Shown here in pieces: positions 1 through 64,000 of a stretch of DNA of 64,000 nucleotides. Location of the stretch: positions 1,860,001 to 1,924,000 of the forward strand of contig NZ_JAFEUW010000001.1 of NCBI RefSeq assembly GCF_025028335.1. The letters are read 5' to 3'. The position numbers were made by a program, and so were the translations under genes. The DNA is from Brachybacterium sillae. Its GTDB lineage: Bacteria > Actinomycetota > Actinomycetes > Actinomycetales > Dermabacteraceae. Every line of letters begins with the position of its first letter. The stretch's first letter is position 1. The notes under the pieces are model-generated. The model was not told where the DNA came from. It ran no database searches and worked only from the letters and a program-made list of their open reading frames with translations.

Positions 1-1
1 C

Positions 2-463
2 CTCACCGTCGATCTCCCCACCCGCGGAGCCGGTGCCAGCGCGTTCCCCGGGGCGTACTACACCCTTCCTGCGCTCGCCGCGCTGGTGGTGCTCGCGCTC
101 GTCATCGGGCTCGCGATCCGCACGGTCGTGCACCGCCGCCCCAGCGGCGACGACGCCGACCTCCTCGCGCGACGCCGCAGCGCCGTCTCCCTTCTCGGGG
201 TCGGCGTGTGCGGGCTGTCGCTGAGCGGCATGGCACTGTTCCAGACGGCCGCCATCGCAGCCCGCAGCGTGGCGTTCTCTCTCCAGCCCGACACTCCCGC
301 GGCACTGGCGGTGCTCGGAGTGCTCGCCGCGGCCCTCGTCCTGCTGGAGCTGGTGCTGCTGGGGGCGGGCCTCGCGATGGTGCTCGCCCCCGCGATCCTC
401 GCCCGCCGCGCGGACACGTCGGCCGCCCCGTCCGGCACCGCCCCGGCGGAGGTGCGCGCGTGA
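2..463 (+). CDS. Membrane protein, 5' end outside window, paired with GntR regulator
   Basis: The reading frame is open from the first bases of the window, so the true start lies upstream; about 153 residues are visible. It shows at least three hydrophobic stretches: around the visible N-terminus (ALAALVVLALVIGLAI), the middle (LLGVGVCGLSLSGMALF) and near the C-terminus (AVLGVLAAALVLLELVLL). No catalytic motif is seen. Its stop codon overlaps the GTG start of the downstream GntR gene (GTGA). Small GntR/YtrA regulators are often co-transcribed with membrane proteins or ABC transporters they control, so this is probably a partner or target of that regulator. I do not recognise a specific family. 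Confidence 0.7.
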   Translation, partial: LTVDLPTRGAGASAFPGAYYTLPALAALVVLALVIGLAIRTVVHRRPSGDDADLLARRRSAVSLLGVGVCGLSLSGMALFQTAAIAARSVAFSLQPDTPAALAVLGVLAAALVLLELVLLGAGLAMVLAPAILARRADTSAAPSGTAPAEVRA

Positions 464-981
464 CGGGCGCCGGCCAGCTGGTGGTCGATCTGCACGACCC
501 CACTCCGCCCTACGAGCAGGTGCGGCGGCAGATCCTGGAGGCGGTCCGCATCGGCGCCCTGCCCGTCGGGTCGCGGCTGCCGACGATCCGGGCGCTCGCG
601 CGCGACCTGGGCCTCGCCTCCGGCACCATCGCCCGCGCCTACAAGGAGCTCGAGGCCACGGGGGTGCTGGTCACGGCCCGCGGGGCGGGCACCCGGGTGG
701 CCGAGGGGGCTCCGCGTCAGGCAGCTGAGGGCCACGGCCTCACGGAGGCTACCGGGGCCGCGCGGACGGCGGCCCTTGCCCCCGGTTCGGTCGGCGGGGA
801 CTCCCGCACCACCCCTGCAGCGCGCGACGTCCCGATGCCCGCCGCCGACGCCCCCGCCTCGCCCCCTGCGCTCGCCGCTGAGGTCCACGCGGCGGTCGCG
901 CGATGGCGGTCGGTCGGGTACGAGGTCGACGCGATCCGGGCCGCGCTGGAGGACGCGCTGCGGCAGACCGACGGCCGCTGA
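460..981 (+). CDS. GntR-family transcriptional regulator (YtrA-like)
   Basis: A 173-residue DNA-binding protein. Residues about 14-76 form a GntR winged helix: PYEQVRRQILEAV, then SRLPTIRALARDLGLASGTI and a wing ending in ARGAGTRV. There is no large FCD or UTRA effector domain; the C-terminus is short and Ala/Pro rich, followed by a helical segment, which is typical of the YtrA subfamily. The GTG start at 460 overlaps the stop of the upstream membrane protein by 4 nt, indicating translational coupling; no better ATG gives the full winged helix. It probably represses its own operon (inference from the family). Confidence 0.85.
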   Translation: MTGAGQLVVDLHDPTPPYEQVRRQILEAVRIGALPVGSRLPTIRALARDLGLASGTIARAYKELEATGVLVTARGAGTRVAEGAPRQAAEGHGLTEATGAARTAALAPGSVGGDSRTTPAARDVPMPAADAPASPPALAAEVHAAVARWRSVGYEVDAIRAALEDALRQTDGR

Positions 982-1009
982 TCCGGCCGGTCGCACTACC
1001 CTTCCCCTC

Positions 1010-2032
1010 ATGCGTTACGGATTCCTGGGCCCTGAGACGACCTTCACCCACCAGGCTCTTCTCCAGGCCCTCGCGGCGGAGGACGCCGCCCTCACCGGTG
1101 CCGCCGACACCGGCCGTGGGGTGGCGACGACGAGGGCGTCGGCGGCGGGCCGGAAGAGCGCTGCGGAGCGGGAGCTGCGGCCCTACGGGTCCGTCGCCGC
1201 CGCCACCGCCGATCTGGTGGCCGGTGATCTCGACGCCCTGATGGCGCCGATCGAGAACTCGGTGGAGGGTGGTGTCTCCGGCACTCTCGACGTCCTCGCC
1301 GCCACGCAGCGCATCCACATCGTCGCCGAGCAGATCGTGCCGATCACCTTCGTGCTCGCCGCCCGGGAGGCCGTCGACCTCGACGATGTCACCGTCGTCG
1401 CCTCCCACACCCACGCACAGGCGCAGGTGCAGTCGTGGGTGCGGGCGCATCTGCCGCACGCCCACCTGGAACCGGCGTCGTCCACGGCCGCGGCGGCCCG
1501 GGATCTCGCCGAAGCCGACCCGGCACAGGCGCGGGGCCGGGCCGCGGTCTGCTCACCCCTGGCGGCGCAGCATTTCGGCCTCACCGTGCTGGCGGAGCGC
1601 ATCGAGGACACCATCGGCGCGCAGACCCGCTTCGTGCTGGTCGCGCGCGACGGCCGCATCCCGCGGCGCACCGGGGCCGACAAGACCACCGTGGTGGTGC
1701 ATCTGGCGCACAACCGCTCGGGAGCGCTGCTGGAGATGCTGGAGCAGTTCAGCGCCCAGGGCGTGAACCTGTCGCGGATCGAGTCGCGGCCCATCGGTGA
1801 TGCGCTCGGCCGCTACTCCTTCTCCCTCGACCTCGAGGGGCACCTGGAGGATCGACGGGTGGCGGCGGCCCTGGAGTCTCTGCACCGGGTGTGCCCGGCG
1901 GTGCACTTCCTCGGCTCCTACCCGCGGGCCGACGGTCGGCGCTCCGTGATCGACGCCCACACCGAGGATCCGGCCTATGAGCGGGCCCGGCAGTGGGTCG
2001 AGGGCCTGCGCCGACAGATCGTGCAGGGCTGA
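1010..2032 (+). CDS. pheA: Prephenate dehydratase
   Basis: Converts prephenate to phenylpyruvate in phenylalanine synthesis. It is 340 residues and monofunctional: it starts directly with the PDT domain (MRYGFLGPETTFTHQALL), with no chorismate mutase. The catalytic TRF triad is visible in GAQTRFVLVAR. A C-terminal ACT domain follows, with the Phe-binding GALLEML and ESRP motifs, so feedback inhibition by phenylalanine is expected. Residues 25-55 are a low-complexity insertion (TGAADTGRGVATTRASAAG). The ATG at 1010 is preferred because it opens the conserved N-terminus; the frame is open further upstream over the gntR end. It converges with the lipid kinase gene 34 bp away. Confidence 0.95.
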   Translation: MRYGFLGPETTFTHQALLQALAAEDAALTGAADTGRGVATTRASAAGRKSAAERELRPYGSVAAATADLVAGDLDALMAPIENSVEGGVSGTLDVLAATQRIHIVAEQIVPITFVLAAREAVDLDDVTVVASHTHAQAQVQSWVRAHLPHAHLEPASSTAAAARDLAEADPAQARGRAAVCSPLAAQHFGLTVLAERIEDTIGAQTRFVLVARDGRIPRRTGADKTTVVVHLAHNRSGALLEMLEQFSAQGVNLSRIESRPIGDALGRYSFSLDLEGHLEDRRVAAALESLHRVCPAVHFLGSYPRADGRRSVIDAHTEDPAYERARQWVEGLRRQIVQG

Positions 2033-2066
2033 GCCCGCGACCCGGCCGCCTCCCGGGCGCCCCGGG

Positions 2067-3215
2067 TCAGCCGCGGGTCGGCACCCGCAGGCGCAGCGCC
2101 CCGGCGTCGACGCGGGCGATGAGGTGCGTCGCCTCGTCCTCGGTGTCGCCGTCGAGCTGCACCGGCTGCGGCTTCGCGGTGGCGACCCGCACGCTGGTGG
2201 TGAGGTAGCGCTCCATGGTCGAGAGCTTCGGCTTCGACACCAGGCGCGGGTTGACGATCTGGGTGACGATCTGGCCGAACCCGGCGGCGCCACGCCATCC
2301 GGCGACGAGCACCTCGAGCTTGCCGTTGTCGATGGTCGCGCCGGGCATCAGCACCAGGCCGCCGGGCAGCTTGCCGACGTTCCCGATCAGCACGGTGCGG
2401 GCCTTCACCACGTAGCGGGAGCCACCGGGCAGGGTCACCACCACGTTGTGGGAACGACCCACGATCGACTTCGCCCCGCCCACGACGTACGCCAGCCAGC
2501 CCATGCGCTTCTTCAGCGTCGGGTCGGTATTGCCGATCATCTGGGCGTCGGCCCCGTAGCCCGACATGACCAGGAAGATCTCCTCGTCGGCGGCCTCGGC
2601 GGCCTCGCGGCCGATGCCGAACTTCAACCAGCCGACGTCGACCCGGCGGTCCTGGCCGGACAGTGCGGCGAGCACCGCCGCCTCCGGGTCCTCCAGGGGG
2701 ATGTCGAGGTTGCGGGCCAGGAGGTTGCCGGTGCCCGTCGGCACGATGCCCATGCGCACGTCGCTGCCGGCCAGCGCCGCGGCGACGCAGCGGACGGTGC
2801 CGTCACCACCGGCGGCGATCACCAGCTCGGCACCGTCGTCCATGGCCTTCGTGGCCTGGCCGAGGCCCGGGTCGTCCTCCGTGGTCTCGATGATCGTGAC
2901 CTGCGCGCCCTCGATGGACTCGACGGTCGCGCGCATCCGCTCCGCCACCGCGTTGGGCTCATCGTGCTTGGAGGGGTTGAAGATGATCGCGACCTTGCTC
3001 AGGCCGTGGCCGGATTCGTCGTCCGGATCGGTGTCGTCCTCCACCAGGTGCACGGCATGGTCGAGCTGTTCGGTGTGCTGATCGGCGAGGGTTCGCAGCT
3101 CGGCGACCTGCCGACGGGTCGCGTTCACGCGCGCGAGCACGACACCGGTGAGCACCAGCAGGATGAGGAGGAGAGCCAGCACCAGCACGAGGGCCAGCCA
3201 GAAGGAGGTCGACAC
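2067..3215 (-). CDS. Diacylglycerol/lipid kinase family protein
   Basis: A 382-residue membrane-anchored kinase of the DAGK_cat family, which phosphorylates diacylglycerol, sphingoid bases or undecaprenol-type lipids. An N-terminal membrane helix (residues about 3-24, WLALVLVLALLLILLVL) is followed by a hydrophilic linker. The catalytic domain begins with KVAIIFNPSKH and carries the nucleotide loop AAGGDGTVRCVA and the GIVPTGTGNLLARNLDIP motif. The frame is open upstream of the chosen GTG at 3215, but that stretch looks non-coding and overlaps the serS promoter region. The lipid substrate cannot be told from sequence. Confidence 0.88.
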   Translation of the reverse strand: MSTSFWLALVLVLALLLILLVLTGVVLARVNATRRQVAELRTLADQHTEQLDHAVHLVEDDTDPDDESGHGLSKVAIIFNPSKHDEPNAVAERMRATVESIEGAQVTIIETTEDDPGLGQATKAMDDGAELVIAAGGDGTVRCVAAALAGSDVRMGIVPTGTGNLLARNLDIPLEDPEAAVLAALSGQDRRVDVGWLKFGIGREAAEAADEEIFLVMSGYGADAQMIGNTDPTLKKRMGWLAYVVGGAKSIVGRSHNVVVTLPGGSRYVVKARTVLIGNVGKLPGGLVLMPGATIDNGKLEVLVAGWRGAAGFGQIVTQIVNPRLVSKPKLSTMERYLTTSVRVATAKPQPVQLDGDTEDEATHLIARVDAGALRLRVPTRG

Positions 3216-3346
3216 GCGCTCAGAGTACGGGGTGTGCCCGCCCCGGTGACATGCCCGGGGGAAACCGGTCGGTTGTGGAGGAACCGCGCGGGGGTGCCAA
3301 CCCCACCGGGACGTGCTGCCCATCCCGCGCGGGCCGGGATCTCGCC

Positions 3347-3352
3347 TAGTCT
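3347..3352 (+). promoter_or_regulatory. Probable -10 element of serS (leaderless)
   Basis: The hexamer TAGTCT ends 6 nt before the serS ATG, and there is no Shine-Dalgarno sequence. With the usual -10 to start spacing this would put transcription start at or next to the A of ATG. Inference from sequence only. Confidence 0.4.
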
Positions 3353-3358
3353 TACCGC

Positions 3359-4621
3359 ATGATCGACCTGCGATTCCTGCGTGAGAACCCCGACGCCGTC
3401 CGCGACGCCCAGAAGGCCCGCCGCCGCGACCCCGCGACCGTCGACGCGGTGCTCTCCGCCGACTCCCGCTGGCGTGAGGCGACGGCGCAGTTCGAATCCC
3501 GCCGCGCCGAGCAGAAGACCTTCGGCAAGCAGGTGGCCCAGGCCAAGGGTGAGGAGAAGCAGGCGCTGCTGGCGCAGGCGAAGGAGCTGTCCGCGGAGGT
3601 CAAGCGACTCGAGGCGGAGGCCGCCGAGGCCGAGCAGGAGCGCGACGCCGCGCTGCGCGCCATCCCCAACATCGCCGAGGGCGCCCCGGAGGGCCTCGAG
3701 GACGACTACGTGGTGCTGGAGCACGTCGGTACGCCCCGCCAGTTCGACTTCCCCGTGAAGGACCACCTGGATCTCGGGGAGGGACTCGGCGCGATCGACA
3801 TGGCCCGCGGCGCGAAGGTCTCCGGCGCTCGCTTCTACTTCCTCACCGGCGTCGGCGCGCAGCTGGAGCTCGCGCTGCTGAACGCGGCGATGGACCAGGC
3901 CGCCGGGTACGGCTTCACCCCGATGATCACCCCGACCCTGGTGCTGCCCGAGGCGATGGAGGGCACCGGATTCCTCGGCGAGCACGCCGACGAGGTGTAC
4001 CACCTCGACAAGGACGACGACCTGTACCTGGTGGGCACCAGCGAGGTCGCGCTCGCCGGCTACCACGCGGGGGAGGTGCTGGATCTGTCCGACGGCCCCA
4101 AGCGTTACGCCGGCTGGTCGGCCTGCTACCGGCGGGAGGCCGGCAGCTACGGCAAGGACACCCGCGGCATCATCCGCGTGCACCAGTTCCACAAGGTGGA
4201 GATGTTCAGCTACTGCCGGATCGAGGACGCCTACGAGGAGCATCAGCGGCTGCTGGCGTGGGAGCGGGAGATGCTCGCGAAGATCGACGTCCCCTACCGG
4301 ATCATCGACACCGCCGCCGGGGACCTCGGCACCTCCGCGGCGCGGAAGTTCGACTGCGAGGCGTGGGTGCCCAGCCAGAACGCCTACCGCGAGCTCACCT
4401 CCACCTCGAACACCACCCAGTTCCAGGCGCGGCGCCTGAACATCCGCGAGCGCACCGAGGACGGCCTGCGGCCGGTGGCGACGCTGAACGGCACCCTCGC
4501 CACCACCCGCTGGATCGTGGCGATCCTGGAGAACCACCAGCAGGCCGACGGCTCCGTGGTGGTGCCGGAGGGTCTGCGCCCGTACATGGGCGGCCGCGAG
4601 GTCCTCGAACCGATCCGCTGA
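3359..4621 (+). CDS. serS: Seryl-tRNA synthetase
   Basis: Charges tRNA-Ser with serine; cytoplasmic class II synthetase of 420 residues, the usual length. The N-terminal tRNA-binding helical arm (residues about 30-100) is visible as a charged coiled coil. Class II motif 2 is seen in [20 protein letters not shown] and motif 3 in [26 protein letters not shown] is part of the serine pocket. Two of its substrate tRNAs (UGA and GCU anticodons) are encoded in this window. A long perfect hairpin lies 29 bp after the stop. Confidence 0.98.
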
Positions 4622-4650
4622 TCCCGGGGCTCCGCCGCATTCCCTGCCCC

Positions 4651-4709
4651 GTGCGCGTTCTGACGTGTCTGCTTCCAGAAAGTGGAAGCAGACACGTCAG
4701 AACGCGCAC
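4651..4709 (+). repeat. Palindromic repeat copy 1 (27-bp perfect stem), downstream of serS
   Basis: Positions 4651-4677 and 4683-4709 are perfect reverse complements around the loop GAAAG. The inner stem TGACGTGTCTGCTTCC recurs in two other copies in this window (24857-24911 and 26126-26186), while the outer stem differs between copies but still pairs. There is no T-run after the stem, so it may act as a terminator without a U-tract or as an RNA-stabilising or REP-like element. It sits 29 bp after serS. Confidence 0.9.
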
Positions 4710-4724
4710 TCTGTCGGCCCTCTC

Positions 4725-4763
4725 GGTGCCGCAGGGTGCCGCAGGGTGCCGCAGGGTGCCGCA
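4725..4763 (+). repeat. Four tandem copies of a 10-bp unit
   Basis: The unit GGTGCCGCAG occurs four times head to tail (last copy one base different), between the serS hairpin and the HAD gene. It is outside any gene. Function unknown; slippage in copy number is likely. Confidence 0.9.
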
Positions 4764-4843
4764 CCTCCGTCCGGCACTGCGGCCCCACCCCCGGCCACCG
4801 GGCGTTCACCTGCCTGTCGGGCGCATCAGGGACGATGGACGGC

Positions 4844-5725
4844 ATGAGTGCCCACACCGTCTCGATCCCCGACCCCGCCCGCCTGCCGCAGGAGCTCGAC
4901 GCCGCCGTGCGTGCACTCACCGGGCGTGCCGGAGCGGGAGAGTGGCTGTTCGGGCTCGATGTGGACGGCACCCTGGTGGACCACGACGGCGTGATGAGCC
5001 CCGCCATGCACGATGCCCTGCAGCGCGCCGCGGCGGAGCATCGCGTGGTGATCGCCACCGGGCGCTCCATCGGCGCGACCCTGCCGGTGGTGGAGCTCGC
5101 CGGGATCCGCCGCGGCTTCGCGGTGTGCTCCAACGGCGCGGTCACGGTGGAACTGGACCCGTCGGCCCCGGGCGGGCACCGGATCGTCGACACCCGACCC
5201 TTCGATCCGCACGAGGCGCTGCGGGCGCTGCAGCGGGTGGAGCCTGGCGCCCGGTTTGCGGTGGAGACCGCCGACGGCGGCTTCTACTCGACCGACGGGT
5301 TCCAGGACGCGAGCTTCGGCACCACCGCCCAGGAGGCCCCGTTCGAGGATCTGCTGGCGCTGACGGCGGTGCGCGTGGTGGTGCATGTGCCGGACCTGTC
5401 CCCGGGGGAGTTCAGCCGGGTGGTGGCCAGCGCCGGGGTGCACGGCGTGGAGTACGCGATCGGGTGGACGGCCTGGCTGGACATGGCCGCCCCGGGGGTG
5501 TCGAAGGCGAGCGCCCTGGAGGTCGTGCGGCAGCGCCTCGGGGTGGACGCGACGCGCACGGTCGCCATCGGCGACGGCTTCAATGACACGGAGATGCTGC
5601 AGTGGGCGGCTCTCGGCGTGGCGATGGGGCAAGCGCCCGATGGGGTGAAGGAGGTGGCCGATGCGGTCACCGCGCCGGTGGAGGCCGATGGGGCGGTCCG
5701 CGTGATCGAGGCTCTGCTCGCCTGA
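4844..5725 (+). CDS. HAD-superfamily hydrolase (Cof/IIB type)
   Basis: A 293-residue cytoplasmic phosphatase of the HAD-IIB (Cof) type, usually acting on sugar phosphates or other small phosphorylated metabolites. Motif I is FGLDVDGTLVDHDG, motif II lies in VIATGRSIG, the conserved lysine region is GVSKASALEVV and motif IV is IGDGFNDTEML. The alpha/beta cap sits between motifs II and III as expected for IIB enzymes. The ATG at 4844 is chosen (MSAHTVSIP); an in-frame ATG at 4835 is equally possible. The substrate is not predictable. Confidence 0.88.
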   Translation: MSAHTVSIPDPARLPQELDAAVRALTGRAGAGEWLFGLDVDGTLVDHDGVMSPAMHDALQRAAAEHRVVIATGRSIGATLPVVELAGIRRGFAVCSNGAVTVELDPSAPGGHRIVDTRPFDPHEALRALQRVEPGARFAVETADGGFYSTDGFQDASFGTTAQEAPFEDLLALTAVRVVVHVPDLSPGEFSRVVASAGVHGVEYAIGWTAWLDMAAPGVSKASALEVVRQRLGVDATRTVAIGDGFNDTEMLQWAALGVAMGQAPDGVKEVADAVTAPVEADGAVRVIEALLA

Positions 5726-5752
5726 CGCCCCGCGCGGCGTCGCCTCCGCGTC

Positions 5753-6691
5753 TCAGCGACGCAGGTCCAGCACGACCTTCCCCAGGTGGCCTCCGGTGCG
5801 GAGCACCTCGTGGGCCTCGGCGGCGCGTTCCAGCGGCAGCACCTGCTGCACGGGGATCCGCACCCGGCCGTCGGCCAGCGCCTCCCACAGCACCTCCCGG
5901 GTGGCGGTGAGGATCCGCTGCTTGTCCTCGGTGGGGCGTGATCGCAGCGTCGTGCCGATCACCCGCGCCCGACGCCTCATGAGCTCCCCGAGCGGCAGAT
6001 CGCCGTGGGCGCCGGCCAGGGTGCCGATCACCACCAGGCGGCCGCCATCACGCAGCATCCGCACGTGATCGGCCAGCAGGGGCCCGCCGACGACGTCGAG
6101 GATCACGTCGGCCCCGCCGAGCTGCTCCATCCGCTCCCGCAGGTCCTCACGGTGACGGTCGATCGTCTCCGCTGCGCCGAGCTCCCGGACCTGCGCGGCG
6201 GCGTCCGCGGAGCCGACGACGGCCACGACCCGCGCCCCGAGCAGCCGGCCCACCTGCACCGCGCAGCTGCCGATGCCGCCGTTGGCGCCCTGCACCAGCA
6301 GCGTCTCGCCCTCGCGCAGACCCGCCTCCAGCACCAGGTTCGACACCACCGTCGCGGCGACCTCCACCACGGCGGCGGCCTCCACCAGGTCCAGACCGCG
6401 CGGGACGGGGAGCAGCTGCCCTTCGGGCACCGCGACGACCTCGGCGTACCCTCCGCCGGCCAGCAGCGCGACGACGGGCTCCCCGGTGTCGCGGCGATGC
6501 CCCGAGACCTCCAACCCAGGCAGCTCGGACGCGCCCGGCGGCGGCGGGTACTTCCCGCGCACCTGCAGCAGGTCGGCCCGGTTCACCCCGGCCGCGACCA
6601 CGTCCACCAGCACCTCGCCGGGCGCGGGGGTCGGCTCGGGCACCTCGGCGAGATCCAGGCGATGGTCGGCGGTGATGGTGAGGGCTCGCAT
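5753..6691 (-). CDS. NAD(P)H:quinone oxidoreductase, zinc-free MDR family
   Basis: A 312-residue medium-chain dehydrogenase/reductase of the quinone oxidoreductase/PIG3 group, reducing quinones or enals with NADPH. The GroES-like N-terminal half has VVAAGVNRADLLQVRGKYPP, the classic QOR signature. The Rossmann half has LLVQGANGGIGSCAVQVGRLLGA. The structural zinc cysteine cluster and the catalytic zinc ligands are absent, as in QORs. It converges with the HAD gene 27 bp away. TAGCGT lies 6 nt before the ATG on its own strand, compatible with a leaderless transcript. Confidence 0.88.
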   Translation of the reverse strand: MRALTITADHRLDLAEVPEPTPAPGEVLVDVVAAGVNRADLLQVRGKYPPPPGASELPGLEVSGHRRDTGEPVVALLAGGGYAEVVAVPEGQLLPVPRGLDLVEAAAVVEVAATVVSNLVLEAGLREGETLLVQGANGGIGSCAVQVGRLLGARVVAVVGSADAAAQVRELGAAETIDRHREDLRERMEQLGGADVILDVVGGPLLADHVRMLRDGGRLVVIGTLAGAHGDLPLGELMRRRARVIGTTLRSRPTEDKQRILTATREVLWEALADGRVRIPVQQVLPLERAAEAHEVLRTGGHLGKVVLDLRR

Positions 6692-6871
6692 GAGACCACG
6701 CTAGTCAGCACCGGCGGGGGAGGCGACGTCCACCACGACGATCCCGGCGAGGTGCGTCGGACCCTCGCCGTCGGGGCCGACGGTGCTCTGCGGGTGCCGC
6801 CACACCTCCGCACCCGCCCGCGCCCGGTACGCTGAGGGACGCCCTCGCCCCGGCGACGGAGTGCGGGCACT

Positions 6872-6959
6872 GGAGGGATGACAGAGCGGCCGAATGTGGT
6901 GGTCTTGAAAACCACTGTGCAGTGACCCTGTACCGCGGGTTCGAATCCCGCTCCCTCCG
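6872..6959 (+). tRNA. tRNA-Ser (anticodon UGA)
   Basis: Acceptor stem GGAGGGA (6872-6878) pairs with TCCCTCC (6952-6958), with discriminator G. The anticodon loop CTTGAAA gives UGA (decodes UCA). A long variable arm and the T-loop GTTCGAATC are present, as for class II tRNA-Ser. CCA is not encoded. Confidence 0.97.
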
Positions 6960-7111
6960 CCCAGACCATGCAGGGCGCCCCGCGGGTGCCGACGGCTCGC
7001 GCCGGCGAGGTCGAAACGGCCTCCGGCACGGGGGGACGTCGGCGGAGTGACCGGGCACGGATCCCGCCACACCCGTCCCGCGCGGGCTCCGACCGCTGCG
7101 GCGCCGTCGGC

Positions 7112-7117
7112 GATAAT
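7112..7117 (+). promoter_or_regulatory. Probable -10 element of the type ISP gene
   Basis: GATAAT matches five of six bases of TATAAT and lies 7 nt before the ATG at 7125, with no ribosome binding site between. This supports a leaderless transcript and the 7125 start over upstream in-frame codons. Confidence 0.45.
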
Positions 7118-7124
7118 GCCGCCC

Positions 7125-10100
7125 ATGGCCTCCGTTTCGGTGATGAAGTTGCTCGATCGCATGTACAACTCGGCCACCTCCTCGGTGGACAAGGGGGAGC
7201 GGTTCGAACGCTTCGTGCAGGCGTTCCTGCAGGTGGATCCCACGTGGGGCAGCCAGTTCGAGCACGTGTGGATGTGGAACGACTGGCCGGACCGTCCCAG
7301 CCGCGATCTGGGTGTCGATCTGGTGGGTAAGCGCCGCGACGGCGGCCTCGCCGCGATCCAGTGCAAGTTCTACGACCCCAAGCACTACGTGTCGAAGGCT
7401 GATGTCGACTCGTTCCTGTCGTCCTCCGGCCGCGAGGAGTTCACGGAGCGGATCTTCGTCTCGACCACGAACCACTGGGGGGCGAACGCCGAGGAGGCAC
7501 TGCGGGACCAGCGGGTGCCGGTGCGCCGTCTGGGCCTGGAGGACTTCGAGCAGTCCCGTGTGGACTGGGGTTTCTGGGACCCGGACACCCCCACCGTCAT
7601 GGAGCTGCACGGGGCGTCCGACCTGCGTCCGTACCAGCGCACCGCCATCGACGCCGTGAAGCAGGGCTTCGAGACGGCCGACCGCGGGAAGCTGATCATG
7701 GCCTGCGGCACCGGCAAGACCTTCACCTCCCTGCGGCTGGCCGAAGAGGTGGCGGGGCCGGTCGGCAGTGTCCTGTTCCTGGTGCCGTCCATCGCGCTGC
7801 TGTCGCAGGCGCTGCGGGAGTGGTCGAACAATGCCGCCGCCCCGATCACGGCGATGGCGGTGTGCTCCGATGCGAAGGCGTCGAAGGCTCGGCGCACGGG
7901 GGAGGATTCCTCGGAGATCTCCGTGGTGGATCTGGCGCTGCCCGCGACCACGGATCCGGCGCGGCTGGCGGAGCGGATGCGCGCGGCCCGATCCTCCGGG
8001 GAGGGGCTGCGGGTGGTGTTCGCGACGTACCAGTCGATCGACGTCGTGGCGCAGGCCCAGCAGCAGGCTGGGCTGGAGCCCTTCGATCTGGTGGTGTGCG
8101 ACGAGGCGCACCGCACCACGGGGGCGACCCTCGCCGGGGAGGAGGAATCGGCGTTCGTCCGCGTCCACGATGCGGAGTATCTGCGGGCCACGAAGCGCCT
8201 GTACATGACGGCGACTCCGCGGATCTACGACGACGCCTCGAAGAAGAAGGCCGAGAGCCGGGACGTGGTCATCGCGTCGATGGACGACGAGGCCACGTTC
8301 GGCCCCGAGCTGTACCGGCTCGGGTTCGGTGACGCGGTGGCGATGGGCATGCTCACCGACTACAAGGTCCTGATCCTCACGGTGAACCAGGAGACGGTGA
8401 ACGAGGCCATGCAGGAGGCGTTCGCCCAGAACGGTGAACTGACCCTGGATGACGCCACCCGCCTGGTGGGCTGTTGGAACGGGCTCGCCAAACGCGGCGA
8501 TACGGAGCATTCCTTCGGGGCGGATCCGCAGCCGATGCGCCGTGCTGTCGCGTTCGCCCGTGACATCAAGTCCTCCAAACGGGTCGCGCAGCAGTTCACC
8601 GAGGTCGTCTCTGCGTTCGTCGACGCCGACGAGGAGGCGACCGAGGACCTGCTCGCCGTCGAGGCACGGCACGTGGACGGCTCGATGAACGCTATGGAAC
8701 GCGGGGAGCTGCTGGACTGGCTGAAGGAGGACGCCCCGGACAACACCTGCCGGGTCCTGTCCAACGCCCGCTGCCTCTCGGAGGGCGTGGACGTGCCGAG
8801 CCTGGACGCGGTGATGTTCCTGAATCCGCGGCGTTCGGTGGTGGACGTCGTCCAGTCGGTGGGCCGCGTGATGCGCCTGGCCAAGGGCAAGCGGTACGGC
8901 TACATCATCCTGCCGGTGGTGGTGCCCGCCGGTGTGGAGCCGGAGAAGGCCCTGGATGACAACAAGAACTTCCAGGTGGTGTGGGAGGTTCTGCAGGCTC
9001 TGCGCGCCCATGATGAGCGCTTCGATGCGATGGTCAACCAGATCGAGCTGAACACGGGCCGCTCGGATCGGGTGGACGTCGTGGGCATCGGCTTCCCGGC
9101 CGGCGAGGGCGGGGACCAGGGCGAGGGCAGCGGCTCCGCGGATCCCGCGCGGGCGGTGCAGGGCCGGCTGAGCCTGGAGCTGTCGCGGATGGATCAGCTG
9201 CGCGACGCGATCTACGCCCGGATGGTGAAGAAGGTCGGCACCCGCCAGTACTGGGAGCAGTGGGCGAAGGACATCGCCGACATCGCGAGCGCGCACATCG
9301 CCCGCATCACCGCGCTGGTCGATGAGGACGGCACACCCGCAGCGGCCCAGTTCGACGTGTTCCTCGATGCCCTGCGGCGGAACCTGAACGCCTCGATCAC
9401 CCGGGATGGGGCGATCGAGATGCTCGCCCAGCACATGATCACCCGACCCGTGTTCGATGCCCTGTTCACCGACTACGCCTTCACCGACCACAACCCCGTC
9501 TCCCGAGTGATGGAGCGGATGGTCGAATCGCTGACGTCTATGCACGTGGATGCGGAGGCGCAGTCGCTGGAGAAGTTCTACGACTCGGTGCGGCTGCGGG
9601 CAGCGGGCATCGACAACGCCGCCGGCAAGCAGAAGATCATCACCGAGCTGTACGAGGGGTTCTTCAAGGCAGCGTTCTCCCGCACGGCCGACGCCATGGG
9701 CGTGGTCTACACGCCGATCGAGATCGTCGACTTCATCCTGCGCAGCGTCGATGACGTGCTGCGGAGGGAGTTCGGCCACTCGATCTCCGACGAGGGCGTG
9801 CACGTGCTGGACCCGTTCACCGGGACGGGCACGTTCATCGTGCGGCTGCTGCAGTCGGGGTTGATCTCCCCGCAGGACCTCGCTCGGAAGTACGCCAGCG
9901 AGCTGCATGCGAACGAGATCCTGCTGCTGGCGTACTACATCGCCGCGGTGAACATCGAGACGACCTTCCACGACCTCACCGCCACCACTGAGGATCTGCC
10001 GCTGTGGCAGGTGGGCTACGAACCCTTCGAGGGGATCGTCCTGACGGACACGTTCCAGCAGACCGAGGACGGTGACCTCACCGACGAGACCGTGTTCCCG

Positions 10101-11975
10101 GCGAACAACACCCGTGCGGAGGCGCAGAAGAGACTCGATATCCGGGTGATCGTCGGCAACCCGCCATACTCGGTGGGGCAGACTTCCGGCAACGACGACA
10201 ACGCGAACATCAAGTATCCGACGCTGGATGGGCGCATCCGCGACACGTTCGCGGCCCGGACCGATGCGGTCAACAAGAACAGCCTGTACGACTCCTACCT
10301 GCGCGCGATCCGCTGGGCCACGGACCGGATCGGCGACCAGGGAGTGATCGGTTTCGTCACCAACGGCGGCTGGATCGAAGGGAACACCGCTGCAGGCGTG
10401 CGCAAGACGCTCGCCGAGGAGTTCTCCAGCATCTACGTGTTCAACCTGCGGGGGAACCAGCGCACCGCTGGCGAGCAGTCGCGTAGGGAGGGTGGCAAGG
10501 TCTTCGGTGCCGGCTCCCGCAACACCGTCGCCATCTTCCTCCTCGTGAAGACCACCGGCCACGACGGCCCGGCGACGATCCACTACCGGGACATCGGCGA
10601 CTACCTGTCCGCCCCGGAGAAACTGCAGATCGTCTCCGAGGCGACGCTGGACTCGATCCCCTGGCGGCCGATCGAACCGAACCGTCACGGGGACTGGATC
10701 AACCAGCGCGACGAGGACTACCTGACGTACCCGGTGCTCGGCGACAACAAGGGAACGGACTCGCAGCCTGCGGCATTCCGCCTCTACTCCAGCGGCCTGA
10801 AGACCAATCGCGATGCATGGGTGTACAACTATTCCCTGCCCGCCCTTCGCGAGAACGTCACTCGGTCAATCGACTTCTACAACCGCGAAGTCGACCGCGC
10901 CGCACTCCCCGGCTTCTCCCCCAACCTCGACCCCGCAAAACTCTCTTGGAACCGGACGGACAAGACAAACGTGGTGCGGGGACGAAAGATCGAACACCGC
11001 AAGACAGCGTATCGGGAAGGCCTCTACCGACCGTTCTCCCGCGCCAACGTCTACTTCGACCGGGCCTACAACGACATGGTCTACCGGCTCCAACAACTAT
11101 TCCCGACTGCGAAGCACGACAACTTCGGGTTCTACATGACCGGGGTCTCGTCTCATCACGAGTTCTCTGTGCTGGCCACGCGGCATATCCCTGATCTGCA
11201 TCTGCTAGACACCGGCCAGTTCTTCCCCCGCTACCGCTGGGAGCCGGCCGACCCGAGCGACGGGACGCTCGACCTCGACGCCCCCGCCGGTGAGGACAGC
11301 GTCGTCGTGGACGGCTATCGGCGCGTCGACAACATCACCGACGAGTTCCACGCCCTGATGCAGGACCGGTACGGCAGCCAGGTCAGCAAGGACGATGTGT
11401 TCTTCTTCCTCTACGGCCTGCTGCACTCGCCGGAGTACCGGCAGCGGTACGCCGGGGAGTTGAAGCAGACGCTGCCGCGGGTGCCGAACGTTCCCGCGGG
11501 AACGTTCCGGGCCTTCACCGAGGCGGGCCGCGAACTGTTCCATCTGCACGCCGACTACGAGGACGTCGACCCGTACCCGCTGGTCGTGGCGGAGGGGGAG
11601 CAGCCGCCGATGGGTGGTGAGGAGGTCTACTACCGCGTGGAGAAGATGCGCTTCCCCAGTGGGACGAAGGCCGCCGACGCCCCCGAGGCGATCATCGTCA
11701 ATCCCCGCATCACGCTCACCGGGATCCCCGAGAAGGCCTACCGCTACCAGTTGGGGTCCCGCAGCGCCATCGAATGGGTCATGCGGCAGTACCAGGTGAG
11801 CACCGACAAAGCCTCCGGCATCGTCAACGACCCGAACCAGTGGGGCATCGAGCACGGCAACCCCCGGTACATCCTCGCCCTGCTGCAGAAGGTCGTGACC
11901 GTCTCCGTGCGGACCGTCGACATCTGCGACGGGCTGCCGAGCATCACGATGCCGGGGGAGGGCAGCGCCGCGTGA
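7125..11975 (+). CDS. Type ISP restriction-modification enzyme (nuclease-helicase-methyltransferase in one chain)
   Basis: A 1616-residue single polypeptide resembling LlaGI/LlaBIII-type ISP enzymes, which translocate along DNA, cut foreign DNA and methylate adenine at host sites. Domains in order: an Mrr-like PD-(D/E)XK nuclease (D65, then Q79-C-K81); an SF2 helicase with Walker A ACGTGKT (193-199), DEAH box (326-329), MTATPR and a QSVGRVMR motif VI; a helical coupler; a gamma-type N6-adenine methyltransferase with DPFTGTGTF (from 896) and NPPY (1012-1015); and a C-terminal target recognition region from about residue 1200. It begins 165 bp after tRNA-Ser and overlaps the GIY-YIG gene by 4 nt. 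All key motifs look intact. Codon use around 10800-11200, in the recognition region, looks less GC-rich than the rest. Confidence 0.93.
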   Translation: MASVSVMKLLDRMYNSATSSVDKGERFERFVQAFLQVDPTWGSQFEHVWMWNDWPDRPSRDLGVDLVGKRRDGGLAAIQCKFYDPKHYVSKADVDSFLSSSGREEFTERIFVSTTNHWGANAEEALRDQRVPVRRLGLEDFEQSRVDWGFWDPDTPTVMELHGASDLRPYQRTAIDAVKQGFETADRGKLIMACGTGKTFTSLRLAEEVAGPVGSVLFLVPSIALLSQALREWSNNAAAPITAMAVCSDAKASKARRTGEDSSEISVVDLALPATTDPARLAERMRAARSSGEGLRVVFATYQSIDVVAQAQQQAGLEPFDLVVCDEAHRTTGATLAGEEESAFVRVHDAEYLRATKRLYMTATPRIYDDASKKKAESRDVVIASMDDEATFGPELYRLGFGDAVAMGMLTDYKVLILTVNQETVNEAMQEAFAQNGELTLDDATRLVGCWNGLAKRGDTEHSFGADPQPMRRAVAFARDIKSSKRVAQQFTEVVSAFVDADEEATEDLLAVEARHVDGSMNAMERGELLDWLKEDAPDNTCRVLSNARCLSEGVDVPSLDAVMFLNPRRSVVDVVQSVGRVMRLAKGKRYGYIILPVVVPAGVEPEKALDDNKNFQVVWEVLQALRAHDERFDAMVNQIELNTGRSDRVDVVGIGFPAGEGGDQGEGSGSADPARAVQGRLSLELSRMDQLRDAIYARMVKKVGTRQYWEQWAKDIADIASAHIARITALVDEDGTPAAAQFDVFLDALRRNLNASITRDGAIEMLAQHMITRPVFDALFTDYAFTDHNPVSRVMERMVESLTSMHVDAEAQSLEKFYDSVRLRAAGIDNAAGKQKIITELYEGFFKAAFSRTADAMGVVYTPIEIVDFILRSVDDVLRREFGHSISDEGVHVLDPFTGTGTFIVRLLQSGLISPQDLARKYASELHANEILLLAYYIAAVNIETTFHDLTATTEDLPLWQVGYEPFEGIVLTDTFQQTEDGDLTDETVFPANNTRAEAQKRLDIRVIVGNPPYSVGQTSGNDDNANIKYPTLDGRIRDTFAARTDAVNKNSLYDSYLRAIRWATDRIGDQGVIGFVTNGGWIEGNTAAGVRKTLAEEFSSIYVFNLRGNQRTAGEQSRREGGKVFGAGSRNTVAIFLLVKTTGHDGPATIHYRDIGDYLSAPEKLQIVSEATLDSIPWRPIEPNRHGDWINQRDEDYLTYPVLGDNKGTDSQPAAFRLYSSGLKTNRDAWVYNYSLPALRENVTRSIDFYNREVDRAALPGFSPNLDPAKLSWNRTDKTNVVRGRKIEHRKTAYREGLYRPFSRANVYFDRAYNDMVYRLQQLFPTAKHDNFGFYMTGVSSHHEFSVLATRHIPDLHLLDTGQFFPRYRWEPADPSDGTLDLDAPAGEDSVVVDGYRRVDNITDEFHALMQDRYGSQVSKDDVFFFLYGLLHSPEYRQRYAGELKQTLPRVPNVPAGTFRAFTEAGRELFHLHADYEDVDPYPLVVAEGEQPPMGGEEVYYRVEKMRFPSGTKAADAPEAIIVNPRITLTGIPEKAYRYQLGSRSAIEWVMRQYQVSTDKASGIVNDPNQWGIEHGNPRYILALLQKVVTVSVRTVDICDGLPSITMPGEGSAA

Positions 11976-12024
11976 GTGGGAAGAACGTCCGCCTGTTCCT
12001 CGTCGACGGCACCGCCGGCGGGCT

Positions 12025-12063
12025 AATCACGGCGGAGATCGGCAACTGGACCGGTCACGTGCT
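12025..12063 (+). repeat. 39-bp target site duplication, left copy
   Basis: Identical to 13977-14015. It flanks the insertion sequence directly and belongs to the coding sequence of the interrupted GIY-YIG gene, beginning AATCACGGCGG and ending CACGTGCT. The length is far above the 2-14 bp of most IS families. Confidence 0.95.
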
Positions 12064-12519
12064 CCTGAGTTGGACCTCTCGGGCCTGGTTTGAGAGATTT
12101 CAGTAGCGTTTCTGCTGGTCGTGGGGTTTCCAGGGTGGCTGGATGGGTCACTAATTGGGGGTAGGGTCGGGGGTTGTGAGCCCGTTTTTGAGGAAGGTGA
12201 CCACGGCGTCTGGCGCGACTGCCGTGCAGGTGGTCGTTAAGGAGGGTCGGCGGAACAAGATCCTTGAGCACCTCGGGTCCGCGCATACCGACCTGAGTTG
12301 GACCTCTCGGGCCTGGTTTGAGAGATTTCAGTAGCGTTTCTGCTGGTCGTGGGGTTTCCAGGGTGGCTGGATGGGTCACTAATTGGGGGTAGGGTCGGGG
12401 GTTGTGAGCCCGTTTTTGAGGAAGGTGACCACGGCGTCTGGCGCGACTGCCGTGCAGGTGGTCGTTAAGGAGGGTCGGCGGAACAAGATCCTTGAGCACC
12501 TCGGGTCCGCGCATACCGA
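12064..12519 (+). repeat. 228-bp tandem duplication of the IS left end
   Basis: 12064-12291 is repeated as 12292-12519. The copy covers the left inverted repeat, the leader and the first 38 transposase codons. The junction reads ...GCATACCGA then CCTGAG..., meaning the second copy begins exactly at the IS terminus. Confidence 0.95.
12176..12334 (+). pseudogene. Truncated transposase N-terminus in the extra IS end
   Basis: GTG start equivalent to that of the full transposase. It encodes the first 38 transposase residues (VSPFLRKVTTASGATAVQ...), then runs into the inverted repeat and stops at TAG 12332-12334 after 52 codons. It lacks all catalytic residues. Confidence 0.8.
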
Positions 12520-13945
12520 GGCTGAGCTCGCTGTTTTGATGAGGGCCGGCCGGGACAAGCTCAATGCTGGTCAGGAGACTCTCGACCTCGGCTTGGAGCA
12601 GGATCCCCAGGCAGCTGTGGTGCGGTCCATGCGGTCGCGCTTGCTGCTGGACGTGCTCCAGGCGACCTGGAGAGGGCTTGGTTTCGATGCGCTCGAGGAC
12701 GAGGCGTTCTTCCAGCTCGTCGCCGCGCGTTTGATCTTCCCGACCTCGATGCTCGACTCCGCTCGCGTGCTGAGCGAGGTGGGGATCGATCCGGTGCATC
12801 GTTCAACGATGAAGCGCTGCCTGACCCGGATCCAGCAGTGCAAGTACCGCGACCAGATAGCGAAGAACTGCTTTGAACATGCCTCGACCAGCGGCGATAT
12901 CTCTCTGGTGCTCTATGACGTCACCACGCTCTACTTCGAGGCCGAGCACGAGGACGAACTGCGGAAGGTCGGCTACTCGAAGGAGCGCCGAGTGGATCCG
13001 CAGATCGTGGTCGGGCTGCTGGTGGATCGGGGCGGGTTCCCGCTCGAGATCGGCTGCTTCGAGGGCAACAAGGCCGAGACCACGACGATCGTGCCGATCA
13101 TCCAGCAGTTCCAGGCCCGCCACGGCCTGGCGGACATGGTCGTCGTCGCTGACGCCGGGATGCTCTCCACCACGAACCTGACCGCCCTTAACGAAGCGGG
13201 ACTGCGGTTCATCGTCGGGTCGCGGCAGGTCAAAGCCCCTGGTGACCTTGCACATCACTTCCACTGGAACGGTGACGCGTTCACCGACGGGCAGCTGATC
13301 GACACCATCACCCCACGTCACGGGAACACGAAAACCGACACGAAGCAGCACCGCTGGGAGCCGGTCTGGGACCCGACGGAGCATCCCGGGCATTGGCGGG
13401 CGGTCTGGGCGTTCTCGAAGAAACGCGCGACCCGGGATGGGCACACGCTGACCGCGCAGGAGAACCGAGCCCGCGCTGTGATCGACGGGGACGTGACCGT
13501 GAAGTCGACGCGGTTCGTGAAGACCACAGCGGCCGGTCGCAGCCTCGACGAAGCCTCCCTCAAGCGGGCACGGAGCCTCGTGGGGCTGAAGGGCTACGTC
13601 ACCAACATCCCCGCGACGGTGATGTCCGCGGCGGAGGTGCTCTCCAGCTATCACGACCTGTGGCAGGTCGAGCAGTCCTTCCGGATGAGCAAGACGGACC
13701 TACAGGCCAGGCCCATGTTTCATCGGCAGCGGGACGCGATCGAAGCTCACCTCACGATCGTGTTCACCGCCCTGGCAATGGCCCGTCTCCTGCAGGCCCA
13801 GACGGGGTTCAGCATCCGCAAGATCATCCGGACCCTACGGCCGTTGCAGGACGTGACCATCACCCTGGCCGGCCAGGACATCACGGCCAAGGCCGAGCTC
13901 ACCGACGATGCCCGCACCATCCTCAAGGCCCTCAAGATGACTTGA
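12404..13945 (+). CDS. IS1634-family transposase
   Basis: A 513-residue DDE transposase. The start is taken at GTG 12404 (VSPFLRKVTTASG), which matches the usual N-terminus of this family; a TTG 21 nt upstream is also in frame. The DDE core is visible: the first Asp in LVLYDVTTLYFE, the second in MVVVADAGMLS, and a C-terminal YREK-like region in HDLWQVEQSFRMSKTDLQARP containing the catalytic Glu. A preserved full-length frame and intact inverted repeats suggest the element may be active. Confidence 0.93.
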   Translation: MSPFLRKVTTASGATAVQVVVKEGRRNKILEHLGSAHTEAELAVLMRAGRDKLNAGQETLDLGLEQDPQAAVVRSMRSRLLLDVLQATWRGLGFDALEDEAFFQLVAARLIFPTSMLDSARVLSEVGIDPVHRSTMKRCLTRIQQCKYRDQIAKNCFEHASTSGDISLVLYDVTTLYFEAEHEDELRKVGYSKERRVDPQIVVGLLVDRGGFPLEIGCFEGNKAETTTIVPIIQQFQARHGLADMVVVADAGMLSTTNLTALNEAGLRFIVGSRQVKAPGDLAHHFHWNGDAFTDGQLIDTITPRHGNTKTDTKQHRWEPVWDPTEHPGHWRAVWAFSKKRATRDGHTLTAQENRARAVIDGDVTVKSTRFVKTTAAGRSLDEASLKRARSLVGLKGYVTNIPATVMSAAEVLSSYHDLWQVEQSFRMSKTDLQARPMFHRQRDAIEAHLTIVFTALAMARLLQAQTGFSIRKIIRTLRPLQDVTITLAGQDITAKAELTDDARTILKALKMT

Positions 13946-13960
13946 CGCATGGGTCACTAA

Positions 13961-13976
13961 AGAGGTCCAACTCAGG
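13961..13976 (-). repeat. Right terminal inverted repeat of the IS
   Basis: Perfect 16-bp inverted match to 12064-12079 and 12292-12307. It lies 15 bp after the transposase stop and abuts the right target duplication. Confidence 0.95.
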
Positions 13977-14015
13977 AATCACGGCGGAGATCGGCAACTG
14001 GACCGGTCACGTGCT
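13977..14015 (+). repeat. 39-bp target site duplication, right copy
   Basis: Identical to 12025-12063. The interrupted gene continues in frame immediately after it. Confidence 0.95.
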
Positions 14016-15042
14016 GCGCGGCAAGCGGGAGAAGCTCGGGCAGATCCGGCAGCGCCCCGAGGCGCAGCGCACCGGCATCTACATCCTGCTGGGAGAGGAC
14101 CCGGACAACCCCTCCCGGAAACTCGCGTACATCGGGCAGAGCGATGACGTCGCCGGTCGGCTCGCCCAGCACCACGCGCGCAAACCCTTCTGGGATGAGG
14201 TTCTGATCGTCACCTCGAAGGATCAGAACCTCACCACCGCGCATGTGCGCTACCTGGAGGCACGACTGACCGCCCTCGCGATGCAGATCGGTCGCGTGCG
14301 GCTGGAGAACCTCCAGAACCCGACCGGTGGCGCCGCGCTGCCCGAGGCCGACGCCTTGGACATGGAGGACTTCATCGAGTACGTGCGCATCCTCTTCCCC
14401 GTGCTCGGGGTGGACATGTTCCGCGGTCGATCCCGCCCGGTCCGGATCGCCCCCGTGCCCGCCGAGCCCGCCGCGGTGCAGGCTCCGAGTGCCGTCACGT
14501 CTGAACCGTCTGCGGTGGATCCCCAGGACGCCGCGGACGACGATGGCGTGGAACGCTCCCCGGTGTTCCACCTCCGATTGCAGAAACGCGGCGCCGACGC
14601 CACCGCCCAGGTCATCGACGGAGAGTTCACGCTGCTGGCGGGGTCCGTGGTCGCGCCCGAGATCGTCGCCGGTGACTCCCTGGCCGCCTCGACGGCGAGC
14701 CAGTACCGATCCCGCGTGGAGCAGCGCGCCCAGCTGGTCGAGAGCGGCGCCCTGGGCCGTGACGCAGAGGGCCGCTGGGTGGCACTGCGCGACATCGTCT
14801 TCCCCTCCCCGTCGGCCGCCGGAAGCATCGTCGTCGGACGGCCATCGATCAACGGCCGCATCGCGTGGCGAACCGACAGTGCCACCACATATGGAGGGTG
14901 GGAGGAGTCCCGCCGCTAAGCACGGACGGTGTACGCCACGCCCTCGCACCCCGCCACCGCCGCGCGCCCGTACCATGGGTCGTCCCGTCCCGTCCCGCCC
15001 CGCGGGATCCACCCCGCGCCTCTCCGTCGAAGGAGCCCCCGG

Positions 15043-15660
15043 ATGACCGCCACCGCCGTCGTTCCTGCCCGCCGACCCGTCCTGGCCGACGCCGTCCTGC
15101 CGCGCACCCGCGTCACCGATGCGCTGTTGGTGGGGGCCGGGGTGCTGGTCATGGCGCTGCTGGCGCAGGTGGAGATCCCGCTGCCGCTGGTGCCGATCAC
15201 CGGGCAGACCCTCGGGGTGCTGCTCGTCGGCGCCGCCCTCGGTGCCCGCCGCGGCGCCCTGTCGCTCGCCGCCTACGCGGTGGTCGGCCTGCTCGGTGCC
15301 CCCGTGTTCGCGGGCTTCGCCGGGGGCCCCGCCACCGTGCTGTCCCCGAGCTTCGGCTTCATCCTCGGTTTCGTGCCGGCCGCCGCGGTGGCCGGATGGA
15401 TGGCGGAGCGTGCATGGGACCGTCAGCCGCTGCGCGCAGCCGCCGGGTTCCTCGCCGCGAGCGCCATCCCCTTCCTCACCGGTGTGCCGTACATGGCAGC
15501 GATCGTGAACCTGGTGATGGGGGAGCCGATGGGTCTGCAGGCCGCCCTGGCCGCCGGGCTGTGGCCGTTCATCCCCGGGGGCATCGTCAAGGCGCTGCTG
15601 GCCGCCGCCCTCATCCCGCTGGCGTGGAAGGGCGTGCGCGCACTGGACGCCCGCCGCTGA
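15043..15660 (+). CDS. bioY: Biotin transporter BioY (ECF S-component)
   Basis: A 205-residue membrane protein that captures biotin for an ECF-type transporter, or acts alone. It has about six membrane segments, with the BioY signature in PLPLVPITGQTLGVLLVGAALG, then YAVVGLLGAPVFAGFAGG and SPSFGFILGFVPAA. The start at ATG 15043 is supported by GAAGGAG 8 nt upstream; the longer open frame upstream looks non-coding. No bioM or bioN is adjacent, so the energising subunits must be elsewhere. It is only 21 bp from the convergent GH31 gene. Confidence 0.95.
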   Translation: MTATAVVPARRPVLADAVLPRTRVTDALLVGAGVLVMALLAQVEIPLPLVPITGQTLGVLLVGAALGARRGALSLAAYAVVGLLGAPVFAGFAGGPATVLSPSFGFILGFVPAAAVAGWMAERAWDRQPLRAAAGFLAASAIPFLTGVPYMAAIVNLVMGEPMGLQAALAAGLWPFIPGGIVKALLAAALIPLAWKGVRALDARR

Positions 15661-15681
15661 GAACCCCGCGACCGGCCCGCG

Positions 15682-18201
15682 TCAGCGCGCCGTGAGAATC
15701 TCCGCCACCGCCGCAATGAGCTCCGCCGACGGCTGCTCGTAGGCGTGCGTCACCGGGGCATGGCCCATCGGCGCGGAGCCGATCGCCGCGATCTCCCCGA
15801 GGGCCGCGACCCCGCGCTGCTCCACCGCCGCCATGAGGCGCTCCTTCAGCGTGTAACCGATCTGCGCCCGCTCCAGCAGGCGCCGCACCCGCGGCGCCGG
15901 ATCCGTGGGCGCCAGGCGGCGCAGGGCCGCTGAGGTCAGCACCACCGGGGTCTGCTCGTCGTCGGGCTGCAGGTCCAGGTGCACCCGGCCCAGCCCACCG
16001 GGCGGCCCCGCCGTATCGGCCTCGCGCAGCGCCACCCGCGCACCCCCGCACTGCAGATCCTGAAGGGCCGACGGATCCGCCCCCAACAGGGTCACGGTGA
16101 ACGCCCTCCGGCCGCGCCGATCCGCGGCCCCGGCCCCCTGGCCGGTCCCCTCCCCAGCGCCCGCCGTGCTTCCCGCGGCACCTGTGTCCACGGCGCCGTC
16201 GCGGTCGATCACCAGGCGCCCCGCCTCGGCCTCCAGACGCAACCGGGTCTCCACCCACGCGCCGTCGACGGGCTCCTCCCACAGGGAGAACTCGCCGTCG
16301 GCGCCCACGGCCACCAGGATCTCCAGGTCCGGCATCCGCTCCGCCGACCACAGGTCCGTGCCCTCCGCCGCCAGCGGGAGGAACCCGCCGGCCCGCAGCA
16401 GCACCGGGATCGAGGACAGGTCGCGGTGCAGGCGCAGCACCCGGCCGCCGCGGTACGCGAGACCGGTCATCACATCCACCCAGTCGCCCTCGGGCAGGTA
16501 GGCGTCGGCCGCGCCGAGCCGGGTGTCGGCCGCAGCGGGCCGCACGATCGGCGCCACCAGCAGCTGCGAGCCGAAGGAGTACTGGTCGCGGTAGCGGTAG
16601 GCCTGATCCACGGGGGTCGTGATGTACGTCGGCTCCACCAGGGAACGGCCCTCGAGGTGGGCCCGCCGGTTCATGGCGTGCAGATACGGCAGCATCCGGT
16701 GCCGCAGCCGCAGGTGCTCGACCATGGTGCGCTCGGCCGCCGGTTCGAAGTTCCACGGCTCCTTCCCGGCGAACGGCGAGTTGCTGGAGTGCAGCCGCAG
16801 GATGGGGGAGAAGCAACCGAACTGCACCCAGCGGGCGGCGAGCTCGTCGTCACGGTAGCCCTCCATGTGGCCGCCGATGTCGTGGCTCCACCAGCCGTAG
16901 CCGATGTTCGCTCCGGCGGCGGTGAAGCGCGGCTGGAACGCCAGCGACTCCCAGCTGATGATCGCGTCGCCGGAGAAACCCACGGGGTAGCGGTGGCTGC
17001 CGGGGCCGGCGTAGCGGGAGAACGTCAGGCCGCGCCGCCCGTCGCGGGCGTTGTCGGTGAAGTGGCCGTGGTTCAGCACCCACAGCGGGTCCAGGCCGCG
17101 GCGCCGCGAGTACGGGCCCGACTGCCAGTCCACCCACCAGAAGTCCGTGCCCTGCTCCTCCAGGCCGCGGTGCAGCACCTCGAAGTACGCGCGCAGGAAC
17201 TCCGGATCGGCGGCATCGAAGGCGATGGGCTCCCCGTCGACGGGCCGACCCAGGGCCTCACACATCGCCGGATAGGCGTCCTCGAAGGCCCGCACCCCGT
17301 CGGCGGGATGCACGTTCAGCGTCACCGCCAGGCCCCGCTCATGCAGGGCACGCTGGAACCGCTCCGGGTCGGGGAACAGGTCCCGGTTCCAGGTGTACCC
17401 GGTCCAGCCCGAGCCGTACCGCGGATCGACCTCCGTCAGGTGCCAGTCCATGTCGATCACCGCCACCGAGAACGGCACGCCCTCGGCGCGGAACCGATCC
17501 ATCAGCGCCAGGTAACCGGCCTCGTCATAGCGGTGGTAGCGCGACCACCAGTTCCCCAGGGCGAACCGCGGCAGCAGCGGCTGCGGCCCCGACAGCAGAT
17601 GGAAGTCCGTCAGCGCCTGCACGTGGTCGTGGCCGTGCGCGAAGACGTACAGATCCACCTGGCCGTCCTCCGCGTCGCGCGGCAGCAGGGACCCGTTGGC
17701 GTCGAACACCATCGACGCGGAGTCATCCAGCACCGCATACCCGGTGGTGGAGACGACGCCCGGCTCCAGGGGGATCTCCCCGTCGGCCTCATCCAGCGTG
17801 CGGGCGGCCCCACCGAGGTTCCCGTTCAGCACCCGGGTGGGCTCACCCCGCCGCCGACCCTGCGCATGCGCGGGCAGGGACAGGTCCTGCCCGTACCGCC
17901 ACACCGAGTGATAGTTCGTGACGCCGCCGCGCACCTGCAGAGACAGACCGTCGGGCCGGAACGGCCCCTCGTCGTACTCCAGGGTGTACGCCGCGGTGCG
18001 CACGATCAGCCGGTCCCCCTCGCGGCCGACCTCCACCCCGTCCCGCAGCACCGGCCGGTGCAGCGCGAGGGTCGAGGGACGGTCCTCGAAGCGGCCGCTC
18101 GGTGACCACTCCAGGCGCACCAGCGCCGGGGTGATCGGGGTGATGCGGTAGTGGTCGCCGCGCAGGATGCCATCGGGGGAGATGCGGGGATCAGCCGTCA
18201 T
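15682..18201 (-). CDS. Glycoside hydrolase family 31 (alpha-glucosidase/alpha-xylosidase type)
   Basis: An 839-residue retaining alpha-glycosidase with no signal peptide, so probably cytoplasmic. The N-terminal beta-sandwich (PALVRLEWSPSGRFEDRPS) is followed by the catalytic barrel. The likely nucleophile Asp lies in DFWWVDWQSG (about residue 355) and the acid/base Asp in VGFSGDAIISWESL (about 412). WWSHDIGGHM and RLHSSN are also typical of GH31. The proximal and distal C-terminal sheets follow; about residues 690-720 is a Gly/Ala-rich insertion (GAAGSTAGAGEGTGQGAG). WxDW rather than WxDMNE at the nucleophile leaves the substrate open. No sugar transporter is adjacent. Confidence 0.9.
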   Translation of the reverse strand: MTADPRISPDGILRGDHYRITPITPALVRLEWSPSGRFEDRPSTLALHRPVLRDGVEVGREGDRLIVRTAAYTLEYDEGPFRPDGLSLQVRGGVTNYHSVWRYGQDLSLPAHAQGRRRGEPTRVLNGNLGGAARTLDEADGEIPLEPGVVSTTGYAVLDDSASMVFDANGSLLPRDAEDGQVDLYVFAHGHDHVQALTDFHLLSGPQPLLPRFALGNWWSRYHRYDEAGYLALMDRFRAEGVPFSVAVIDMDWHLTEVDPRYGSGWTGYTWNRDLFPDPERFQRALHERGLAVTLNVHPADGVRAFEDAYPAMCEALGRPVDGEPIAFDAADPEFLRAYFEVLHRGLEEQGTDFWWVDWQSGPYSRRRGLDPLWVLNHGHFTDNARDGRRGLTFSRYAGPGSHRYPVGFSGDAIISWESLAFQPRFTAAGANIGYGWWSHDIGGHMEGYRDDELAARWVQFGCFSPILRLHSSNSPFAGKEPWNFEPAAERTMVEHLRLRHRMLPYLHAMNRRAHLEGRSLVEPTYITTPVDQAYRYRDQYSFGSQLLVAPIVRPAAADTRLGAADAYLPEGDWVDVMTGLAYRGGRVLRLHRDLSSIPVLLRAGGFLPLAAEGTDLWSAERMPDLEILVAVGADGEFSLWEEPVDGAWVETRLRLEAEAGRLVIDRDGAVDTGAAGSTAGAGEGTGQGAGAADRRGRRAFTVTLLGADPSALQDLQCGGARVALREADTAGPPGGLGRVHLDLQPDDEQTPVVLTSAALRRLAPTDPAPRVRRLLERAQIGYTLKERLMAAVEQRGVAALGEIAAIGSAPMGHAPVTHAYEQPSAELIAAVAEILTAR

Positions 18202-18320
18202 GGGCCGATCCTCTCAGGCGCGCGATCCCTGCCGCGCGGGATCTCACCGCCCGTCCCGCACCGTGCCCTCGCCCGCCGACCTCTGCCCACCGACCTCTGC
18301 CCACCGGAGACAATGTGGCC

Positions 18321-18830
18321 ATGTCCGATCCGACGCAGTCCCCGTCCGACACCCCCGCCCCTGCCGTGAAACTGGCCGTCGGCGACCCGGCCCCCGACTT
18401 CGATCTCGCCACCTCCGGTGGTGGGCGCCTGAGCCTCGCCGACCTGCGCGGCACCCCCGCGGTGCTGTGGTTCTACCCGGCGGCGAACACCTCGCTGTGC
18501 ACGAAGCAGGCCTGCGACCTGCGGGACAACATCGGCCTGTTCGACCGCGCCGGGTACCGCGTCGTGGGCATCAGCCCTGACGAGGTCCCCGCCCTGGACC
18601 GGTTCGTCGCCGAGCAGAACCTGCCGTACACGCTCGCCGCCGACCCCACCCACCAGACCCTCGCCGCCTACGGCGCCTGGGGTGCGAAGAACATGTACGG
18701 GAAGATCACCGAGGGTGTCATCCGCAGCACCGTCGCGATCGACGCCGAGGGGATCGTGACCTTCGTGAAGTACCGGGTCGGCACCCCGACGCACATCGCG
18801 CTGCTGCAGGAGAAGCTCGGCCTGCAGTGA
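18321..18830 (+). CDS. bcp: Peroxiredoxin, Bcp/PrxQ type
   Basis: A 169-residue thiol peroxidase that reduces hydrogen peroxide and organic peroxides using thioredoxin. The AhpC/TSA fold is clear from GDPAPDFDLATSGGG and VLWFYPAANTSLCTKQACDLRDN. The peroxidatic Cys and the resolving Cys are five residues apart (CTKQAC), the PrxQ arrangement. ATG 18321 is chosen; GACAAT lies 6 nt upstream, suggesting a leaderless transcript. An in-frame GTG lies 6 nt further up. It stands alone. Confidence 0.92.
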   Translation: MSDPTQSPSDTPAPAVKLAVGDPAPDFDLATSGGGRLSLADLRGTPAVLWFYPAANTSLCTKQACDLRDNIGLFDRAGYRVVGISPDEVPALDRFVAEQNLPYTLAADPTHQTLAAYGAWGAKNMYGKITEGVIRSTVAIDAEGIVTFVKYRVGTPTHIALLQEKLGLQ

Positions 18831-18997
18831 CCGGCGCGACGCCGCGGCTGAGGCGTGGCGGTTGGGGCGTCGCGGCGGCGCGATTGAGTCGTGCGCCTCA
18901 CTCTGGCCGCAGGCCCCGGCGCGGCTGGCCCGACCGGCGCGGCTCCGGTACTCTGGCGGGGTTGCCTCGGCGTGTCGTCGTACCCCGAGAGTGACGA

Positions 18998-19087
18998 GGA
19001 GACGTGGCAGAGCGGCCGAATGCGCTCCCCTGCTAAGGGAGTAGGTGCTGATAAGGCGCCTCGGAGGTTCAAATCCTCTCGTCTCCG
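18998..19087 (+). tRNA. tRNA-Ser (anticodon GCU)
   Basis: Acceptor stem GGAGACG (18998-19004) pairs with CGTCTCC (19080-19086), with discriminator G. The anticodon loop CTGCTAA gives GCU (decodes AGC/AGU). A long variable arm and the T-loop GTTCAAATC are visible. Confidence 0.97.
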
Positions 19088-19093
19088 CCCCGC

Positions 19094-19130
19094 CGCACGG
19101 GCCCCGACCGCACCGGTCGGGGCCCGTGCG
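19094..19130 (+). terminator. Hairpin terminator after tRNA-Ser(GCU)
   Basis: A perfect 17-bp GC-rich stem (19094-19110 with 19114-19130) and a CAC loop, starting 6 bp after the tRNA. There is no strong T-run, as is common in high-GC actinobacteria. Confidence 0.75.
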
Positions 19131-19220
19131 CATGTCGCAGACCCGTCGGGCCGGCCCGCGGGGGCCGCGCGGTAGCACCAAAGTTCGACACGACCGGCAC
19201 TTCTGGTCCACCGTGGGCCC

Positions 19221-20407
19221 ATGCCCACCTACCCGATCCATGAGGTGTTCACCTTCGCGCTGCGGGCCGGCAGCATCATGGCCCGAAACGGCTCACCCGC
19301 CGCGAACGTCACCCACGCGATGCTGGCTGTCGCCCGCACCCACGGTCACGGCAACGCCACCGCCAGCGTCACGATGGACCAGCTCACCCTCGCCGAGATC
19401 TCGACCGACGAGGACCGCTCCGTGACGATGAGCCAGAGCGTCGGCGCCTCCGGCTTCAACCTGTAGGCCATCCAGGAGGTGGAGGTCGTCACCAAGCAGG
19501 TGATCCCCGGGGAGCTGACCCCCAAGGAGGGGCTGACCCGCCTCACGGCCATCGAACGCGCCGACGTCGGCACCCCCGGGATCGTGCGCCTGCTGGGGTG
19601 GGGCGTGATGGGCGGTGGCTTCGCGCTGCTGCTCGGCGGATCGCTGCTGACCGCCGTGCTCGCCGCGCTGGGTGCCGCCCAGGATCTGCTCACCGGCTGG
19701 TACCTCACGGCCTCCGCTCGCATCATCGAGGCGGGGCTGGTCACCGGCGGCCTGGTCGCGGGAGTGGTCGGGGGCCTCGCGCTGGCAGGACGCTTCGGGG
19801 TCGGACTCAGCGTCGAGGACACCCCGCAGCCCACCGAGAGTCTTGTGCTGACCCTGGTGGCGTCCTCCTGGTCGCCGCCGGGTTCTCCGTGGCCTCGCAG
19901 GCCCCGTGGTCCCGGGTCCCCCTGATCGCGGCGCTGGGCACCGGCGCCGCCGGGGGGAATCTGCTGCTGGCGGGTGCGGGGCTGTCGGCCATCGGTGCGG
20001 TGCTGATCGCCGCGACCGTCCTGGGCGCTGTCGCGGTGCTCTTCGCCCGGTACATCAAGCTCTCCCCGGCCGGGGTGCTCGGTGTCGCTCTCATCCCGCT
20101 GGTGCCGGGCATGGCGATCTATCAGGGCTTCGTCGCGCTGGTGACGGATGACACCGCGCCCCAACACTTCGTGAAGGCCGTGCTGATCGCCATGGCGCTG
20201 GGCGCGGGGTCCGTGCTCGGTGAGTACCTGGCCAGTCAGGTCGTGTGGCGCGGAGTGCAGGTGGAGCGGGTGCGGCGCCAGCACACCGATTCCGAGGTCG
20301 AGGACCTCGACCCGCGCGCGTTTACGGCGGAGCTGCTCAGCGCCCCCGTGTTCCGCCGGCCCTTCATCATGGAGGAGTTCGACGCGACGAAGCAGGATTC
20401 CGCCTGA
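19221..20407 (+). pseudogene. thrE: Threonine/serine exporter (ThrE/DUF1212 family), broken
   Basis: Similarity to the ThrE family is spread over two frames. The N-terminal domain (FALRAGSIMARNGSPAANVTHAML) is interrupted by an in-frame TAG at 19464-19466, inside the conserved run GFNL*AIQEVEVVTKQV. Near 19857-19861 the frame shifts: SLVLTLV must join GVLLVAAGFSV in the +2 frame, repaired by one added G. After that repair the total is 396 codons, a normal ThrE length, with about ten membrane segments. If the sequence is right, the exporter is inactive. The opposite possibility, a base-call error, is plausible for the indel but less so for the stop. Confidence 0.82.
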
Positions 20408-20425
20408 CCCGCACCCTCCCCGACG

Positions 20426-20479
20426 GCGACGCCCCGCCGCCCCGGGACCGGTGTGGTCCGCGGGACGGCGGGGCGTCGC
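20426..20479. terminator. Bidirectional hairpin terminator between thrE and the FNT gene
   Basis: A 14-bp perfect stem (20426-20439 with 20466-20479), with a further inner stem GGACC/GGTCC. It lies between two convergent genes and could serve both strands. Confidence 0.7.
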
Positions 20480-20565
20480 AGGGTCGGGGCAGGGTGACGG
20501 AGGATCAGGACGGGCCGACCCGGTCGGTCGGAACCCGGGGTGACCTCCGGTGGGTCCGCTCGTCC

Positions 20566-21504
20566 TCAGGGGCGACGGGCGCCCGCCGGACCGGCCGCCG
20601 GAGCGTCGGTCTTCTTGAGGTAGGCGAGCCAGAAGTACACGCCGACGAACAGGGCACCGCCGATGATGTTGCCGATGGTCACCGGCAGCAGGTTCTTGAA
20701 GATGATCGCCGGCAGGGTGATGGCGCTGTAGTCGCTGGCGGCCCTCTCCGCAGCGGTCACGGCCGTGGAGGACCAGAACTCCTGGCCGGCGCCGTGCTCG
20801 ATCATCCAGCCCATCGGCAGCAGGAACATGTTCGCCACGGAGTGCTCGAAGCCGGTGGCGACGAACAGCGCGATTGGCGGCGCGATGGCGAGGACCTTGT
20901 CGGTGGTGGACTTGCCGCTGAAGGCCATCCACACCGCGAGGCACACCGCGAAGTTCGCCAGCAGGCCCAGCAGCAGGGCCTCATGGAAGGCGTACCCCAC
21001 CTTGGTGTTCACGGAGTTGAGGACCACCAGGCCCCAGGCCCCGCCATTGGCGGTGTGCATGCTCGCGAAGAACATCAGTGCCGCCATCAGCACGGAGCCG
21101 ATGAGGTTGCCCAGGTAGCTCACGCCCCAGTGGCCCAGCAGACGACCGCCACGCAGACGACCCTGCAGCGCGGGCATCACGGTCAGGGTGGTTCCGGTGA
21201 ACAGGTCGGAGCCGCTCATCACCACGAGCATCAGGCCCGAGGAGAAGACCAGGCCACCGATCACCTTCGCGAGGCCCAGCGGCATGTTCGCGGCGTCCTG
21301 CTGCGAGGTGACGGAGAAGATGAAGCCGAGGGCGATGAACGCACCGCCGGTCAGCGCGAGCACGAAGATCTTCCACCACGGCATGGTGGCCTTCGCGTAC
21401 ATGCCGTCGGCGATGGCGTTGGCCATCATCGGCGGGGTGGGCATCGCGGGCGCCGGTGCCGGCGCGGGAGCAGGCGCTGCGGCGGCGCCGGGCTTGTCAG
21501 CCAT
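20566..21504 (-). CDS. Formate/nitrite transporter family protein
   Basis: A 312-residue membrane channel of the FocA/NirC (FNT) family, passing formate, nitrite or related monovalent anions. About six membrane helices are visible: KIFVLALTGGAFIALGFIF, GLVFSSGLMLVVMSGSDLFTG and LANFAVCLAVWMAFSGKS among them. The FNT signature regions GSDLFTGT and GFEHSVANMFLLP, which carries the central histidine, are intact. The N-terminus is a short Ala/Pro run (APAPAPAPAPAMP). AGGAGA precedes the ATG at 21504. No nitrite reductase or formate lyase is adjacent, so the substrate is open. Confidence 0.92.
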   Translation of the reverse strand: MADKPGAAAAPAPAPAPAPAMPTPPMMANAIADGMYAKATMPWWKIFVLALTGGAFIALGFIFSVTSQQDAANMPLGLAKVIGGLVFSSGLMLVVMSGSDLFTGTTLTVMPALQGRLRGGRLLGHWGVSYLGNLIGSVLMAALMFFASMHTANGGAWGLVVLNSVNTKVGYAFHEALLLGLLANFAVCLAVWMAFSGKSTTDKVLAIAPPIALFVATGFEHSVANMFLLPMGWMIEHGAGQEFWSSTAVTAAERAASDYSAITLPAIIFKNLLPVTIGNIIGGALFVGVYFWLAYLKKTDAPAAGPAGARRP

Positions 21505-21799
21505 GGAGTCTCCTGGGGAACGGGATGGGGGCCGCGGGGTGCGGCCATCGGCACCGGGACGCGCCCGGCGCGTGCTCGAGTGTACTCTGGCACACCCGGT
21601 GCGACCAGGGACGTAAGGGGGGAGCGGAGCCCCCTCCGGTCCCGCGTGACGGAACGGTCCGTCCCGCCTGTCGGTCGGTTCGCTACCCTGTCGGGGACCG
21701 TTCATCGCCGACGCGGCCCAGCTCCTGTGTGGTGCGACGAGGTGCGTCGTGCCGCGCCGACATGTGACGGGCCGCGTCCCGCCCGCTTCGGGAGGCAGC
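21505..21799. other. Divergent intergenic region FNT / ppc
   Basis: About 295 bp without a credible gene. It must hold the promoters for the FNT gene (minus) and ppc (plus). GGAGG at 21791-21795 is the ribosome binding site of ppc. I see no clear operator or riboswitch. Confidence 0.5.
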
Positions 21800-24624
<2,825 letters not shown>

Positions 24625-24711
24625 CCTGGGCCGGCGGGGGTGCCACACCGTGGCGGGCCCGTCCCATGCGGCCCCGGGCTCGGCGCGCCCCGGTCCCTGG
24701 TCGTGCGGTGA

Positions 24712-24861
24712 GCCCCGGCCGATGCGCCCTGCCCCGGCCGATGCGCCCTGCCCCGGCCGATGCGCCCTGCCCCGGCCGATGCGCCCTGCCCCGGCCCATG
24801 CGCCCTGCCCCGGCCGATGCGTTCTGCCCCGGCCGATACGCCCCGCCCCGGCCGATGCGCG
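24712..24861 (+). repeat. 19-bp tandem repeat array (about eight units)
   Basis: The unit GATGCGCCCTGCCCCGGCC recurs with a 19-bp period at 24721, 24740, 24759 and 24778, then in diverged form at 24797, 24816, 24835 and 24854. It lies between ppc and the next palindromic repeat and overlaps the start of that repeat. The 24625-24943 region holds nothing else that looks coding. Confidence 0.9.
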
Positions 24862-24911
24862 TCTTGACGTGTCTACTTCCTCTTTCTGGAAACAGACACG
24901 TCAATACGCGC
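24857..24911 (-). repeat. Palindromic repeat copy 2, between convergent ppc and DUF559 gene
   Basis: Left arm 24857-24880 and right arm 24888-24911 pair with about three mismatches around TCTTTCT. It shares the TTGACGTGTCT core with copies 1 and 3. By its loop it lies in the opposite orientation to copy 1. It sits 232 bp after ppc and 32 bp after the DUF559 stop, so it may terminate that minus-strand gene. Confidence 0.85.
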
Positions 24912-24943
24912 GCGATTGTTGGGTCGGGACGCGCGCGATTGCC

Positions 24944-25840
24944 TCAAGCTCCCGCCAGGACCCTGCTCAGGTGGGCGAACAGTGCCCGCGGGTCAGTGAG
25001 GTCCCGTGAGGTCACCCGGATCACCGTCCATCCCATCTGCTGCAGCACCATGTCCTTGCGCCGGTCGCGCTGCCACTGCTGGCGGTCCGTGCGGTGCCAG
25101 TCCCCGTCGTACTCGAGCACCACCTTCTGCTCGCGGTACACCAGGTTCAGGCGGAAGGTCTCACCGCTCCAGGGGCAGCGGATCGTCGGGTTGATGTCAG
25201 GCTCGGGGAATCCGGCCGCGACCAGCAGCAACCTCAGCTTCGTCTCCTGCGGGGATTCGACCAGCTCCCGGGCGCGAGCCAGTGCTCGCCGCAGCCTGCG
25301 GCCGCCCGGTAGCAGAGACGCCGCGGCGGCCTCCGCGCGGAGGCCCTCCAGGGTGACGTGCCACAGCAGCCGCTCCGGGCCCACCAGGGCATCGGTGACC
25401 GCTACCAGTTCGTCGTCGGTGAGGGTCGGTGCGAGTTGCCCCAACAGGGCCAGGGGCGTGGGGAGAGGAACACCCTCGAGACTTTCCACCTTTCCCAGGT
25501 GGCGTCGATGGACGACAACCTTCTGACCAGCAGTGCGGTGTGTTCCTGGCGCGATCGTCACGTGCAACAGGCCGGTGTGGTCGTGCGTCAGGCGGCGTGG
25601 AAGCGGAAGGGCAGCAAGTTCGGCCGCGGTGACGTGTGAGAGGACGGCGCCGGGAATGACGTGGGAGGTGAGCCGCCGGGCCAGAACCGGCAACGGCGCG
25701 GGGTCTGCCGCACTCGTGAGGTAGCCCGGAAAGGGGATGGCGATGTGGGGGCCGCTCAGACGGCGCGGGTGCACCCCTGCCTCCAGCAACCCTCGGCGCG
25801 AATACAGGATGCGGGGCGACGGGGTCCAGAGGCGAGGCAT
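24944..25840 (-). CDS. DUF559-domain protein (putative Vsr-like endonuclease fold)
   Basis: A 298-residue protein of the type common in several copies in actinobacteria. The N-terminal part resembles the type IV toxin-antitoxin AbiEi-like region (RRLTSHVIPGAVLSHVTAAELAALPLP). The C-terminal DUF559 domain (KVVLEYDGDWHR, then RKDMVLQQMGWTVIRV) has the restriction-endonuclease-like fold related to Vsr. ATG 25840 is chosen; the frame is open to 26233, but that stretch is the repeat-rich spacer. The gene lies between two palindromic repeat copies of the same orientation. Its cellular role is unknown. Confidence 0.8.
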   Translation of the reverse strand: MPRLWTPSPRILYSRRGLLEAGVHPRRLSGPHIAIPFPGYLTSAADPAPLPVLARRLTSHVIPGAVLSHVTAAELAALPLPRRLTHDHTGLLHVTIAPGTHRTAGQKVVVHRRHLGKVESLEGVPLPTPLALLGQLAPTLTDDELVAVTDALVGPERLLWHVTLEGLRAEAAAASLLPGGRRLRRALARARELVESPQETKLRLLLVAAGFPEPDINPTIRCPWSGETFRLNLVYREQKVVLEYDGDWHRTDRQQWQRDRRKDMVLQQMGWTVIRVTSRDLTDPRALFAHLSRVLAGA

Positions 25841-25950
25841 GTTGCGACCGTAAGTCGTTGCGGTGTACCGCGTCGCGCATGGGCGGCCGGTGGGGATCAC
25901 CCCGGCATGTGGAGGAAGCCAGGTCCGCGGTGGTGCGCAGAGCCTGCGTT

Positions 25951-26070
25951 GGGGCCGGGGCGTGGGGCACGGGGCGTGGGGCACGGGGCGCGGGGGCCAG
26001 GGCCAGGGCCAGGGCCAGGGGCCTGGGCCGGGGGCCTGGGCGTGGGGTCGGGGGCCTGGGGCCCTGGGGC
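25951..26070 (+). repeat. G-rich low-complexity block
   Basis: Dense runs of three to five G with short imperfect repeats (GGGGCACGGGGCGT and GGGCCA repeats) on the plus strand, upstream of the DUF559 gene. It has G-quadruplex potential. The 25841-26260 spacer contains this block and palindromic repeat copy 3, and no credible gene. Confidence 0.8.
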
Positions 26071-26125
26071 ATGCGGAAGGGCCTCGGGCTGCCGAGGGGG
26101 ACATGTGCCGACACGCCGCAGTGAC

Positions 26126-26186
26126 GCTGCGCGGTTTGACGTGTCTGCTTCCACTATCTGGAAGTAGACACGTCAAACCGCGCAGC
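26126..26186 (-). repeat. Palindromic repeat copy 3, downstream of the FAR-HAD gene
   Basis: Arms 26126-26153 and 26159-26186 pair over 28 positions with one G-T pair, around CTATC. The inner stem is the shared GACGTGTCTGCTTCC core. The outer stem GCTGCGCGGTT differs from copy 1 but is fully matched on the other side. It lies 74 bp after the stop of the minus-strand FAR-HAD gene. Confidence 0.9.
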
Positions 26187-26260
26187 GGGCGGGAGGGCGC
26201 GGTGCGGTGGCGCGCACCGAGGGGCAAGGGCACGGGGCCGCGGGCGCCCCGCCCCCACCG

Positions 26261-28498
26261 TCACCAGTCCAGGATCCGCCAGCGCTTCTTCTTCGCCACC
26301 GCGAACAGGCCGAGGTCGGGTGAGACTGCATGCGGGTGTCCGACGAGCTCCAGCCATGCGGCGTCGGCGTGGGAGTCGCCGTAGCCGTAGGACGCCGCGA
26401 GGTCGGCCCCGCGCTCGGCCGCGTACTTCCGCAGCCAGTTCGCCCGGGCCTCGTCCACTACCGGCGGCGTGGCGAGGAACCCGGTGAGCACGCCGTCGGC
26501 GTCCTCGTCCATGCGGGTGGCGACGACCTCGTCGAACAGGTCCGCGAGCGGTTCCACCAGCACGTCGAGCGCCCCGGTCACCAGCACGGTGCGGTGCCCG
26601 GCCTCGCGGTGCCGGCGGATCACCTCGAGGGCCTCCGGCCGCACCGAGGCGCGGATGCGTTCACCGAGCGGCCCCGCCACGAGCTCACGCAGCTGCGCCG
26701 AGCGGTACCCGGCATACCGGCGGTTGACGCTGCGGATCAGCTCGGAGCGGTCGCGCCGATCCGCCCGCACGAAACCGGGCACCCCCTTGACGAGGCCGCC
26801 GAACTCCGCGGGCCACTGTCTGCGCGGCGTGGTGGCGCGGACGATCGCGAAGTACTGCCGCACCACATTGGTGGAGACCAGGGTGCCGTCGAGGTCGAAC
26901 ACCGCCAGGGCGCCCTCGGCGGGGCGCGGAGCCTCGGCGGGACGGTCGGCGCGGGCGCGCTGCGCGGCTTTCCCGCGGGAGTACGCCTTGGTCAGCTCGG
27001 TGACGGCCGGCAGGTGGTGGTTCTGGAAGTAGTCGGTCCAGTCGATGACGGTGACATCGAAGTCGTGCTGCGCCAGGAACCCCTGCGGCAGGGACTCGCG
27101 CAGGGCACGCGTGTTGGCGTCGTCGAACACCATCTCGGTCTTGGTGTACTGCCGGTACAGCTCGATGTACTTGCGGAGGGTGGTCAGACCCGAGGAGTTG
27201 CGGTGCAGCGCGGAGGCCCACGACCGGGTGCGCGGGGTCCCGGGCAGGCGCGAGACCACGACCTGCCCGGCCTTGGTGGCGAGCTCCTTGGCGCGGAAGC
27301 GCTGCTCGACCATCTCGACCGCCGGGAACGTCCACTCGGGCACGACGATCGGTCGGCCGTGGTCGTCCTCCAGCGGATGGGCGAGGAAGTACTCGCGCAC
27401 CGCGTCGACCATCTGGTGGAAGGGCAGCGGGTTCGAGGTGCCCGACACCACCTGGTAGTAGGCGTCGTCACCGCGGCGGGGCACGTCCTGCGTGGCCAGC
27501 GCGACGATCACGTTCACCACGTAGTCGACGGGGATGATGTCGAGGATGGAATCGGCCAGGCCCGGGAACTCCGGCAGCAGCCCCTTGCCGTACGCCATGA
27601 TCAGCGGGTCGGCGACCTTGTACCCGTCGATCCACCCGGGGAACGGCCGGCGCAGCGCCGATTCGATGATGGACGGCCGCACCACCGACAGGCGATGCCC
27701 GTTGCCCGCCCAGAGGTCCTCGGCGACGCGCTCGGCCATCGCCTTGGTGAAGGTGTAGATGTCGGTCCAGCCGACGGACTGGGCGCGGATGCGGCCGAAG
27801 TCAATCAGGCGCTGGTGCACCCACTCGCGACGCAGCTCCTCGGCGGCGGCGGCCACCGCCTTGGGGCCCATGCGGCCGTCGCGCACCCGCGCGGTGAGCA
27901 TCTGCGAGCGCAGGGTCTCGGGCCGACGGGACTCCGCCTCGACGCGCTCGTGGGCGGCGATCGCCGCGTCGTACTCGGTGCGCCAGTCGACGTCGTGGAC
28001 CAGGCGGCCCTCCTGCCGCAGGCCCTTGGCGATGCCGGAGACGTACGCCGTGGACACGTGCACCACGTGCGGGGACTGCCCGGAGGCGAGCAGCGCCTCG
28101 TAGAGGTTGCGGGCACCGCCGACGTTGGTGCGGAACGCCTCGTCGATCGGCGGGTCGAAGCTCACCGAGCTGGCGGAATGGATGACCGTGTCCACCGGCA
28201 TGGTGATCGCGGGCATGTCGGTGAGGTCCCCCTCGAGGGCGCGGACGCGCTCGCGGAAGATCCGCTCGACCTGCTCGGCGCTGCTGCGCTCGGCCCAGGA
28301 GCGGAAGACCGGCTTGCGCAGCAGACCCTCCAGGCGCTTCTGTCCGGTCTGGGTGCCCTTGGGGCGGACGACGCAGACGACGTCGACGTCGTCGAAGCCC
28401 TCCAGCAGGGCCTGCAGCACGGCCTGCCCCAGGAAACCGGTGACGCCGGTGAGGAGGATGGTGCGGCGGCCGGTGCCGCCCTGGTCGGTCTGGGTCAT
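26261..28498 (-). CDS. Fatty acyl-CoA reductase fused to HAD-IB phosphatase
   Basis: A 745-residue two-part enzyme. Residues 1 to about 500 form a fatty acyl-CoA reductase: the nucleotide loop LLTGVTGFLGQAVLQAL, the SDR serine region HVVHVSTAYVSG, and YTFTK as the YxxxK catalytic pair, followed by a FAR_C-like helical region. Residues about 540-745 are a HAD-IB phosphatase: AVFDLDGTLVSTNVV (motif I), VLVTGALDVLVE (motif II) and YGYGDSHADAAWL (motif IV). The reductase should convert acyl-CoA to fatty alcohol; the phosphatase substrate is unknown but is likely a glycerophospholipid intermediate. It is divergent from the SDR-PlsC-ADPS operon. ATG 28498 is chosen because it opens the Rossmann domain; the frame upstream looks non-coding. 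Confidence 0.85.
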   Translation of the reverse strand: MTQTDQGGTGRRTILLTGVTGFLGQAVLQALLEGFDDVDVVCVVRPKGTQTGQKRLEGLLRKPVFRSWAERSSAEQVERIFRERVRALEGDLTDMPAITMPVDTVIHSASSVSFDPPIDEAFRTNVGGARNLYEALLASGQSPHVVHVSTAYVSGIAKGLRQEGRLVHDVDWRTEYDAAIAAHERVEAESRRPETLRSQMLTARVRDGRMGPKAVAAAAEELRREWVHQRLIDFGRIRAQSVGWTDIYTFTKAMAERVAEDLWAGNGHRLSVVRPSIIESALRRPFPGWIDGYKVADPLIMAYGKGLLPEFPGLADSILDIIPVDYVVNVIVALATQDVPRRGDDAYYQVVSGTSNPLPFHQMVDAVREYFLAHPLEDDHGRPIVVPEWTFPAVEMVEQRFRAKELATKAGQVVVSRLPGTPRTRSWASALHRNSSGLTTLRKYIELYRQYTKTEMVFDDANTRALRESLPQGFLAQHDFDVTVIDWTDYFQNHHLPAVTELTKAYSRGKAAQRARADRPAEAPRPAEGALAVFDLDGTLVSTNVVRQYFAIVRATTPRRQWPAEFGGLVKGVPGFVRADRRDRSELIRSVNRRYAGYRSAQLRELVAGPLGERIRASVRPEALEVIRRHREAGHRTVLVTGALDVLVEPLADLFDEVVATRMDEDADGVLTGFLATPPVVDEARANWLRKYAAERGADLAASYGYGDSHADAAWLELVGHPHAVSPDLGLFAVAKKKRWRILDW

Positions 28499-28640
28499 GG
28501 AGGATCCCCTCAGGGTCGAGGCGGGGCCGACGGGCCCGAGACTGGGCGTGCCCGGAGAGCCGATCGTTCGGCCCACGGCACGGGCACGGGATATGGCCCG
28601 CCACCTGGGCGGGAGCTCTACCTGTTGTATCGTAGCGCGC
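28499..28640. promoter_or_regulatory. Divergent promoter region of the lipid cluster
   Basis: 142 bp between the FAR-HAD start and the SDR start. TATCGT at 28628-28633, preceded by TG, lies 7 nt before the SDR ATG with no ribosome binding site, so that operon may be leaderless. No clear operator is seen. Confidence 0.4.
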
Positions 28641-29414
28641 ATGCAGAGGGCCCTGATCACCGGTGGCACGGCAGGCATCGGCGCAGCGTTCGCGCGCGCT
28701 CTGGCGGAGCGCGGCGCTCACCTCGTGCTGGTGGCCCGCGACGCGGAGCGGCTGGACGCGGCGGCCCGCGATCTGACCGCCCGCCACGGCATCGAGGTGG
28801 AGACGATCACGGCGGATCTGTCGCGCCGTGAGGACCAGCAGCGCGTGGCGGATCGCCTGGAGGCGGATCCCCCGATCGATGTCCTGGTGAACAATGCCGG
28901 GTTCTCCGTGCGGGCGAGCCTGCTCGATCCCGATCTGTCCGAGCACGACCGCGGCGCCGAGGTCATGCAGCGGGCGGTGCTGAAGCTCGGGGGCGCGGCG
29001 GGCCGGGCGATGACGCGCCGCGGTACCGGCCACATCGTCAACGTGGCCTCGGCCAGTGCCTGCGTCACCCAGAACAACTACTCGGCGCTGAAGGCGTGGA
29101 CCACGAACTACTCGGAGTCCCTGGGCGTGCAGCTGCGCGGCACGGGCGTGCATGTCACGACGCTCATGCCCGGGTGGGTGCGCACCGAGTTCCACCAGCG
29201 CGCCGGCATCAAGGGTTCCTCGATCCCCGGGCCGCTGTGGCTGTCGGCTGACCAGCTCGTCGCCGAGTGCCTGCGCGACATGGAGCGCGGTCGGTCGGTG
29301 TCGGTGCCGAGCCTGCGCTGGAAGCTCATCGTCGGCGGTCTGCGGATGCTGCCGCGCCCGGTGATCCACCGCCTGAGCGGTCTGCTGACCTCCCGGCGCG
29401 ACGGGGAGCGCTGA
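28641..29414 (+). CDS. Short-chain dehydrogenase/reductase
   Basis: A 257-residue NAD(P)-dependent SDR. The TGGTAGIG cofactor loop, NNAG and the YSALK catalytic YxxxK pair are present. The loop between the serine (NVASASA) and the tyrosine is about three residues shorter than in classical SDRs. The C-terminus is hydrophobic and basic (KLIVGGLRMLPRPVIHRL), suggesting membrane contact. As first gene of an operon with PlsC and an alkyl-DHAP-synthase-like enzyme, it is a good candidate for an acyl/alkyl-DHAP reductase; the mammalian enzyme DHRS7B is also an SDR. That assignment is inference. Confidence 0.85.
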   Translation: MQRALITGGTAGIGAAFARALAERGAHLVLVARDAERLDAAARDLTARHGIEVETITADLSRREDQQRVADRLEADPPIDVLVNNAGFSVRASLLDPDLSEHDRGAEVMQRAVLKLGGAAGRAMTRRGTGHIVNVASASACVTQNNYSALKAWTTNYSESLGVQLRGTGVHVTTLMPGWVRTEFHQRAGIKGSSIPGPLWLSADQLVAECLRDMERGRSVSVPSLRWKLIVGGLRMLPRPVIHRLSGLLTSRRDGER

Positions 29415-29416
29415 GC

Positions 29417-30316
29417 ATGAGCGAGCAGCCGCCGCAGGGGCGGAGGTCGTCCGTCCCGAAGCTGCCGACCCCCAAACTGCCGCAGCCGCCGAAACTCCCG
29501 CAGCCGCCGAAGCTGCCGGCCCCTAAGCTCCCGCAGCCGCCCAAGCTCCCGCAGGCCCCGAAGCTGCCGTCCCTCTCGGCCCGCTCCCGCGGGGAGGGTT
29601 TCGACATGAGCGATGAGCGGTTGAAGGTCTACCGCTCCCGCTGGCGCGCCGGTCTGCGGCGCGTGCTGCAGCGGGGGGTGTTCCGGCAGGTCCTCGCCAC
29701 GGCGATCCGTCCCGAGGCCGTCGTCGCCCGCCGTGTGCGCTCGGTCCGCGGCCCGTTCGTGCTGGTGGCGAACCACACCAGTCACCTCGATGGGCCGCTG
29801 CTGAACCTCAGCCTGCCGTGGACGCAGGCGCGGCTGCTGTCCACCGGGGTGGCCGCCGACTACTTCTTCACCGTCGCCCATCGCCGCCTGTTCGTGCGGT
29901 GGATGCTCAATGCCTTCCCGATCGACCGCGATGGGTCGCGCAAGAACTCCGGCACCTCCCGGCGTCTGCTGCGCAGCGGTGTGCCGATCCTGGTGTTCCC
30001 GGAGGGCGGTCGCTCCCGCGACGGCGTGATGGGGGAGTTCAAACCGGGGGCCGCGGCGCTCGCCGCCGGTGTCGGTGTGCCCGTGATCCCCGCCGCGATC
30101 GTCGGCGCCCACGAGGCGATGCCGAAGGGCCGCAACTGGCCTCGGCCCGGCCGTCCCCGGGTGCGGGTGGTGTTCGGCGAGCCGATGCTCGCCGGGCCCG
30201 ACGAGACGGTCGCGGACTTCACCGCGCGCATCCGCGCGTCGGTGGCTGATCTGTACGCGGCGCACCGGGCCGAGGTGCTCGGTGACGCCCAGGAACCCGG
30301 AACGGGGGAGCGATGA
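29417..30316 (+). CDS. PlsC-family acyltransferase with Pro-Lys repeat N-terminus
   Basis: A 299-residue glycerol(phosphate) acyltransferase. The catalytic motif NHTSHLD (NHX4D) is near residue 118 and FPEGGRSRDG forms the phosphate-binding motif. The first 55 residues are unusual: about eight repeats of PKLP-type units (PKLPQPPKLP). A second methionine after the repeat (MSDERLKVY) could be an alternative start. It begins 2 bp after the SDR stop and overlaps the next gene by 4 nt. In this context it could acylate dihydroxyacetone phosphate or an alkyl-glycerol phosphate; a standard lysophosphatidic acid acyltransferase role is the alternative. Confidence 0.88.
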   Translation: MSEQPPQGRRSSVPKLPTPKLPQPPKLPQPPKLPAPKLPQPPKLPQAPKLPSLSARSRGEGFDMSDERLKVYRSRWRAGLRRVLQRGVFRQVLATAIRPEAVVARRVRSVRGPFVLVANHTSHLDGPLLNLSLPWTQARLLSTGVAADYFFTVAHRRLFVRWMLNAFPIDRDGSRKNSGTSRRLLRSGVPILVFPEGGRSRDGVMGEFKPGAAALAAGVGVPVIPAAIVGAHEAMPKGRNWPRPGRPRVRVVFGEPMLAGPDETVADFTARIRASVADLYAAHRAEVLGDAQEPGTGER

Positions 30317-32022
30317 CGAGGACGCCGACTGCAGCCGAGGTCAAGCGGCACACCTGGTGGGGTTGGGGCAGCGAGGACGTGTCCTTCCACGTCGACGACA
30401 AGCCGGCGTTCGCGCCGTTCGTGCGGAAGCAGATCGGCCTGGACCTGGCCACCAGCACCCCGCAGCCCGTACCGCAGCTGGAGACCTTCGACGTCCCGGA
30501 CTCCCGCCTGCCGGCGGCCCTGCGGCAGCAGCTGGTCGGGATCGTCGGCGAGGACGCCGTCGTGGACGACGACGAGCTGCGCGTCGTGCATTCCTTCGGG
30601 CGCTCCGCCACCGACCTGTTCCGCGTCCGCACCGGCGACTTCGAGCGCCTGGTCGACGCGGTCGTGTACCCGGCCTCCGAGGAGGAGGTCGCCGCGGTGC
30701 TGCGCCTGGTGTTGGAGAAGGACCTGGTGCTGATCCCCTACGGGGGCGGCTCCTGCATCTCCGGCTCGGTGACGCCCGACCCCGCCGAGCAGCGTCCGAT
30801 CCTGTGCCTGAACATGGGCCGGATGCGGCAGGTGCTGGAGATCGACGAGACCGCCGGTCTCGCCCGCGTCCAGGCCGGTGCCTACGGCCCCGACCTGGAG
30901 GAGCAGCTGTCCGCGGAGGGTTGGACCGTCGGTCACTTCCCGGACTCCTTCGCGTACTCCACCGTCGGCGGCTGGGCGGCCACCCGCTCCAGCGGTATGC
31001 AGTCCGACAAGTACGGCGACATCGCCGACATCGTCCGCGGCCTGCGGATGGTCCACCCGCAGGGCACCCTGGTGGTGCGTCCGCTGCCGTCGCGCTCCAC
31101 GGGCCCGTCGGTGCAGGAGATGGTGATCGGCTCGGAGGGGCGCCTCGGTGTGATCACCGAGGTGACGCTGCAGGTGCATCGCATCGCCCCGGTGCGGCAG
31201 GTGATCGCCTACATGTACCCCGATTGGGAGCACGGCCTGCGCGGCATGCACGCCATCGCCCGCTCCACCGAGGTGTCACCGACCTTCACCCGCCTGTCGG
31301 ACGGCCCGGAGACCGCCTTCAGCCTGTCGATGGTGAAGGAGCCGAGGTCGGCCAAGGGCCGGGTCACCGCGAAGGTGCAGGACGGCCTGTTCGCGTACCT
31401 GCGCCGCCGCGGCTGGAAGGTCGACAGCGAGATGTGCATCTCGTACGTGTGCTTCGAGGGAACCAGCGAATCCGTCGAGCGCCAGAAGAGCATCGTGAAG
31501 CAGATCGTGAAGCGCAACGGCGGCATCTCCCTGGGCTCCGGCCCGGGGGCGATCTACGACCAGAAGAAGTTCGACACCCCGTACCTGCGGGACTTCCTGC
31601 TGAACCACCGGGTGTTCGGTGACGTCTCCGACACCGCCGCCCCGTGGTCGCGGCTCAACGAGGTGCACGACGCCGTCTACGGCGCCTACCGGAGGGCGAT
31701 GGAGGCGCAGGGCCTGCAGGGCTTCATGTTCTGCCACATGTCGCACAGCTACCACGCCGGGGCGTGCCTGTACTTCACCTTCGCGGTGCCGTACACCGAT
31801 GACGCCTCGGCACTGGAGCAGTACGGGGCGGTGAAGCGGGCCGTGCAGGATGCCTTCCAGGAGCACGGCGCGACCCTCTCGCACCACCACGCGGTGGGCA
31901 CCGAGCATCAGCCGTGGATCGAGCAGGACGCCGGCCCTGTCGGCACCGGCATGGTGCGCGGCCTCTTCGCCACCGCCGACCCGGGCCGCAACCTCAACCC
32001 CGGCAAGATCGTCAGCCCCTGA
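30313..32022 (+). CDS. FAD-binding oxidase, alkyldihydroxyacetonephosphate synthase-like
   Basis: A 569-residue flavoprotein of the VAO/PCMH type. The FAD domain has IPYGGGSCISGSV and FPDSFAYSTVGGWAATRSSG, and later GSEGRLGVITEV. Features pointing to ADPS (AGPS) rather than to lactate or glycolate oxidases are the N-terminal WWGWG, the GGWAATRSSGM segment with YGDIADIV, the His run LSHHHAVGTEH near the C-terminus, and NPGKIV at the end. ADPS exchanges the acyl group of acyl-DHAP for a fatty alcohol, making the ether bond. It overlaps the PlsC gene (ATGA). Membrane-bound relatives in peroxisomes have the same length. Confidence 0.88.
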   Translation: MTRTPTAAEVKRHTWWGWGSEDVSFHVDDKPAFAPFVRKQIGLDLATSTPQPVPQLETFDVPDSRLPAALRQQLVGIVGEDAVVDDDELRVVHSFGRSATDLFRVRTGDFERLVDAVVYPASEEEVAAVLRLVLEKDLVLIPYGGGSCISGSVTPDPAEQRPILCLNMGRMRQVLEIDETAGLARVQAGAYGPDLEEQLSAEGWTVGHFPDSFAYSTVGGWAATRSSGMQSDKYGDIADIVRGLRMVHPQGTLVVRPLPSRSTGPSVQEMVIGSEGRLGVITEVTLQVHRIAPVRQVIAYMYPDWEHGLRGMHAIARSTEVSPTFTRLSDGPETAFSLSMVKEPRSAKGRVTAKVQDGLFAYLRRRGWKVDSEMCISYVCFEGTSESVERQKSIVKQIVKRNGGISLGSGPGAIYDQKKFDTPYLRDFLLNHRVFGDVSDTAAPWSRLNEVHDAVYGAYRRAMEAQGLQGFMFCHMSHSYHAGACLYFTFAVPYTDDASALEQYGAVKRAVQDAFQEHGATLSHHHAVGTEHQPWIEQDAGPVGTGMVRGLFATADPGRNLNPGKIVSP

Positions 32023-32030
32023 GACCCGCC

Positions 32031-32429
32031 GTGAGCAGCCCCGACCCGGTGCGCCTAAGCCTCGCCCTCCCGCCCGCCGAGGCGGTGCGCGCGGTGCGCG
32101 ACCGGCTCGGACCGCTCGGGTGGAGGGTGCGGGAGATGCCGTCGCCGGTTGACAGCGACGACGCGAGCACCACTGTGCGTCTGGAGCGCGGCCGCCGGGG
32201 ACTGACGGTGCTGGTGGGGGCGCTCGCGGGGCGGCACATGGCGGCCAGCGCACAGATCGTGCTCCGTCCCGCAGGCGCCGGCACCCTGCCCTGTGGCTCA
32301 GGGTCCTCTGCCGCGGTCACCACCCTCCACTACCTGCCCGACAGCGGTCGGGCGCTGGGGGGTCTGCTGGGGGAGCGCCGCGCGCAGCGGTGGCACACGG
32401 AGGCGGTCGAGGCTCTGCGCCGCCCGTGA
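32031..32429 (+). CDS. Hypothetical protein, last gene of the lipid operon
   Basis: 132 residues from a GTG 8 bp after the ADPS-like stop. It is rich in Arg, Ala and Leu with no membrane segment or signal peptide. It starts SSPDPVRLSLALPPAEAVRAV and contains a beta-rich middle (TTVRLERGRRGLTVLVGAL). I do not recognise a family. Its tight spacing suggests co-transcription with the lipid genes. Confidence 0.65.
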   Translation: MSSPDPVRLSLALPPAEAVRAVRDRLGPLGWRVREMPSPVDSDDASTTVRLERGRRGLTVLVGALAGRHMAASAQIVLRPAGAGTLPCGSGSSAAVTTLHYLPDSGRALGGLLGERRAQRWHTEAVEALRRP

Positions 32430-32470
32430 TCCCCGACCCCGCCGCACCCTGCAGGAGCCGGACATGACGA

Positions 32471-32500
32471 AGGCCCCATCACCGGGTGGTGACGGGGCCT
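32471..32500. terminator. Hairpin terminator between the lipid operon and tRNA-Arg
   Basis: Stem 32471-32483 with 32488-32500 (AGGCCCCATCACC against GGTGACGGGGCCT, one mismatch) and a GGGT loop. It lies between the plus-strand operon and the minus-strand tRNA and could serve both. Confidence 0.65.
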
Positions 32501-32509
32501 CGTACGGGG

Positions 32510-32582
32510 CGCGCCCGGAGGGATTCGAACCCCCAACCTTCTGATCCGTAGTCAGATGCTCTATCCGTTAAGCTACGGGCGC
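32510..32582 (-). tRNA. tRNA-Arg (anticodon ACG)
   Basis: On the minus strand the acceptor arms GCGCCCG and CGGGCGC pair, with discriminator G. The anticodon loop CTACGGA gives ACG, usually modified to ICG (decodes CGN). The T-loop GTTCGAATC is present. Confidence 0.97.
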
Positions 32583-32712
32583 TCATCGACGAACCGACCT
32601 GCTCAACAATAGTCGCAGCAGTCCCTCGCCGCCACTTGAGGGTGCATGAGTCGGCTCACACCGTCGGCACCGGCTGCGCCAGCTCCCGGGACCCGCGTGC
32701 GGCCGGTGCTCG

Positions 32713-33255
32713 TCACTTCCAGAACATGAGCAGGGCGCCACCCAGCATGAGCATCCCGAAGCCGACGGCGAGGTTCCAGTCACCGATCGGGGCGGGCAGC
32801 TGACCGGAGCTGAGGTATGCGGTGACCAGGTACGCGAGCCCCAGGACGAGCAGCGTGAGGGCCAGCGGCACCAGCCACACCGGGTTCGGGCGCACGGTCT
32901 CGGCACGACGGCGGGTGGAGGTGCGGGCACGCTCGGCCTCGGCGGAGGCCCGCACACGGCGGGTGGCCTCGGAGCGGGCGTCGCCGGCCTCCGGGCGGCG
33001 CGGCGTCGGATCGACCGCGCGGGTTCCTCGCTTCGCACGGCCGCCGCGCCCCGCGCGTTCCTCGCGGGCGTTCTCGTCACGGTCCCGGGCGTCACGCTCC
33101 TGCGTGTCACCGTCCGTCAGGCCCCCGGCGGCACCGGGCTCAGTGTCCGCCTGCCCGGGGCGGCGCGGGCCGCGGTCGGGACCGGACCCGACGGGCTCGT
33201 CGTCGAAGCCGTCGAAGAACGAGGTGTCGTGGTGCGTCGTCCTGCTCGCCGCCAT
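32713..33255 (-). CDS. crgA: Cell division protein CrgA, long N-terminal extension
   Basis: A small membrane protein that, in actinobacteria, interacts with FtsZ and septal peptidoglycan synthases to coordinate division. The C-terminal about 65 residues are the CrgA core: PNPVWLVPLALTLLVLGLAY, then LPAPIGDWNLAVGFGMLMLGG and MFWK, giving two membrane helices. The N-terminal about 115 residues are charged and low-complexity (RDRDENAREERAGRGGRAKR), making 180 residues against the usual 80-95. ATG 33255 is chosen. Its position beside DUF881, pabA and pknB matches the mycobacterial order. Confidence 0.9.
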   Translation of the reverse strand: MAASRTTHHDTSFFDGFDDEPVGSGPDRGPRRPGQADTEPGAAGGLTDGDTQERDARDRDENAREERAGRGGRAKRGTRAVDPTPRRPEAGDARSEATRRVRASAEAERARTSTRRRAETVRPNPVWLVPLALTLLVLGLAYLVTAYLSSGQLPAPIGDWNLAVGFGMLMLGGALLMFWK

Positions 33256-33350
33256 GGATGGGGGACCTTCCGCCGGAGGAGCGCCCATCGGTCGATGGGC
33301 CATGGACTAGCGTATAGCCGACCATCCCGGCACCCCAGGTGGAGGAGCGC

Positions 33351-34139
33351 ATGAAGCCCTCACGCTCGCCCGGCGACGAGCCCCCGACGCAGCGGCGACG
33401 CGACGCCCTGCGCACGCTCGGTGTGGGGACCGTGGGTGTCGCCGCCGGTCTGCTGTTCACCACCAGCGCGCGTCTGGCCGGGCCGGAGGGTATCCGCGAC
33501 GAGACCGCGTCGGTCACCGACCTGTTGCGCCGGCAGGACCGGGAGAACGCCCGACTGACCGAGGTCAACGCCGCCAAACGCGCCGACCAGGACCGCCTCG
33601 CCGCCGAGGCGGGTCATGCCCCTGAGGACCTCCCCGAGCTCGCCACCACCGCCACCCGGGTGGGTCTCGCGGCCGTCGAGGGCCCCGGCCTGCGGGTGTC
33701 CCTGAGTGACGCGCCCACCTCCGCCCTGACCACCGTGGAGGGTGTGCGACCGGACGACCTGGTGGTCCACCAGCAGGACATGGAGGCGTACATCAACGCC
33801 CTGTGGGCCGGGGGAGCGGAGGCGATGATGCTGCAGGACCAGAGGGTGATCAACGGCAGCGCCTTCCGCTGCGCCGGCAACACCCTGCTGCTGGAGGGCC
33901 GGGTGTACTCCCCGCCGTTCGTCGTCACTGCCATCGGTGACCGCGACGGCATGATGCGCGCCCTGGAGGCCGCCGAGGGCGTCATCCTGTACCGCCAATG
34001 GCGCGACCACGTGGGCCTGGGGGAGCGCATCGAACGACTCGCCCGCCTGGAGCTTCCCGCGTACGACGGCACTCTCGCTCTGCAGGAGGCGCGCCCGCTC
34101 ACGGCCTCGGTCGCTCGACGCGCGGGGGCGCCGCGATGA
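33351..34139 (+). CDS. DUF881 family protein
   Basis: A 262-residue membrane-anchored protein. An N-terminal helix (RTLGVGTVGVAAGLLFTT) follows a short basic leader. A coiled-coil stretch (TDLLRRQDRENARLTEVNAAKR) leads to the DUF881 domain (GPGLRVSLSDAP, then HQQDMEAYINALWAGGAEAMMLQDQRV). The equivalent gene in mycobacteria (Rv0012) has the same neighbours. Function unknown, presumed cell envelope. GGAGGAG precedes the ATG, and the stop overlaps the sortase start (ATGA). Confidence 0.9.
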   Translation: MKPSRSPGDEPPTQRRRDALRTLGVGTVGVAAGLLFTTSARLAGPEGIRDETASVTDLLRRQDRENARLTEVNAAKRADQDRLAAEAGHAPEDLPELATTATRVGLAAVEGPGLRVSLSDAPTSALTTVEGVRPDDLVVHQQDMEAYINALWAGGAEAMMLQDQRVINGSAFRCAGNTLLLEGRVYSPPFVVTAIGDRDGMMRALEAAEGVILYRQWRDHVGLGERIERLARLELPAYDGTLALQEARPLTASVARRAGAPR

Positions 34140-34852
34140 GTGTGCGCCGCGCGATCGGTTCCGCGATCGGGATCCTGGGGGAGCTGATGATCACCCTGGG
34201 TGCCCTGTTGATGCTGTTCCTGGTGTGGCAGCTGTGGTGGACCGATGTGACGGCGGGTCGGGACCAGGAGCAGATCGTCGCGCAGCTCGACAAGGAGTGG
34301 GCGCCAGTCGACGGCCAGGAGGTCGCGACGCCCCGCACGGACGCCCCGCCGCCGGTGGCGCAGCCGCAGGACGAGAAGGTGTGGGGGACGATGTGGATCC
34401 CGGCCTTCGACAAGCCGCGCATGCCGCTGGCGGAGGGGGTGAGCCTGGAGCGTGTGCTGAACGTGAAGGGCACGGGCCACTACCCCGACACCGCCCTGCC
34501 CGGCGAGGTCGGCAACTTCTCCGTGGCCGGCCACCGCACCACCTACGCCCGGCCGCTGCACGACATCGACCGTCTGCAGTCCGGGGATCCGATCGTGGTG
34601 GAGACCGCCGAGGCGTTCTACGTGTACGAGGTGACGGCCTCGCAGATCGTCATGCCGGATGCGGTGGAGGTGATCGCCCCGGTGCCGGGACAGCCCGGCC
34701 GGGAGCCCACGGAGCGGATGCTCACGCTCACCGCCTGCCACCCCCTGTACTCGGCGCGGGAGCGGTACATCGTCCACGCCCGTTTCGCGTACTGGACCCC
34801 GCGTTCCGAGGGCGTCCCGCCCGCGTTGGCCGACGAGATCCAGGAGGGCTGA
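34136..34852 (+). CDS. srtE: Class E sortase
   Basis: A 238-residue membrane-anchored transpeptidase. It has an N-terminal membrane helix (LMITLGALLMLFLVWQLWW), a Pro-rich linker, and a catalytic domain with the His in VAGHRTTYARPL, Cys in LTACHPLYSARERY and Arg in that same ARERY run. Class E sortases attach LAXTG proteins in actinobacteria; no substrate with such a motif is visible in this window. It is co-transcribed with DUF881 and the small protein downstream. Confidence 0.92.
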   Translation: MSVRRAIGSAIGILGELMITLGALLMLFLVWQLWWTDVTAGRDQEQIVAQLDKEWAPVDGQEVATPRTDAPPPVAQPQDEKVWGTMWIPAFDKPRMPLAEGVSLERVLNVKGTGHYPDTALPGEVGNFSVAGHRTTYARPLHDIDRLQSGDPIVVETAEAFYVYEVTASQIVMPDAVEVIAPVPGQPGREPTERMLTLTACHPLYSARERYIVHARFAYWTPRSEGVPPALADEIQEG

Positions 34853-34854
34853 TC

Positions 34855-35019
34855 GTGTACGGATGGCTGTGGCGCCACCTCCCCGGCCCGGCCCTGGTGC
34901 GGGTGCTGATCCTGCTGGTGTTGGCGGCGGCGGCGGTGGCGGTGCTGTTCCAATGGGTGTTCCCCGCCATCGCCCCGTACATGCCGTTCAACGGCAACAC
35001 CGTCGGCGGCGAGGGCTAG
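34855..35019 (+). CDS. Small single-pass membrane protein
   Basis: 54 residues from GTG 34855, with CAGGAGG 7 nt upstream. One membrane helix (ALVRVLILLVLAAAAVAVLF) is followed by WVFPAIAPYMPFNGNTV. A protein of this size and ending is commonly found after sortase E and DUF881 in actinobacteria. Function unknown. It converges with pabA after 13 bp. Confidence 0.8.
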   Translation: MYGWLWRHLPGPALVRVLILLVLAAAAVAVLFQWVFPAIAPYMPFNGNTVGGEG

Positions 35020-35032
35020 CCGGCTCGGCCTC

Positions 35033-35704
35033 TCACCGCTGGGCGAGCAGCGGCGCCAGGCCCTCGGCGCGGTCGGCTGCGGGGTAGCCGTCGCACATCT
35101 CCAGGAACGCTGCGAGCAACCGGTGGCCGTGCTGGGTGAGCACGGACTCCGGGTGGAACTGCACGCCGTGCAGCGGCAGGGTGCGGTGCTGCAGCCCCAT
35201 GATCACGCCATCCTCGGTGCGCGCGGTGACCAGCAGCTCCTCGGGGACCGTCTGTGGCACCACCGCCAGGGAGTGGTAGCGGGTGGCGATGAACGGGGAG
35301 GGCACCCCCGCGAACACCCCCTGGCCGTCGTGGTGGACCTCGCTGGTGCGGCCGTGCATGAGCTGCGGGGCGTGGGTGACGGTGGCTCCGTACGCCTGCG
35401 CGAGCGCCTGATGCCCCAGGCACACCCCGAACATCGGCACCCGGTGCGCGGCGCAGGCCGCGATCACCTCGAGGGACCGGCCGGCGGTGTCGGGATTGCC
35501 GGGGCCGGGCGAGACCAGCACCCCGTCGACCCCGGTCAGGTCCACCGTGCCGTCCGGGGCGGTGGGCACGGCGTCATTGCGGACGACGGTGCACACGGCC
35601 CCCATCTGCTCGAGGTAGCCGACGATGGTGAACACGAAGCTGTCGTAGTTGTCGATCACCAGCACCCGGGCACCGGTGCCCCCCGCGGCGGCGGACTCAG
35701 CCAT
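35033..35704 (-). CDS. pabA: Glutamine amidotransferase, PabA/TrpG type
   Basis: A 223-residue class I glutaminase subunit that supplies ammonia to a PabB or TrpE partner for folate or tryptophan synthesis. The family motifs are present: IDNYDSFVFTIVGYL, SPGPGNPDTAG, the nucleophile Cys in GVCLGHQALA, and the His/Glu in VQFHPESVLTQHG. The start at ATG 35704 lies inside the end of pknB (8-nt overlap) and in the same strand, so translation is coupled. No partner gene is in the window. The mycobacterial orthologue (Rv0013) sits in the same neighbourhood. Confidence 0.93.
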   Translation of the reverse strand: MAESAAAGGTGARVLVIDNYDSFVFTIVGYLEQMGAVCTVVRNDAVPTAPDGTVDLTGVDGVLVSPGPGNPDTAGRSLEVIAACAAHRVPMFGVCLGHQALAQAYGATVTHAPQLMHGRTSEVHHDGQGVFAGVPSPFIATRYHSLAVVPQTVPEELLVTARTEDGVIMGLQHRTLPLHGVQFHPESVLTQHGHRLLAAFLEMCDGYPAADRAEGLAPLLAQR

Positions 35705-37979
35705 TCCCGTTGCCGTTCCCGTTGCCGTTCCCGTTGCCATTTCCGTTCCCGTTGCCGTTATCTCTGCCGTTCTCATTGTTCTGCCCGGGCGCCTGGGCCG
35801 GCCCGATGCCCTGGGGGCTGGTCTGGTCGGCGGGCGGCTGGCTGCTCGAGGGGCTCTGCGACGGCGAGGGTGACTCGGCCGGTGCACTCGAGGACCCCGA
35901 CGACTCCTCGGGAGAGGACGGCGGGGGGCTGCTGGGCGACTCCCGCGGCGGCGGCCCGGAGGACACCACGAGTGTCACGGTGGCGCCGGCATCGACCTGC
36001 GACCCGGCGGCGGGATCGGTGCGCACGACGAAACCCTCCGCGACCGACTCGGATTGCTCGGTGCGCACCTGCACCCCGAACCCGGCCTCGGAGAGGGCAC
36101 GGCGGGCCTCCTCCTGCGGGCGGCCGACGACGTTCGGCATGGTCTCCGGGCCGGGTGCCGCAGCCACCACCAGGCGCACGGTGGAGCCCGCGGGCGCGGT
36201 CCGGTCACCGCCACCCTGCGGGGTCTGTTCCAGGACGGTTCCGGCGCTCTCGTCGGTCGACTCGCGGGTGGTCTCCTCGACGGTGAAACCCTGCTCCTCG
36301 AGGGTGGCGCGAGCCGCGTCGACCTGGGTGCCGACGACGTTCGCGATCGGGACCTCACCGGAGGCCAGCCACACGGTGACCTCCTGGCCCGATTCCACCT
36401 GCGCCCCGGCCTGCGGATCGGTGCGGCTGACCCGCCCGGACTCGACACCGGGGGCGTCCTCCTCCCCACCGGAGACCATCACCAGGCCGGCGCTCTCCAG
36501 GGCGGTGCGCGCCTCGTCGGCGGTCATCCCGGACACGTCGGGCACGCTGACGGCGGACGGCCCCGACGAGACCGTCACCACGACGGTGGAACCGGGATCG
36601 ACGGAGGCGCCGGCGGCCGGGGCCGTGGCCGTGACCTCCCCGGCGGGAGCCTGGTCCGAGGGGGCCTGGGTGAAGCGCGGCGCCAACCCCAGGTCCGCGA
36701 GCTGAGTGCGGGCCTGCTCCTCGGTGGTGCCGACCAGCTGCGGGACCTGCACGGTCTGCGGGCTCTCACCCTCCCAGGGCCGCCACAGCAGCAGCGCGGT
36801 CACCAGCACACCCAGCACCGCTGCGGCCAGCAGCGCCCACAGCCATCCCAGGCTGCGGCGCCGCTTCTCGGGGGACTCCTCGGGGGCCGGGGCGACGGCG
36901 ACCTGCCCGGTCGGGGCGCCCGCGGCCGGAGCGGTCCCCGCAGCGCCTGCACCGACGGCACCCGCGGCGCCGAGAGCCGCCGCCGCGGGACCGACCGTCG
37001 GCAGGGCCTCGGTGCGCTCGTCGTACGGGGAGAGCACCGTGGTGGGGGCGTCCAGCGGGGCGGTCCCCGCGACCATCGACCCCGAGCCGCCACCGGACGC
37101 GCCGGTCACCAGGTGGGGGGCATTGCCCGAGATGACGCGGGCGATGTCGCGGGAGAACTCCACCGCGGTGGGGTAACGGTGCGTGGGATCCTTCGCCAGG
37201 CCCGTGAGGACCACCTGATCCATGGCCGGGGGGATCGCCGGGTTGAAGGTGGACGGCGGCACCGGCTGCTCGCGCACATGCTGGTACGCGATGGCGACCG
37301 AGGAATCACCCTCGAACGGCGGACGGCCGGTGAGCAGCTCGTACATCACGCAGGCGGCTGAGTAGAGGTCGCTGCGGGCGTCGACGATCTGTCCGCGCGC
37401 CTGCTCGGGGGAGAGGTACTGCGCGGTGCCCATCACCGCCTGCGTGGCGGTCATCTGGCTGGTGGAATCGGCCACCGCCCGGGCGATGCCGAAGTCCATC
37501 ACCTTGACCGTCCCCGCGGGGGTGATCATGACGTTGCCCGGCTTGATGTCACGGTGAACGATGCCCTGCCGATGCGAGTAGTCCAGGGCCGACAGCACCC
37601 CCGCCATGATCTCCCCGGCGCGGGCCAGCGGCATCGGGTCCTCGGCGGAGATGGAGGACCGCAGGGTCGAACCCTCCACGTACTCCATGACGATGTACGG
37701 GATCGTGGTGCGGTTCCCGGCCACGTCGGTGGCGGTCTCCTCCCCGGTGTCGTACACCGCCACGATCGCCGGGTGGTTCAACCCGGCGGCGGACTGCGCC
37801 TCGCGACGGAACCGCTCCTGGAAGTTCTCGTCGCGAGCCAGGTCGGCCCGCAGGATCTTCACCGCGACGGTGCGGTTCAGGCGCCGATCGGTCGCGAGGT
37901 ACACGTCGGCCATGCCGCCGGTGCCGAGGCGGTGGCCCAGCTCATAGCGGTTGGAGAGCATCCTCGGTTCGTCGCTCAC
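35697..37979 (-). CDS. pknB: Ser/Thr protein kinase PknB with four PASTA domains
   Basis: A 760-residue membrane kinase that senses muropeptides or lipid II and controls growth and wall synthesis. The kinase domain (residues about 12-275) has GTGGMADVYLA, VAVKIL, HRDIKPGNVMI, MDFGIARA and the activation loop TSQMTATQAVMGTAQYL. A Pro/Ala juxtamembrane linker and a membrane helix (LWALLAAAVLGVLVTALLLW) follow, then four PASTA repeats (VPQLVGTT, VPDVSGMT, IANVVGTQ, MPNVVGRP). The C-terminus is Ser/Pro rich and ends in about ten Asn-Gly pairs. The start overlaps the pknA stop (ATGA). Confidence 0.96.
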   Translation of the reverse strand: MSDEPRMLSNRYELGHRLGTGGMADVYLATDRRLNRTVAVKILRADLARDENFQERFRREAQSAAGLNHPAIVAVYDTGEETATDVAGNRTTIPYIVMEYVEGSTLRSSISAEDPMPLARAGEIMAGVLSALDYSHRQGIVHRDIKPGNVMITPAGTVKVMDFGIARAVADSTSQMTATQAVMGTAQYLSPEQARGQIVDARSDLYSAACVMYELLTGRPPFEGDSSVAIAYQHVREQPVPPSTFNPAIPPAMDQVVLTGLAKDPTHRYPTAVEFSRDIARVISGNAPHLVTGASGGGSGSMVAGTAPLDAPTTVLSPYDERTEALPTVGPAAAALGAAGAVGAGAAGTAPAAGAPTGQVAVAPAPEESPEKRRRSLGWLWALLAAAVLGVLVTALLLWRPWEGESPQTVQVPQLVGTTEEQARTQLADLGLAPRFTQAPSDQAPAGEVTATAPAAGASVDPGSTVVVTVSSGPSAVSVPDVSGMTADEARTALESAGLVMVSGGEEDAPGVESGRVSRTDPQAGAQVESGQEVTVWLASGEVPIANVVGTQVDAARATLEEQGFTVEETTRESTDESAGTVLEQTPQGGGDRTAPAGSTVRLVVAAAPGPETMPNVVGRPQEEARRALSEAGFGVQVRTEQSESVAEGFVVRTDPAAGSQVDAGATVTLVVSSGPPPRESPSSPPPSSPEESSGSSSAPAESPSPSQSPSSSQPPADQTSPQGIGPAQAPGQNNENGRDNGNGNGNGNGNGNGNGNGNG
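35702..35759 (-). repeat. Hexanucleotide repeat coding the Asn-Gly tail of PknB
   Basis: On the minus strand GGCAAC/GGGAAC-type hexamers run for about 58 bp, encoding NGNGNG. The array runs up to and includes the ATG of pabA. Copy number could change by slippage in multiples of 6 without a frame change. Confidence 0.85.
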
Positions 37980-39340
37980 AGTGTGTCCGTCCTCGTCGCG
38001 GGATCCAGGAGGATCGATGGGCGTGATGTCTCGATGGCGGTGAGGGGGCCGGGGTGGTCGGTGCCGAGGGGGCCGGCTCCCAGGGTGATCACCCCGGTGG
38101 CGCTGAGGGCGGCGACCACCAGGGCCGCCAGCAGCAACAGTCCCAGGACCAGGCCGGGCAGGCTCAGGGGCCCCAGTCGCCGACCCGTGGTGGTGCCGTG
38201 CACGGTGCGGGTGCTCTCCCGCGACCCGGGGGCCGGCGGGGTCCCGACACGCCGCGGGGCGGGGTTCGCGGAGCTCGCCGACAGGGCGGAGGGAGCACTC
38301 GTGGCGGAACGGTGGCGCAGCCCCCGGTGGGTCTGTGCCAGGGGCAGCGGCATCGCCGCGGTGCGGGTTCCCGTCGGGGAGGGCGCCGCCGGGGAGGCCG
38401 GGGAGGCCGACGACCAGCGACCGGCTGATCCGCCTGCCGTGTCGGCCGATCCACCGGATCCTCCGGAGGCGGCCGCGACCACGGGGATCGCCCCGGTGGT
38501 GAAACGCGGTTCCTCCCCCCGCTGCAGGGCCTCGAGGATCCGCGCCGCGGAGGCGGCCGATCGGGGACGGTTCGCCGGGGCCTTCGCCAGCATCATCATC
38601 ACCAGGCGGCGCAGCCCGGGGGAGACAGAGGCGGGCAACTCCGGCGGGGGCTCCTTGACCTGCGCCATGGAGATCTCGACCTGGCTGGCGCCGGTGAAGG
38701 GGCGGTGCCCGGCGAGCATCTCGTAGGCGACGATCCCCAGGGCGTAGATGTCCGACAGCGAGGTGGCCTGCTTGCCCATCGCCTGCTCCGGCGACAGGTA
38801 CTGCGCGGTCCCCATCACCAGACCGGTCTTCGTCAGGCGCGCCTGGTCGGTGCTGCGCGCGATACCGAAGTCGGTGATCTTCAGCGCCCAGTCGTTCTCC
38901 TCGTCCACCAGCACGTTCTCGGGTTTGACGTCACGGTGCACCACCCCCTTCGCGTGGGCGGCGTCGAGGGCCCGGGCGAGGTCGACGAGCACGCGGAGCA
39001 CCCGGGGCTCGGGCAGCCCACCGGGGTTCTCCTCGATGATCTCCGACAGGGGCCGGCCCGGGCACAGCTCCATGACGATGAAGGCGCGGCCGTCGATCTC
39101 GCCGTAGTCGTAGAGGGCAGCGATGCAGTCATGGCTGAGCGCCGCCGTGTGGCGGGCCTCAGCCCGGAACCGCTTGAGGAAGCCCTCATCCCCGGCGTAC
39201 TCCTCGCGCAGCACCTTGACGGCGACGTCGCGGTCGAGCTCCCGGTCGCGACCCCTCCACACCTGGCCCATGCCGCCGGTGGCGATGAGGTCGGTGAGTT
39301 CGTAGCGGTCCTCCAGGACCGTGCCCTGCTGGGTTCTCAT
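37976..39340 (-). CDS. pknA: Ser/Thr protein kinase PknA
   Basis: A 454-residue membrane kinase of the division and wall regulon. The kinase domain (about 11-270) has IATGGMGQVWRG, VAVKVL, HRDVKPENVLV, ITDFGIAR and the activation loop LTKTGLVMGTAQYL. A long Ala/Ser/Pro linker is followed by one membrane helix (PGLVLGLLLLAALVVAAL) and a short outer tail, with no PASTA domain. This is the PknA architecture. Both its ends overlap neighbours by 4 nt (pbpA upstream, pknB downstream). Confidence 0.94.
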   Translation of the reverse strand: MRTQQGTVLEDRYELTDLIATGGMGQVWRGRDRELDRDVAVKVLREEYAGDEGFLKRFRAEARHTAALSHDCIAALYDYGEIDGRAFIVMELCPGRPLSEIIEENPGGLPEPRVLRVLVDLARALDAAHAKGVVHRDVKPENVLVDEENDWALKITDFGIARSTDQARLTKTGLVMGTAQYLSPEQAMGKQATSLSDIYALGIVAYEMLAGHRPFTGASQVEISMAQVKEPPPELPASVSPGLRRLVMMMLAKAPANRPRSAASAARILEALQRGEEPRFTTGAIPVVAAASGGSGGSADTAGGSAGRWSSASPASPAAPSPTGTRTAAMPLPLAQTHRGLRHRSATSAPSALSASSANPAPRRVGTPPAPGSRESTRTVHGTTTGRRLGPLSLPGLVLGLLLLAALVVAALSATGVITLGAGPLGTDHPGPLTAIETSRPSILLDPATRTDTL

Positions 39341-40782
39341 CGGCCGACCACCGCCTCCATCACGTCCTGGGCGATCGGCGCCGCGACCTGCGAGCCGTAT
39401 CCGCCTTCCTCCACCACGACGGCCACGGCGACGGAGCGCTCATCGGTGCGGGCGTACCCCACGAACCAAGAGTGCGGCGCCCGGCCCTCGGCCCATTCGG
39501 CGGTGCCGGTCTTGCCCCCCACCTCGACGCCGTCGATCGCGGCACCGTTTCCGGTGCCGTCGGTGACGACGCCGGTCATCATCTCCCGCATCTGGCGGGC
39601 GTTCGCGGCCGTCAGCGGGCGCCCGATCTCCTGCGGCGTGAGCTCCGAGACGGTGGTGAGATCCGCGGCCCGCACGCGCTGCACTAGCTGCGGCTGCACC
39701 AGGACCCCATCGTTCGCCACGGCCCCGGCGACCATCGCCATCTGCAGCGGGGTCACGCGGTCCTCGTACTGCCCGATGGCGGTCGACGCCAGCTGCGCAC
39801 CGTCCAGATCGCTGCCGATCCGCGACGGCGTCACGCTCAGCGGGATCCGCAGACGCTCCCCGAAGCCGAACTCCTGCACGGTGGAGGCCAGCTGGTCCTC
39901 CCCGAGCTCCCCGGCGAGCATCGCGAACGTGGTGTTGCACGACTGCTCCAGGGCCGACTGCAGAGTCGAGGAGTCGTTCGGCCCACAGGGCTCCTGACCC
40001 CCGGAGGCGTGGTTGTTCATGACGCTGCGGGACTGCGGCAGACGGTACGTGCCGGGGCCCGGCAGCATGGAGTCCTTCGTGTAGCGGCCGGTCTCGAGCG
40101 CCGACGCCGCCACCAGCAGCTTGAAGGTGGAGCCCGGCGGATACAGATCCCCGGCGATCGCTCGGTTGCTGAGGGGGCGGCCGCGGTCCTCGTTCAGCTC
40201 GCTCCATGCCTCCCGCACCTCTCGGCCGCTGTGGGAGGCCATGCGGTTCGGGTCGTAGGAGGGGGCGGAGACCATCGCCAGCACCGCCCCGGTACGCGGG
40301 TCGAGCGCGACGACGGCGCCGCGGCGGCCCTTCAGCGCCTCCCAGGCCGCCTCCTGCGCCCGCGGATCCAGCGTGAGGTCCACGGTGGCGCCCTGCGAGG
40401 TCCGACCGGAGACCACGTCGGTCAGGCGGGTGAGGAACAGGGAATCCGAATCGCCCGACAGCTCCGCGTCGAGCGAGCGCTCCAGACCGGTGGACCCGTA
40501 CACCACCGACTGGTGGCCGGTGACCGGCGCGTACATCATCCCGGGATCGTAGGAGCGCTGCTGACCGTAGATGTCGTCAGTGGGGCTCGACGAGGCGATC
40601 GGGGTGCCGTCGACGACGAGCGACCCCCGGGGACGCCCGAAGTCGTCGTAGATGGCGCGGGCGTTGCGGGAGTCGTTGTCGAGACGGCTCTGCTGCACCA
40701 CCTGGATGGCGGTGGTGGAGCCGAACAACAGCAGGAACAGCATCGTCACGACCAGGGCGACATGGCGCAGGGGCTGGTTCAT
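39337..40782 (-). CDS. pbpA: Penicillin-binding protein PbpA (class B transpeptidase)
   Basis: A 481-residue D,D-transpeptidase that cross-links peptidoglycan with its RodA/FtsW partner. It has an N-terminal anchor (VALVVTMLFLLLFG) and a transpeptidase domain with SxxK in PPGSTFKLL (about residue 218), SxN in EQSCNTTF and KTG in VGGKTGTAEW (about 425). The ATG at 40782 overlaps the rodA end. Reading further upstream in the same frame runs antiphase through rodA and is not real. Confidence 0.96.
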   Translation of the reverse strand: MNQPLRHVALVVTMLFLLLFGSTTAIQVVQQSRLDNDSRNARAIYDDFGRPRGSLVVDGTPIASSSPTDDIYGQQRSYDPGMMYAPVTGHQSVVYGSTGLERSLDAELSGDSDSLFLTRLTDVVSGRTSQGATVDLTLDPRAQEAAWEALKGRRGAVVALDPRTGAVLAMVSAPSYDPNRMASHSGREVREAWSELNEDRGRPLSNRAIAGDLYPPGSTFKLLVAASALETGRYTKDSMLPGPGTYRLPQSRSVMNNHASGGQEPCGPNDSSTLQSALEQSCNTTFAMLAGELGEDQLASTVQEFGFGERLRIPLSVTPSRIGSDLDGAQLASTAIGQYEDRVTPLQMAMVAGAVANDGVLVQPQLVQRVRAADLTTVSELTPQEIGRPLTAANARQMREMMTGVVTDGTGNGAAIDGVEVGGKTGTAEWAEGRAPHSWFVGYARTDERSVAVAVVVEEGGYGSQVAAPIAQDVMEAVVGR

Positions 40783-42158
40783 GCCGGCACCCCCTCGGCA
40801 CGTCGCGGGGCCTCCACGGGGCGGCGGGTCGGGGTGGGGCGGCGGGCGGCGTCGGACAACCGCACCAGCAGCCCGATGATGATCCAGTTGCACACCAGGG
40901 AACTGCCGCCCGCGGCGAGGAACGGCAGCACCAAGCCGGTCAGGGGGATCACCCGGGTGACACCGCCGACGACGACGAACACCTGCAGCGCGAGGATGAA
41001 CCCGAGACCACCGGCGAGCAGGGTGCCGAATCCGTCGGCGATGCCCATGGCCGCGCGCAGCGCCCGTTCCACCAGCACCAGGTACAGCATCAGCACGGCG
41101 AAGACGCCCACCATGCCGAGTTCCTCCGCCAGCGAGCTGTAGATGAAGTCGGAGTGGCCGTAGGGGACCACGTTCAGCCGCGCCTGCCCGGGCCCGGTGC
41201 CGAACAGGCCCCCGTTGGCCATGCCGAACAGGCCCTGGTTGATCTGGTAGCAGCGGTCGTAGTTCTCCCCGGACAGCGGATCCAGCCAGCACGCCAGGCG
41301 GGTGCGCACGCGCGTCACCTGCGTCACCGCCAGCAGCGCCGGCGGGATGAACATGACGGCGCCGATCACCAGCCAGGAGAGGCGGTCGGTGGCGACGTAG
41401 AGCATCACCACGAACAGACCGAAGAACAGCAGGGAGGTCCCCAGGTCCGTCTCGAACACCAGCACCGCCATGCCGAACGCCCAGGCCACCACGATCGGTC
41501 CGAAGTCCGACCAGCGCGGCAGATGCACGCCCAGCACCTTCGGGCCGGCCAGCGCCAGGGTGTCGCGACGGCTCACCAGGTACCCGGCGAAGAACACGGC
41601 GAAGCAGATCTTCGCGAGCTCGGCGGGCTGGAAACTGAACCCGGCCACGGAGATCCAGATACGGGAGCCGTTGATGGACCGCCCCACCACCGGCAGCAGC
41701 GGCAACAGCAGCAGCATCGCGCCCAGCAGCGCCGACACCCACGTGTACCGGCGCAGCACACGATGGTCCCGCAGCAGCGCGACCACGGCCGCGGCGAGGA
41801 TCATCCCGATGCCGGCCCACAGCGCCTGGCGGCCCGCGTACGCGGCCTCCCGGGAGGTGAACAGGTCCACCGCGCCGTCGTAGCTGGCGATGGTGGCGAT
41901 CCCCAGCAGGTTCAGCAGCACGGCGATCGGCACGATCAGCGGGTCCGCGAACGGGGCGCGCCACTGTGTCACGGCATAGACCAGGGCGGCGGTGACAGCG
42001 GCACCGATGCCGACGACGGGGAGGTCGGCGGGCACCTGGTCGTAGCGCCCCAGCCCCTGCAGGACGTAGGCCAGCAGGCCGATGGCGAGGGCGGCCAGCA
42101 GCAGCACCCCGCCGAGGATTCGGCGGGGGCGCGCGGTGTAGGACACGATCGTCGCCAT
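40779..42158 (-). CDS. rodA: RodA/FtsW-family peptidoglycan glycosyltransferase
   Basis: A 459-residue SEDS polymerase with about 10-12 membrane helices, which joins lipid II into glycan strands. SEDS signatures include GSRIWISVAGFSFQPAELAKI, QARLNVVPYGHSDFIYSSLAEELG, and the C-terminal GGVTRVIPLTGLVLPFLAAGGSSL segments. It overlaps pstP by one base and pbpA by 4 nt, consistent with a SEDS-bPBP pair. Confidence 0.96.
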   Translation of the reverse strand: MATIVSYTARPRRILGGVLLLAALAIGLLAYVLQGLGRYDQVPADLPVVGIGAAVTAALVYAVTQWRAPFADPLIVPIAVLLNLLGIATIASYDGAVDLFTSREAAYAGRQALWAGIGMILAAAVVALLRDHRVLRRYTWVSALLGAMLLLLPLLPVVGRSINGSRIWISVAGFSFQPAELAKICFAVFFAGYLVSRRDTLALAGPKVLGVHLPRWSDFGPIVVAWAFGMAVLVFETDLGTSLLFFGLFVVMLYVATDRLSWLVIGAVMFIPPALLAVTQVTRVRTRLACWLDPLSGENYDRCYQINQGLFGMANGGLFGTGPGQARLNVVPYGHSDFIYSSLAEELGMVGVFAVLMLYLVLVERALRAAMGIADGFGTLLAGGLGFILALQVFVVVGGVTRVIPLTGLVLPFLAAGGSSLVCNWIIIGLLVRLSDAARRPTPTRRPVEAPRRAEGVPA

Positions 42159-43450
42159 CAGCCGGCGCCTCCGGCGTCGCTCGCGCCTCCGGCGTCACTG
42201 GCGCCTCCGGTGGCCCCGAGCCCGGCCGCCCGCCCGGCGGCGGCCTCCTCGGCGAGCCGGTCGACGATCAGGTCGGCATCCTCCCGGGAGCCCGCAGCGA
42301 TGGTGGCCTCCACCTGTCCACGGGTGACGGGGGAGAGGTCCGCGAGCCGCACCCGGGTGGTCTCCACCGGCTGCGACAGGTCGACGGGGCCGATGTCCTG
42401 CGGCACCCCCTGGTAGAGCACCACATTGGTGCCGTCCTCGCCCACGTAGTACTGGGTCTGGATCCAGGCGTAACCCGCCCACAACCCTCCGGCCAGCAGC
42501 GTCAGCACCAGGCCGATCGCCACGATCGCCGGCCACAGACTCCGCCGCGGCGGTTCCTCCTCCCGGAAGTCGTCGTCCTCGTAGGGCACCGTCGGTTCCG
42601 GGCGCGTCAGTGCCGCCGCCTTCGCGGCGGGACCGGTGGCGCTGGTCGGCTGGTTCCGGGTGCGGGCCGCCGCCCCGACGATCTCCGGAGAGCTGCTCGG
42701 CGGCTGAGCTCCTCGGGGCAGGTGGTCGAGATCCACCACATCGGCGACGATGCAGGTGATGTTGTCGCTGCCACCGCCCTTGAGAGCCAACTGCACCAGG
42801 GCATCGGCGCAGTCACCGACGTCCTCGGTGTCTGCCAGCACCGAGTCGATGGTGGACAGGGACACCAGCCCCGAGAGGCCGTCGGAGCACAGCAGCCAGC
42901 GGTCCCCCGGCCGGGCGGGCCGCAGGGAGAGATCGAGCTCGGGTTCGGCGTCGACGTCCCCCAGCACGCGCATCAGCACACTGCGCTGCGGGTGCCGCTC
43001 GGCCTCCTCGGGGGTGAGGCGCCCCTCGTCCATAAGACGCTGCACGAAGGTGTGATCCTTCGTGACCTGCGTGGTGCGGCCGTCGCGCCGCAGGTACGCG
43101 CGGGAGTCACCGATGTGCGCCAGGGCGAACTTCCCCTCGGCGCGCAGCAGCGCCGTCACGGTGGTGCCCAGTCCCGCCAGCAGCGGTTCCTCCCGGGCGC
43201 GGCGCAGGATCGCCTGATTGGCGTCGAGGATCGAGGACTCCAACGACGCGACGATGTCGCTGGCGGGGGTCTCACTGTCCAGGCGGGCCAGGTGGGCGAT
43301 CGCCAGCGACGAGGCGACGTCGCCTCCGGAGTGACCGCCCATGCCGTCCGCGACCACTAGGAGGTGGCTGCCGGCGTAGGCGGAGTCCTGGTTGTTGGAA
43401 CGGACCAGGCCGATGTCGGAGCGGGCGGCGTAGCGCAGGGCGTAGGTCAT
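42158..43450 (-). CDS. pstP: PP2C-family Ser/Thr phosphatase PstP
   Basis: A 430-residue membrane phosphatase that reverses PknA and PknB phosphorylation. The PP2C metal-binding motifs are SNNQDSA, VVADGMGGHSGG, LCSDGLSGLVS and GGSDNITCIVADV. A cytoplasmic linker leads to a membrane helix (LWPAIVAIGLVLTLLAGGLW) and a small outer domain ending in Gly/Ala/Asp repeats (ASDAGGASDAGGAG). It overlaps fhaB by 4 nt. Confidence 0.95.
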   Translation of the reverse strand: MTYALRYAARSDIGLVRSNNQDSAYAGSHLLVVADGMGGHSGGDVASSLAIAHLARLDSETPASDIVASLESSILDANQAILRRAREEPLLAGLGTTVTALLRAEGKFALAHIGDSRAYLRRDGRTTQVTKDHTFVQRLMDEGRLTPEEAERHPQRSVLMRVLGDVDAEPELDLSLRPARPGDRWLLCSDGLSGLVSLSTIDSVLADTEDVGDCADALVQLALKGGGSDNITCIVADVVDLDHLPRGAQPPSSSPEIVGAAARTRNQPTSATGPAAKAAALTRPEPTVPYEDDDFREEEPPRRSLWPAIVAIGLVLTLLAGGLWAGYAWIQTQYYVGEDGTNVVLYQGVPQDIGPVDLSQPVETTRVRLADLSPVTRGQVEATIAAGSREDADLIVDRLAEEAAAGRAAGLGATGGASDAGGASDAGGAG

Positions 43451-43932
43451 CGCGGTCCCCGCCTCAGCTCGATCTCGGTGCGGCCGATGCGCACCTGCGC
43501 CCCCGGTTTGAACGGCACCGCCCCCTCGATCCGGCGCCCGGAGACCATCGTGCCGTTGGTGGAACCGAGGTCCTCGACGTACCAGTCCTCCCCCTGCCGG
43601 TACACGCGCGCGTGACGGTTGGAGGCGTAGTCGTCATCGAGCACCAGCGTGCATTCCGGAGCGCGACCGATCAGCACCGGGGTGGATCCGAGGGTGAGGG
43701 TGGTGCCGCGCAGCGGGCCGGCCGTGACCACCAGTGCCGTCGCGATCGGCGCGGGCGGGGCGGGAGCGGTGCCGGCCGGGCGCTGCTCGCGGCGCGGATC
43801 GGGCCGCGAGGCTCGGGTGACGACCGTGGTGCCAAACAGGTCACTGCGCAGCACCAGCAGGGCGGCGATCACGAACAGCCACAGGCCGACCACGAAGCCA
43901 AGCCGCAGGATGATGAGGGTGAGCTCGCTCAT
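43447..43932 (-). CDS. fhaB: FHA-domain protein FhaB
   Basis: A 161-residue membrane-anchored phosphothreonine-binding protein. An N-terminal helix (ILRLGFVVGLWLFVIAALLVL) is followed by a linker and an FHA domain (VLIGRAPECTLVLDDDYASN, then RHARVY and DLGSTNGTMVSG). It recruits partners phosphorylated by PknA/PknB. The start overlaps nothing; fhaA ends 6 bp upstream. Confidence 0.95.
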   Translation of the reverse strand: MSELTLIILRLGFVVGLWLFVIAALLVLRSDLFGTTVVTRASRPDPRREQRPAGTAPAPPAPIATALVVTAGPLRGTTLTLGSTPVLIGRAPECTLVLDDDYASNRHARVYRQGEDWYVEDLGSTNGTMVSGRRIEGAVPFKPGAQVRIGRTEIELRRGPR

Positions 43933-43938
43933 CGGGCC

Positions 43939-44634
43939 TCAGAGGTCCGGGGTCGCGGGCAGGGTCACGGTCAGGCGCGTGCGGCCGATCCGCAGCACGG
44001 AGCCGTCGCGCACCACCGCGGGGGTGTGGATGCGTTCGCCGTCGACCCAGGTGCCGTTGGTGGAGCCGAGGTCGGTGGCGACCATGGTGCCGTCACCGGC
44101 GGTGCGCAGCTCGACGTGGTGCCGGGAGACGCCGGTGTCGTCGAGGATGATGTCGGCGTCCCCGCCGCGGCCCAGCACCGTGACCTCGCCGGTGAGCAGG
44201 TACTGCTGGCCGTCGATCTCGACGATCGGGTGACCGACGCTGCCGCCGGTGGCGGGGGCGGCGCTGCCGCGCTCGGTGCGCGACTCGGTCTCGAAGCGAC
44301 CGGCGCGCACCTCGTCGTCGCGCTCGATGGTGACGCTGACGGGACCGGCGAGCAGGTAGCTGTTGTGCTCGGCGTGCTCGACCAGGGCCCGCTCCAGTTC
44401 CTCGACCAGGGTGTCCTGCCAGGAGGCGAAGCGCTCCAGATCGGCGCCATGGAGGTACACCACGTAGGTGTTGGGTGCGAGGGTGCGGTCGCGGTCGAGG
44501 ACCTGGATCTGGTCGTCGCACTCACGGCGCAGGCCCTGGGCGAGGTCCAGCGGTTTGAGCTGGCCCCGGCCGGGGGAGAACACGCTCGTCACGCCGCGGT
44601 CGAGGCCGCGCTCGAGCCGGTCGAGGATTCCCAC
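43939..44634 (-). CDS. fhaA: FhaA (DUF3662 and FHA domains)
   Basis: A 231-residue cytoplasmic protein. Residues about 1-110 are the DUF3662 domain (MGILDRLERGLDRGVTSVF, then LKPLDLAQGLRRECDD); residues 145-228 are an FHA domain (VTVLGRGGDADIILDDTGVS, RHHVEL, DLGSTNGTWVDG). In mycobacteria it binds the phosphorylated pseudokinase of MviN and modulates wall precursor export. It heads the operon fhaA-fhaB-pstP-rodA-pbpA-pknA-pknB-pabA. Confidence 0.95.
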   Translation of the reverse strand: MGILDRLERGLDRGVTSVFSPGRGQLKPLDLAQGLRRECDDQIQVLDRDRTLAPNTYVVYLHGADLERFASWQDTLVEELERALVEHAEHNSYLLAGPVSVTIERDDEVRAGRFETESRTERGSAAPATGGSVGHPIVEIDGQQYLLTGEVTVLGRGGDADIILDDTGVSRHHVELRTAGDGTMVATDLGSTNGTWVDGERIHTPAVVRDGSVLRIGRTRLTVTLPATPDL

Positions 44635-44702
44635 GGTCTGCCTCCGGTGTCGCTGGGGGTCGACGCGGCCCGGGTGGGCGGACGCGTCACCGGTCCAATC
44701 TA

Positions 44703-44750
44703 CCGCGACCCCTCCGCCGTACCCCGGGTGGGGCGGCGAAGGGGTCGCGG
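44703..44750 (-). terminator. Hairpin terminator after the L,D-transpeptidase gene
   Basis: Arms 44703-44718 and 44732-44750 pair (CCGCGACCCCT with AGGGGTCGCGG, then CGCC with GGCG), one mismatch. It lies 44 bp after the stop of the minus-strand gene. Confidence 0.6.
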
Positions 44751-44793
44751 GAGTGCTGTGCAGGAGTCGTGAACGCCGTGGGTGGTCGACCGG

Positions 44794-45540
44794 TCAGTAC
44801 ACCAGCACGCGACGGCCGCTGACGAACCAGTTCAGACGCCACAGGTGGTCGGAGGCCGCCGTCGAGATCCGCGCGCACCCGTGCGAGGCGGGGTACGTCG
44901 GGATCGAGCTCGAACCGTGCACGGCCCAGCCCCGGTCGTAGTACGCCGGGCGGTACATCCTGCCGAGGGCAGCGGTGACCCAGCCCTGCTGGAAGCGGAA
45001 CATGCGGAAGTCGCCGGACGGGGTGGTGGCCGTCTTCCAGCGGCCACCGCTGTAGTACCGCTCGCCGCTGCCGGTGGAGGTGTTCAGGATCCAGCCGAGG
45101 CGCCCCTGGGAGGTGCAGATCAGCAGCTGGCGGGACTTGTCGATCTCGATGCCGGTGCCGGAGGTGATGCGCCGCGCGGGAACGATGCCGCGGTCGAGGA
45201 CGGCCCAGGTCTTCGGGCCGACGACGCCGTCGCGGCCGAGACCGGCCGCCTTCTGCAGCGCCCAGACGGCCTGCTGGGTGAGATGGCCGAAGGTGCCGTC
45301 GGGGGTGCCGCACCAGAACCGCAGGGCGTTCAGGCGCTTCTGCAGGGTCGTGACGGCGGTGCCCTTCATGCCGCGCTTGAGGGTGGGGCCACCGGCGAGC
45401 ACCGGCACCGTCGCCCCGGAGGTCAGGGCGGCGCCGAGAACCAGGCCGCCGACGCCCAGGGCGCGACGGCTGAGCAGGGGCTGCTCGGTGGTGCCGTCGG
45501 CGGTCGGGCCGGTGACCGGCAGCAGCGGAACGGGCGTCAT
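44794..45540 (-). CDS. L,D-transpeptidase with peptidoglycan-binding domain
   Basis: A 248-residue exported enzyme. A Tat-like signal is present (LLSRRALGVGGLVLGAALTSG), then a PG_binding_1 repeat (LKRGMKGTAVTTLQKRLNALR) and a YkuD domain with the catalytic motif in YPASHGCARIS. It forms 3-3 peptidoglycan cross-links or attaches proteins. ATG 45540 is preceded by GGGGGAG; the longer frame upstream is not needed. The enzyme stands alone, between fhaA and the divergent serine hydrolase. Confidence 0.9.
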   Translation of the reverse strand: MTPVPLLPVTGPTADGTTEQPLLSRRALGVGGLVLGAALTSGATVPVLAGGPTLKRGMKGTAVTTLQKRLNALRFWCGTPDGTFGHLTQQAVWALQKAAGLGRDGVVGPKTWAVLDRGIVPARRITSGTGIEIDKSRQLLICTSQGRLGWILNTSTGSGERYYSGGRWKTATTPSGDFRMFRFQQGWVTAALGRMYRPAYYDRGWAVHGSSSIPTYPASHGCARISTAASDHLWRLNWFVSGRRVLVY

Positions 45541-45676
45541 GACGGATCTCCCCCTCGGAGGTCGTGATGTCGGGACGACGCGCCCGGTACCCGTGATTGG
45601 TAGGGGCGTGGCAAGATCATTACCTGTTCTTGGGGGAAGTGCAAGGACCTCCCCCGGTGCGTGCGATCGTACGGGG

Positions 45677-47783
<2,107 letters not shown>

Positions 47784-47797
47784 CCCGCTGACGACGA

Positions 47798-47827
47798 AGC
47801 GCCCCCGGCCGATCGGCCGGGGGCGCT
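47798..47827. terminator. Bidirectional terminator hairpin after sqdB
   Basis: A perfect 30-bp palindrome, AGCGCCCCCGGCCGA followed directly by its complement. It lies between sqdB and the convergent Tat-exported protein gene. Confidence 0.8.
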
Positions 47828-47852
47828 GTCGTGTGGTGACGACGTGGGGGCC

Positions 47853-48815
47853 TCAGCAGGCCTTGTTGTACACCGTCGAGGTCGTGATGAGCTGATTGGT
47901 CAGCGTGGTGCTGGAGGCCATCCCGGCGGGCTGACCGGTGTAGCTGATGGTCGCCGACTGGACGTAGCTGGTGAGCGAGAAGGAGGTCCAGCCGTAGCTC
48001 GGGCTCACCTGGATGGTGGCCGGCATGATCTCCGTCTGCCCGTAGTAGATCGTGCCGCTCTGGATAACCTTTGAAGCGGTCTGGGTCGCCGTTGTCTTGT
48101 AGGTGATGGTGCCGGTGACCCTCACCGAGCCGTCGGCCAGCGTGGTGATGGTCGGGGCCGTGATCGACCAGGAGCCAGCAAGGGTTTGAAACGCCAGGTG
48201 TGTAGCGGTCGTGCGATTGACGGTAGTTCGGGTGCTGCTGAGGGCCTTGTTCCACAACTGCCCAGCGATGCGGATGTTCTGCGCCGTCCACATGGCGTTC
48301 GGGCCGGCCGGGATGATCACCTCGACCTCGGTGATGAACGTGGCGCCGGGCTGCAGCGTCGCGGTCGACCCCGCGACATAGCCGGTCCCCGTGTACGCAG
48401 ACGTGGTCGGCACGGACCACCAGAAGCCGGAGGAGGTCGCATAGGCGCCGTTCGCGCCGGAGGCCGAGTTCGTCACCGGCGTGAACGACCCCTCACCATT
48501 CCGGAAGAGGCCCGAGTTCGTGTAGCACTGCGAGGCGTCATTCCAGTTGATGTCGCTGTCGGGGTTGTTCCCGGCCTTCACGGCGGAGAAGTAGGCGGTG
48601 GGGGAGGTGGGGTGGATGGTGCCGGTGTTGTCGGTGCCGTTGTACCCCACGGTGCCACCGTTCATGCCGGTGGTGACGAACAGGCCGTACTCCGCCCCGG
48701 CCTTCACCTGAGAGGCCGCCAGGGCGGGGGTGGCGATCGCCACGGCCGCGGTCGGCGCGGTCCACGACACACCGCGCAGAAGGGCGCGGCGGCTGGGCTG
48801 GGTGGCGTTCGGCAT
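47853..48815 (-). CDS. Tat-exported protein of unknown function
   Basis: 320 residues. The N-terminus carries a twin-arginine-type signal (SRRALLRGVSWTAPTAAVAI, ending ATPALAAS). The mature part is rich in Thr, Ser, Gly and Tyr with a beta-strand look, two cysteines (SQCYTNSG and the terminal NKAC) and no catalytic motif. The composition suggests a surface or Ig-like beta-sandwich protein. GGAGGATCCC precedes the ATG. It lies between the two sulfolipid genes but on the opposite strand. I do not recognise it. Confidence 0.75.
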   Translation of the reverse strand: MPNATQPSRRALLRGVSWTAPTAAVAIATPALAASQVKAGAEYGLFVTTGMNGGTVGYNGTDNTGTIHPTSPTAYFSAVKAGNNPDSDINWNDASQCYTNSGLFRNGEGSFTPVTNSASGANGAYATSSGFWWSVPTTSAYTGTGYVAGSTATLQPGATFITEVEVIIPAGPNAMWTAQNIRIAGQLWNKALSSTRTTVNRTTATHLAFQTLAGSWSITAPTITTLADGSVRVTGTITYKTTATQTASKVIQSGTIYYGQTEIMPATIQVSPSYGWTSFSLTSYVQSATISYTGQPAGMASSTTLTNQLITTSTVYNKAC

Positions 48816-49064
48816 GGGATCCTCCAGGGAGTCTTCATAAATCTGGCGTCCCACGCGTCGCGGGACGAATCGGTCGACTCGGTCCATCCGAGCATTTTTC
48901 AGCGGTGTGTCACACCTGAGGGTCGAGTGATGCAGGTCATATCCACGACCGCCGGGTCGCCCGCGCGCCGTCTCCCCGTGCTGTCGGGCGCCGCCGGTCC
49001 CGCACGCAGACCGGGGACGACATAGGGTGGCGACGGCCCTGAGGCCCCCACGAAAGGACCGCCC
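48816..49064. promoter_or_regulatory. Divergent region, with a 13-bp palindrome
   Basis: About 249 bp between the Tat-exported protein gene and the glycosyltransferase. GGTGTGTCACACC at 48904-48916 is a perfect palindrome around a central T and might be an operator. GAAAGGA before the GTG at 49065 is a ribosome binding site. Nothing coding is seen. Confidence 0.35.
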
Positions 49065-50189
49065 GTGCGCATCGCCCTCGTCACCGAGACCTTCGTCCCC
49101 TCCGTCGACGGGGTGGTGACGCGCCTGCGGCACGCCGTCGAACGCTTCGTGGACCTCGGCCACGAGGTGATGGTGGTGGCGCCGGATCTCGGCGTGTACG
49201 AGCACCACGGGGCGCGGATCGTCGGCGTCCGCCCTGTCACGCTGCCGTTCTACAAGCACCGGCGCTTCACCCTGCCGAGCCCCACGGTCGACGGCATCAT
49301 CCGCGGCTTCCACCCGGACGTGGTGCATGCCGCCCAGCCGATCCTGCTGGCCAGCTCGGGGGCCTACGCCGCGCACCGGCAGGGCATCCCGCTGGTCGCC
49401 AGCTACCACACCCACCTGCCGCGGTACATGGACCTGTACCGCGGATGGACCTGGGGCAAGCCCGCCGTGTGGTGGCAGATCAAGCGCAACCACGCCCTGG
49501 CCGATCTCAATCTCGCCACCTCCGAGGCCATGAAGCAGGAGCTCGAGTCCCACGGCATCCCACGTCTGCACGTGCTGCGGCGGGGCGTGGACACCGAGGC
49601 CCACCACCCGCGTTTCGCCTCCGCGCAGATGCGTGAGCGCCTCACCCAGGGGCAGCCGCAGCGGAAACTGCTGGTGTTCGTCGGGCGCCTGGCGAAGGAG
49701 AAGGAGATCCACCGTCTGCGCTCCATGATGGATCGACGGGACGACGTGGCGCTCGCGATCGTCGGCGACGGCCCGTACCGGCGGGAGCTCGTGGAGCTGT
49801 TCGCCGGCACCCACACCCTGTTCCCCGGCTTCCTGGAGGGGGAGGAGCTCGCCAGTGCCTTCGCCTCCGCCGACGCCTTCGTCTTCCCCTCCGTCACGGA
49901 GACCCTCGGCCTGGTGATCCTCGAGGGCATGGCCTCCGGCCTGCCGGTGGTCGCCGCCCGCTCCGGCCCCACCCTCGAGCAGGTGACCGACGGGGTGAAC
50001 GGCCTGCTGTTCGACCACGACGACGAGGCCTCCCTCGATGCGGCGCTGAACCGCCTCGGCGATCCCGAGCTGCGCCGCAGCATCCGCGAGAACGCCCGCG
50101 CCGAGGCGGAGAAGTACTCCTGGGACAACGCCTCCGACGACCTGCTGCGCTACTACGAGATGGCGATCGAGAGGCATCGCCGCCCCTGA
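49065..50189 (+). CDS. GT4 glycosyltransferase, SqdX/SQD2-like
   Basis: A 374-residue membrane-associated glycosyltransferase. The N-terminus (RIALVTETFVPSVDGVVTRL) and acceptor-side SYHTHLPRYMDLY belong to the GT4 group of lipid glycosyltransferases. RFASAQMRERLTQGQP, GRLAKEKEI and the nucleotide-sugar site ETLGLVILEGMASGLPVV follow the SQD2 (sulfoquinovosyltransferase) pattern, including the spacing. With sqdB next door, UDP-sulfoquinovose:diacylglycerol transfer is the best guess. A mannosyl- or glucosyltransferase (MgtA-like) is the alternative. Confidence 0.8.
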   Translation: MRIALVTETFVPSVDGVVTRLRHAVERFVDLGHEVMVVAPDLGVYEHHGARIVGVRPVTLPFYKHRRFTLPSPTVDGIIRGFHPDVVHAAQPILLASSGAYAAHRQGIPLVASYHTHLPRYMDLYRGWTWGKPAVWWQIKRNHALADLNLATSEAMKQELESHGIPRLHVLRRGVDTEAHHPRFASAQMRERLTQGQPQRKLLVFVGRLAKEKEIHRLRSMMDRRDDVALAIVGDGPYRRELVELFAGTHTLFPGFLEGEELASAFASADAFVFPSVTETLGLVILEGMASGLPVVAARSGPTLEQVTDGVNGLLFDHDDEASLDAALNRLGDPELRRSIRENARAEAEKYSWDNASDDLLRYYEMAIERHRRP

Positions 50190-50246
50190 CCTGCACCGGG
50201 GCCGAAGGTCCCGGGACCCCAGTCCCGGTGGTGCTGGGATCGGGGT

Positions 50247-51818
50247 ATGCAGATCGCGATCGGCCGTGAGGCCGCCCCCGAGGAGCGTCGCGCCGCTGCG
50301 ACGCCCGCCACCGTGACGGCGCTGCTGACCCTGGGCTATGACGTCCTGGTGGAGTCCGGAGCCGGGGAACGCGCCGCCTTCCCGGATTCCGCCTACCGCG
50401 ACGCCGGCGCACGCATCACCGACGATGAGCGCGAGGTCTGGGGCAGCGACATCGTCCTGGGTGTCAATGAACCCACCCGCGAGCAGGTCTCCTGGATGCG
50501 CCAGGGCGCCGTGCTCGCCACCTTCCTCCATCCCGCGCAGTATCCGCAGCTGGTGGAGGCGCTCCGGGCGCAGGGCGTCACCGCCCTCGCCATGGACATG
50601 GTGCCGCGCATCTCCCGCGCCCAGTCCCTGGACGCCCTCAGCTCTATGGCCAACATCTCCGGCTATCGCGCCGTGGTGGAGGCCGCCTCCCGCTTCGGCC
50701 GCTTCTTCGCCGGTCAGGTGACCGCCGCCGGCAAGGTGCCGCCCGCCACCGTGTTCGTCATCGGCACGGGTGTCGCCGGGTTGGCGGCGATCGGTGCCGC
50801 CAACGGGCTGGGCGCCCAGGTGAAGGCCACCGACGTGCGGCCCGAGACCGCCGAGCAGGTGCGCTCCATGGGCGCCGAGTTCGTGGCGATCCGCGGCGCC
50901 GAACAGCAGGTGTCCTCCGACGGCTACGCCAAGGAGGCCAGCGCCGACCAGGCCGCCCGCGCCGCGGAACTGTACGCCGAGCAGACCGCCCTGGCCGACA
51001 TCGTCATCACCACCGCCTCGATCCCCGGCAGACCGTCCCCACGGTTGCTGACGGCCGAGATGGTCGCGGCGATGAAACCCGGCAGCGTGATCGTGGACCT
51101 CGCCGCCCTCGGTGGCGGCAACTGCGAGCTGACCCGCCCCGGGGAGACCGTCACCACCGACAACGGGGTGACGATCATCGGCTGGACCGACATGCCCTCG
51201 CGTTTGCCGGGGCAGTCCTCCCAGCTGTACGGCACGAACCTCGTGAACCTTCTGAAGCTGCTGACGCCCGGCAAGGACGGGCAGCTGGTGCTGGATCTCG
51301 AGGACGTCGTGCAGCGCACCATGTGTGTCGCCCACGCCGGGGAGGTGCTGTTCCCGCCGCCGCCGGTGCAGGTCGCCGCGACTCCTGCTCCCGCCGGGGG
51401 GGCTGCCGGGGCCGCCGGGTCGGGCTCGACCGCGGCGCCCGCGGCGGAGGCCGCCCCCGCGAAGGCCCCGCGACCGTGGCAGCTCACCTACGCCGCCGTG
51501 GTCGCCTGCGGGCTCGCGTTCATCCTGCTGTCGCTGGTCACCCCGGCCGCGTTCCTCGGGCACTTCTGGGTGTTCGCCCTCGCCGTGATCGTCGGGTACT
51601 ACGTGGTGTGGCGCGTCAGCCACGCCCTGCACACCCCGCTCATGAGCGTCACCAACGCCGTGAGCGGCATCATCATCGTCGGCGCGATCCTCCAGATCAC
51701 GAGCGACAACCTGCTGGTCAAAGCACTGGCCTTCCTGGCGATGCTGATCGCGACGATCAACATCGTCGGCGGCTTCGCCGTCACCCAGCGCATGCTCACC
51801 ATGTTCAGGAGGGGCTGA
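50247..51818 (+). CDS. pntA: Proton-translocating NAD(P) transhydrogenase, alpha subunit
   Basis: A 523-residue full-length alpha subunit. The NAD-binding domain I ([20 protein letters not shown], then [19 protein letters not shown] and [13 protein letters not shown]) is fused through an Ala/Pro linker to the membrane segment at the C-terminus ([21 protein letters not shown]), with four helices. Many actinobacteria split this into PntAa and PntAb; here they are one chain. It transfers hydride from NADH to NADP, driven by the proton gradient. pntB follows after 1 bp. Confidence 0.96.
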
Positions 51819-51819
51819 G

Positions 51820-53298
51820 ATGGACCCGCTGATGCTCGCCGGGGCGCTCAACGCCTCGTACCTCGTCGCCGCCGTGCTGTTCGTGCTGGCGCTGGCGGGG
51901 CTGTCCACCCACGAGACCTCGAAGATGGGCAACGCCTTCGGGGTCACCGGCATGGCGATCGCCCTGGTCGCCGCGCTGGTCCAGTCCTTCGTCTACGCCC
52001 CCGACCGCTCCGCCGGGAACCTCACGCTGTCGGCCGCCCTGGTGGTGGTCGCCATGCTGATCGGAGGCGCCATCGGCCTGTGGCGGGCGCTGAAGGTCGA
52101 GATGACCGGGATGCCGGAGCTGGTGGCGCTGCTGCACTCCTTCGTCGGTGCGGCCGCGGTGCTCGTCGGCTTCGGTTCGTTCATCGAATCGGTGCCCGCG
52201 CAGCTCGCCACCGGTCCCGATCGCATCCACCTGGTCGAGGTGTTCCTCGGGGTGCTCATCGGTGCGGTCACCTTCACCGGTTCCCTCGTCGCCTTCGGCA
52301 AGCTCAACGGCAGGCTGCCCAGCAAGCCGCTGACTCTGCCCGGCCGCAACTGGCTGAACCTCGGGGCGCTGCTGGTGGCTCTGCTGCTCGGCGTGGTCTT
52401 CACCGTCGTCCCGGTGGTGTGGTTGCAGGCGCTGTGCCTGGTGCTGATCACCCTCATCGCGCTGGCGCTCGGCATCCACCTGGTGGCCGCGATCGGCGGC
52501 GCCGACATGCCCGTGGTCGTGTCGATGCTGAACTCGTACTCCGGGTGGGCGGCGGCCGCCGCCGGCTTCATGCTCGGCATCGACGTTCTGATCGTGACGG
52601 GCGCGCTGGTCGGCGCCTCCGGCGCGATCCTCTCCTACATCATGTGCAAGGCCATGAACCGGTCCTTCGTCTCCGTGATCCTCGGCGGTTTCGGGGCGGA
52701 GTCCTCCTCGGGCTCCGAGCAGGTGGACGGGCAGATCCACGAGGCGACGGCGGTGCAGGTGGCGCAGGAGCTCGCCGCGGCCCGCAGTGTCATCATCGTG
52801 CCCGGCTACGGCATGGCGGTGGCGCAGGCCCAGTACCCCGTCGCCCAGCTGACGGAGCGTCTGCGAGCCCGCGGCACCGAGGTGCGCTTCGGCATCCACC
52901 CGGTGGCGGGCCGCCTGCCCGGGCACATGAACGTGCTGCTGGCGGAGGCCAAGGTGCCGTACGACATCGTGCTGGAGATGGACGAGATCAACGACGACTT
53001 CGCCGACACCGACGTGGTCCTCGTGATCGGGGCGAACGACACCGTGAACCCCGCCGCCACCGAGCCCGGCTCGCCGATCGCGGGCATGCCGGTGCTGCGC
53101 GTGTGGGAGGCCCGCCGCACGGTGGTGTTCAAGCGCTCCATGGGTGCCGGATACGCCGGGGTGCAGAACCCGCTGTTCTTCCACGAGAACACCGAGATGC
53201 TGTTCGGCGACGCCAAGGCCTCCGTCGAGGCCCTGCTGTCCGGTCTCGACGAGGCCACCGGCGGCGCTCAGGCCGCCCCGGCTCTCGCGACCGCCTGA
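51820..53298 (+). CDS. pntB: Proton-translocating NAD(P) transhydrogenase, beta subunit
   Basis: 492 residues. About nine membrane helices in the N-terminal 270 residues form the proton channel ([20 protein letters not shown]). The C-terminal NADP-binding domain III has [37 protein letters not shown] and [12 protein letters not shown], all standard. ATG 51820 directly follows the pntA stop. Confidence 0.97.
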
Positions 53299-53352
53299 CG
53301 GCGCCCGGGCCACTCCGCGCAGTGGCACCTGGTCAACCCCGCGCAGTGGCGC

Positions 53353-53411
53353 GAGCGTGGAGGATTTCGTGGGGAATCGCAGTCCGATTCCCCACGAAAT
53401 CCTCCACGCTC
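53353..53411. terminator. Perfect 27-bp hairpin between pntB and hemL
   Basis: 53353-53379 and 53385-53411 are perfect complements with a CAGTC loop. It lies between the convergent pntB and hemL, 55 bp after pntB. Its sequence differs from the three-copy palindromic repeat family, but the length and loop size are alike. There is no T-run on either side. Confidence 0.8.
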
Positions 53412-53412
53412 T

Positions 53413-53476
53413 GGTGTGACGCGTGCCAGGTGCGACCCGTGTCAGGTGCGACCCGTGCCAGGTGCGACGCGTGGAG
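53413..53476 (+). repeat. Four tandem 16-bp units
   Basis: GGTGTGACGCGTGCCA, GGTGCGACCCGTGTCA, GGTGCGACCCGTGCCA and GGTGCGACGCGTGGAG follow each other directly after the hairpin. They are non-coding. Confidence 0.85.
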
Positions 53477-53495
53477 GGTCCGCCCCGATCCTCGC

Positions 53496-54845
53496 TCAGC
53501 CCTGCGCGGCGGCGGCCCGGGCCGCCGCCGGCAGGGCTTCGCCGATCCGGTCCAGCACCGCGTCGTCGTGGGCGGTGGAGAGGAACCACGCCTCGAAGGC
53601 CGACGGCGGCAGGTACACCCCGGCGTCGAGCAGGCTGTGGAAGAACCGTGAGAAGGCGGCGGTGTCCTGATCCTTCGCGTCCTCGTACGTCACCACCGGC
53701 CGGTCGCGGAAGAACACCGAGAACAGGGTGCCGGTGCGCTGGATGACGTGGGGCACTCCCGCGGCGGTCAGCGCCTCGCCGACCATGCCGGTGAGGACGT
53801 CGGCCGCGCGGTTCAGCTGCACGTAGGCGGCGTCGTCGAGCCCGGCGAGGGTGGCCAGACCCGCAGCGGTCGCCAGCGGGTTCCCCGAGAGCGTGCCCGC
53901 CTGGTACACGGGACCGGCCGGTGCCAGCAGGGCCATGACGTCGGCGCGGCCGCCGAAGGCGCCGACCGGCAGACCCCCGCCGATCACCTTGCCGAAGGTC
54001 AGCAGATCCGGGGCCCACTCCTCGCTGCCGTCGAGCCCGTAGTGGCCCTCCCGGGAGGCGCGGAAGCCCGTGAGCACCTCATCGGAGATCAGCAGGGCGC
54101 CGGCGGCATGCGCGGTCTCGGCGAGTAGCTGGTTGAAGCCGATCTCGCGGCCGTCCTCGGTGAGGACGGTCGGCGGCGCCACCACCCCCATGTTCGCGGG
54201 GGCCGCCTCGGTGATGATCGCGGCGATCTCCCCGCCGCGGGTCGCCATCAGGGTGCGCAGGGCATCGACGTCGCCGTACGGCAGCACCACGGTGTCCTTC
54301 GCGGCGGCGGCGGTCACGCCCGCGCTGCCGGGCATGCCGAAGGTCGCGACGCCGCTGCCGGCCTCCGCCAGCAGGGCGTCGGCGTGGCCGTGGTAGCAAC
54401 CGGCAAACTTCACGATCACATCGCGCCCGGTGAACGCCCGGGCCAGACGCAGCGCGCTCATGGTCGCCTCGGTGCCGGAGTTGACCAGCCGCAGCGACTC
54501 CACCGGCCGGATACGGTCGATGACGGCCTCGGCCAGGTTCACCTCCCCGGCCTGTGGCGCCCCGAAGGACAGGCCGCGGCCGGCGGCCTCCCGCACCGCC
54601 TCCACCACGGCGTCATGCGCGTGCCCGAGGATCATCGGCCCCCAGGAGCCGACCAGGTCGACGTACTCGCGGCCGTCGACGTCCTGCAGCAGCGCACCCC
54701 GGGCCGAGGCCAGGAACGGCGGGGTGCCGCCGACGGATCCGAAGGCACGCACCGGCGAGTTCACCCCGGAGGGGATGACGCGGCGGGCGCGGGCGAACAG
54801 CTCCTCGGATAGGCCTCCGGGCGTGGGGGTGGCGTACTGCGGCAT
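53496..54845 (-). CDS. hemL: Glutamate-1-semialdehyde 2,1-aminomutase
   Basis: Converts glutamate-1-semialdehyde to 5-aminolevulinate with PLP. It is 449 residues. Motifs: the N-terminal [47 protein letters not shown], and the PLP lysine in [19 protein letters not shown] (about residue 285). CGAGGAG precedes the ATG at 54845. It is the last gene of the hem operon, 31 bp after hemB. Confidence 0.97.
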
Positions 54846-54876
54846 GGGAATCTCCTCGGGTGGGGCGCGGATCGGG

Positions 54877-55884
54877 TCAGGAGAACTCGGCGAGCTGCTC
54901 GGGCAGGCCGTCGCGCAGCCAGCCCGCGACCTCGCTCGCGTAGTAGGTGAGCACCGTGGTGGCCCCGGCGCGACGGAAGGACAGCAGGGATTCCAGCACG
55001 GCACGGTCCCGCTCGATCCAGCCCTGGGCGGCGGCGGCCTCGATCATGGCGTACTCGCCGGAGACCTGGTACGCGCCGACGGGCACCGGGGAGACCTCCG
55101 CGACTGCCCGCAGCACATCGAGGTACGGCAGGCCGGGCTTGACCATCACCAGGTCGGCGCCCTCGGCGAGGTCCAGCTCCAGCTCGTGCAGGGCCTCGCG
55201 CAGGTTTCCCGGGTCCATCTGGTAGGTGCGGCGGTCGCCCTGCAGACTGGAGTCGACGGCCTCCCGGAACGGCCCGTAGAAGGAGCTTGCGTACTTCACG
55301 GTGTACGCGAACAGGCCGACGTCCCGGTGTCCCGCCTGGTCGAGCACCTCCCGCACCGCCGCGACCTGCCCGTCCATCATCCCCGACGGCCCCAGCAGGT
55401 GCGCCCCGGCCTCCGCCTGGGCGAGGGCCATGGCGCCGTACCGCTCCAGGGTGGCGTCGTTGTCGACGCGCCCGGCGTCGTCGAGCACCCCGCAGTGCCC
55501 GTGGTCGGTGAACTCGTCCAGGCACAGGTCGGCCATCAGCACCGTGTCGTCCCCGAGCTCGCGGCGCAGCCGCGCGAGCGCCCGGTTCAGCACCCCCTGG
55601 GGGTCGTCGGCCCCGGAACCACGGGCGTCCTTCTCCTCGGGGATGCCGAACAGCATCAGCCCGCCGACGCCGCGCTCCACGGCCTCCACGGCCGCCGCGA
55701 CCAGGGTGTCCTCGGTGTGCTGCACCACGCCGGGCATGGAGGCGATGGGGCGGGGATCCCTCGCCCCCTCCCGCACGAACATCGGCAGCACCAGGTCCTG
55801 CGCGCGGACGGTGTGCTCCCGTACGAGGCTGCGCAGCGGCGCGGTGGCGCGCAGACGGCGGGGACGGATGACGGGACGCTGCAT
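54877..55884 (-). CDS. hemB: Porphobilinogen synthase
   Basis: Condenses two 5-aminolevulinates to porphobilinogen; 335 residues. The metal-site segment [16 protein letters not shown] has Asp and Leu where the zinc enzymes carry a cysteine trio, so it is of the magnesium-dependent or mixed type. The two Schiff-base lysines are in [15 protein letters not shown] and [13 protein letters not shown]. The start overlaps the hemD stop (ATGA). Confidence 0.96.
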
Positions 55885-56612
55885 CAGGACTCCTCGATCT
55901 CCATGGCCGACAGGATCGCTGCGGCGAGGCCCTCATCGCCGGGGGCGGCGGCTTCGGCGTGCACGGTGAGGCCGGCCTCCTGCGCGGCGCGGGTGGTGAC
56001 CGGCCCGATGCTCACCACGCTGATGGAGCGGTGGATGGCCAGCTGGGCGACCATCCGGGCGATCATGCCGCTGGTCAGCACCACGGCTGCGAACCCGCCG
56101 GTGCGCAGGCGCGCCACCACCTCCGGGCCGAGCGGCAGGCTACGGGGCCGGTACGCGATCTCCTGCTGCACGGTGTGCCCGGCGGCGGTCAGACCCTCAC
56201 GGACGGTGGGCGCGGCGGCGGAGCTGGCGGGGAACAGCACCCGGGAGGGCCCCGCCGGCATGGCCTCCACCAGGGCGGCACCGGTGCCGGCGGCGGTGCG
56301 GGTCACCGCCCAGCCGGCATCCCGGGCGGCCTGCGCGGTGGTCTCCCCGACCGCCGAGACCTCGGTGCCTGCCGGCACCGTCGCGTCGAGCGCCTGCAGG
56401 GCCTGCACGGCGGCGGGGCTGGTGAGGACCAGGTGGTCGAAGGCGCCGGCGCGCAGGTCCGCGACGGCCTCCCGCAGATCCGTGTCGTGTTCGAGGCGCA
56501 GCTCCAGGGCGGGGTGGTGCTCCACCGGGAACGGCAGCAGTTCGGCCAGACGGCCGGGTCGGTCGGCGGGCCGCAGCAGCAGCACGGGCGGCAGGGTGGG
56601 CGTGGTGTTCAT
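55884..56612 (-). CDS. hemD: Uroporphyrinogen-III synthase, second of two adjacent copies
   Basis: A 242-residue protein of the HemD fold. It has the two-domain U3S pattern: FDHLVLTSPAAVQAL in the first domain, an interdomain Tyr in IAYRPRSLP, and FAAVVLTSGMIARMV in the second. Uroporphyrinogen-III synthase closes and inverts ring D of hydroxymethylbilane. It overlaps hemB and the upstream hemD-like gene by 3-4 nt. Of the two copies this keeps both TS motifs best, so I take it as the more likely active enzyme. Confidence 0.85.
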   Translation of the reverse strand: MNTTPTLPPVLLLRPADRPGRLAELLPFPVEHHPALELRLEHDTDLREAVADLRAGAFDHLVLTSPAAVQALQALDATVPAGTEVSAVGETTAQAARDAGWAVTRTAAGTGAALVEAMPAGPSRVLFPASSAAAPTVREGLTAAGHTVQQEIAYRPRSLPLGPEVVARLRTGGFAAVVLTSGMIARMVAQLAIHRSISVVSIGPVTTRAAQEAGLTVHAEAAAPGDEGLAAAILSAMEIEES

Positions 56613-57328
56613 GCCCCCACCGTACGCACGGCGGCCGCGAGGGAGGTCTCCGCGCCGTCCTCGGAGACCGCCGCGACGGACAGTCCGGCCCGCCGGGCGG
56701 CCTCGGCGGTCGCGGTGTCGATCGCCACCAGCGGGATGGTGCGCAGCGGCTCCGGCGCGGCACCGGTGGTCAGGAGATCCGCCAGGCGCCGAACCTGCGA
56801 GGGGGCGGTGACGATCACGGCGTCGACGTCGGCGGGCAGATCGGGGGTGAGTTCCACCGGCCCGTAGGCGGTGACCTTGTCGACCTCCCAGCCGGCGGCC
56901 CGCAGGGCGCGGGCGAGGGCCGCACCGGAAGTGGCACCGCGCGGCAACAGGGCCCGACCGGTGGGTGCCCCGGCGGCCGCGGCGAGCGCGGCGGGGGACC
57001 GCGGTACCCGCTGGGCGGCGGTGAGCCCGTGCTCCCAGGCGGTCTCCGCGGCGGTGTGTCCGAGCGCCAGCACCCGGGTGTCGGCGGGGACCTCCCACAC
57101 GGCGGCGTCGAGGCTGCGGGCATCGGGCACCACCAGCAGCGCGTACCGGCCGGCGGCGAGCGCCGCCACAGCGGGCCGCAGCACCACCGGGTCGGACGAT
57201 TCCAGGCGCAGCACGGGCCGCTCCACCAGCTCCCACCCGGCGGCGGCGAGATGCTCACCGAGGAGATTCCCGGGGCCGGCGGGGCGGGGTGGCCGCAGGC
57301 TCAACGCCCGGCGGGGCCGCAGGGTCAT
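56609..57328 (-). CDS. HemD-like protein, first of two adjacent copies
   Basis: 239 residues, same fold and length as the next gene. In the first domain the usual TS motif is changed (YALLVVPDARSLDAAV); the second keeps VIVTAPSQVRRLADL, and VTAYGPVEL preserves the interdomain Tyr. It overlaps hemC upstream (ATGA) and hemD downstream by 4 nt. Either it is a divergent second uroporphyrinogen-III synthase or it has lost catalysis and plays a supporting role; sequence alone cannot decide. Confidence 0.75.
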   Translation of the reverse strand: MTLRPRRALSLRPPRPAGPGNLLGEHLAAAGWELVERPVLRLESSDPVVLRPAVAALAAGRYALLVVPDARSLDAAVWEVPADTRVLALGHTAAETAWEHGLTAAQRVPRSPAALAAAAGAPTGRALLPRGATSGAALARALRAAGWEVDKVTAYGPVELTPDLPADVDAVIVTAPSQVRRLADLLTTGAAPEPLRTIPLVAIDTATAEAARRAGLSVAAVSEDGAETSLAAAVRTVGA

Positions 57329-58281
57329 CGCAGCAGGTCCTCCGCGGCCCCGGCGATGAGGTCGGCGGCGCCGCGTTCCAGCAGCTCCTGGGCGAGCTCC
57401 GCACCCAGCCGGATCGCGCTCTCCTCGTCGGAGGCACCGCCGGTGAGACTGCGGGGCAGCGCCCGTTCGCCCTCCAGCAGGGTGCGGCCGTCGCCGACGC
57501 GTGCCTGCAGGGTGAGGGTGCCGTCGGCCCCGGCGCGGGCGAGGGCCGCCACGGGGGCGGCGCATCCGGCCTCGAGGGTCCGCAGCAGGGTGCGCTCGGC
57601 GGTGACCTCCGCGCGGGCGGCCGGGTCGTCGAGCTCGGCGAGCCGCCGCCCGAACCAGGAGGTGAGGTCCTCGGTGCGGCACTCGACGGCGAGGGCACCC
57701 TGGGCGGGCGCCGGGAGCATCACCGTGGGGTCGAGGGCCTCCGCGATGGCGTCCTCCCGGCCCAGGCGGCGCAACCCCGCCGCGGCCAGCACCACGGCGT
57801 CGAGGTCGGCGTCCGGGCCGATCGCCCGCGCTAGGCGGGTGTCGATGTTCCCGCGGATCCCGACCACCTGCAGGTCGGGACGGTGGCGCAGCAGCTGGGC
57901 GGCGCGGCGCGGTGACCCGGTGCCGACCCGCGCCCCCGGCGTCAGCTCCTCGAGGGTGCTGCCGCAGAGCACGTCGCGCACGTCCTCGCGGGCGGGCACC
58001 GCGGCCAGGGCGATGCCGTCGGCGGGGGCGGTGGGAAGGTCCTTGCAGGAGTGGACGATGAGGTCGACCTCCCCGTCCAGCAGCGCCTGCCGCACCGCGG
58101 TGACGAACACGCCGGTGCCGCCGATGCGGGTGAGGGGACTGGTGCGGTCCACGTCCCCGTGGGAGTGGACGTGCACCAGCTCCAGGTCGCCGTCGCCGTC
58201 GACGACCGCCGCCCCGACCGTGCCCGACTGGGCGAGGGCGAGGGCGGAGGCCCGGGTGCCGAGCCGCAGGCGGCGGGTCAT
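57325..58281 (-). CDS. hemC: Hydroxymethylbilane synthase
   Basis: Polymerises four porphobilinogens; 318 residues. RLGTRASALALAQ at the N-terminus, IVHSCKDLPT with the Lys/Asp active site, GSPRRAAQLL, VGIRGNIDTRL and the dipyrromethane attachment Cys in TLEAGCAAPVAAL (about residue 238) are all present. ATG 58281 overlaps the cpfC stop. Confidence 0.97.
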   Translation of the reverse strand: MTRRLRLGTRASALALAQSGTVGAAVVDGDGDLELVHVHSHGDVDRTSPLTRIGGTGVFVTAVRQALLDGEVDLIVHSCKDLPTAPADGIALAAVPAREDVRDVLCGSTLEELTPGARVGTGSPRRAAQLLRHRPDLQVVGIRGNIDTRLARAIGPDADLDAVVLAAAGLRRLGREDAIAEALDPTVMLPAPAQGALAVECRTEDLTSWFGRRLAELDDPAARAEVTAERTLLRTLEAGCAAPVAALARAGADGTLTLQARVGDGRTLLEGERALPRSLTGGASDEESAIRLGAELAQELLERGAADLIAGAAEDLLR

Positions 58282-59426
58282 CGGGGCGAGTCCACAGCGC
58301 TGGTCGTCGGGCGGGCCATCCGGCCGACGCAGCACTCGGGACCGCACACGTCGGGAGTCATGCCGAAGTCGGTGACGGCGCGGCGCGGGAACGACGGGTC
58401 CAGGCGCTCCTGGATCAGGTCGGCGAGGGCCGCGACGAAGCGGGGATCGCTGCCGGAGGTCGGCACCCGGCGGAAGCCGATGCCCTGCTCGGCGGCGGTC
58501 TCCTTCGCCTCGGTGTCGAGGTCCCACACCACCTCGACGTGGTCGGTGACGAAACCGATCGGCACCACCACGACGGCATCGGCGGTGCCGTCCCCGGCGA
58601 GCTGCTCGATCACGTCGTTGACGTCGGGCTCGGTCCACGGCACGTGCGGCGCACCGGAGCGGGACTGGTACACCAGCTGCCACGGCGGCATGTCCTCCCC
58701 GATCTGCTCGGCGACGTACCGGCAGGCCGCGAGGTGCTGCTCGACGTACCAGCCGCCGCTGCCCGCGCGCCGGGTCTCCGCGGGGCCGGAGGCCTCGGCC
58801 ATGGCGGTGGGGATGGAGTGCGTGGAGAACAGCACGTGGAGGCGCTCATGGCCCTCGGCGCGCAGGTCCTGCACGGCGGCGCGGGTGCCGTCGACCACCG
58901 GGTCGAGGAACCCGGGGTGGTTGAAGTACACCCGGACCTTGTCGATGGCGAGGTCCAGCCCGGTCTCCTCCAGTGCCATGCCGAAGTCCTCCCGGTACTG
59001 GCGGCAGCTGGAGTACGAGGAGTACGCACTGGTGACCAGGCCCAGCACGGCGCGCTTCCCGTCGGCGTGCATCTGCCGCACGGTGTCGGTGACGAACGGC
59101 GCCCAGTTGCGGTTGCCGAAGTACACGGGCAGGTCGAGACCCCGGGAGGCGAGCTCCGCCTCCAGGGCGGCGATCAGGGCACGGTTCTGCGCCGTGATGG
59201 GGGAGACGCCGCCGAGGGCGCGGTAGTGCCCGGCGACCTCCTCCAGGCGCTCGTCGGGGATCCCGCGGCCGCGGGTGACGTTGCGCAGGAACGGGATGAC
59301 GTCGTCCTGGCCCTCGGGCCCGCCGAAGGACGCCAGCAGCACGGCGTCGTAGTCGCGCGGGGTGCCGCGGCGGCAGTGGGTCTCGCTGTCCTTCGGGACG
59401 GCGAGGGGCGCGGGAAGATCACTCAT
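58278..59426 (-). CDS. cpfC: Coproporphyrin ferrochelatase
   Basis: A 382-residue cytoplasmic chelatase that inserts iron into coproporphyrin III in this pathway (family knowledge; classical annotation hemH). LLASFGGPEGQDDVIPFLRN, VYFGNRNWAPFVTDTV and HVLFSTHSIPTAMAEASG (with the metal-site His) are diagnostic. A C-terminal CGPECCVG together with the Cys in SSCRQYREDF suggests a [2Fe-2S] cluster, as in other actinobacterial ferrochelatases. Confidence 0.95.
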   Translation of the reverse strand: MSDLPAPLAVPKDSETHCRRGTPRDYDAVLLASFGGPEGQDDVIPFLRNVTRGRGIPDERLEEVAGHYRALGGVSPITAQNRALIAALEAELASRGLDLPVYFGNRNWAPFVTDTVRQMHADGKRAVLGLVTSAYSSYSSCRQYREDFGMALEETGLDLAIDKVRVYFNHPGFLDPVVDGTRAAVQDLRAEGHERLHVLFSTHSIPTAMAEASGPAETRRAGSGGWYVEQHLAACRYVAEQIGEDMPPWQLVYQSRSGAPHVPWTEPDVNDVIEQLAGDGTADAVVVVPIGFVTDHVEVVWDLDTEAKETAAEQGIGFRRVPTSGSDPRFVAALADLIQERLDPSFPRRAVTDFGMTPDVCGPECCVGRMARPTTSAVDSPR

Positions 59427-59444
59427 GGGGGTCTCCTTCCGGGG

Positions 59445-60128
59445 TCAGACCAGGAGGGCGGCGACGTCGTCGAGGGTGTCGAGGCGACGGCCGACGTGGA
59501 AGGGCAGCTCGTCGCGCACGTGACGGCGGGCCTGGGAGTAGCGCAGGTGGCGCATCATGTCGACGAGGTCGTGCAGCTCCTCCGCCTCGAAGGACAGCAG
59601 CCACTCGTAGTCACCGAGCGCGAAGGCCGCCACCGTGTTGGCGTTGACCTGCGGGTAGTCGCGGCCGAGCATCCCGTGCTCGCGCAGCATCTCCCGGCGC
59701 TCCTCCTCCGGCAGCAGGTACCACTCGTAGGAGCGGACGAAGGGGTAGACGGTGATCCACCGCTCCCGGGTGCGCTTGGTGTCCATGAAGCTGGGGATGT
59801 GGGAGGCGGTGAACTCGGCCTGGCGGTGCACCCCGGCGGCGGCCCATTCCCGGGTCAGCCAGGTGCCGGGCAGGGAGTTCTCGAACTCCCGCAGGGCTCC
59901 CTGCAGCGCCTCCGGCTTCTCCGCCACCAGCCACAGCATGAGGTCGTCCTCGGCGCGGAAGGCGGAGGCGTCGTAGAAGCCCAGCACCTCGGCGCCCTCC
60001 GCCTCCATCAGCGAGACGGTGTCGGCGAGGGCCGCGGAGACCTGCTCGGCGGTGACGTCACCGTCGTCGCCGAGGCCGGAGATCCGCCGGAAGACGGTGT
60101 AGGAGGTGTAGCGGATGATCTCACTCAT
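59445..60128 (-). CDS. chdC: Coproheme decarboxylase (HemQ)
   Basis: Converts coproheme to haem b by two oxidative decarboxylations; 227 residues, one chlorite-dismutase-like domain as in actinobacteria. TSYTVFRRI at the start, FMDTKRTRERWITVYPFVRS with the conserved catalytic-region Tyr, EWYLLP and the C-terminal RHLRYSQARRHVRDELPF are seen. It overlaps cgoX by 8 nt. Confidence 0.95.
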   Translation of the reverse strand: MSEIIRYTSYTVFRRISGLGDDGDVTAEQVSAALADTVSLMEAEGAEVLGFYDASAFRAEDDLMLWLVAEKPEALQGALREFENSLPGTWLTREWAAAGVHRQAEFTASHIPSFMDTKRTRERWITVYPFVRSYEWYLLPEEERREMLREHGMLGRDYPQVNANTVAAFALGDYEWLLSFEAEELHDLVDMMRHLRYSQARRHVRDELPFHVGRRLDTLDDVAALLV

Positions 60129-61545
60129 CGGGGGTGTCCTTCCTGGTGGGCAGGGTGTGCGGGGTGGGGGTGCCGCGGCGCTGCGCGGCGGTGACGATCG
60201 CGGCCAGGCCCGGACCGGCGCGCCAGGAGCCGACCAGCTCCAACCGCGGCTCGTCCTCGAGGGCCGCATCCAGGTCCGTGAGGGACTGCCGGTGTCCGCG
60301 GCGCGGCGGCCGCATGGCCTCCGGCCAGGTGATGATGCGGGCGTCCCGCAGCTGCGCACGGGTCAGTGGAACCTGCAGGATCGCGGAGGCGTCGGCGAGG
60401 GCGAGATCGACCAGGCCGTCCTCGGCGGGCAGCTCCTCCCCGGGCCGCCCGTACGACAGCCGCACCACGTGGCCGTGGGGGCCGACGGCGCGCTGCGCGG
60501 CCTGCTGCACGTGCTCCCATTTGGCACTGGCGTGGGTGAGGGCCTTGGCGCGGATACCGGGGGTGTGCGGGGCGACGAGCGCGCCGGTGCCGCTGGGGAA
60601 GTCGTCGAGCGCCGGGGCGTCCAGCAGCAGCGCCACCAGGCGGACCGGAGCGGCCGGGGTCTCGGGGATCGCGGCCGCGAGCCGCGGCGCGGCCTGCGCG
60701 AGCAGCACCCGGGAGGCGGCGGGGGAGAGCGCCAGCACCAGGTGATCGGCGCGGTGAGTCTCACCGTCCTCCGCCGCGACGGCCCAGTCGCCGTCGGCCC
60801 CCCGCTGCACCGCGGTGACGCGCCGGCCGGTGCGCACATCGAGGTCCCGGGAGAGGGCCGCGGGCAGCTCCGCCATGGTGGGGGTGATCGCCCGCACCGC
60901 CGTCCCGGCGCTCGCCTCGCCCGGGCGACCGGAGCGGCCCCCGGTGCGCAGGGCCCGGACGGCGGCGGCGAGGCTGCCGTGCTCCCGCAACGCGGGCAGC
61001 AGGGCGGGGGCGACCGCCTCCAGGTCCAGGGTGGCGGGGTCGGCACTGTGTACCCCGCCGACCAACGGCGCCACCAGGCGATCGGCGACGGCGCGGCCCA
61101 TCCTGCGGCGCACCAGCTGCTGCACCGTCACACCCGGCCGGTCGCCGATCCGGGCGGGCAGCACGGCATCGAGCCGGGCCCGCCAGGTGCCGCGGCGCCC
61201 GAGCACCGCCCGCACCGCGGGATCGGACAGGTCCCCGGGGATGCCGAGCACCCCACCGCCCGGTGCCACATGCACCCCGTCGGCGGACACCAGACGGCTG
61301 GACAGGCCGCTGCGGGGCGCGGCCGTGGGCAACCGGAGCTCGGTGGCGAGGCGTTCCACGGCGCCGCCGGCCACGGAGAAGGCCTCCGCCCCGGCGTTCA
61401 CGGGCAGACCGCCGAGCTCGACCGCGGCGACCGCACCTCCCGGCGCGTCCTCCGCCTCGAGCACCACCACCTCGTGCCCCGCCGCCGCGTGCTGCCGGGC
61501 GGCGAGCAGCCCGGTGATGCCTCCGCCGACGACCACCACTCTCAC
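60121..61545 (-). CDS. cgoX: Coproporphyrinogen III oxidase, FAD-type (HemY/CgoX)
   Basis: A 474-residue FAD enzyme that oxidises coproporphyrinogen III to coproporphyrin III with oxygen. VVVVGGGITGLLAARQHA and VVLEAEDAPGGAVA form the FAD site; GLPVNAGAEAFSV is the family second motif. The C-terminal WPEAMRPPRRGHRQSL and SWRAGPGLAAIVTAAQR agree. It overlaps hemE by 4 nt. Confidence 0.94.
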   Translation of the reverse strand: MRVVVVGGGITGLLAARQHAAAGHEVVVLEAEDAPGGAVAAVELGGLPVNAGAEAFSVAGGAVERLATELRLPTAAPRSGLSSRLVSADGVHVAPGGGVLGIPGDLSDPAVRAVLGRRGTWRARLDAVLPARIGDRPGVTVQQLVRRRMGRAVADRLVAPLVGGVHSADPATLDLEAVAPALLPALREHGSLAAAVRALRTGGRSGRPGEASAGTAVRAITPTMAELPAALSRDLDVRTGRRVTAVQRGADGDWAVAAEDGETHRADHLVLALSPAASRVLLAQAAPRLAAAIPETPAAPVRLVALLLDAPALDDFPSGTGALVAPHTPGIRAKALTHASAKWEHVQQAAQRAVGPHGHVVRLSYGRPGEELPAEDGLVDLALADASAILQVPLTRAQLRDARIITWPEAMRPPRRGHRQSLTDLDAALEDEPRLELVGSWRAGPGLAAIVTAAQRRGTPTPHTLPTRKDTPDE

Positions 61546-62663
61546 GGGCGCGTCCCCTCCTCGGTCACGCCCTCATGGATCATCGCCACGAGGTCGGTGA
61601 GCACCTGCGGGTCGGTCTCCGGCGGCACCCCGTGGCCGAGGTTCACCACGTGCCCGGCGGCGCCCCGGCCGCGACGCAGCACGTCCTGCACCTCGGCCCG
61701 GCGGGTCGCCTCGTCGGTGAACAGCACGGCCGGGTCGATGTTGCCCTGCACCGCGGTGCCGGCCGGCAGACGCCGCACGGCCTCATCCAGCGGCAATCGG
61801 TGGTCGACACCCATGGCGGTGGCGCCGGCGGCGTGCATGTCCTCCAGCAGGTGACCGGCGCCGACGCCGAAGTGGATCCGCGGCACCGGAAGGTCGGCGA
61901 CGTGCGCGAGGGTCGCGGCGGAGTGCTGCTGCACATGCGTCCGGTAGGTCGCGGAGGACAGCGACCCGACCCACGAGTCGAACAGCTGCACCGCCCGGGC
62001 TCCCGAGAGCACCTGGGCGTGCAGGAAGCGGCCGGAGACCTCCGCCACCCAGGAGGCGAGTCGGTCCCACAGGTCGGGACGGGAGCGCATCAGGGCACGG
62101 GTGCGCAGGTGGTCGCGGCTGGGCCCGCCCTCGACCATGTAGCTCGCCACGGTGAACGGCGCCCCGGCGAAACCGATCAGCGGGGTGGTGCCGAGTTCCG
62201 CGATGCTGCGCCGCACGGCCTCCCGGATCGGCTCCAGCGCCGCCTCGAAGTCCTCGCCGAGCACCGGCAGGGCGTCGATGTCGGCCTCGGTGCGCACCGG
62301 GTGGGCGAAGACGGGGCCGCGGCCCGGCTGGATCTCCACCTGCAGCCCGGCGAGCATCACCGGCACGACGATGTCGGAGAAGAAGATCCCCGCATCGACG
62401 CGGTGGCGGCGCACCGGCTGGACCGTGATCTCCGCCACCAGATCGGGACGCACGCAGCTGTCGAGCATGCCGATGCCCTCGCGGACCTTCCGGTACTCGG
62501 GCAGGGATCGGCCGGCCTGGCGCATGAACCAGACCGACGGCGGGGCGTCCACCGCGTGCCCCAGCAGCCGCTCGACCAGCGGGTCCGCTGCGGGGTCCAC
62601 CCCCGTCGCGGAAGCTGACGCGGCGTCACCAAAAAGGGCCTCTGACGTGCCGTTCCGTTCCAT
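61542..62663 (-). CDS. hemE: Uroporphyrinogen decarboxylase
   Basis: Removes four acetate carboxyls to give coproporphyrinogen III; 373 residues. WFMRQAGRSLPEYRKVREG (signature 1, with the Arg residues binding substrate), IFFSDIVVPVMLAGL, GFAGAPFTVASYMVEGG (signature 2) and VNLGHGVPPETDP are all intact. It is the first gene of the nine-gene minus-strand operon, divergent from hemA. The N-terminal about 25 residues before VERLLGH look non-conserved. Confidence 0.96.
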   Translation of the reverse strand: MERNGTSEALFGDAASASATGVDPAADPLVERLLGHAVDAPPSVWFMRQAGRSLPEYRKVREGIGMLDSCVRPDLVAEITVQPVRRHRVDAGIFFSDIVVPVMLAGLQVEIQPGRGPVFAHPVRTEADIDALPVLGEDFEAALEPIREAVRRSIAELGTTPLIGFAGAPFTVASYMVEGGPSRDHLRTRALMRSRPDLWDRLASWVAEVSGRFLHAQVLSGARAVQLFDSWVGSLSSATYRTHVQQHSAATLAHVADLPVPRIHFGVGAGHLLEDMHAAGATAMGVDHRLPLDEAVRRLPAGTAVQGNIDPAVLFTDEATRRAEVQDVLRRGRGAAGHVVNLGHGVPPETDPQVLTDLVAMIHEGVTEEGTRP

Positions 62664-62713
62664 CGCTCACCATTGTGCACGCTCCGCGTCAGGACCCCGA
62701 TACGATCGCGGGC
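62664..62713. promoter_or_regulatory. Compact divergent promoter hemE / hemA
   Basis: Only 50 bp separate the two start codons. TACGAT at 62701-62706 lies 7 nt before the hemA ATG with no ribosome binding site, so hemA mRNA is likely leaderless. The promoters of both transcription units must overlap or extend into coding sequence, which would let one regulator act on the whole pathway. No known operator is visible. Confidence 0.45.
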
Positions 62714-64000
62714 ATGCTCGTCGCCCTCCGCGCCACCCACGAGCGCCTCGACCTCGGGGTGCTCGATGCGCTCACCCGGAACGTCGACGAGCTGGATGCC
62801 ACCATCGCCGCCGTCGAGGCCGAACGCGCCGGGGCCGAGGGGACCGAGCCCGTGCTCGACGGCTGGGTCGTGGTCGCCACCTGCAACCGCCTCGAGGTGT
62901 ACCTCGACACCCGCCGCTTCCATGACGGCATCGATGTGGTGGTCGAGGCGGTGCACCGCACCAGCGGCCTGGACCGCGAGATGGTGCCGATGTGCTTCGA
63001 GACCGCCGTCGACGCCCCCGTCAGCCAGCACCTGTATGAGGTGACCGCCGGTCTGCGGTCCATCGTGCTGGGGGAGGCGGAGATCGCCGGTCAGGTTCGC
63101 GGCGCCTTCGACCGGGCGCAGTCGGCCGGTCGCACCACGAGCATGTTGCACGACCTGTTCCAGGTGGGGTTCCGGCATGCGAAGCGCGTGGCCCGCGAGG
63201 CCCCCGTCGGTGCCGCGGGCCGCTCCGGGGTGTCGGTGGCCCTGGACCGCGCCGAGACCGCCCTGGCCGCCTCGGGCCGGTCCCTGGTCGGCGCCCGCGT
63301 GCTGATCATCGGCACCGGCGCCTATGCCCGCCTGGGCATCGCCGAGCTGCATCGTCGCGGCGCCGGCATGGTGCAGGTGTTCTCCGGCAGCGGCCGGGCC
63401 GATGGTTTCGCCGAGCGGCATGACGCGCTGGCCGCCGACGATCTGCAGGTGGCGGCGCAGGCCGATCTGATCCTCGCGGCCTCCGGCCGCGGCGCCGTGC
63501 TGCGGCCGCAGCACCTCGCTGACCGCCCCGTGGTGGTGCTGGACCTGGCCCTGCACTCCGATCTCGACCCGGCGGTGCGGGAGCTGCCGCAGGTGCGGGT
63601 GATCGGCCTGGAGGATCTCGCCGTCGGCACCGATGCGGTGGCCGCCCCGGCCCTCGCCACGGCGCAGAGCATCATCGCCGAGGGGGTGGACGCCTTCGGG
63701 GCCCTCCGCCGCGCCCGTCAGGTGGATCCGGCGGTCACCGCGCTGCGGGAGGCCGTCGAGGAGGCCCTCGATGCCGAGTCCAGCCGGTTGCGGCAGACGC
63801 TCTCCGATGAGGCCGCCGACGAGGTGGAGCGCAGCGTCCGACGGGTGATGGCGCGGGTGATGCACGCCCCCACCGCCCGGGCCCGGGAACTCGCCCACAA
63901 CGGCCATGCCGACGAGTACGTGCGGGCGTTCCACACCGTCTTCGGGGTGGATCTCGGCTCGGTGCACGAGGAGAACGTCTCCCACGAGTGGATGCGGCTG
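62714..64000 (+). CDS. hemA: Glutamyl-tRNA reductase, 3' end outside window
   Basis: First committed step of the C5 pathway, reducing glutamyl-tRNA to glutamate-1-semialdehyde. 429 codons are visible with no stop before the window ends. The catalytic Cys57 is in VVATCNRLEVY; GLRSIVLGEAEIAGQVR is the second signature; LIIGTGAYARLGIAEL is the NADPH domain; and a dimerisation helix follows. The start codon MLVALRATHERLDL aligns with the family. Confidence 0.96.
   Translation, partial: MLVALRATHERLDLGVLDALTRNVDELDATIAAVEAERAGAEGTEPVLDGWVVVATCNRLEVYLDTRRFHDGIDVVVEAVHRTSGLDREMVPMCFETAVDAPVSQHLYEVTAGLRSIVLGEAEIAGQVRGAFDRAQSAGRTTSMLHDLFQVGFRHAKRVAREAPVGAAGRSGVSVALDRAETALAASGRSLVGARVLIIGTGAYARLGIAELHRRGAGMVQVFSGSGRADGFAERHDALAADDLQVAAQADLILAASGRGAVLRPQHLADRPVVVLDLALHSDLDPAVRELPQVRVIGLEDLAVGTDAVAAPALATAQSIIAEGVDAFGALRRARQVDPAVTALREAVEEALDAESSRLRQTLSDEAADEVERSVRRVMARVMHAPTARARELAHNGHADEYVRAFHTVFGVDLGSVHEENVSHEWMRL

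Follow-up and report, generated by a model that had tools for sequence, protein, structure and literature searches.

A conserved actinobacterial gene cluster around an ADPS-family flavoenzyme and its probable role in ether-lipid synthesis

Introduction

Ether lipids formed with alkyl-DHAP synthase (ADPS, also AGPS) are known from animal peroxisomes, and the portions of the bacterial literature available to this survey deal mainly with Myxococcus (PMC9131029). The ether lipid loss that follows disruption of the Myxococcus AGPS gene, MXAN_1676, is described there as only minor (PMC9131029). Homologues of another Myxococcus protein, ElbD, occur in Pontiella, yet ether lipid is described as undetected in that organism (PMC11868695). 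For the Dictyostelium enzyme, mutagenesis is described as naming R352, R447 and Y508 as important for ADPS catalysis (PMC3509576). In the open-access PMC texts, as far as they were accessible, we found no description of an actinobacterial four-gene cluster of the kind analysed here, or of an operon in which a fatty acyl-CoA reductase (FAR)-HAD fusion stands with an alcohol dehydrogenase (ADH) and LarA. With so compact a set of four genes, what a bacterial ADPS does can be tested directly, by analysing lipids and deleting genes.

Results

The window is the whole stretch of Brachybacterium sillae DNA that was analysed, 64,000 nucleotides in length. The five open reading frames described in an earlier note on this DNA all lie where it placed them, the motifs that it quoted are present in their translations, and the 142-bp length that it gave for the divergent spacer is exact. 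The features of the locus are as follows.

26261-28498, minus strand: FAR-HAD fusion, 745 amino acids; Pfam NAD_binding_4 and HAD
26315-26908, minus strand: HAD domain of the fusion; TIGR01490 at 116.5 bits, over the cut-off of 98.3
28499-28640, 142 bp: divergent spacer, presumably with both promoters
28641-29414, plus strand: SDR, 257 amino acids; adh_short at 3.4e-35; proposed alkyl-DHAP reductase
29417-30316, plus strand: PlsC-type acyltransferase, 299 amino acids; PF01553 at 1.7e-21; proposed sn-2 (or DHAP) acyltransferase
30313-32022, plus strand: ADPS/AGPS, predicted alkyl-DHAP synthase, 569 amino acids; Pfam FAD_binding_4 and FAD-oxidase_C
About 32031-32429, plus strand: small open reading frame, 132 amino acids with an assumed GTG start; no family

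The ADPS-like gene overlaps the PlsC gene by ATGA, and the spacer holds one 8-nt inverted repeat (28547-28554 and 28581-28588). In each of the 29 short loci of the genus (L003-L031) SDR, PlsC and ADPS occur side by side, and each of the 16 wider loci of the genus has all four genes, with FAR-HAD and SDR always divergent. Because this gene order recurs across the genus loci, the cluster is confirmed as real and not a product of chance. The divergent arrangement of FAR-HAD and SDR was seen in 21/21 loci measured, with spacers in the genus loci of 147-299 bp as extrapolated from tblastn starts, while in other loci, such as L048, L189 and L190, the two genes are co-directional. Further conserved neighbours are mostly shadow open reading frames; the one clear extra is a TetR-like gene, recognized by eye, in five loci. 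The small fifth open reading frame, which the earlier note had counted in the cluster, drops out of the conserved set. Neither Pfam nor NCBIfam matches it at 0.001, its relatives in the genus are weak (31-42% identity) and variable in position, and it finds no match at 1e-5 in the clusters of Brevibacterium, Phytoactinopolyspora and Microbacteriaceae; it probably stands outside the pathway.

The identity of the flavoenzyme carries most of the argument. By phmmer its best PDB matches are the ADPS of Dictyostelium (8.2e-104) and guinea pig (6e-79), and the next is a D-lactate dehydrogenase at 3e-20. The AF2 model has a pLDDT of 80.9, and among its best 50 Foldseek rows ranks 1-37 are all ADPS/AGPS (E 3.6e-45 to 7.8e-39), with a D-lactate dehydrogenase at rank 38 (3.8e-27). 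The comparison with AGPS structures, which had been put forward as a check, thus places ADPS first and not the D-lactate or glycolate dehydrogenases, with the His motif present. Together, phmmer, Pfam, the AF2 model and Foldseek describe a VAO-type FAD fold nearest to ADPS structures. The active-site positions of the window protein are R327, R426, Y487 and H524-H526; the first three align with R352/R447/Y508 of Dictyostelium, where PDB chain and published numbering differ by a constant offset of +3 for all three residues, and with R419/R515/Y578 of guinea pig, while H524-526 align with the HHH active-site loop of guinea pig, H615-617. Both the Arg/Arg/Tyr and the HHH motifs are kept in 64/64 examined members of the window's ADPS clade. 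The named loci were recovered partly through the HHH motif, so that its frequency among them is biased.

In a tree of 51 rows the window clade groups with the Dictyostelium and guinea-pig ADPS (support 95/82), and a quick tree of 106 rows recovers the grouping with eukaryotic ADPS at an SH-aLRT of 90, the eukaryotic rows being long branches in both. A Gemmatimonadota ADPS, whose gene lies directly behind a FAR gene, joins that group in the 51-row tree at 100/99. The window clade is separate from the sampled ADPS-like proteins of Streptomyces, Nocardia and Mycobacterium, and on both trees we reject placing it among the ADPS-like groups that are general in actinobacteria. That the clade adjoins eukaryotic ADPS bears on the origin of the eukaryotic enzyme. 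Sequence search, fold search, active-site mapping and tree therefore agree on the ADPS/AGPS identity that the earlier note had proposed; membership of this family is supported by sequence and model, and the catalytic function is predicted from it.

The fusion consists of an alcohol-forming type FAR (residues about 14-501) and an HAD-IB domain (about 531-728), with Pfam E-values of 4.1e-47 for NAD_binding_4, 3.3e-36 for HAD and 1.7e-8 for Sterile/FAR_C. The last of these reaches 35.0 bits in the window, just below the cut-off of 35.4, and is matched in 12/12 scanned FAR-HAD members at E <= 0.001. The closest PDB entry is the fatty acyl-CoA reductase 7eoz (3.9e-43), and the FAR motifs TGxxGFLG and YxxxK are present in 44/44 FAR-HAD rows. 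The best NCBIfam model for the SDR is a mycolate reductase, at 155 bits under a cut-off of 380; NNAG and YxxxK are invariant in the 5 aligned rows. PlsC has a proline-rich repeat at its N-terminus, and NHxSHxD and PEGxR are invariant across 10 rows.

ADPS was found in 35/35 other genus genomes searched and in all 41 listed genomes of the window's family, its own genome included. The ADPS gene is interrupted by TGA in genome G023 and by the contig end in genome G006. In the order sample (n=297), FAR-HAD accompanies the window's ADPS clade (ADPS-A) in 62/62 genomes and occurs in 9/235 genomes without ADPS-A; in the ADPS-A genomes it is linked to ADPS within a few kb in 46 and unlinked in 16. A Fisher test on this co-occurrence overstates the support, because genomes of the same order are non-independent samples. 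The whole cluster is also present in Brevibacterium casei, in Phytoactinopolyspora limicola, in a Microbacteriaceae MAG and on a Streptomyces plasmid of 2.35 Mb, and the neighbourhood check for which the earlier note had called is thus strongly positive, the four genes recurring both in the genus and in other families. Two genomes outside the order (G643 and G685) depart from this pattern, with an ADPS of the window's clade and no FAR-HAD at 1e-60, and Actinoplanes sp. TBRC 11911 has a window-clade ADPS with the other genes absent within the 10-kb neighbourhood. For the 74 named loci outside the clade, several of which are short, 63 gave no match at 1e-6 to the FAR, HAD, PlsC and SDR models, and 11 match one model only: FAR in L106 (1e-71) and L149 (1e-8), PlsC in L138 and L140, and SDR in seven.

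Elsewhere FAR-HAD pairs with a zinc alcohol dehydrogenase and a LarA-type nickel-pincer enzyme, usually with PlsC as well, and these two enzymes occupy the place of SDR and ADPS in such operons. The SDR+ADPS kind and the ADH+LarA kind are mutually exclusive in the order sample, and we infer three switches between them. Such an exclusive exchange yields a concrete hypothesis for the role of a LarA-type enzyme. Since FAR-HAD and PlsC both occur in operons without ADPS, they are not specific to it. We speculate, as a rather doubtful proposal, that FAR-HAD and PlsC form an ether-lipid core in which the ether step is carried out by either of two unrelated modules, SDR+ADPS or zinc ADH+LarA (LarAH14/15/16); if true, actinobacteria would have a new, nickel-pincer-dependent route to glycerolipids that carry an ether or are derived from an alcohol in an equivalent manner. 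LarAH15 is described as a gluconate 2-epimerase from Phytophthora (PMC11770544). In a plasmid collection the LarA protein found no match at 1e-30.

Discussion

The most probable function of the four conserved genes is synthesis of 1-O-alkyl glycerolipids with the chemistry that animal peroxisomes use. This reading rests on family membership, active-site residues, tree grouping, linkage and co-occurrence, and the ADPS identity together with the conserved neighbourhood supports, at the level of sequence, the ADPS-based ether-lipid cluster that the earlier note had proposed; the substrates, the sequence of reactions, the parts played by SDR and PlsC and the end product are our suggestions. Several observations weigh against this reading: ADPS of the window's clade occurs without FAR-HAD in G643 and G685 and without close partner genes in Actinoplanes sp. 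TBRC 11911, FAR-HAD and PlsC also occur apart from ADPS, the effect of the Myxococcus AGPS gene is small, Pontiella has ElbD homologues but no detected ether lipid, and the eukaryotic ADPS rows are long branches in the trees. The FAR domain would reduce acyl-CoA to a long-chain fatty alcohol, and either the cluster's PlsC or an acyltransferase encoded elsewhere in the genome would acylate DHAP. In the ether-forming step the flavoenzyme would put the fatty alcohol in place of the acyl group on acyl-DHAP, giving alkyl-DHAP, which the SDR would reduce to 1-O-alkyl-glycerol-3-phosphate, and PlsC would most likely add an acyl chain at sn-2. PlsC keeps its place among the four genes, but need not be the DHAP acyltransferase for which it had been taken: operons that lack ADPS also retain a PlsC of this kind, so that it may equally well acylate the alkyl product at sn-2. 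A search with PF10520, which we take to cover the CarF/PEDS1 desaturase of aerobic plasmalogen (vinyl-ether) producers, matched in 0/55 genomes, but its control likewise matched in no genome, so that the zero count does not establish absence.

The HAD domain bears on a second reading, which overlaps with the first and which we regard as possible although not probable. In this reading the same core enzymes make a minor neutral or secondary ether lipid, such as an alkylglycerol or an ether glycolipid, and not a bulk alkyl-acyl phospholipid, with HAD removing phosphate where DxDGT is kept. Motif I is VFDLDGT in the window, with both Asp kept, and is retained in the window's family and in Brevibacterium, which favours phosphate removal; in the myxobacterial elb operon, elbB is described as encoding a HAD protein too (PMC9131029), and for PlsC-HAD fusions near WS/DGAT a part in diacylglycerol synthesis is suggested (PMC10351704). 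Against it, the second catalytic Asp is replaced in 19/44 HAD rows, from genomes of both the ADPS and the LarA kind, and the presumed motif III Lys is Arg throughout the 43 rows that extend to this column, which was assigned by judgement. Since the second Asp is so often replaced, it is unlikely that the HAD part is needed in general as a phosphatase for alkyl-glycerol phosphate; the role proposed for it in the earlier note is weakened as a general one, while the window copy does keep its Asp.

A reading of the flavoenzyme as a 2-hydroxyacid dehydrogenase that depends on FAD, or as an orphan oxidase of the VAO family, with the cluster serving another lipid or catabolic pathway, is very unlikely. 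Its best NCBIfam model is indeed GlcD, and most ADPS-like loci outside the clade, the 63 of 74 named, stand without lipid neighbours. However, the GlcD score of 118 bits is far below the cut-off of 567.9, the E-value for ADPS is over 80 orders of magnitude lower than that for D-lactate dehydrogenase, and the active-site residues, the tree and the tight association with FAR-HAD all oppose this assignment; on sequence scores, NCBIfam cut-off and Foldseek ranks we reject a D-lactate or glycolate dehydrogenase.

Synthesis of wax esters or of free fatty alcohol for storage by FAR and the acyltransferase, with ADPS as a bystander, is extremely improbable: FAR enzymes are described as supplying wax-ester synthesis in many bacteria (PMC11948995) and a PlsC-type acyltransferase adjoins the FAR gene region, but FAR-HAD is present in every one of the 62 ADPS-A genomes, and WS/DGAT (PF03007) was found in 0/14 window-family and 0/29 linked-type genomes given to the search (the order sample had 46 of the latter), which rejects a wax-ester cluster. 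WS/DGAT did exceed its cut-off in 3/4 genomes of group f8-g26, 2/2 of f58 and 7/13 of the LarA type, so that wax esters are possible there.

We return to the peroxisome-like reading and compare the locus with described systems. Ger/PlsA resembles it in being a bacterial route to glycerol ethers, but differs in that Ger is described as converting an sn-1 ester, with no ADPS in the accounts available (PMC11150832, PMC11868695). The Myxococcus elb operon (ElbD, the HAD protein ElbB, and ElbE) is described as uniting the functions of a FAR, a PlsC-like acyltransferase, a HAD protein and an NAD-dependent oxidoreductase (PMC9131029). In contrast to the window genes, in which Pfam finds no AMP-binding/ACS or ACP domain, the multidomain ElbD also contains domains for acyl-CoA synthetase and ACP; AGPS is absent from the elb operon as described. 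The Myxococcus operon MXAN_1676-1674 resembles the locus in that its AGPS is described as standing next to a FAR, an acyltransferase and a putative oxidoreductase that uses NAD (PMC9131029); compared by description, the FAR there is fused to a GNPAT-like acyltransferase and that of the window to HAD. In the peroxisomal pathway (FAR1, GNPAT, AGPS and acyl/alkyl-DHAP reductase), FAR1 is described as tail-anchored (PMC9131029), whereas the window FAR carries an HAD domain instead, and the acyltransferase of the window is of the bacterial PlsC type. The likeness to this pathway lies in an ADPS that conserves the catalytic residues, an alcohol-forming type FAR, an SDR and an acyltransferase, all encoded together at this locus.

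Organization of the cluster

All five open reading frames that an earlier note had described in the window (G000:C1:1860001-1924000; source genome 2.67 Mb, 99.99% complete) are present where it had placed them:

26261-28498, minus strand, leftward from 28498: FAR-HAD, a fatty acyl-CoA reductase fused to a HAD domain
142 bp, divergent: spacer between FAR-HAD and SDR
28641-32022, plus strand, rightward: SDR, PlsC and the ADPS-like flavoenzyme gene in this order (SDR-PlsC gap 2 bp; PlsC and ADPS overlapping by ATGA)
about 32031-32429, plus strand: small open reading frame behind the ADPS-like gene

GC content is 68-73% in three other loci of the genus and 61-69% in three sister genera (2.2-3.0 Mb). 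Elsewhere in the window, a 228-bp unit stands in perfect tandem duplication at 12064-12519 (100% match), adjoining the 4-kb step of lowest GC (8001-12000, 65.9%), and 24712-24860 holds a 7.8-copy array of the 19-bp unit GCCCCGGCCGATGCGCCCT.

The flavoenzyme is an ADPS-like protein

Sequence matches in the PDB, active-site residues and phylogeny all agree with the proposal that the flavoenzyme is a member of the alkyl-DHAP synthase (ADPS/AGPS) family. Its top PDB sequence match is Dictyostelium ADPS (8.2e-104, 37% over 509 aligned residues), followed by guinea-pig ADPS (6e-79, 31% over 518). The structural comparison suggested in the earlier note gives the same picture: with an AlphaFold2 model built from 12 sequences (pLDDT 80.9, pTM 0.82), Foldseek places ADPS/AGPS at ranks 1-37 of the 50 rows shown. 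A D-lactate dehydrogenase identity is rejected, as this enzyme is the next PDB match at 3e-20 against 8.2e-104 for ADPS and first appears in Foldseek at rank 38. Window residues R327, R426 and Y487 align with R352, R447 and Y508 of Dictyostelium ADPS, whose catalytic importance is reported from mutagenesis in the available text of PMC3509576, and with R419, R515 and Y578 of the guinea-pig enzyme. Titles of PDB entries include the guinea-pig mutants R419H and Y578F. Guinea-pig R515 and the His positions are presumably catalytic. The motifs around R327, R426 and Y487 and the His positions are kept in 64/64 members of the window's clade (hereafter ADPS-A), and WWGWG and the PDSF motif in 63 of the 64 each.

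In a carefully built tree of 51 selected rows, which does not include M. xanthus AGPS, the 15 rows of the window's clade have support of 100/100; they group with Dictyostelium and guinea-pig ADPS (95/82), and a Gemmatimonadota ADPS joins this group (100/99). A quick tree of 106 rows recovers both groupings more weakly (SH-aLRT 90 and 94), the long eukaryotic branches calling for caution. Sampled ADPS-like proteins of Streptomyces, Nocardia and Mycobacterium (one from the last) fall outside these groupings.

In the order sample ADPS-A is accompanied by FAR-HAD

The conserved neighbourhood, another check named earlier, was found within the genus, where the four-gene divergent order is identical in 16/16 wide loci, and in other actinobacteria. 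One genus genome (G023, 85% complete) has its ADPS gene in two matches with an internal TGA (G023:C1:3011079-3012772), a sequencing error or a decayed copy. Among the best 80 of 577 ADPS-like relatives in genome contigs, six belong to the window's clade. Of these six, Brevibacterium casei, Phytoactinopolyspora limicola and a Microbacteriaceae MAG carry the full cluster, a Propionibacteriaceae MAG has SDR-PlsC-ADPS on a truncated contig, a Kineococcus ADPS-A lies on a contig too short to judge its neighbours, and Actinoplanes sp. TBRC 11911 has ADPS-A with the other cluster genes absent within 10 kb. The remaining 74 of these 80 loci comprise 63 without a match to the FAR, HAD, PlsC or SDR models and 11 matching one of them, the strongest being a Gemmatimonadota locus with FAR immediately ahead of ADPS. 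By eye, a TetR-like gene lies near the cluster in five non-genus loci (L048:13294-13860, L104:12815-13384, L186:10970-11623, L187:11140-11784, L192:1827-2393); nothing from window positions 20001-40000 clustered with these copies.

Among 297 genomes of the order (thresholds, which also define absence, 1e-60 for ADPS and 1e-40 for FAR-HAD), 80 have an ADPS match, with an identity of at least 52% in 62 of them (the ADPS-A genomes) and of 34-40% in the other 18, and 71 have FAR-HAD. FAR-HAD is found in all 62 ADPS-A genomes and in just 2 of the 18 with lower-identity ADPS; nine genomes have FAR-HAD without ADPS-A and 226 have neither (Fisher's test 1e-54, with related genomes not independent). 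In 46/62 the two genes share a contig and are separated by a few kb at most; in 16 (12 of family f14, four of f8) they are unlinked, 0.7-1.4 Mb apart on one contig in three and on separate contigs, some short, in 13. Two genomes beyond the order, G643 and G685, are exceptions, having ADPS-A adjoined by PlsC, several matches to wax-ester synthase (WS/DGAT) and no FAR-HAD found at 1e-60. ADPS-A loci of family f58 with this pattern:

L180 and L181, outside the order: ADPS-A genes adjoined by PlsC; no genomic FAR-HAD match at 1e-60; several WS/DGAT matches

The f58 ADPS-A genomes may have another source of fatty alcohol. WS/DGAT was found in 12 of 55 genomes examined overall and in 0/29 with linked ADPS-A and FAR-HAD.

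In the plasmid collection, FAR-HAD at 1e-40 occurs in one record, that of Streptomyces sp. NBC_01450 (2.35 Mb), which is also the best of 45 records with an ADPS-like match (56%; the next 19, among the best 20 of 45, reach 35% or less). It carries the complete divergent cluster (L230, NZ_CP109481.1 1071080-1092732), where the collection lists no features. This suggests horizontal transfer.

A second partner pair for FAR-HAD and PlsC

Of 396 phylum genomes, 92 have FAR-HAD at 1e-60, and just three of these, the window's included, also have ADPS at 1e-60. Where FAR-HAD occurs in a genome lacking ADPS-A, 12 loci were inspected: near FAR-HAD, all 12 have a zinc alcohol dehydrogenase, nine a LarA-family nickel-pincer protein and eight PlsC, with all four together in eight. 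Two of the three loci without LarA stop short of the contig's LarA gene, and the third has LarA on another contig.

L199:6450-12535 and L202:2746-8977; also L198, L200, L204, L207, L208, L210, L218, L219 and L228: operon of FAR-HAD, zinc alcohol dehydrogenase, LarA (of type LarAH14/15/16) and PlsC, no ADPS nearby

Two scanned LarA proteins score 892 and 863 bits against NF052592 (cut-off 740), and PlsC of the non-ADPS loci is of the window's kind by the PlsC model (5e-53 to 2e-80). In the order, LarAH14/15/16 pass the cut-off in 8/297 genomes, all within the nine having FAR-HAD without ADPS-A; the ninth (G089), without such a match, is 62% complete. Weaker matches occur in three further order genomes, one with ADPS-A (G092, 76 bits). 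Among 80 phylum genomes, the cut-off is passed in 56/59 with FAR-HAD (picked from 91, mostly less complete ones being left out) and in 0/21 with ADPS and no FAR-HAD, five of which reach 522-536 bits. The exclusion concerns ADPS-A in the order sample, lower-identity ADPS being found in G052, G057, G450 and G631. LarC, which the available part of PMC11796402 gives as required for the cofactor, is present in 14/16 FAR-HAD genomes without ADPS-A versus 11/31 ADPS-A genomes examined.

In a tree of 44 FAR-HAD rows, 43 of them with an assigned state (LarAH results refer to genomes other than its three named ones), the partner changed at least three times, too few for a significance test, and the f8 genera of ADPS and LarA type are sisters at 100/100. 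Given the exclusion, the shared kind of PlsC and these changes, FAR-HAD and PlsC appear to form a core that can take either of two partner pairs, SDR with ADPS or zinc alcohol dehydrogenase with LarA.

Features of the individual proteins

The FAR motifs are kept in 44/44 FAR-HAD rows, and FAR_C is matched at E 0.001 or better in 12/12 scanned members, the window's slightly below the curated cut-off. The HAD nucleophile Asp (window residues 533-539 region) is kept in 44/44. The second Asp of DxD is present in 25/44, with Glu in 10, His in four, Ala in four and Gln in one. As a conserved step, the phosphatase role proposed for the HAD domain is unlikely, because the second Asp is lost in 19/44 rows; the pattern hints at a non-phosphatase role, though the HAD copy in the window may still act as a phosphatase. 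SDR keeps NNAG and YxxxK, its best named family being mycolate reductase, below cut-off. PlsC keeps NHxSHxD and PEGxR. With four PF01553 matches in the window's genome, a protein other than the cluster's PlsC may serve as the DHAP acyltransferase. At its N terminus PlsC has a proline-rich tail of the KLPQPPKLP type, encoded by a 51/18-bp repeat at 29455-29573, and in most of 29 genus loci the PlsC match begins only near residue 50.

Relation to known systems

Mixed ether/ester lipids are reportedly, by the title of a cited work, found in Rubrobacterales. The chemistry proposed for the cluster matches the peroxisomal pathway and, by the available text of PMC9131029, the Myxococcus AGPS operon, itself proposed. 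AGPS homologues across many phyla, including Actinobacteria, appear in the accessible part of an earlier survey (PMC11868695). As far as our literature searches show, what is new compared with these systems is the FAR-HAD/SDR/PlsC/ADPS arrangement, its distribution, its plasmid copy and its exclusive exchange with the LarA pair.
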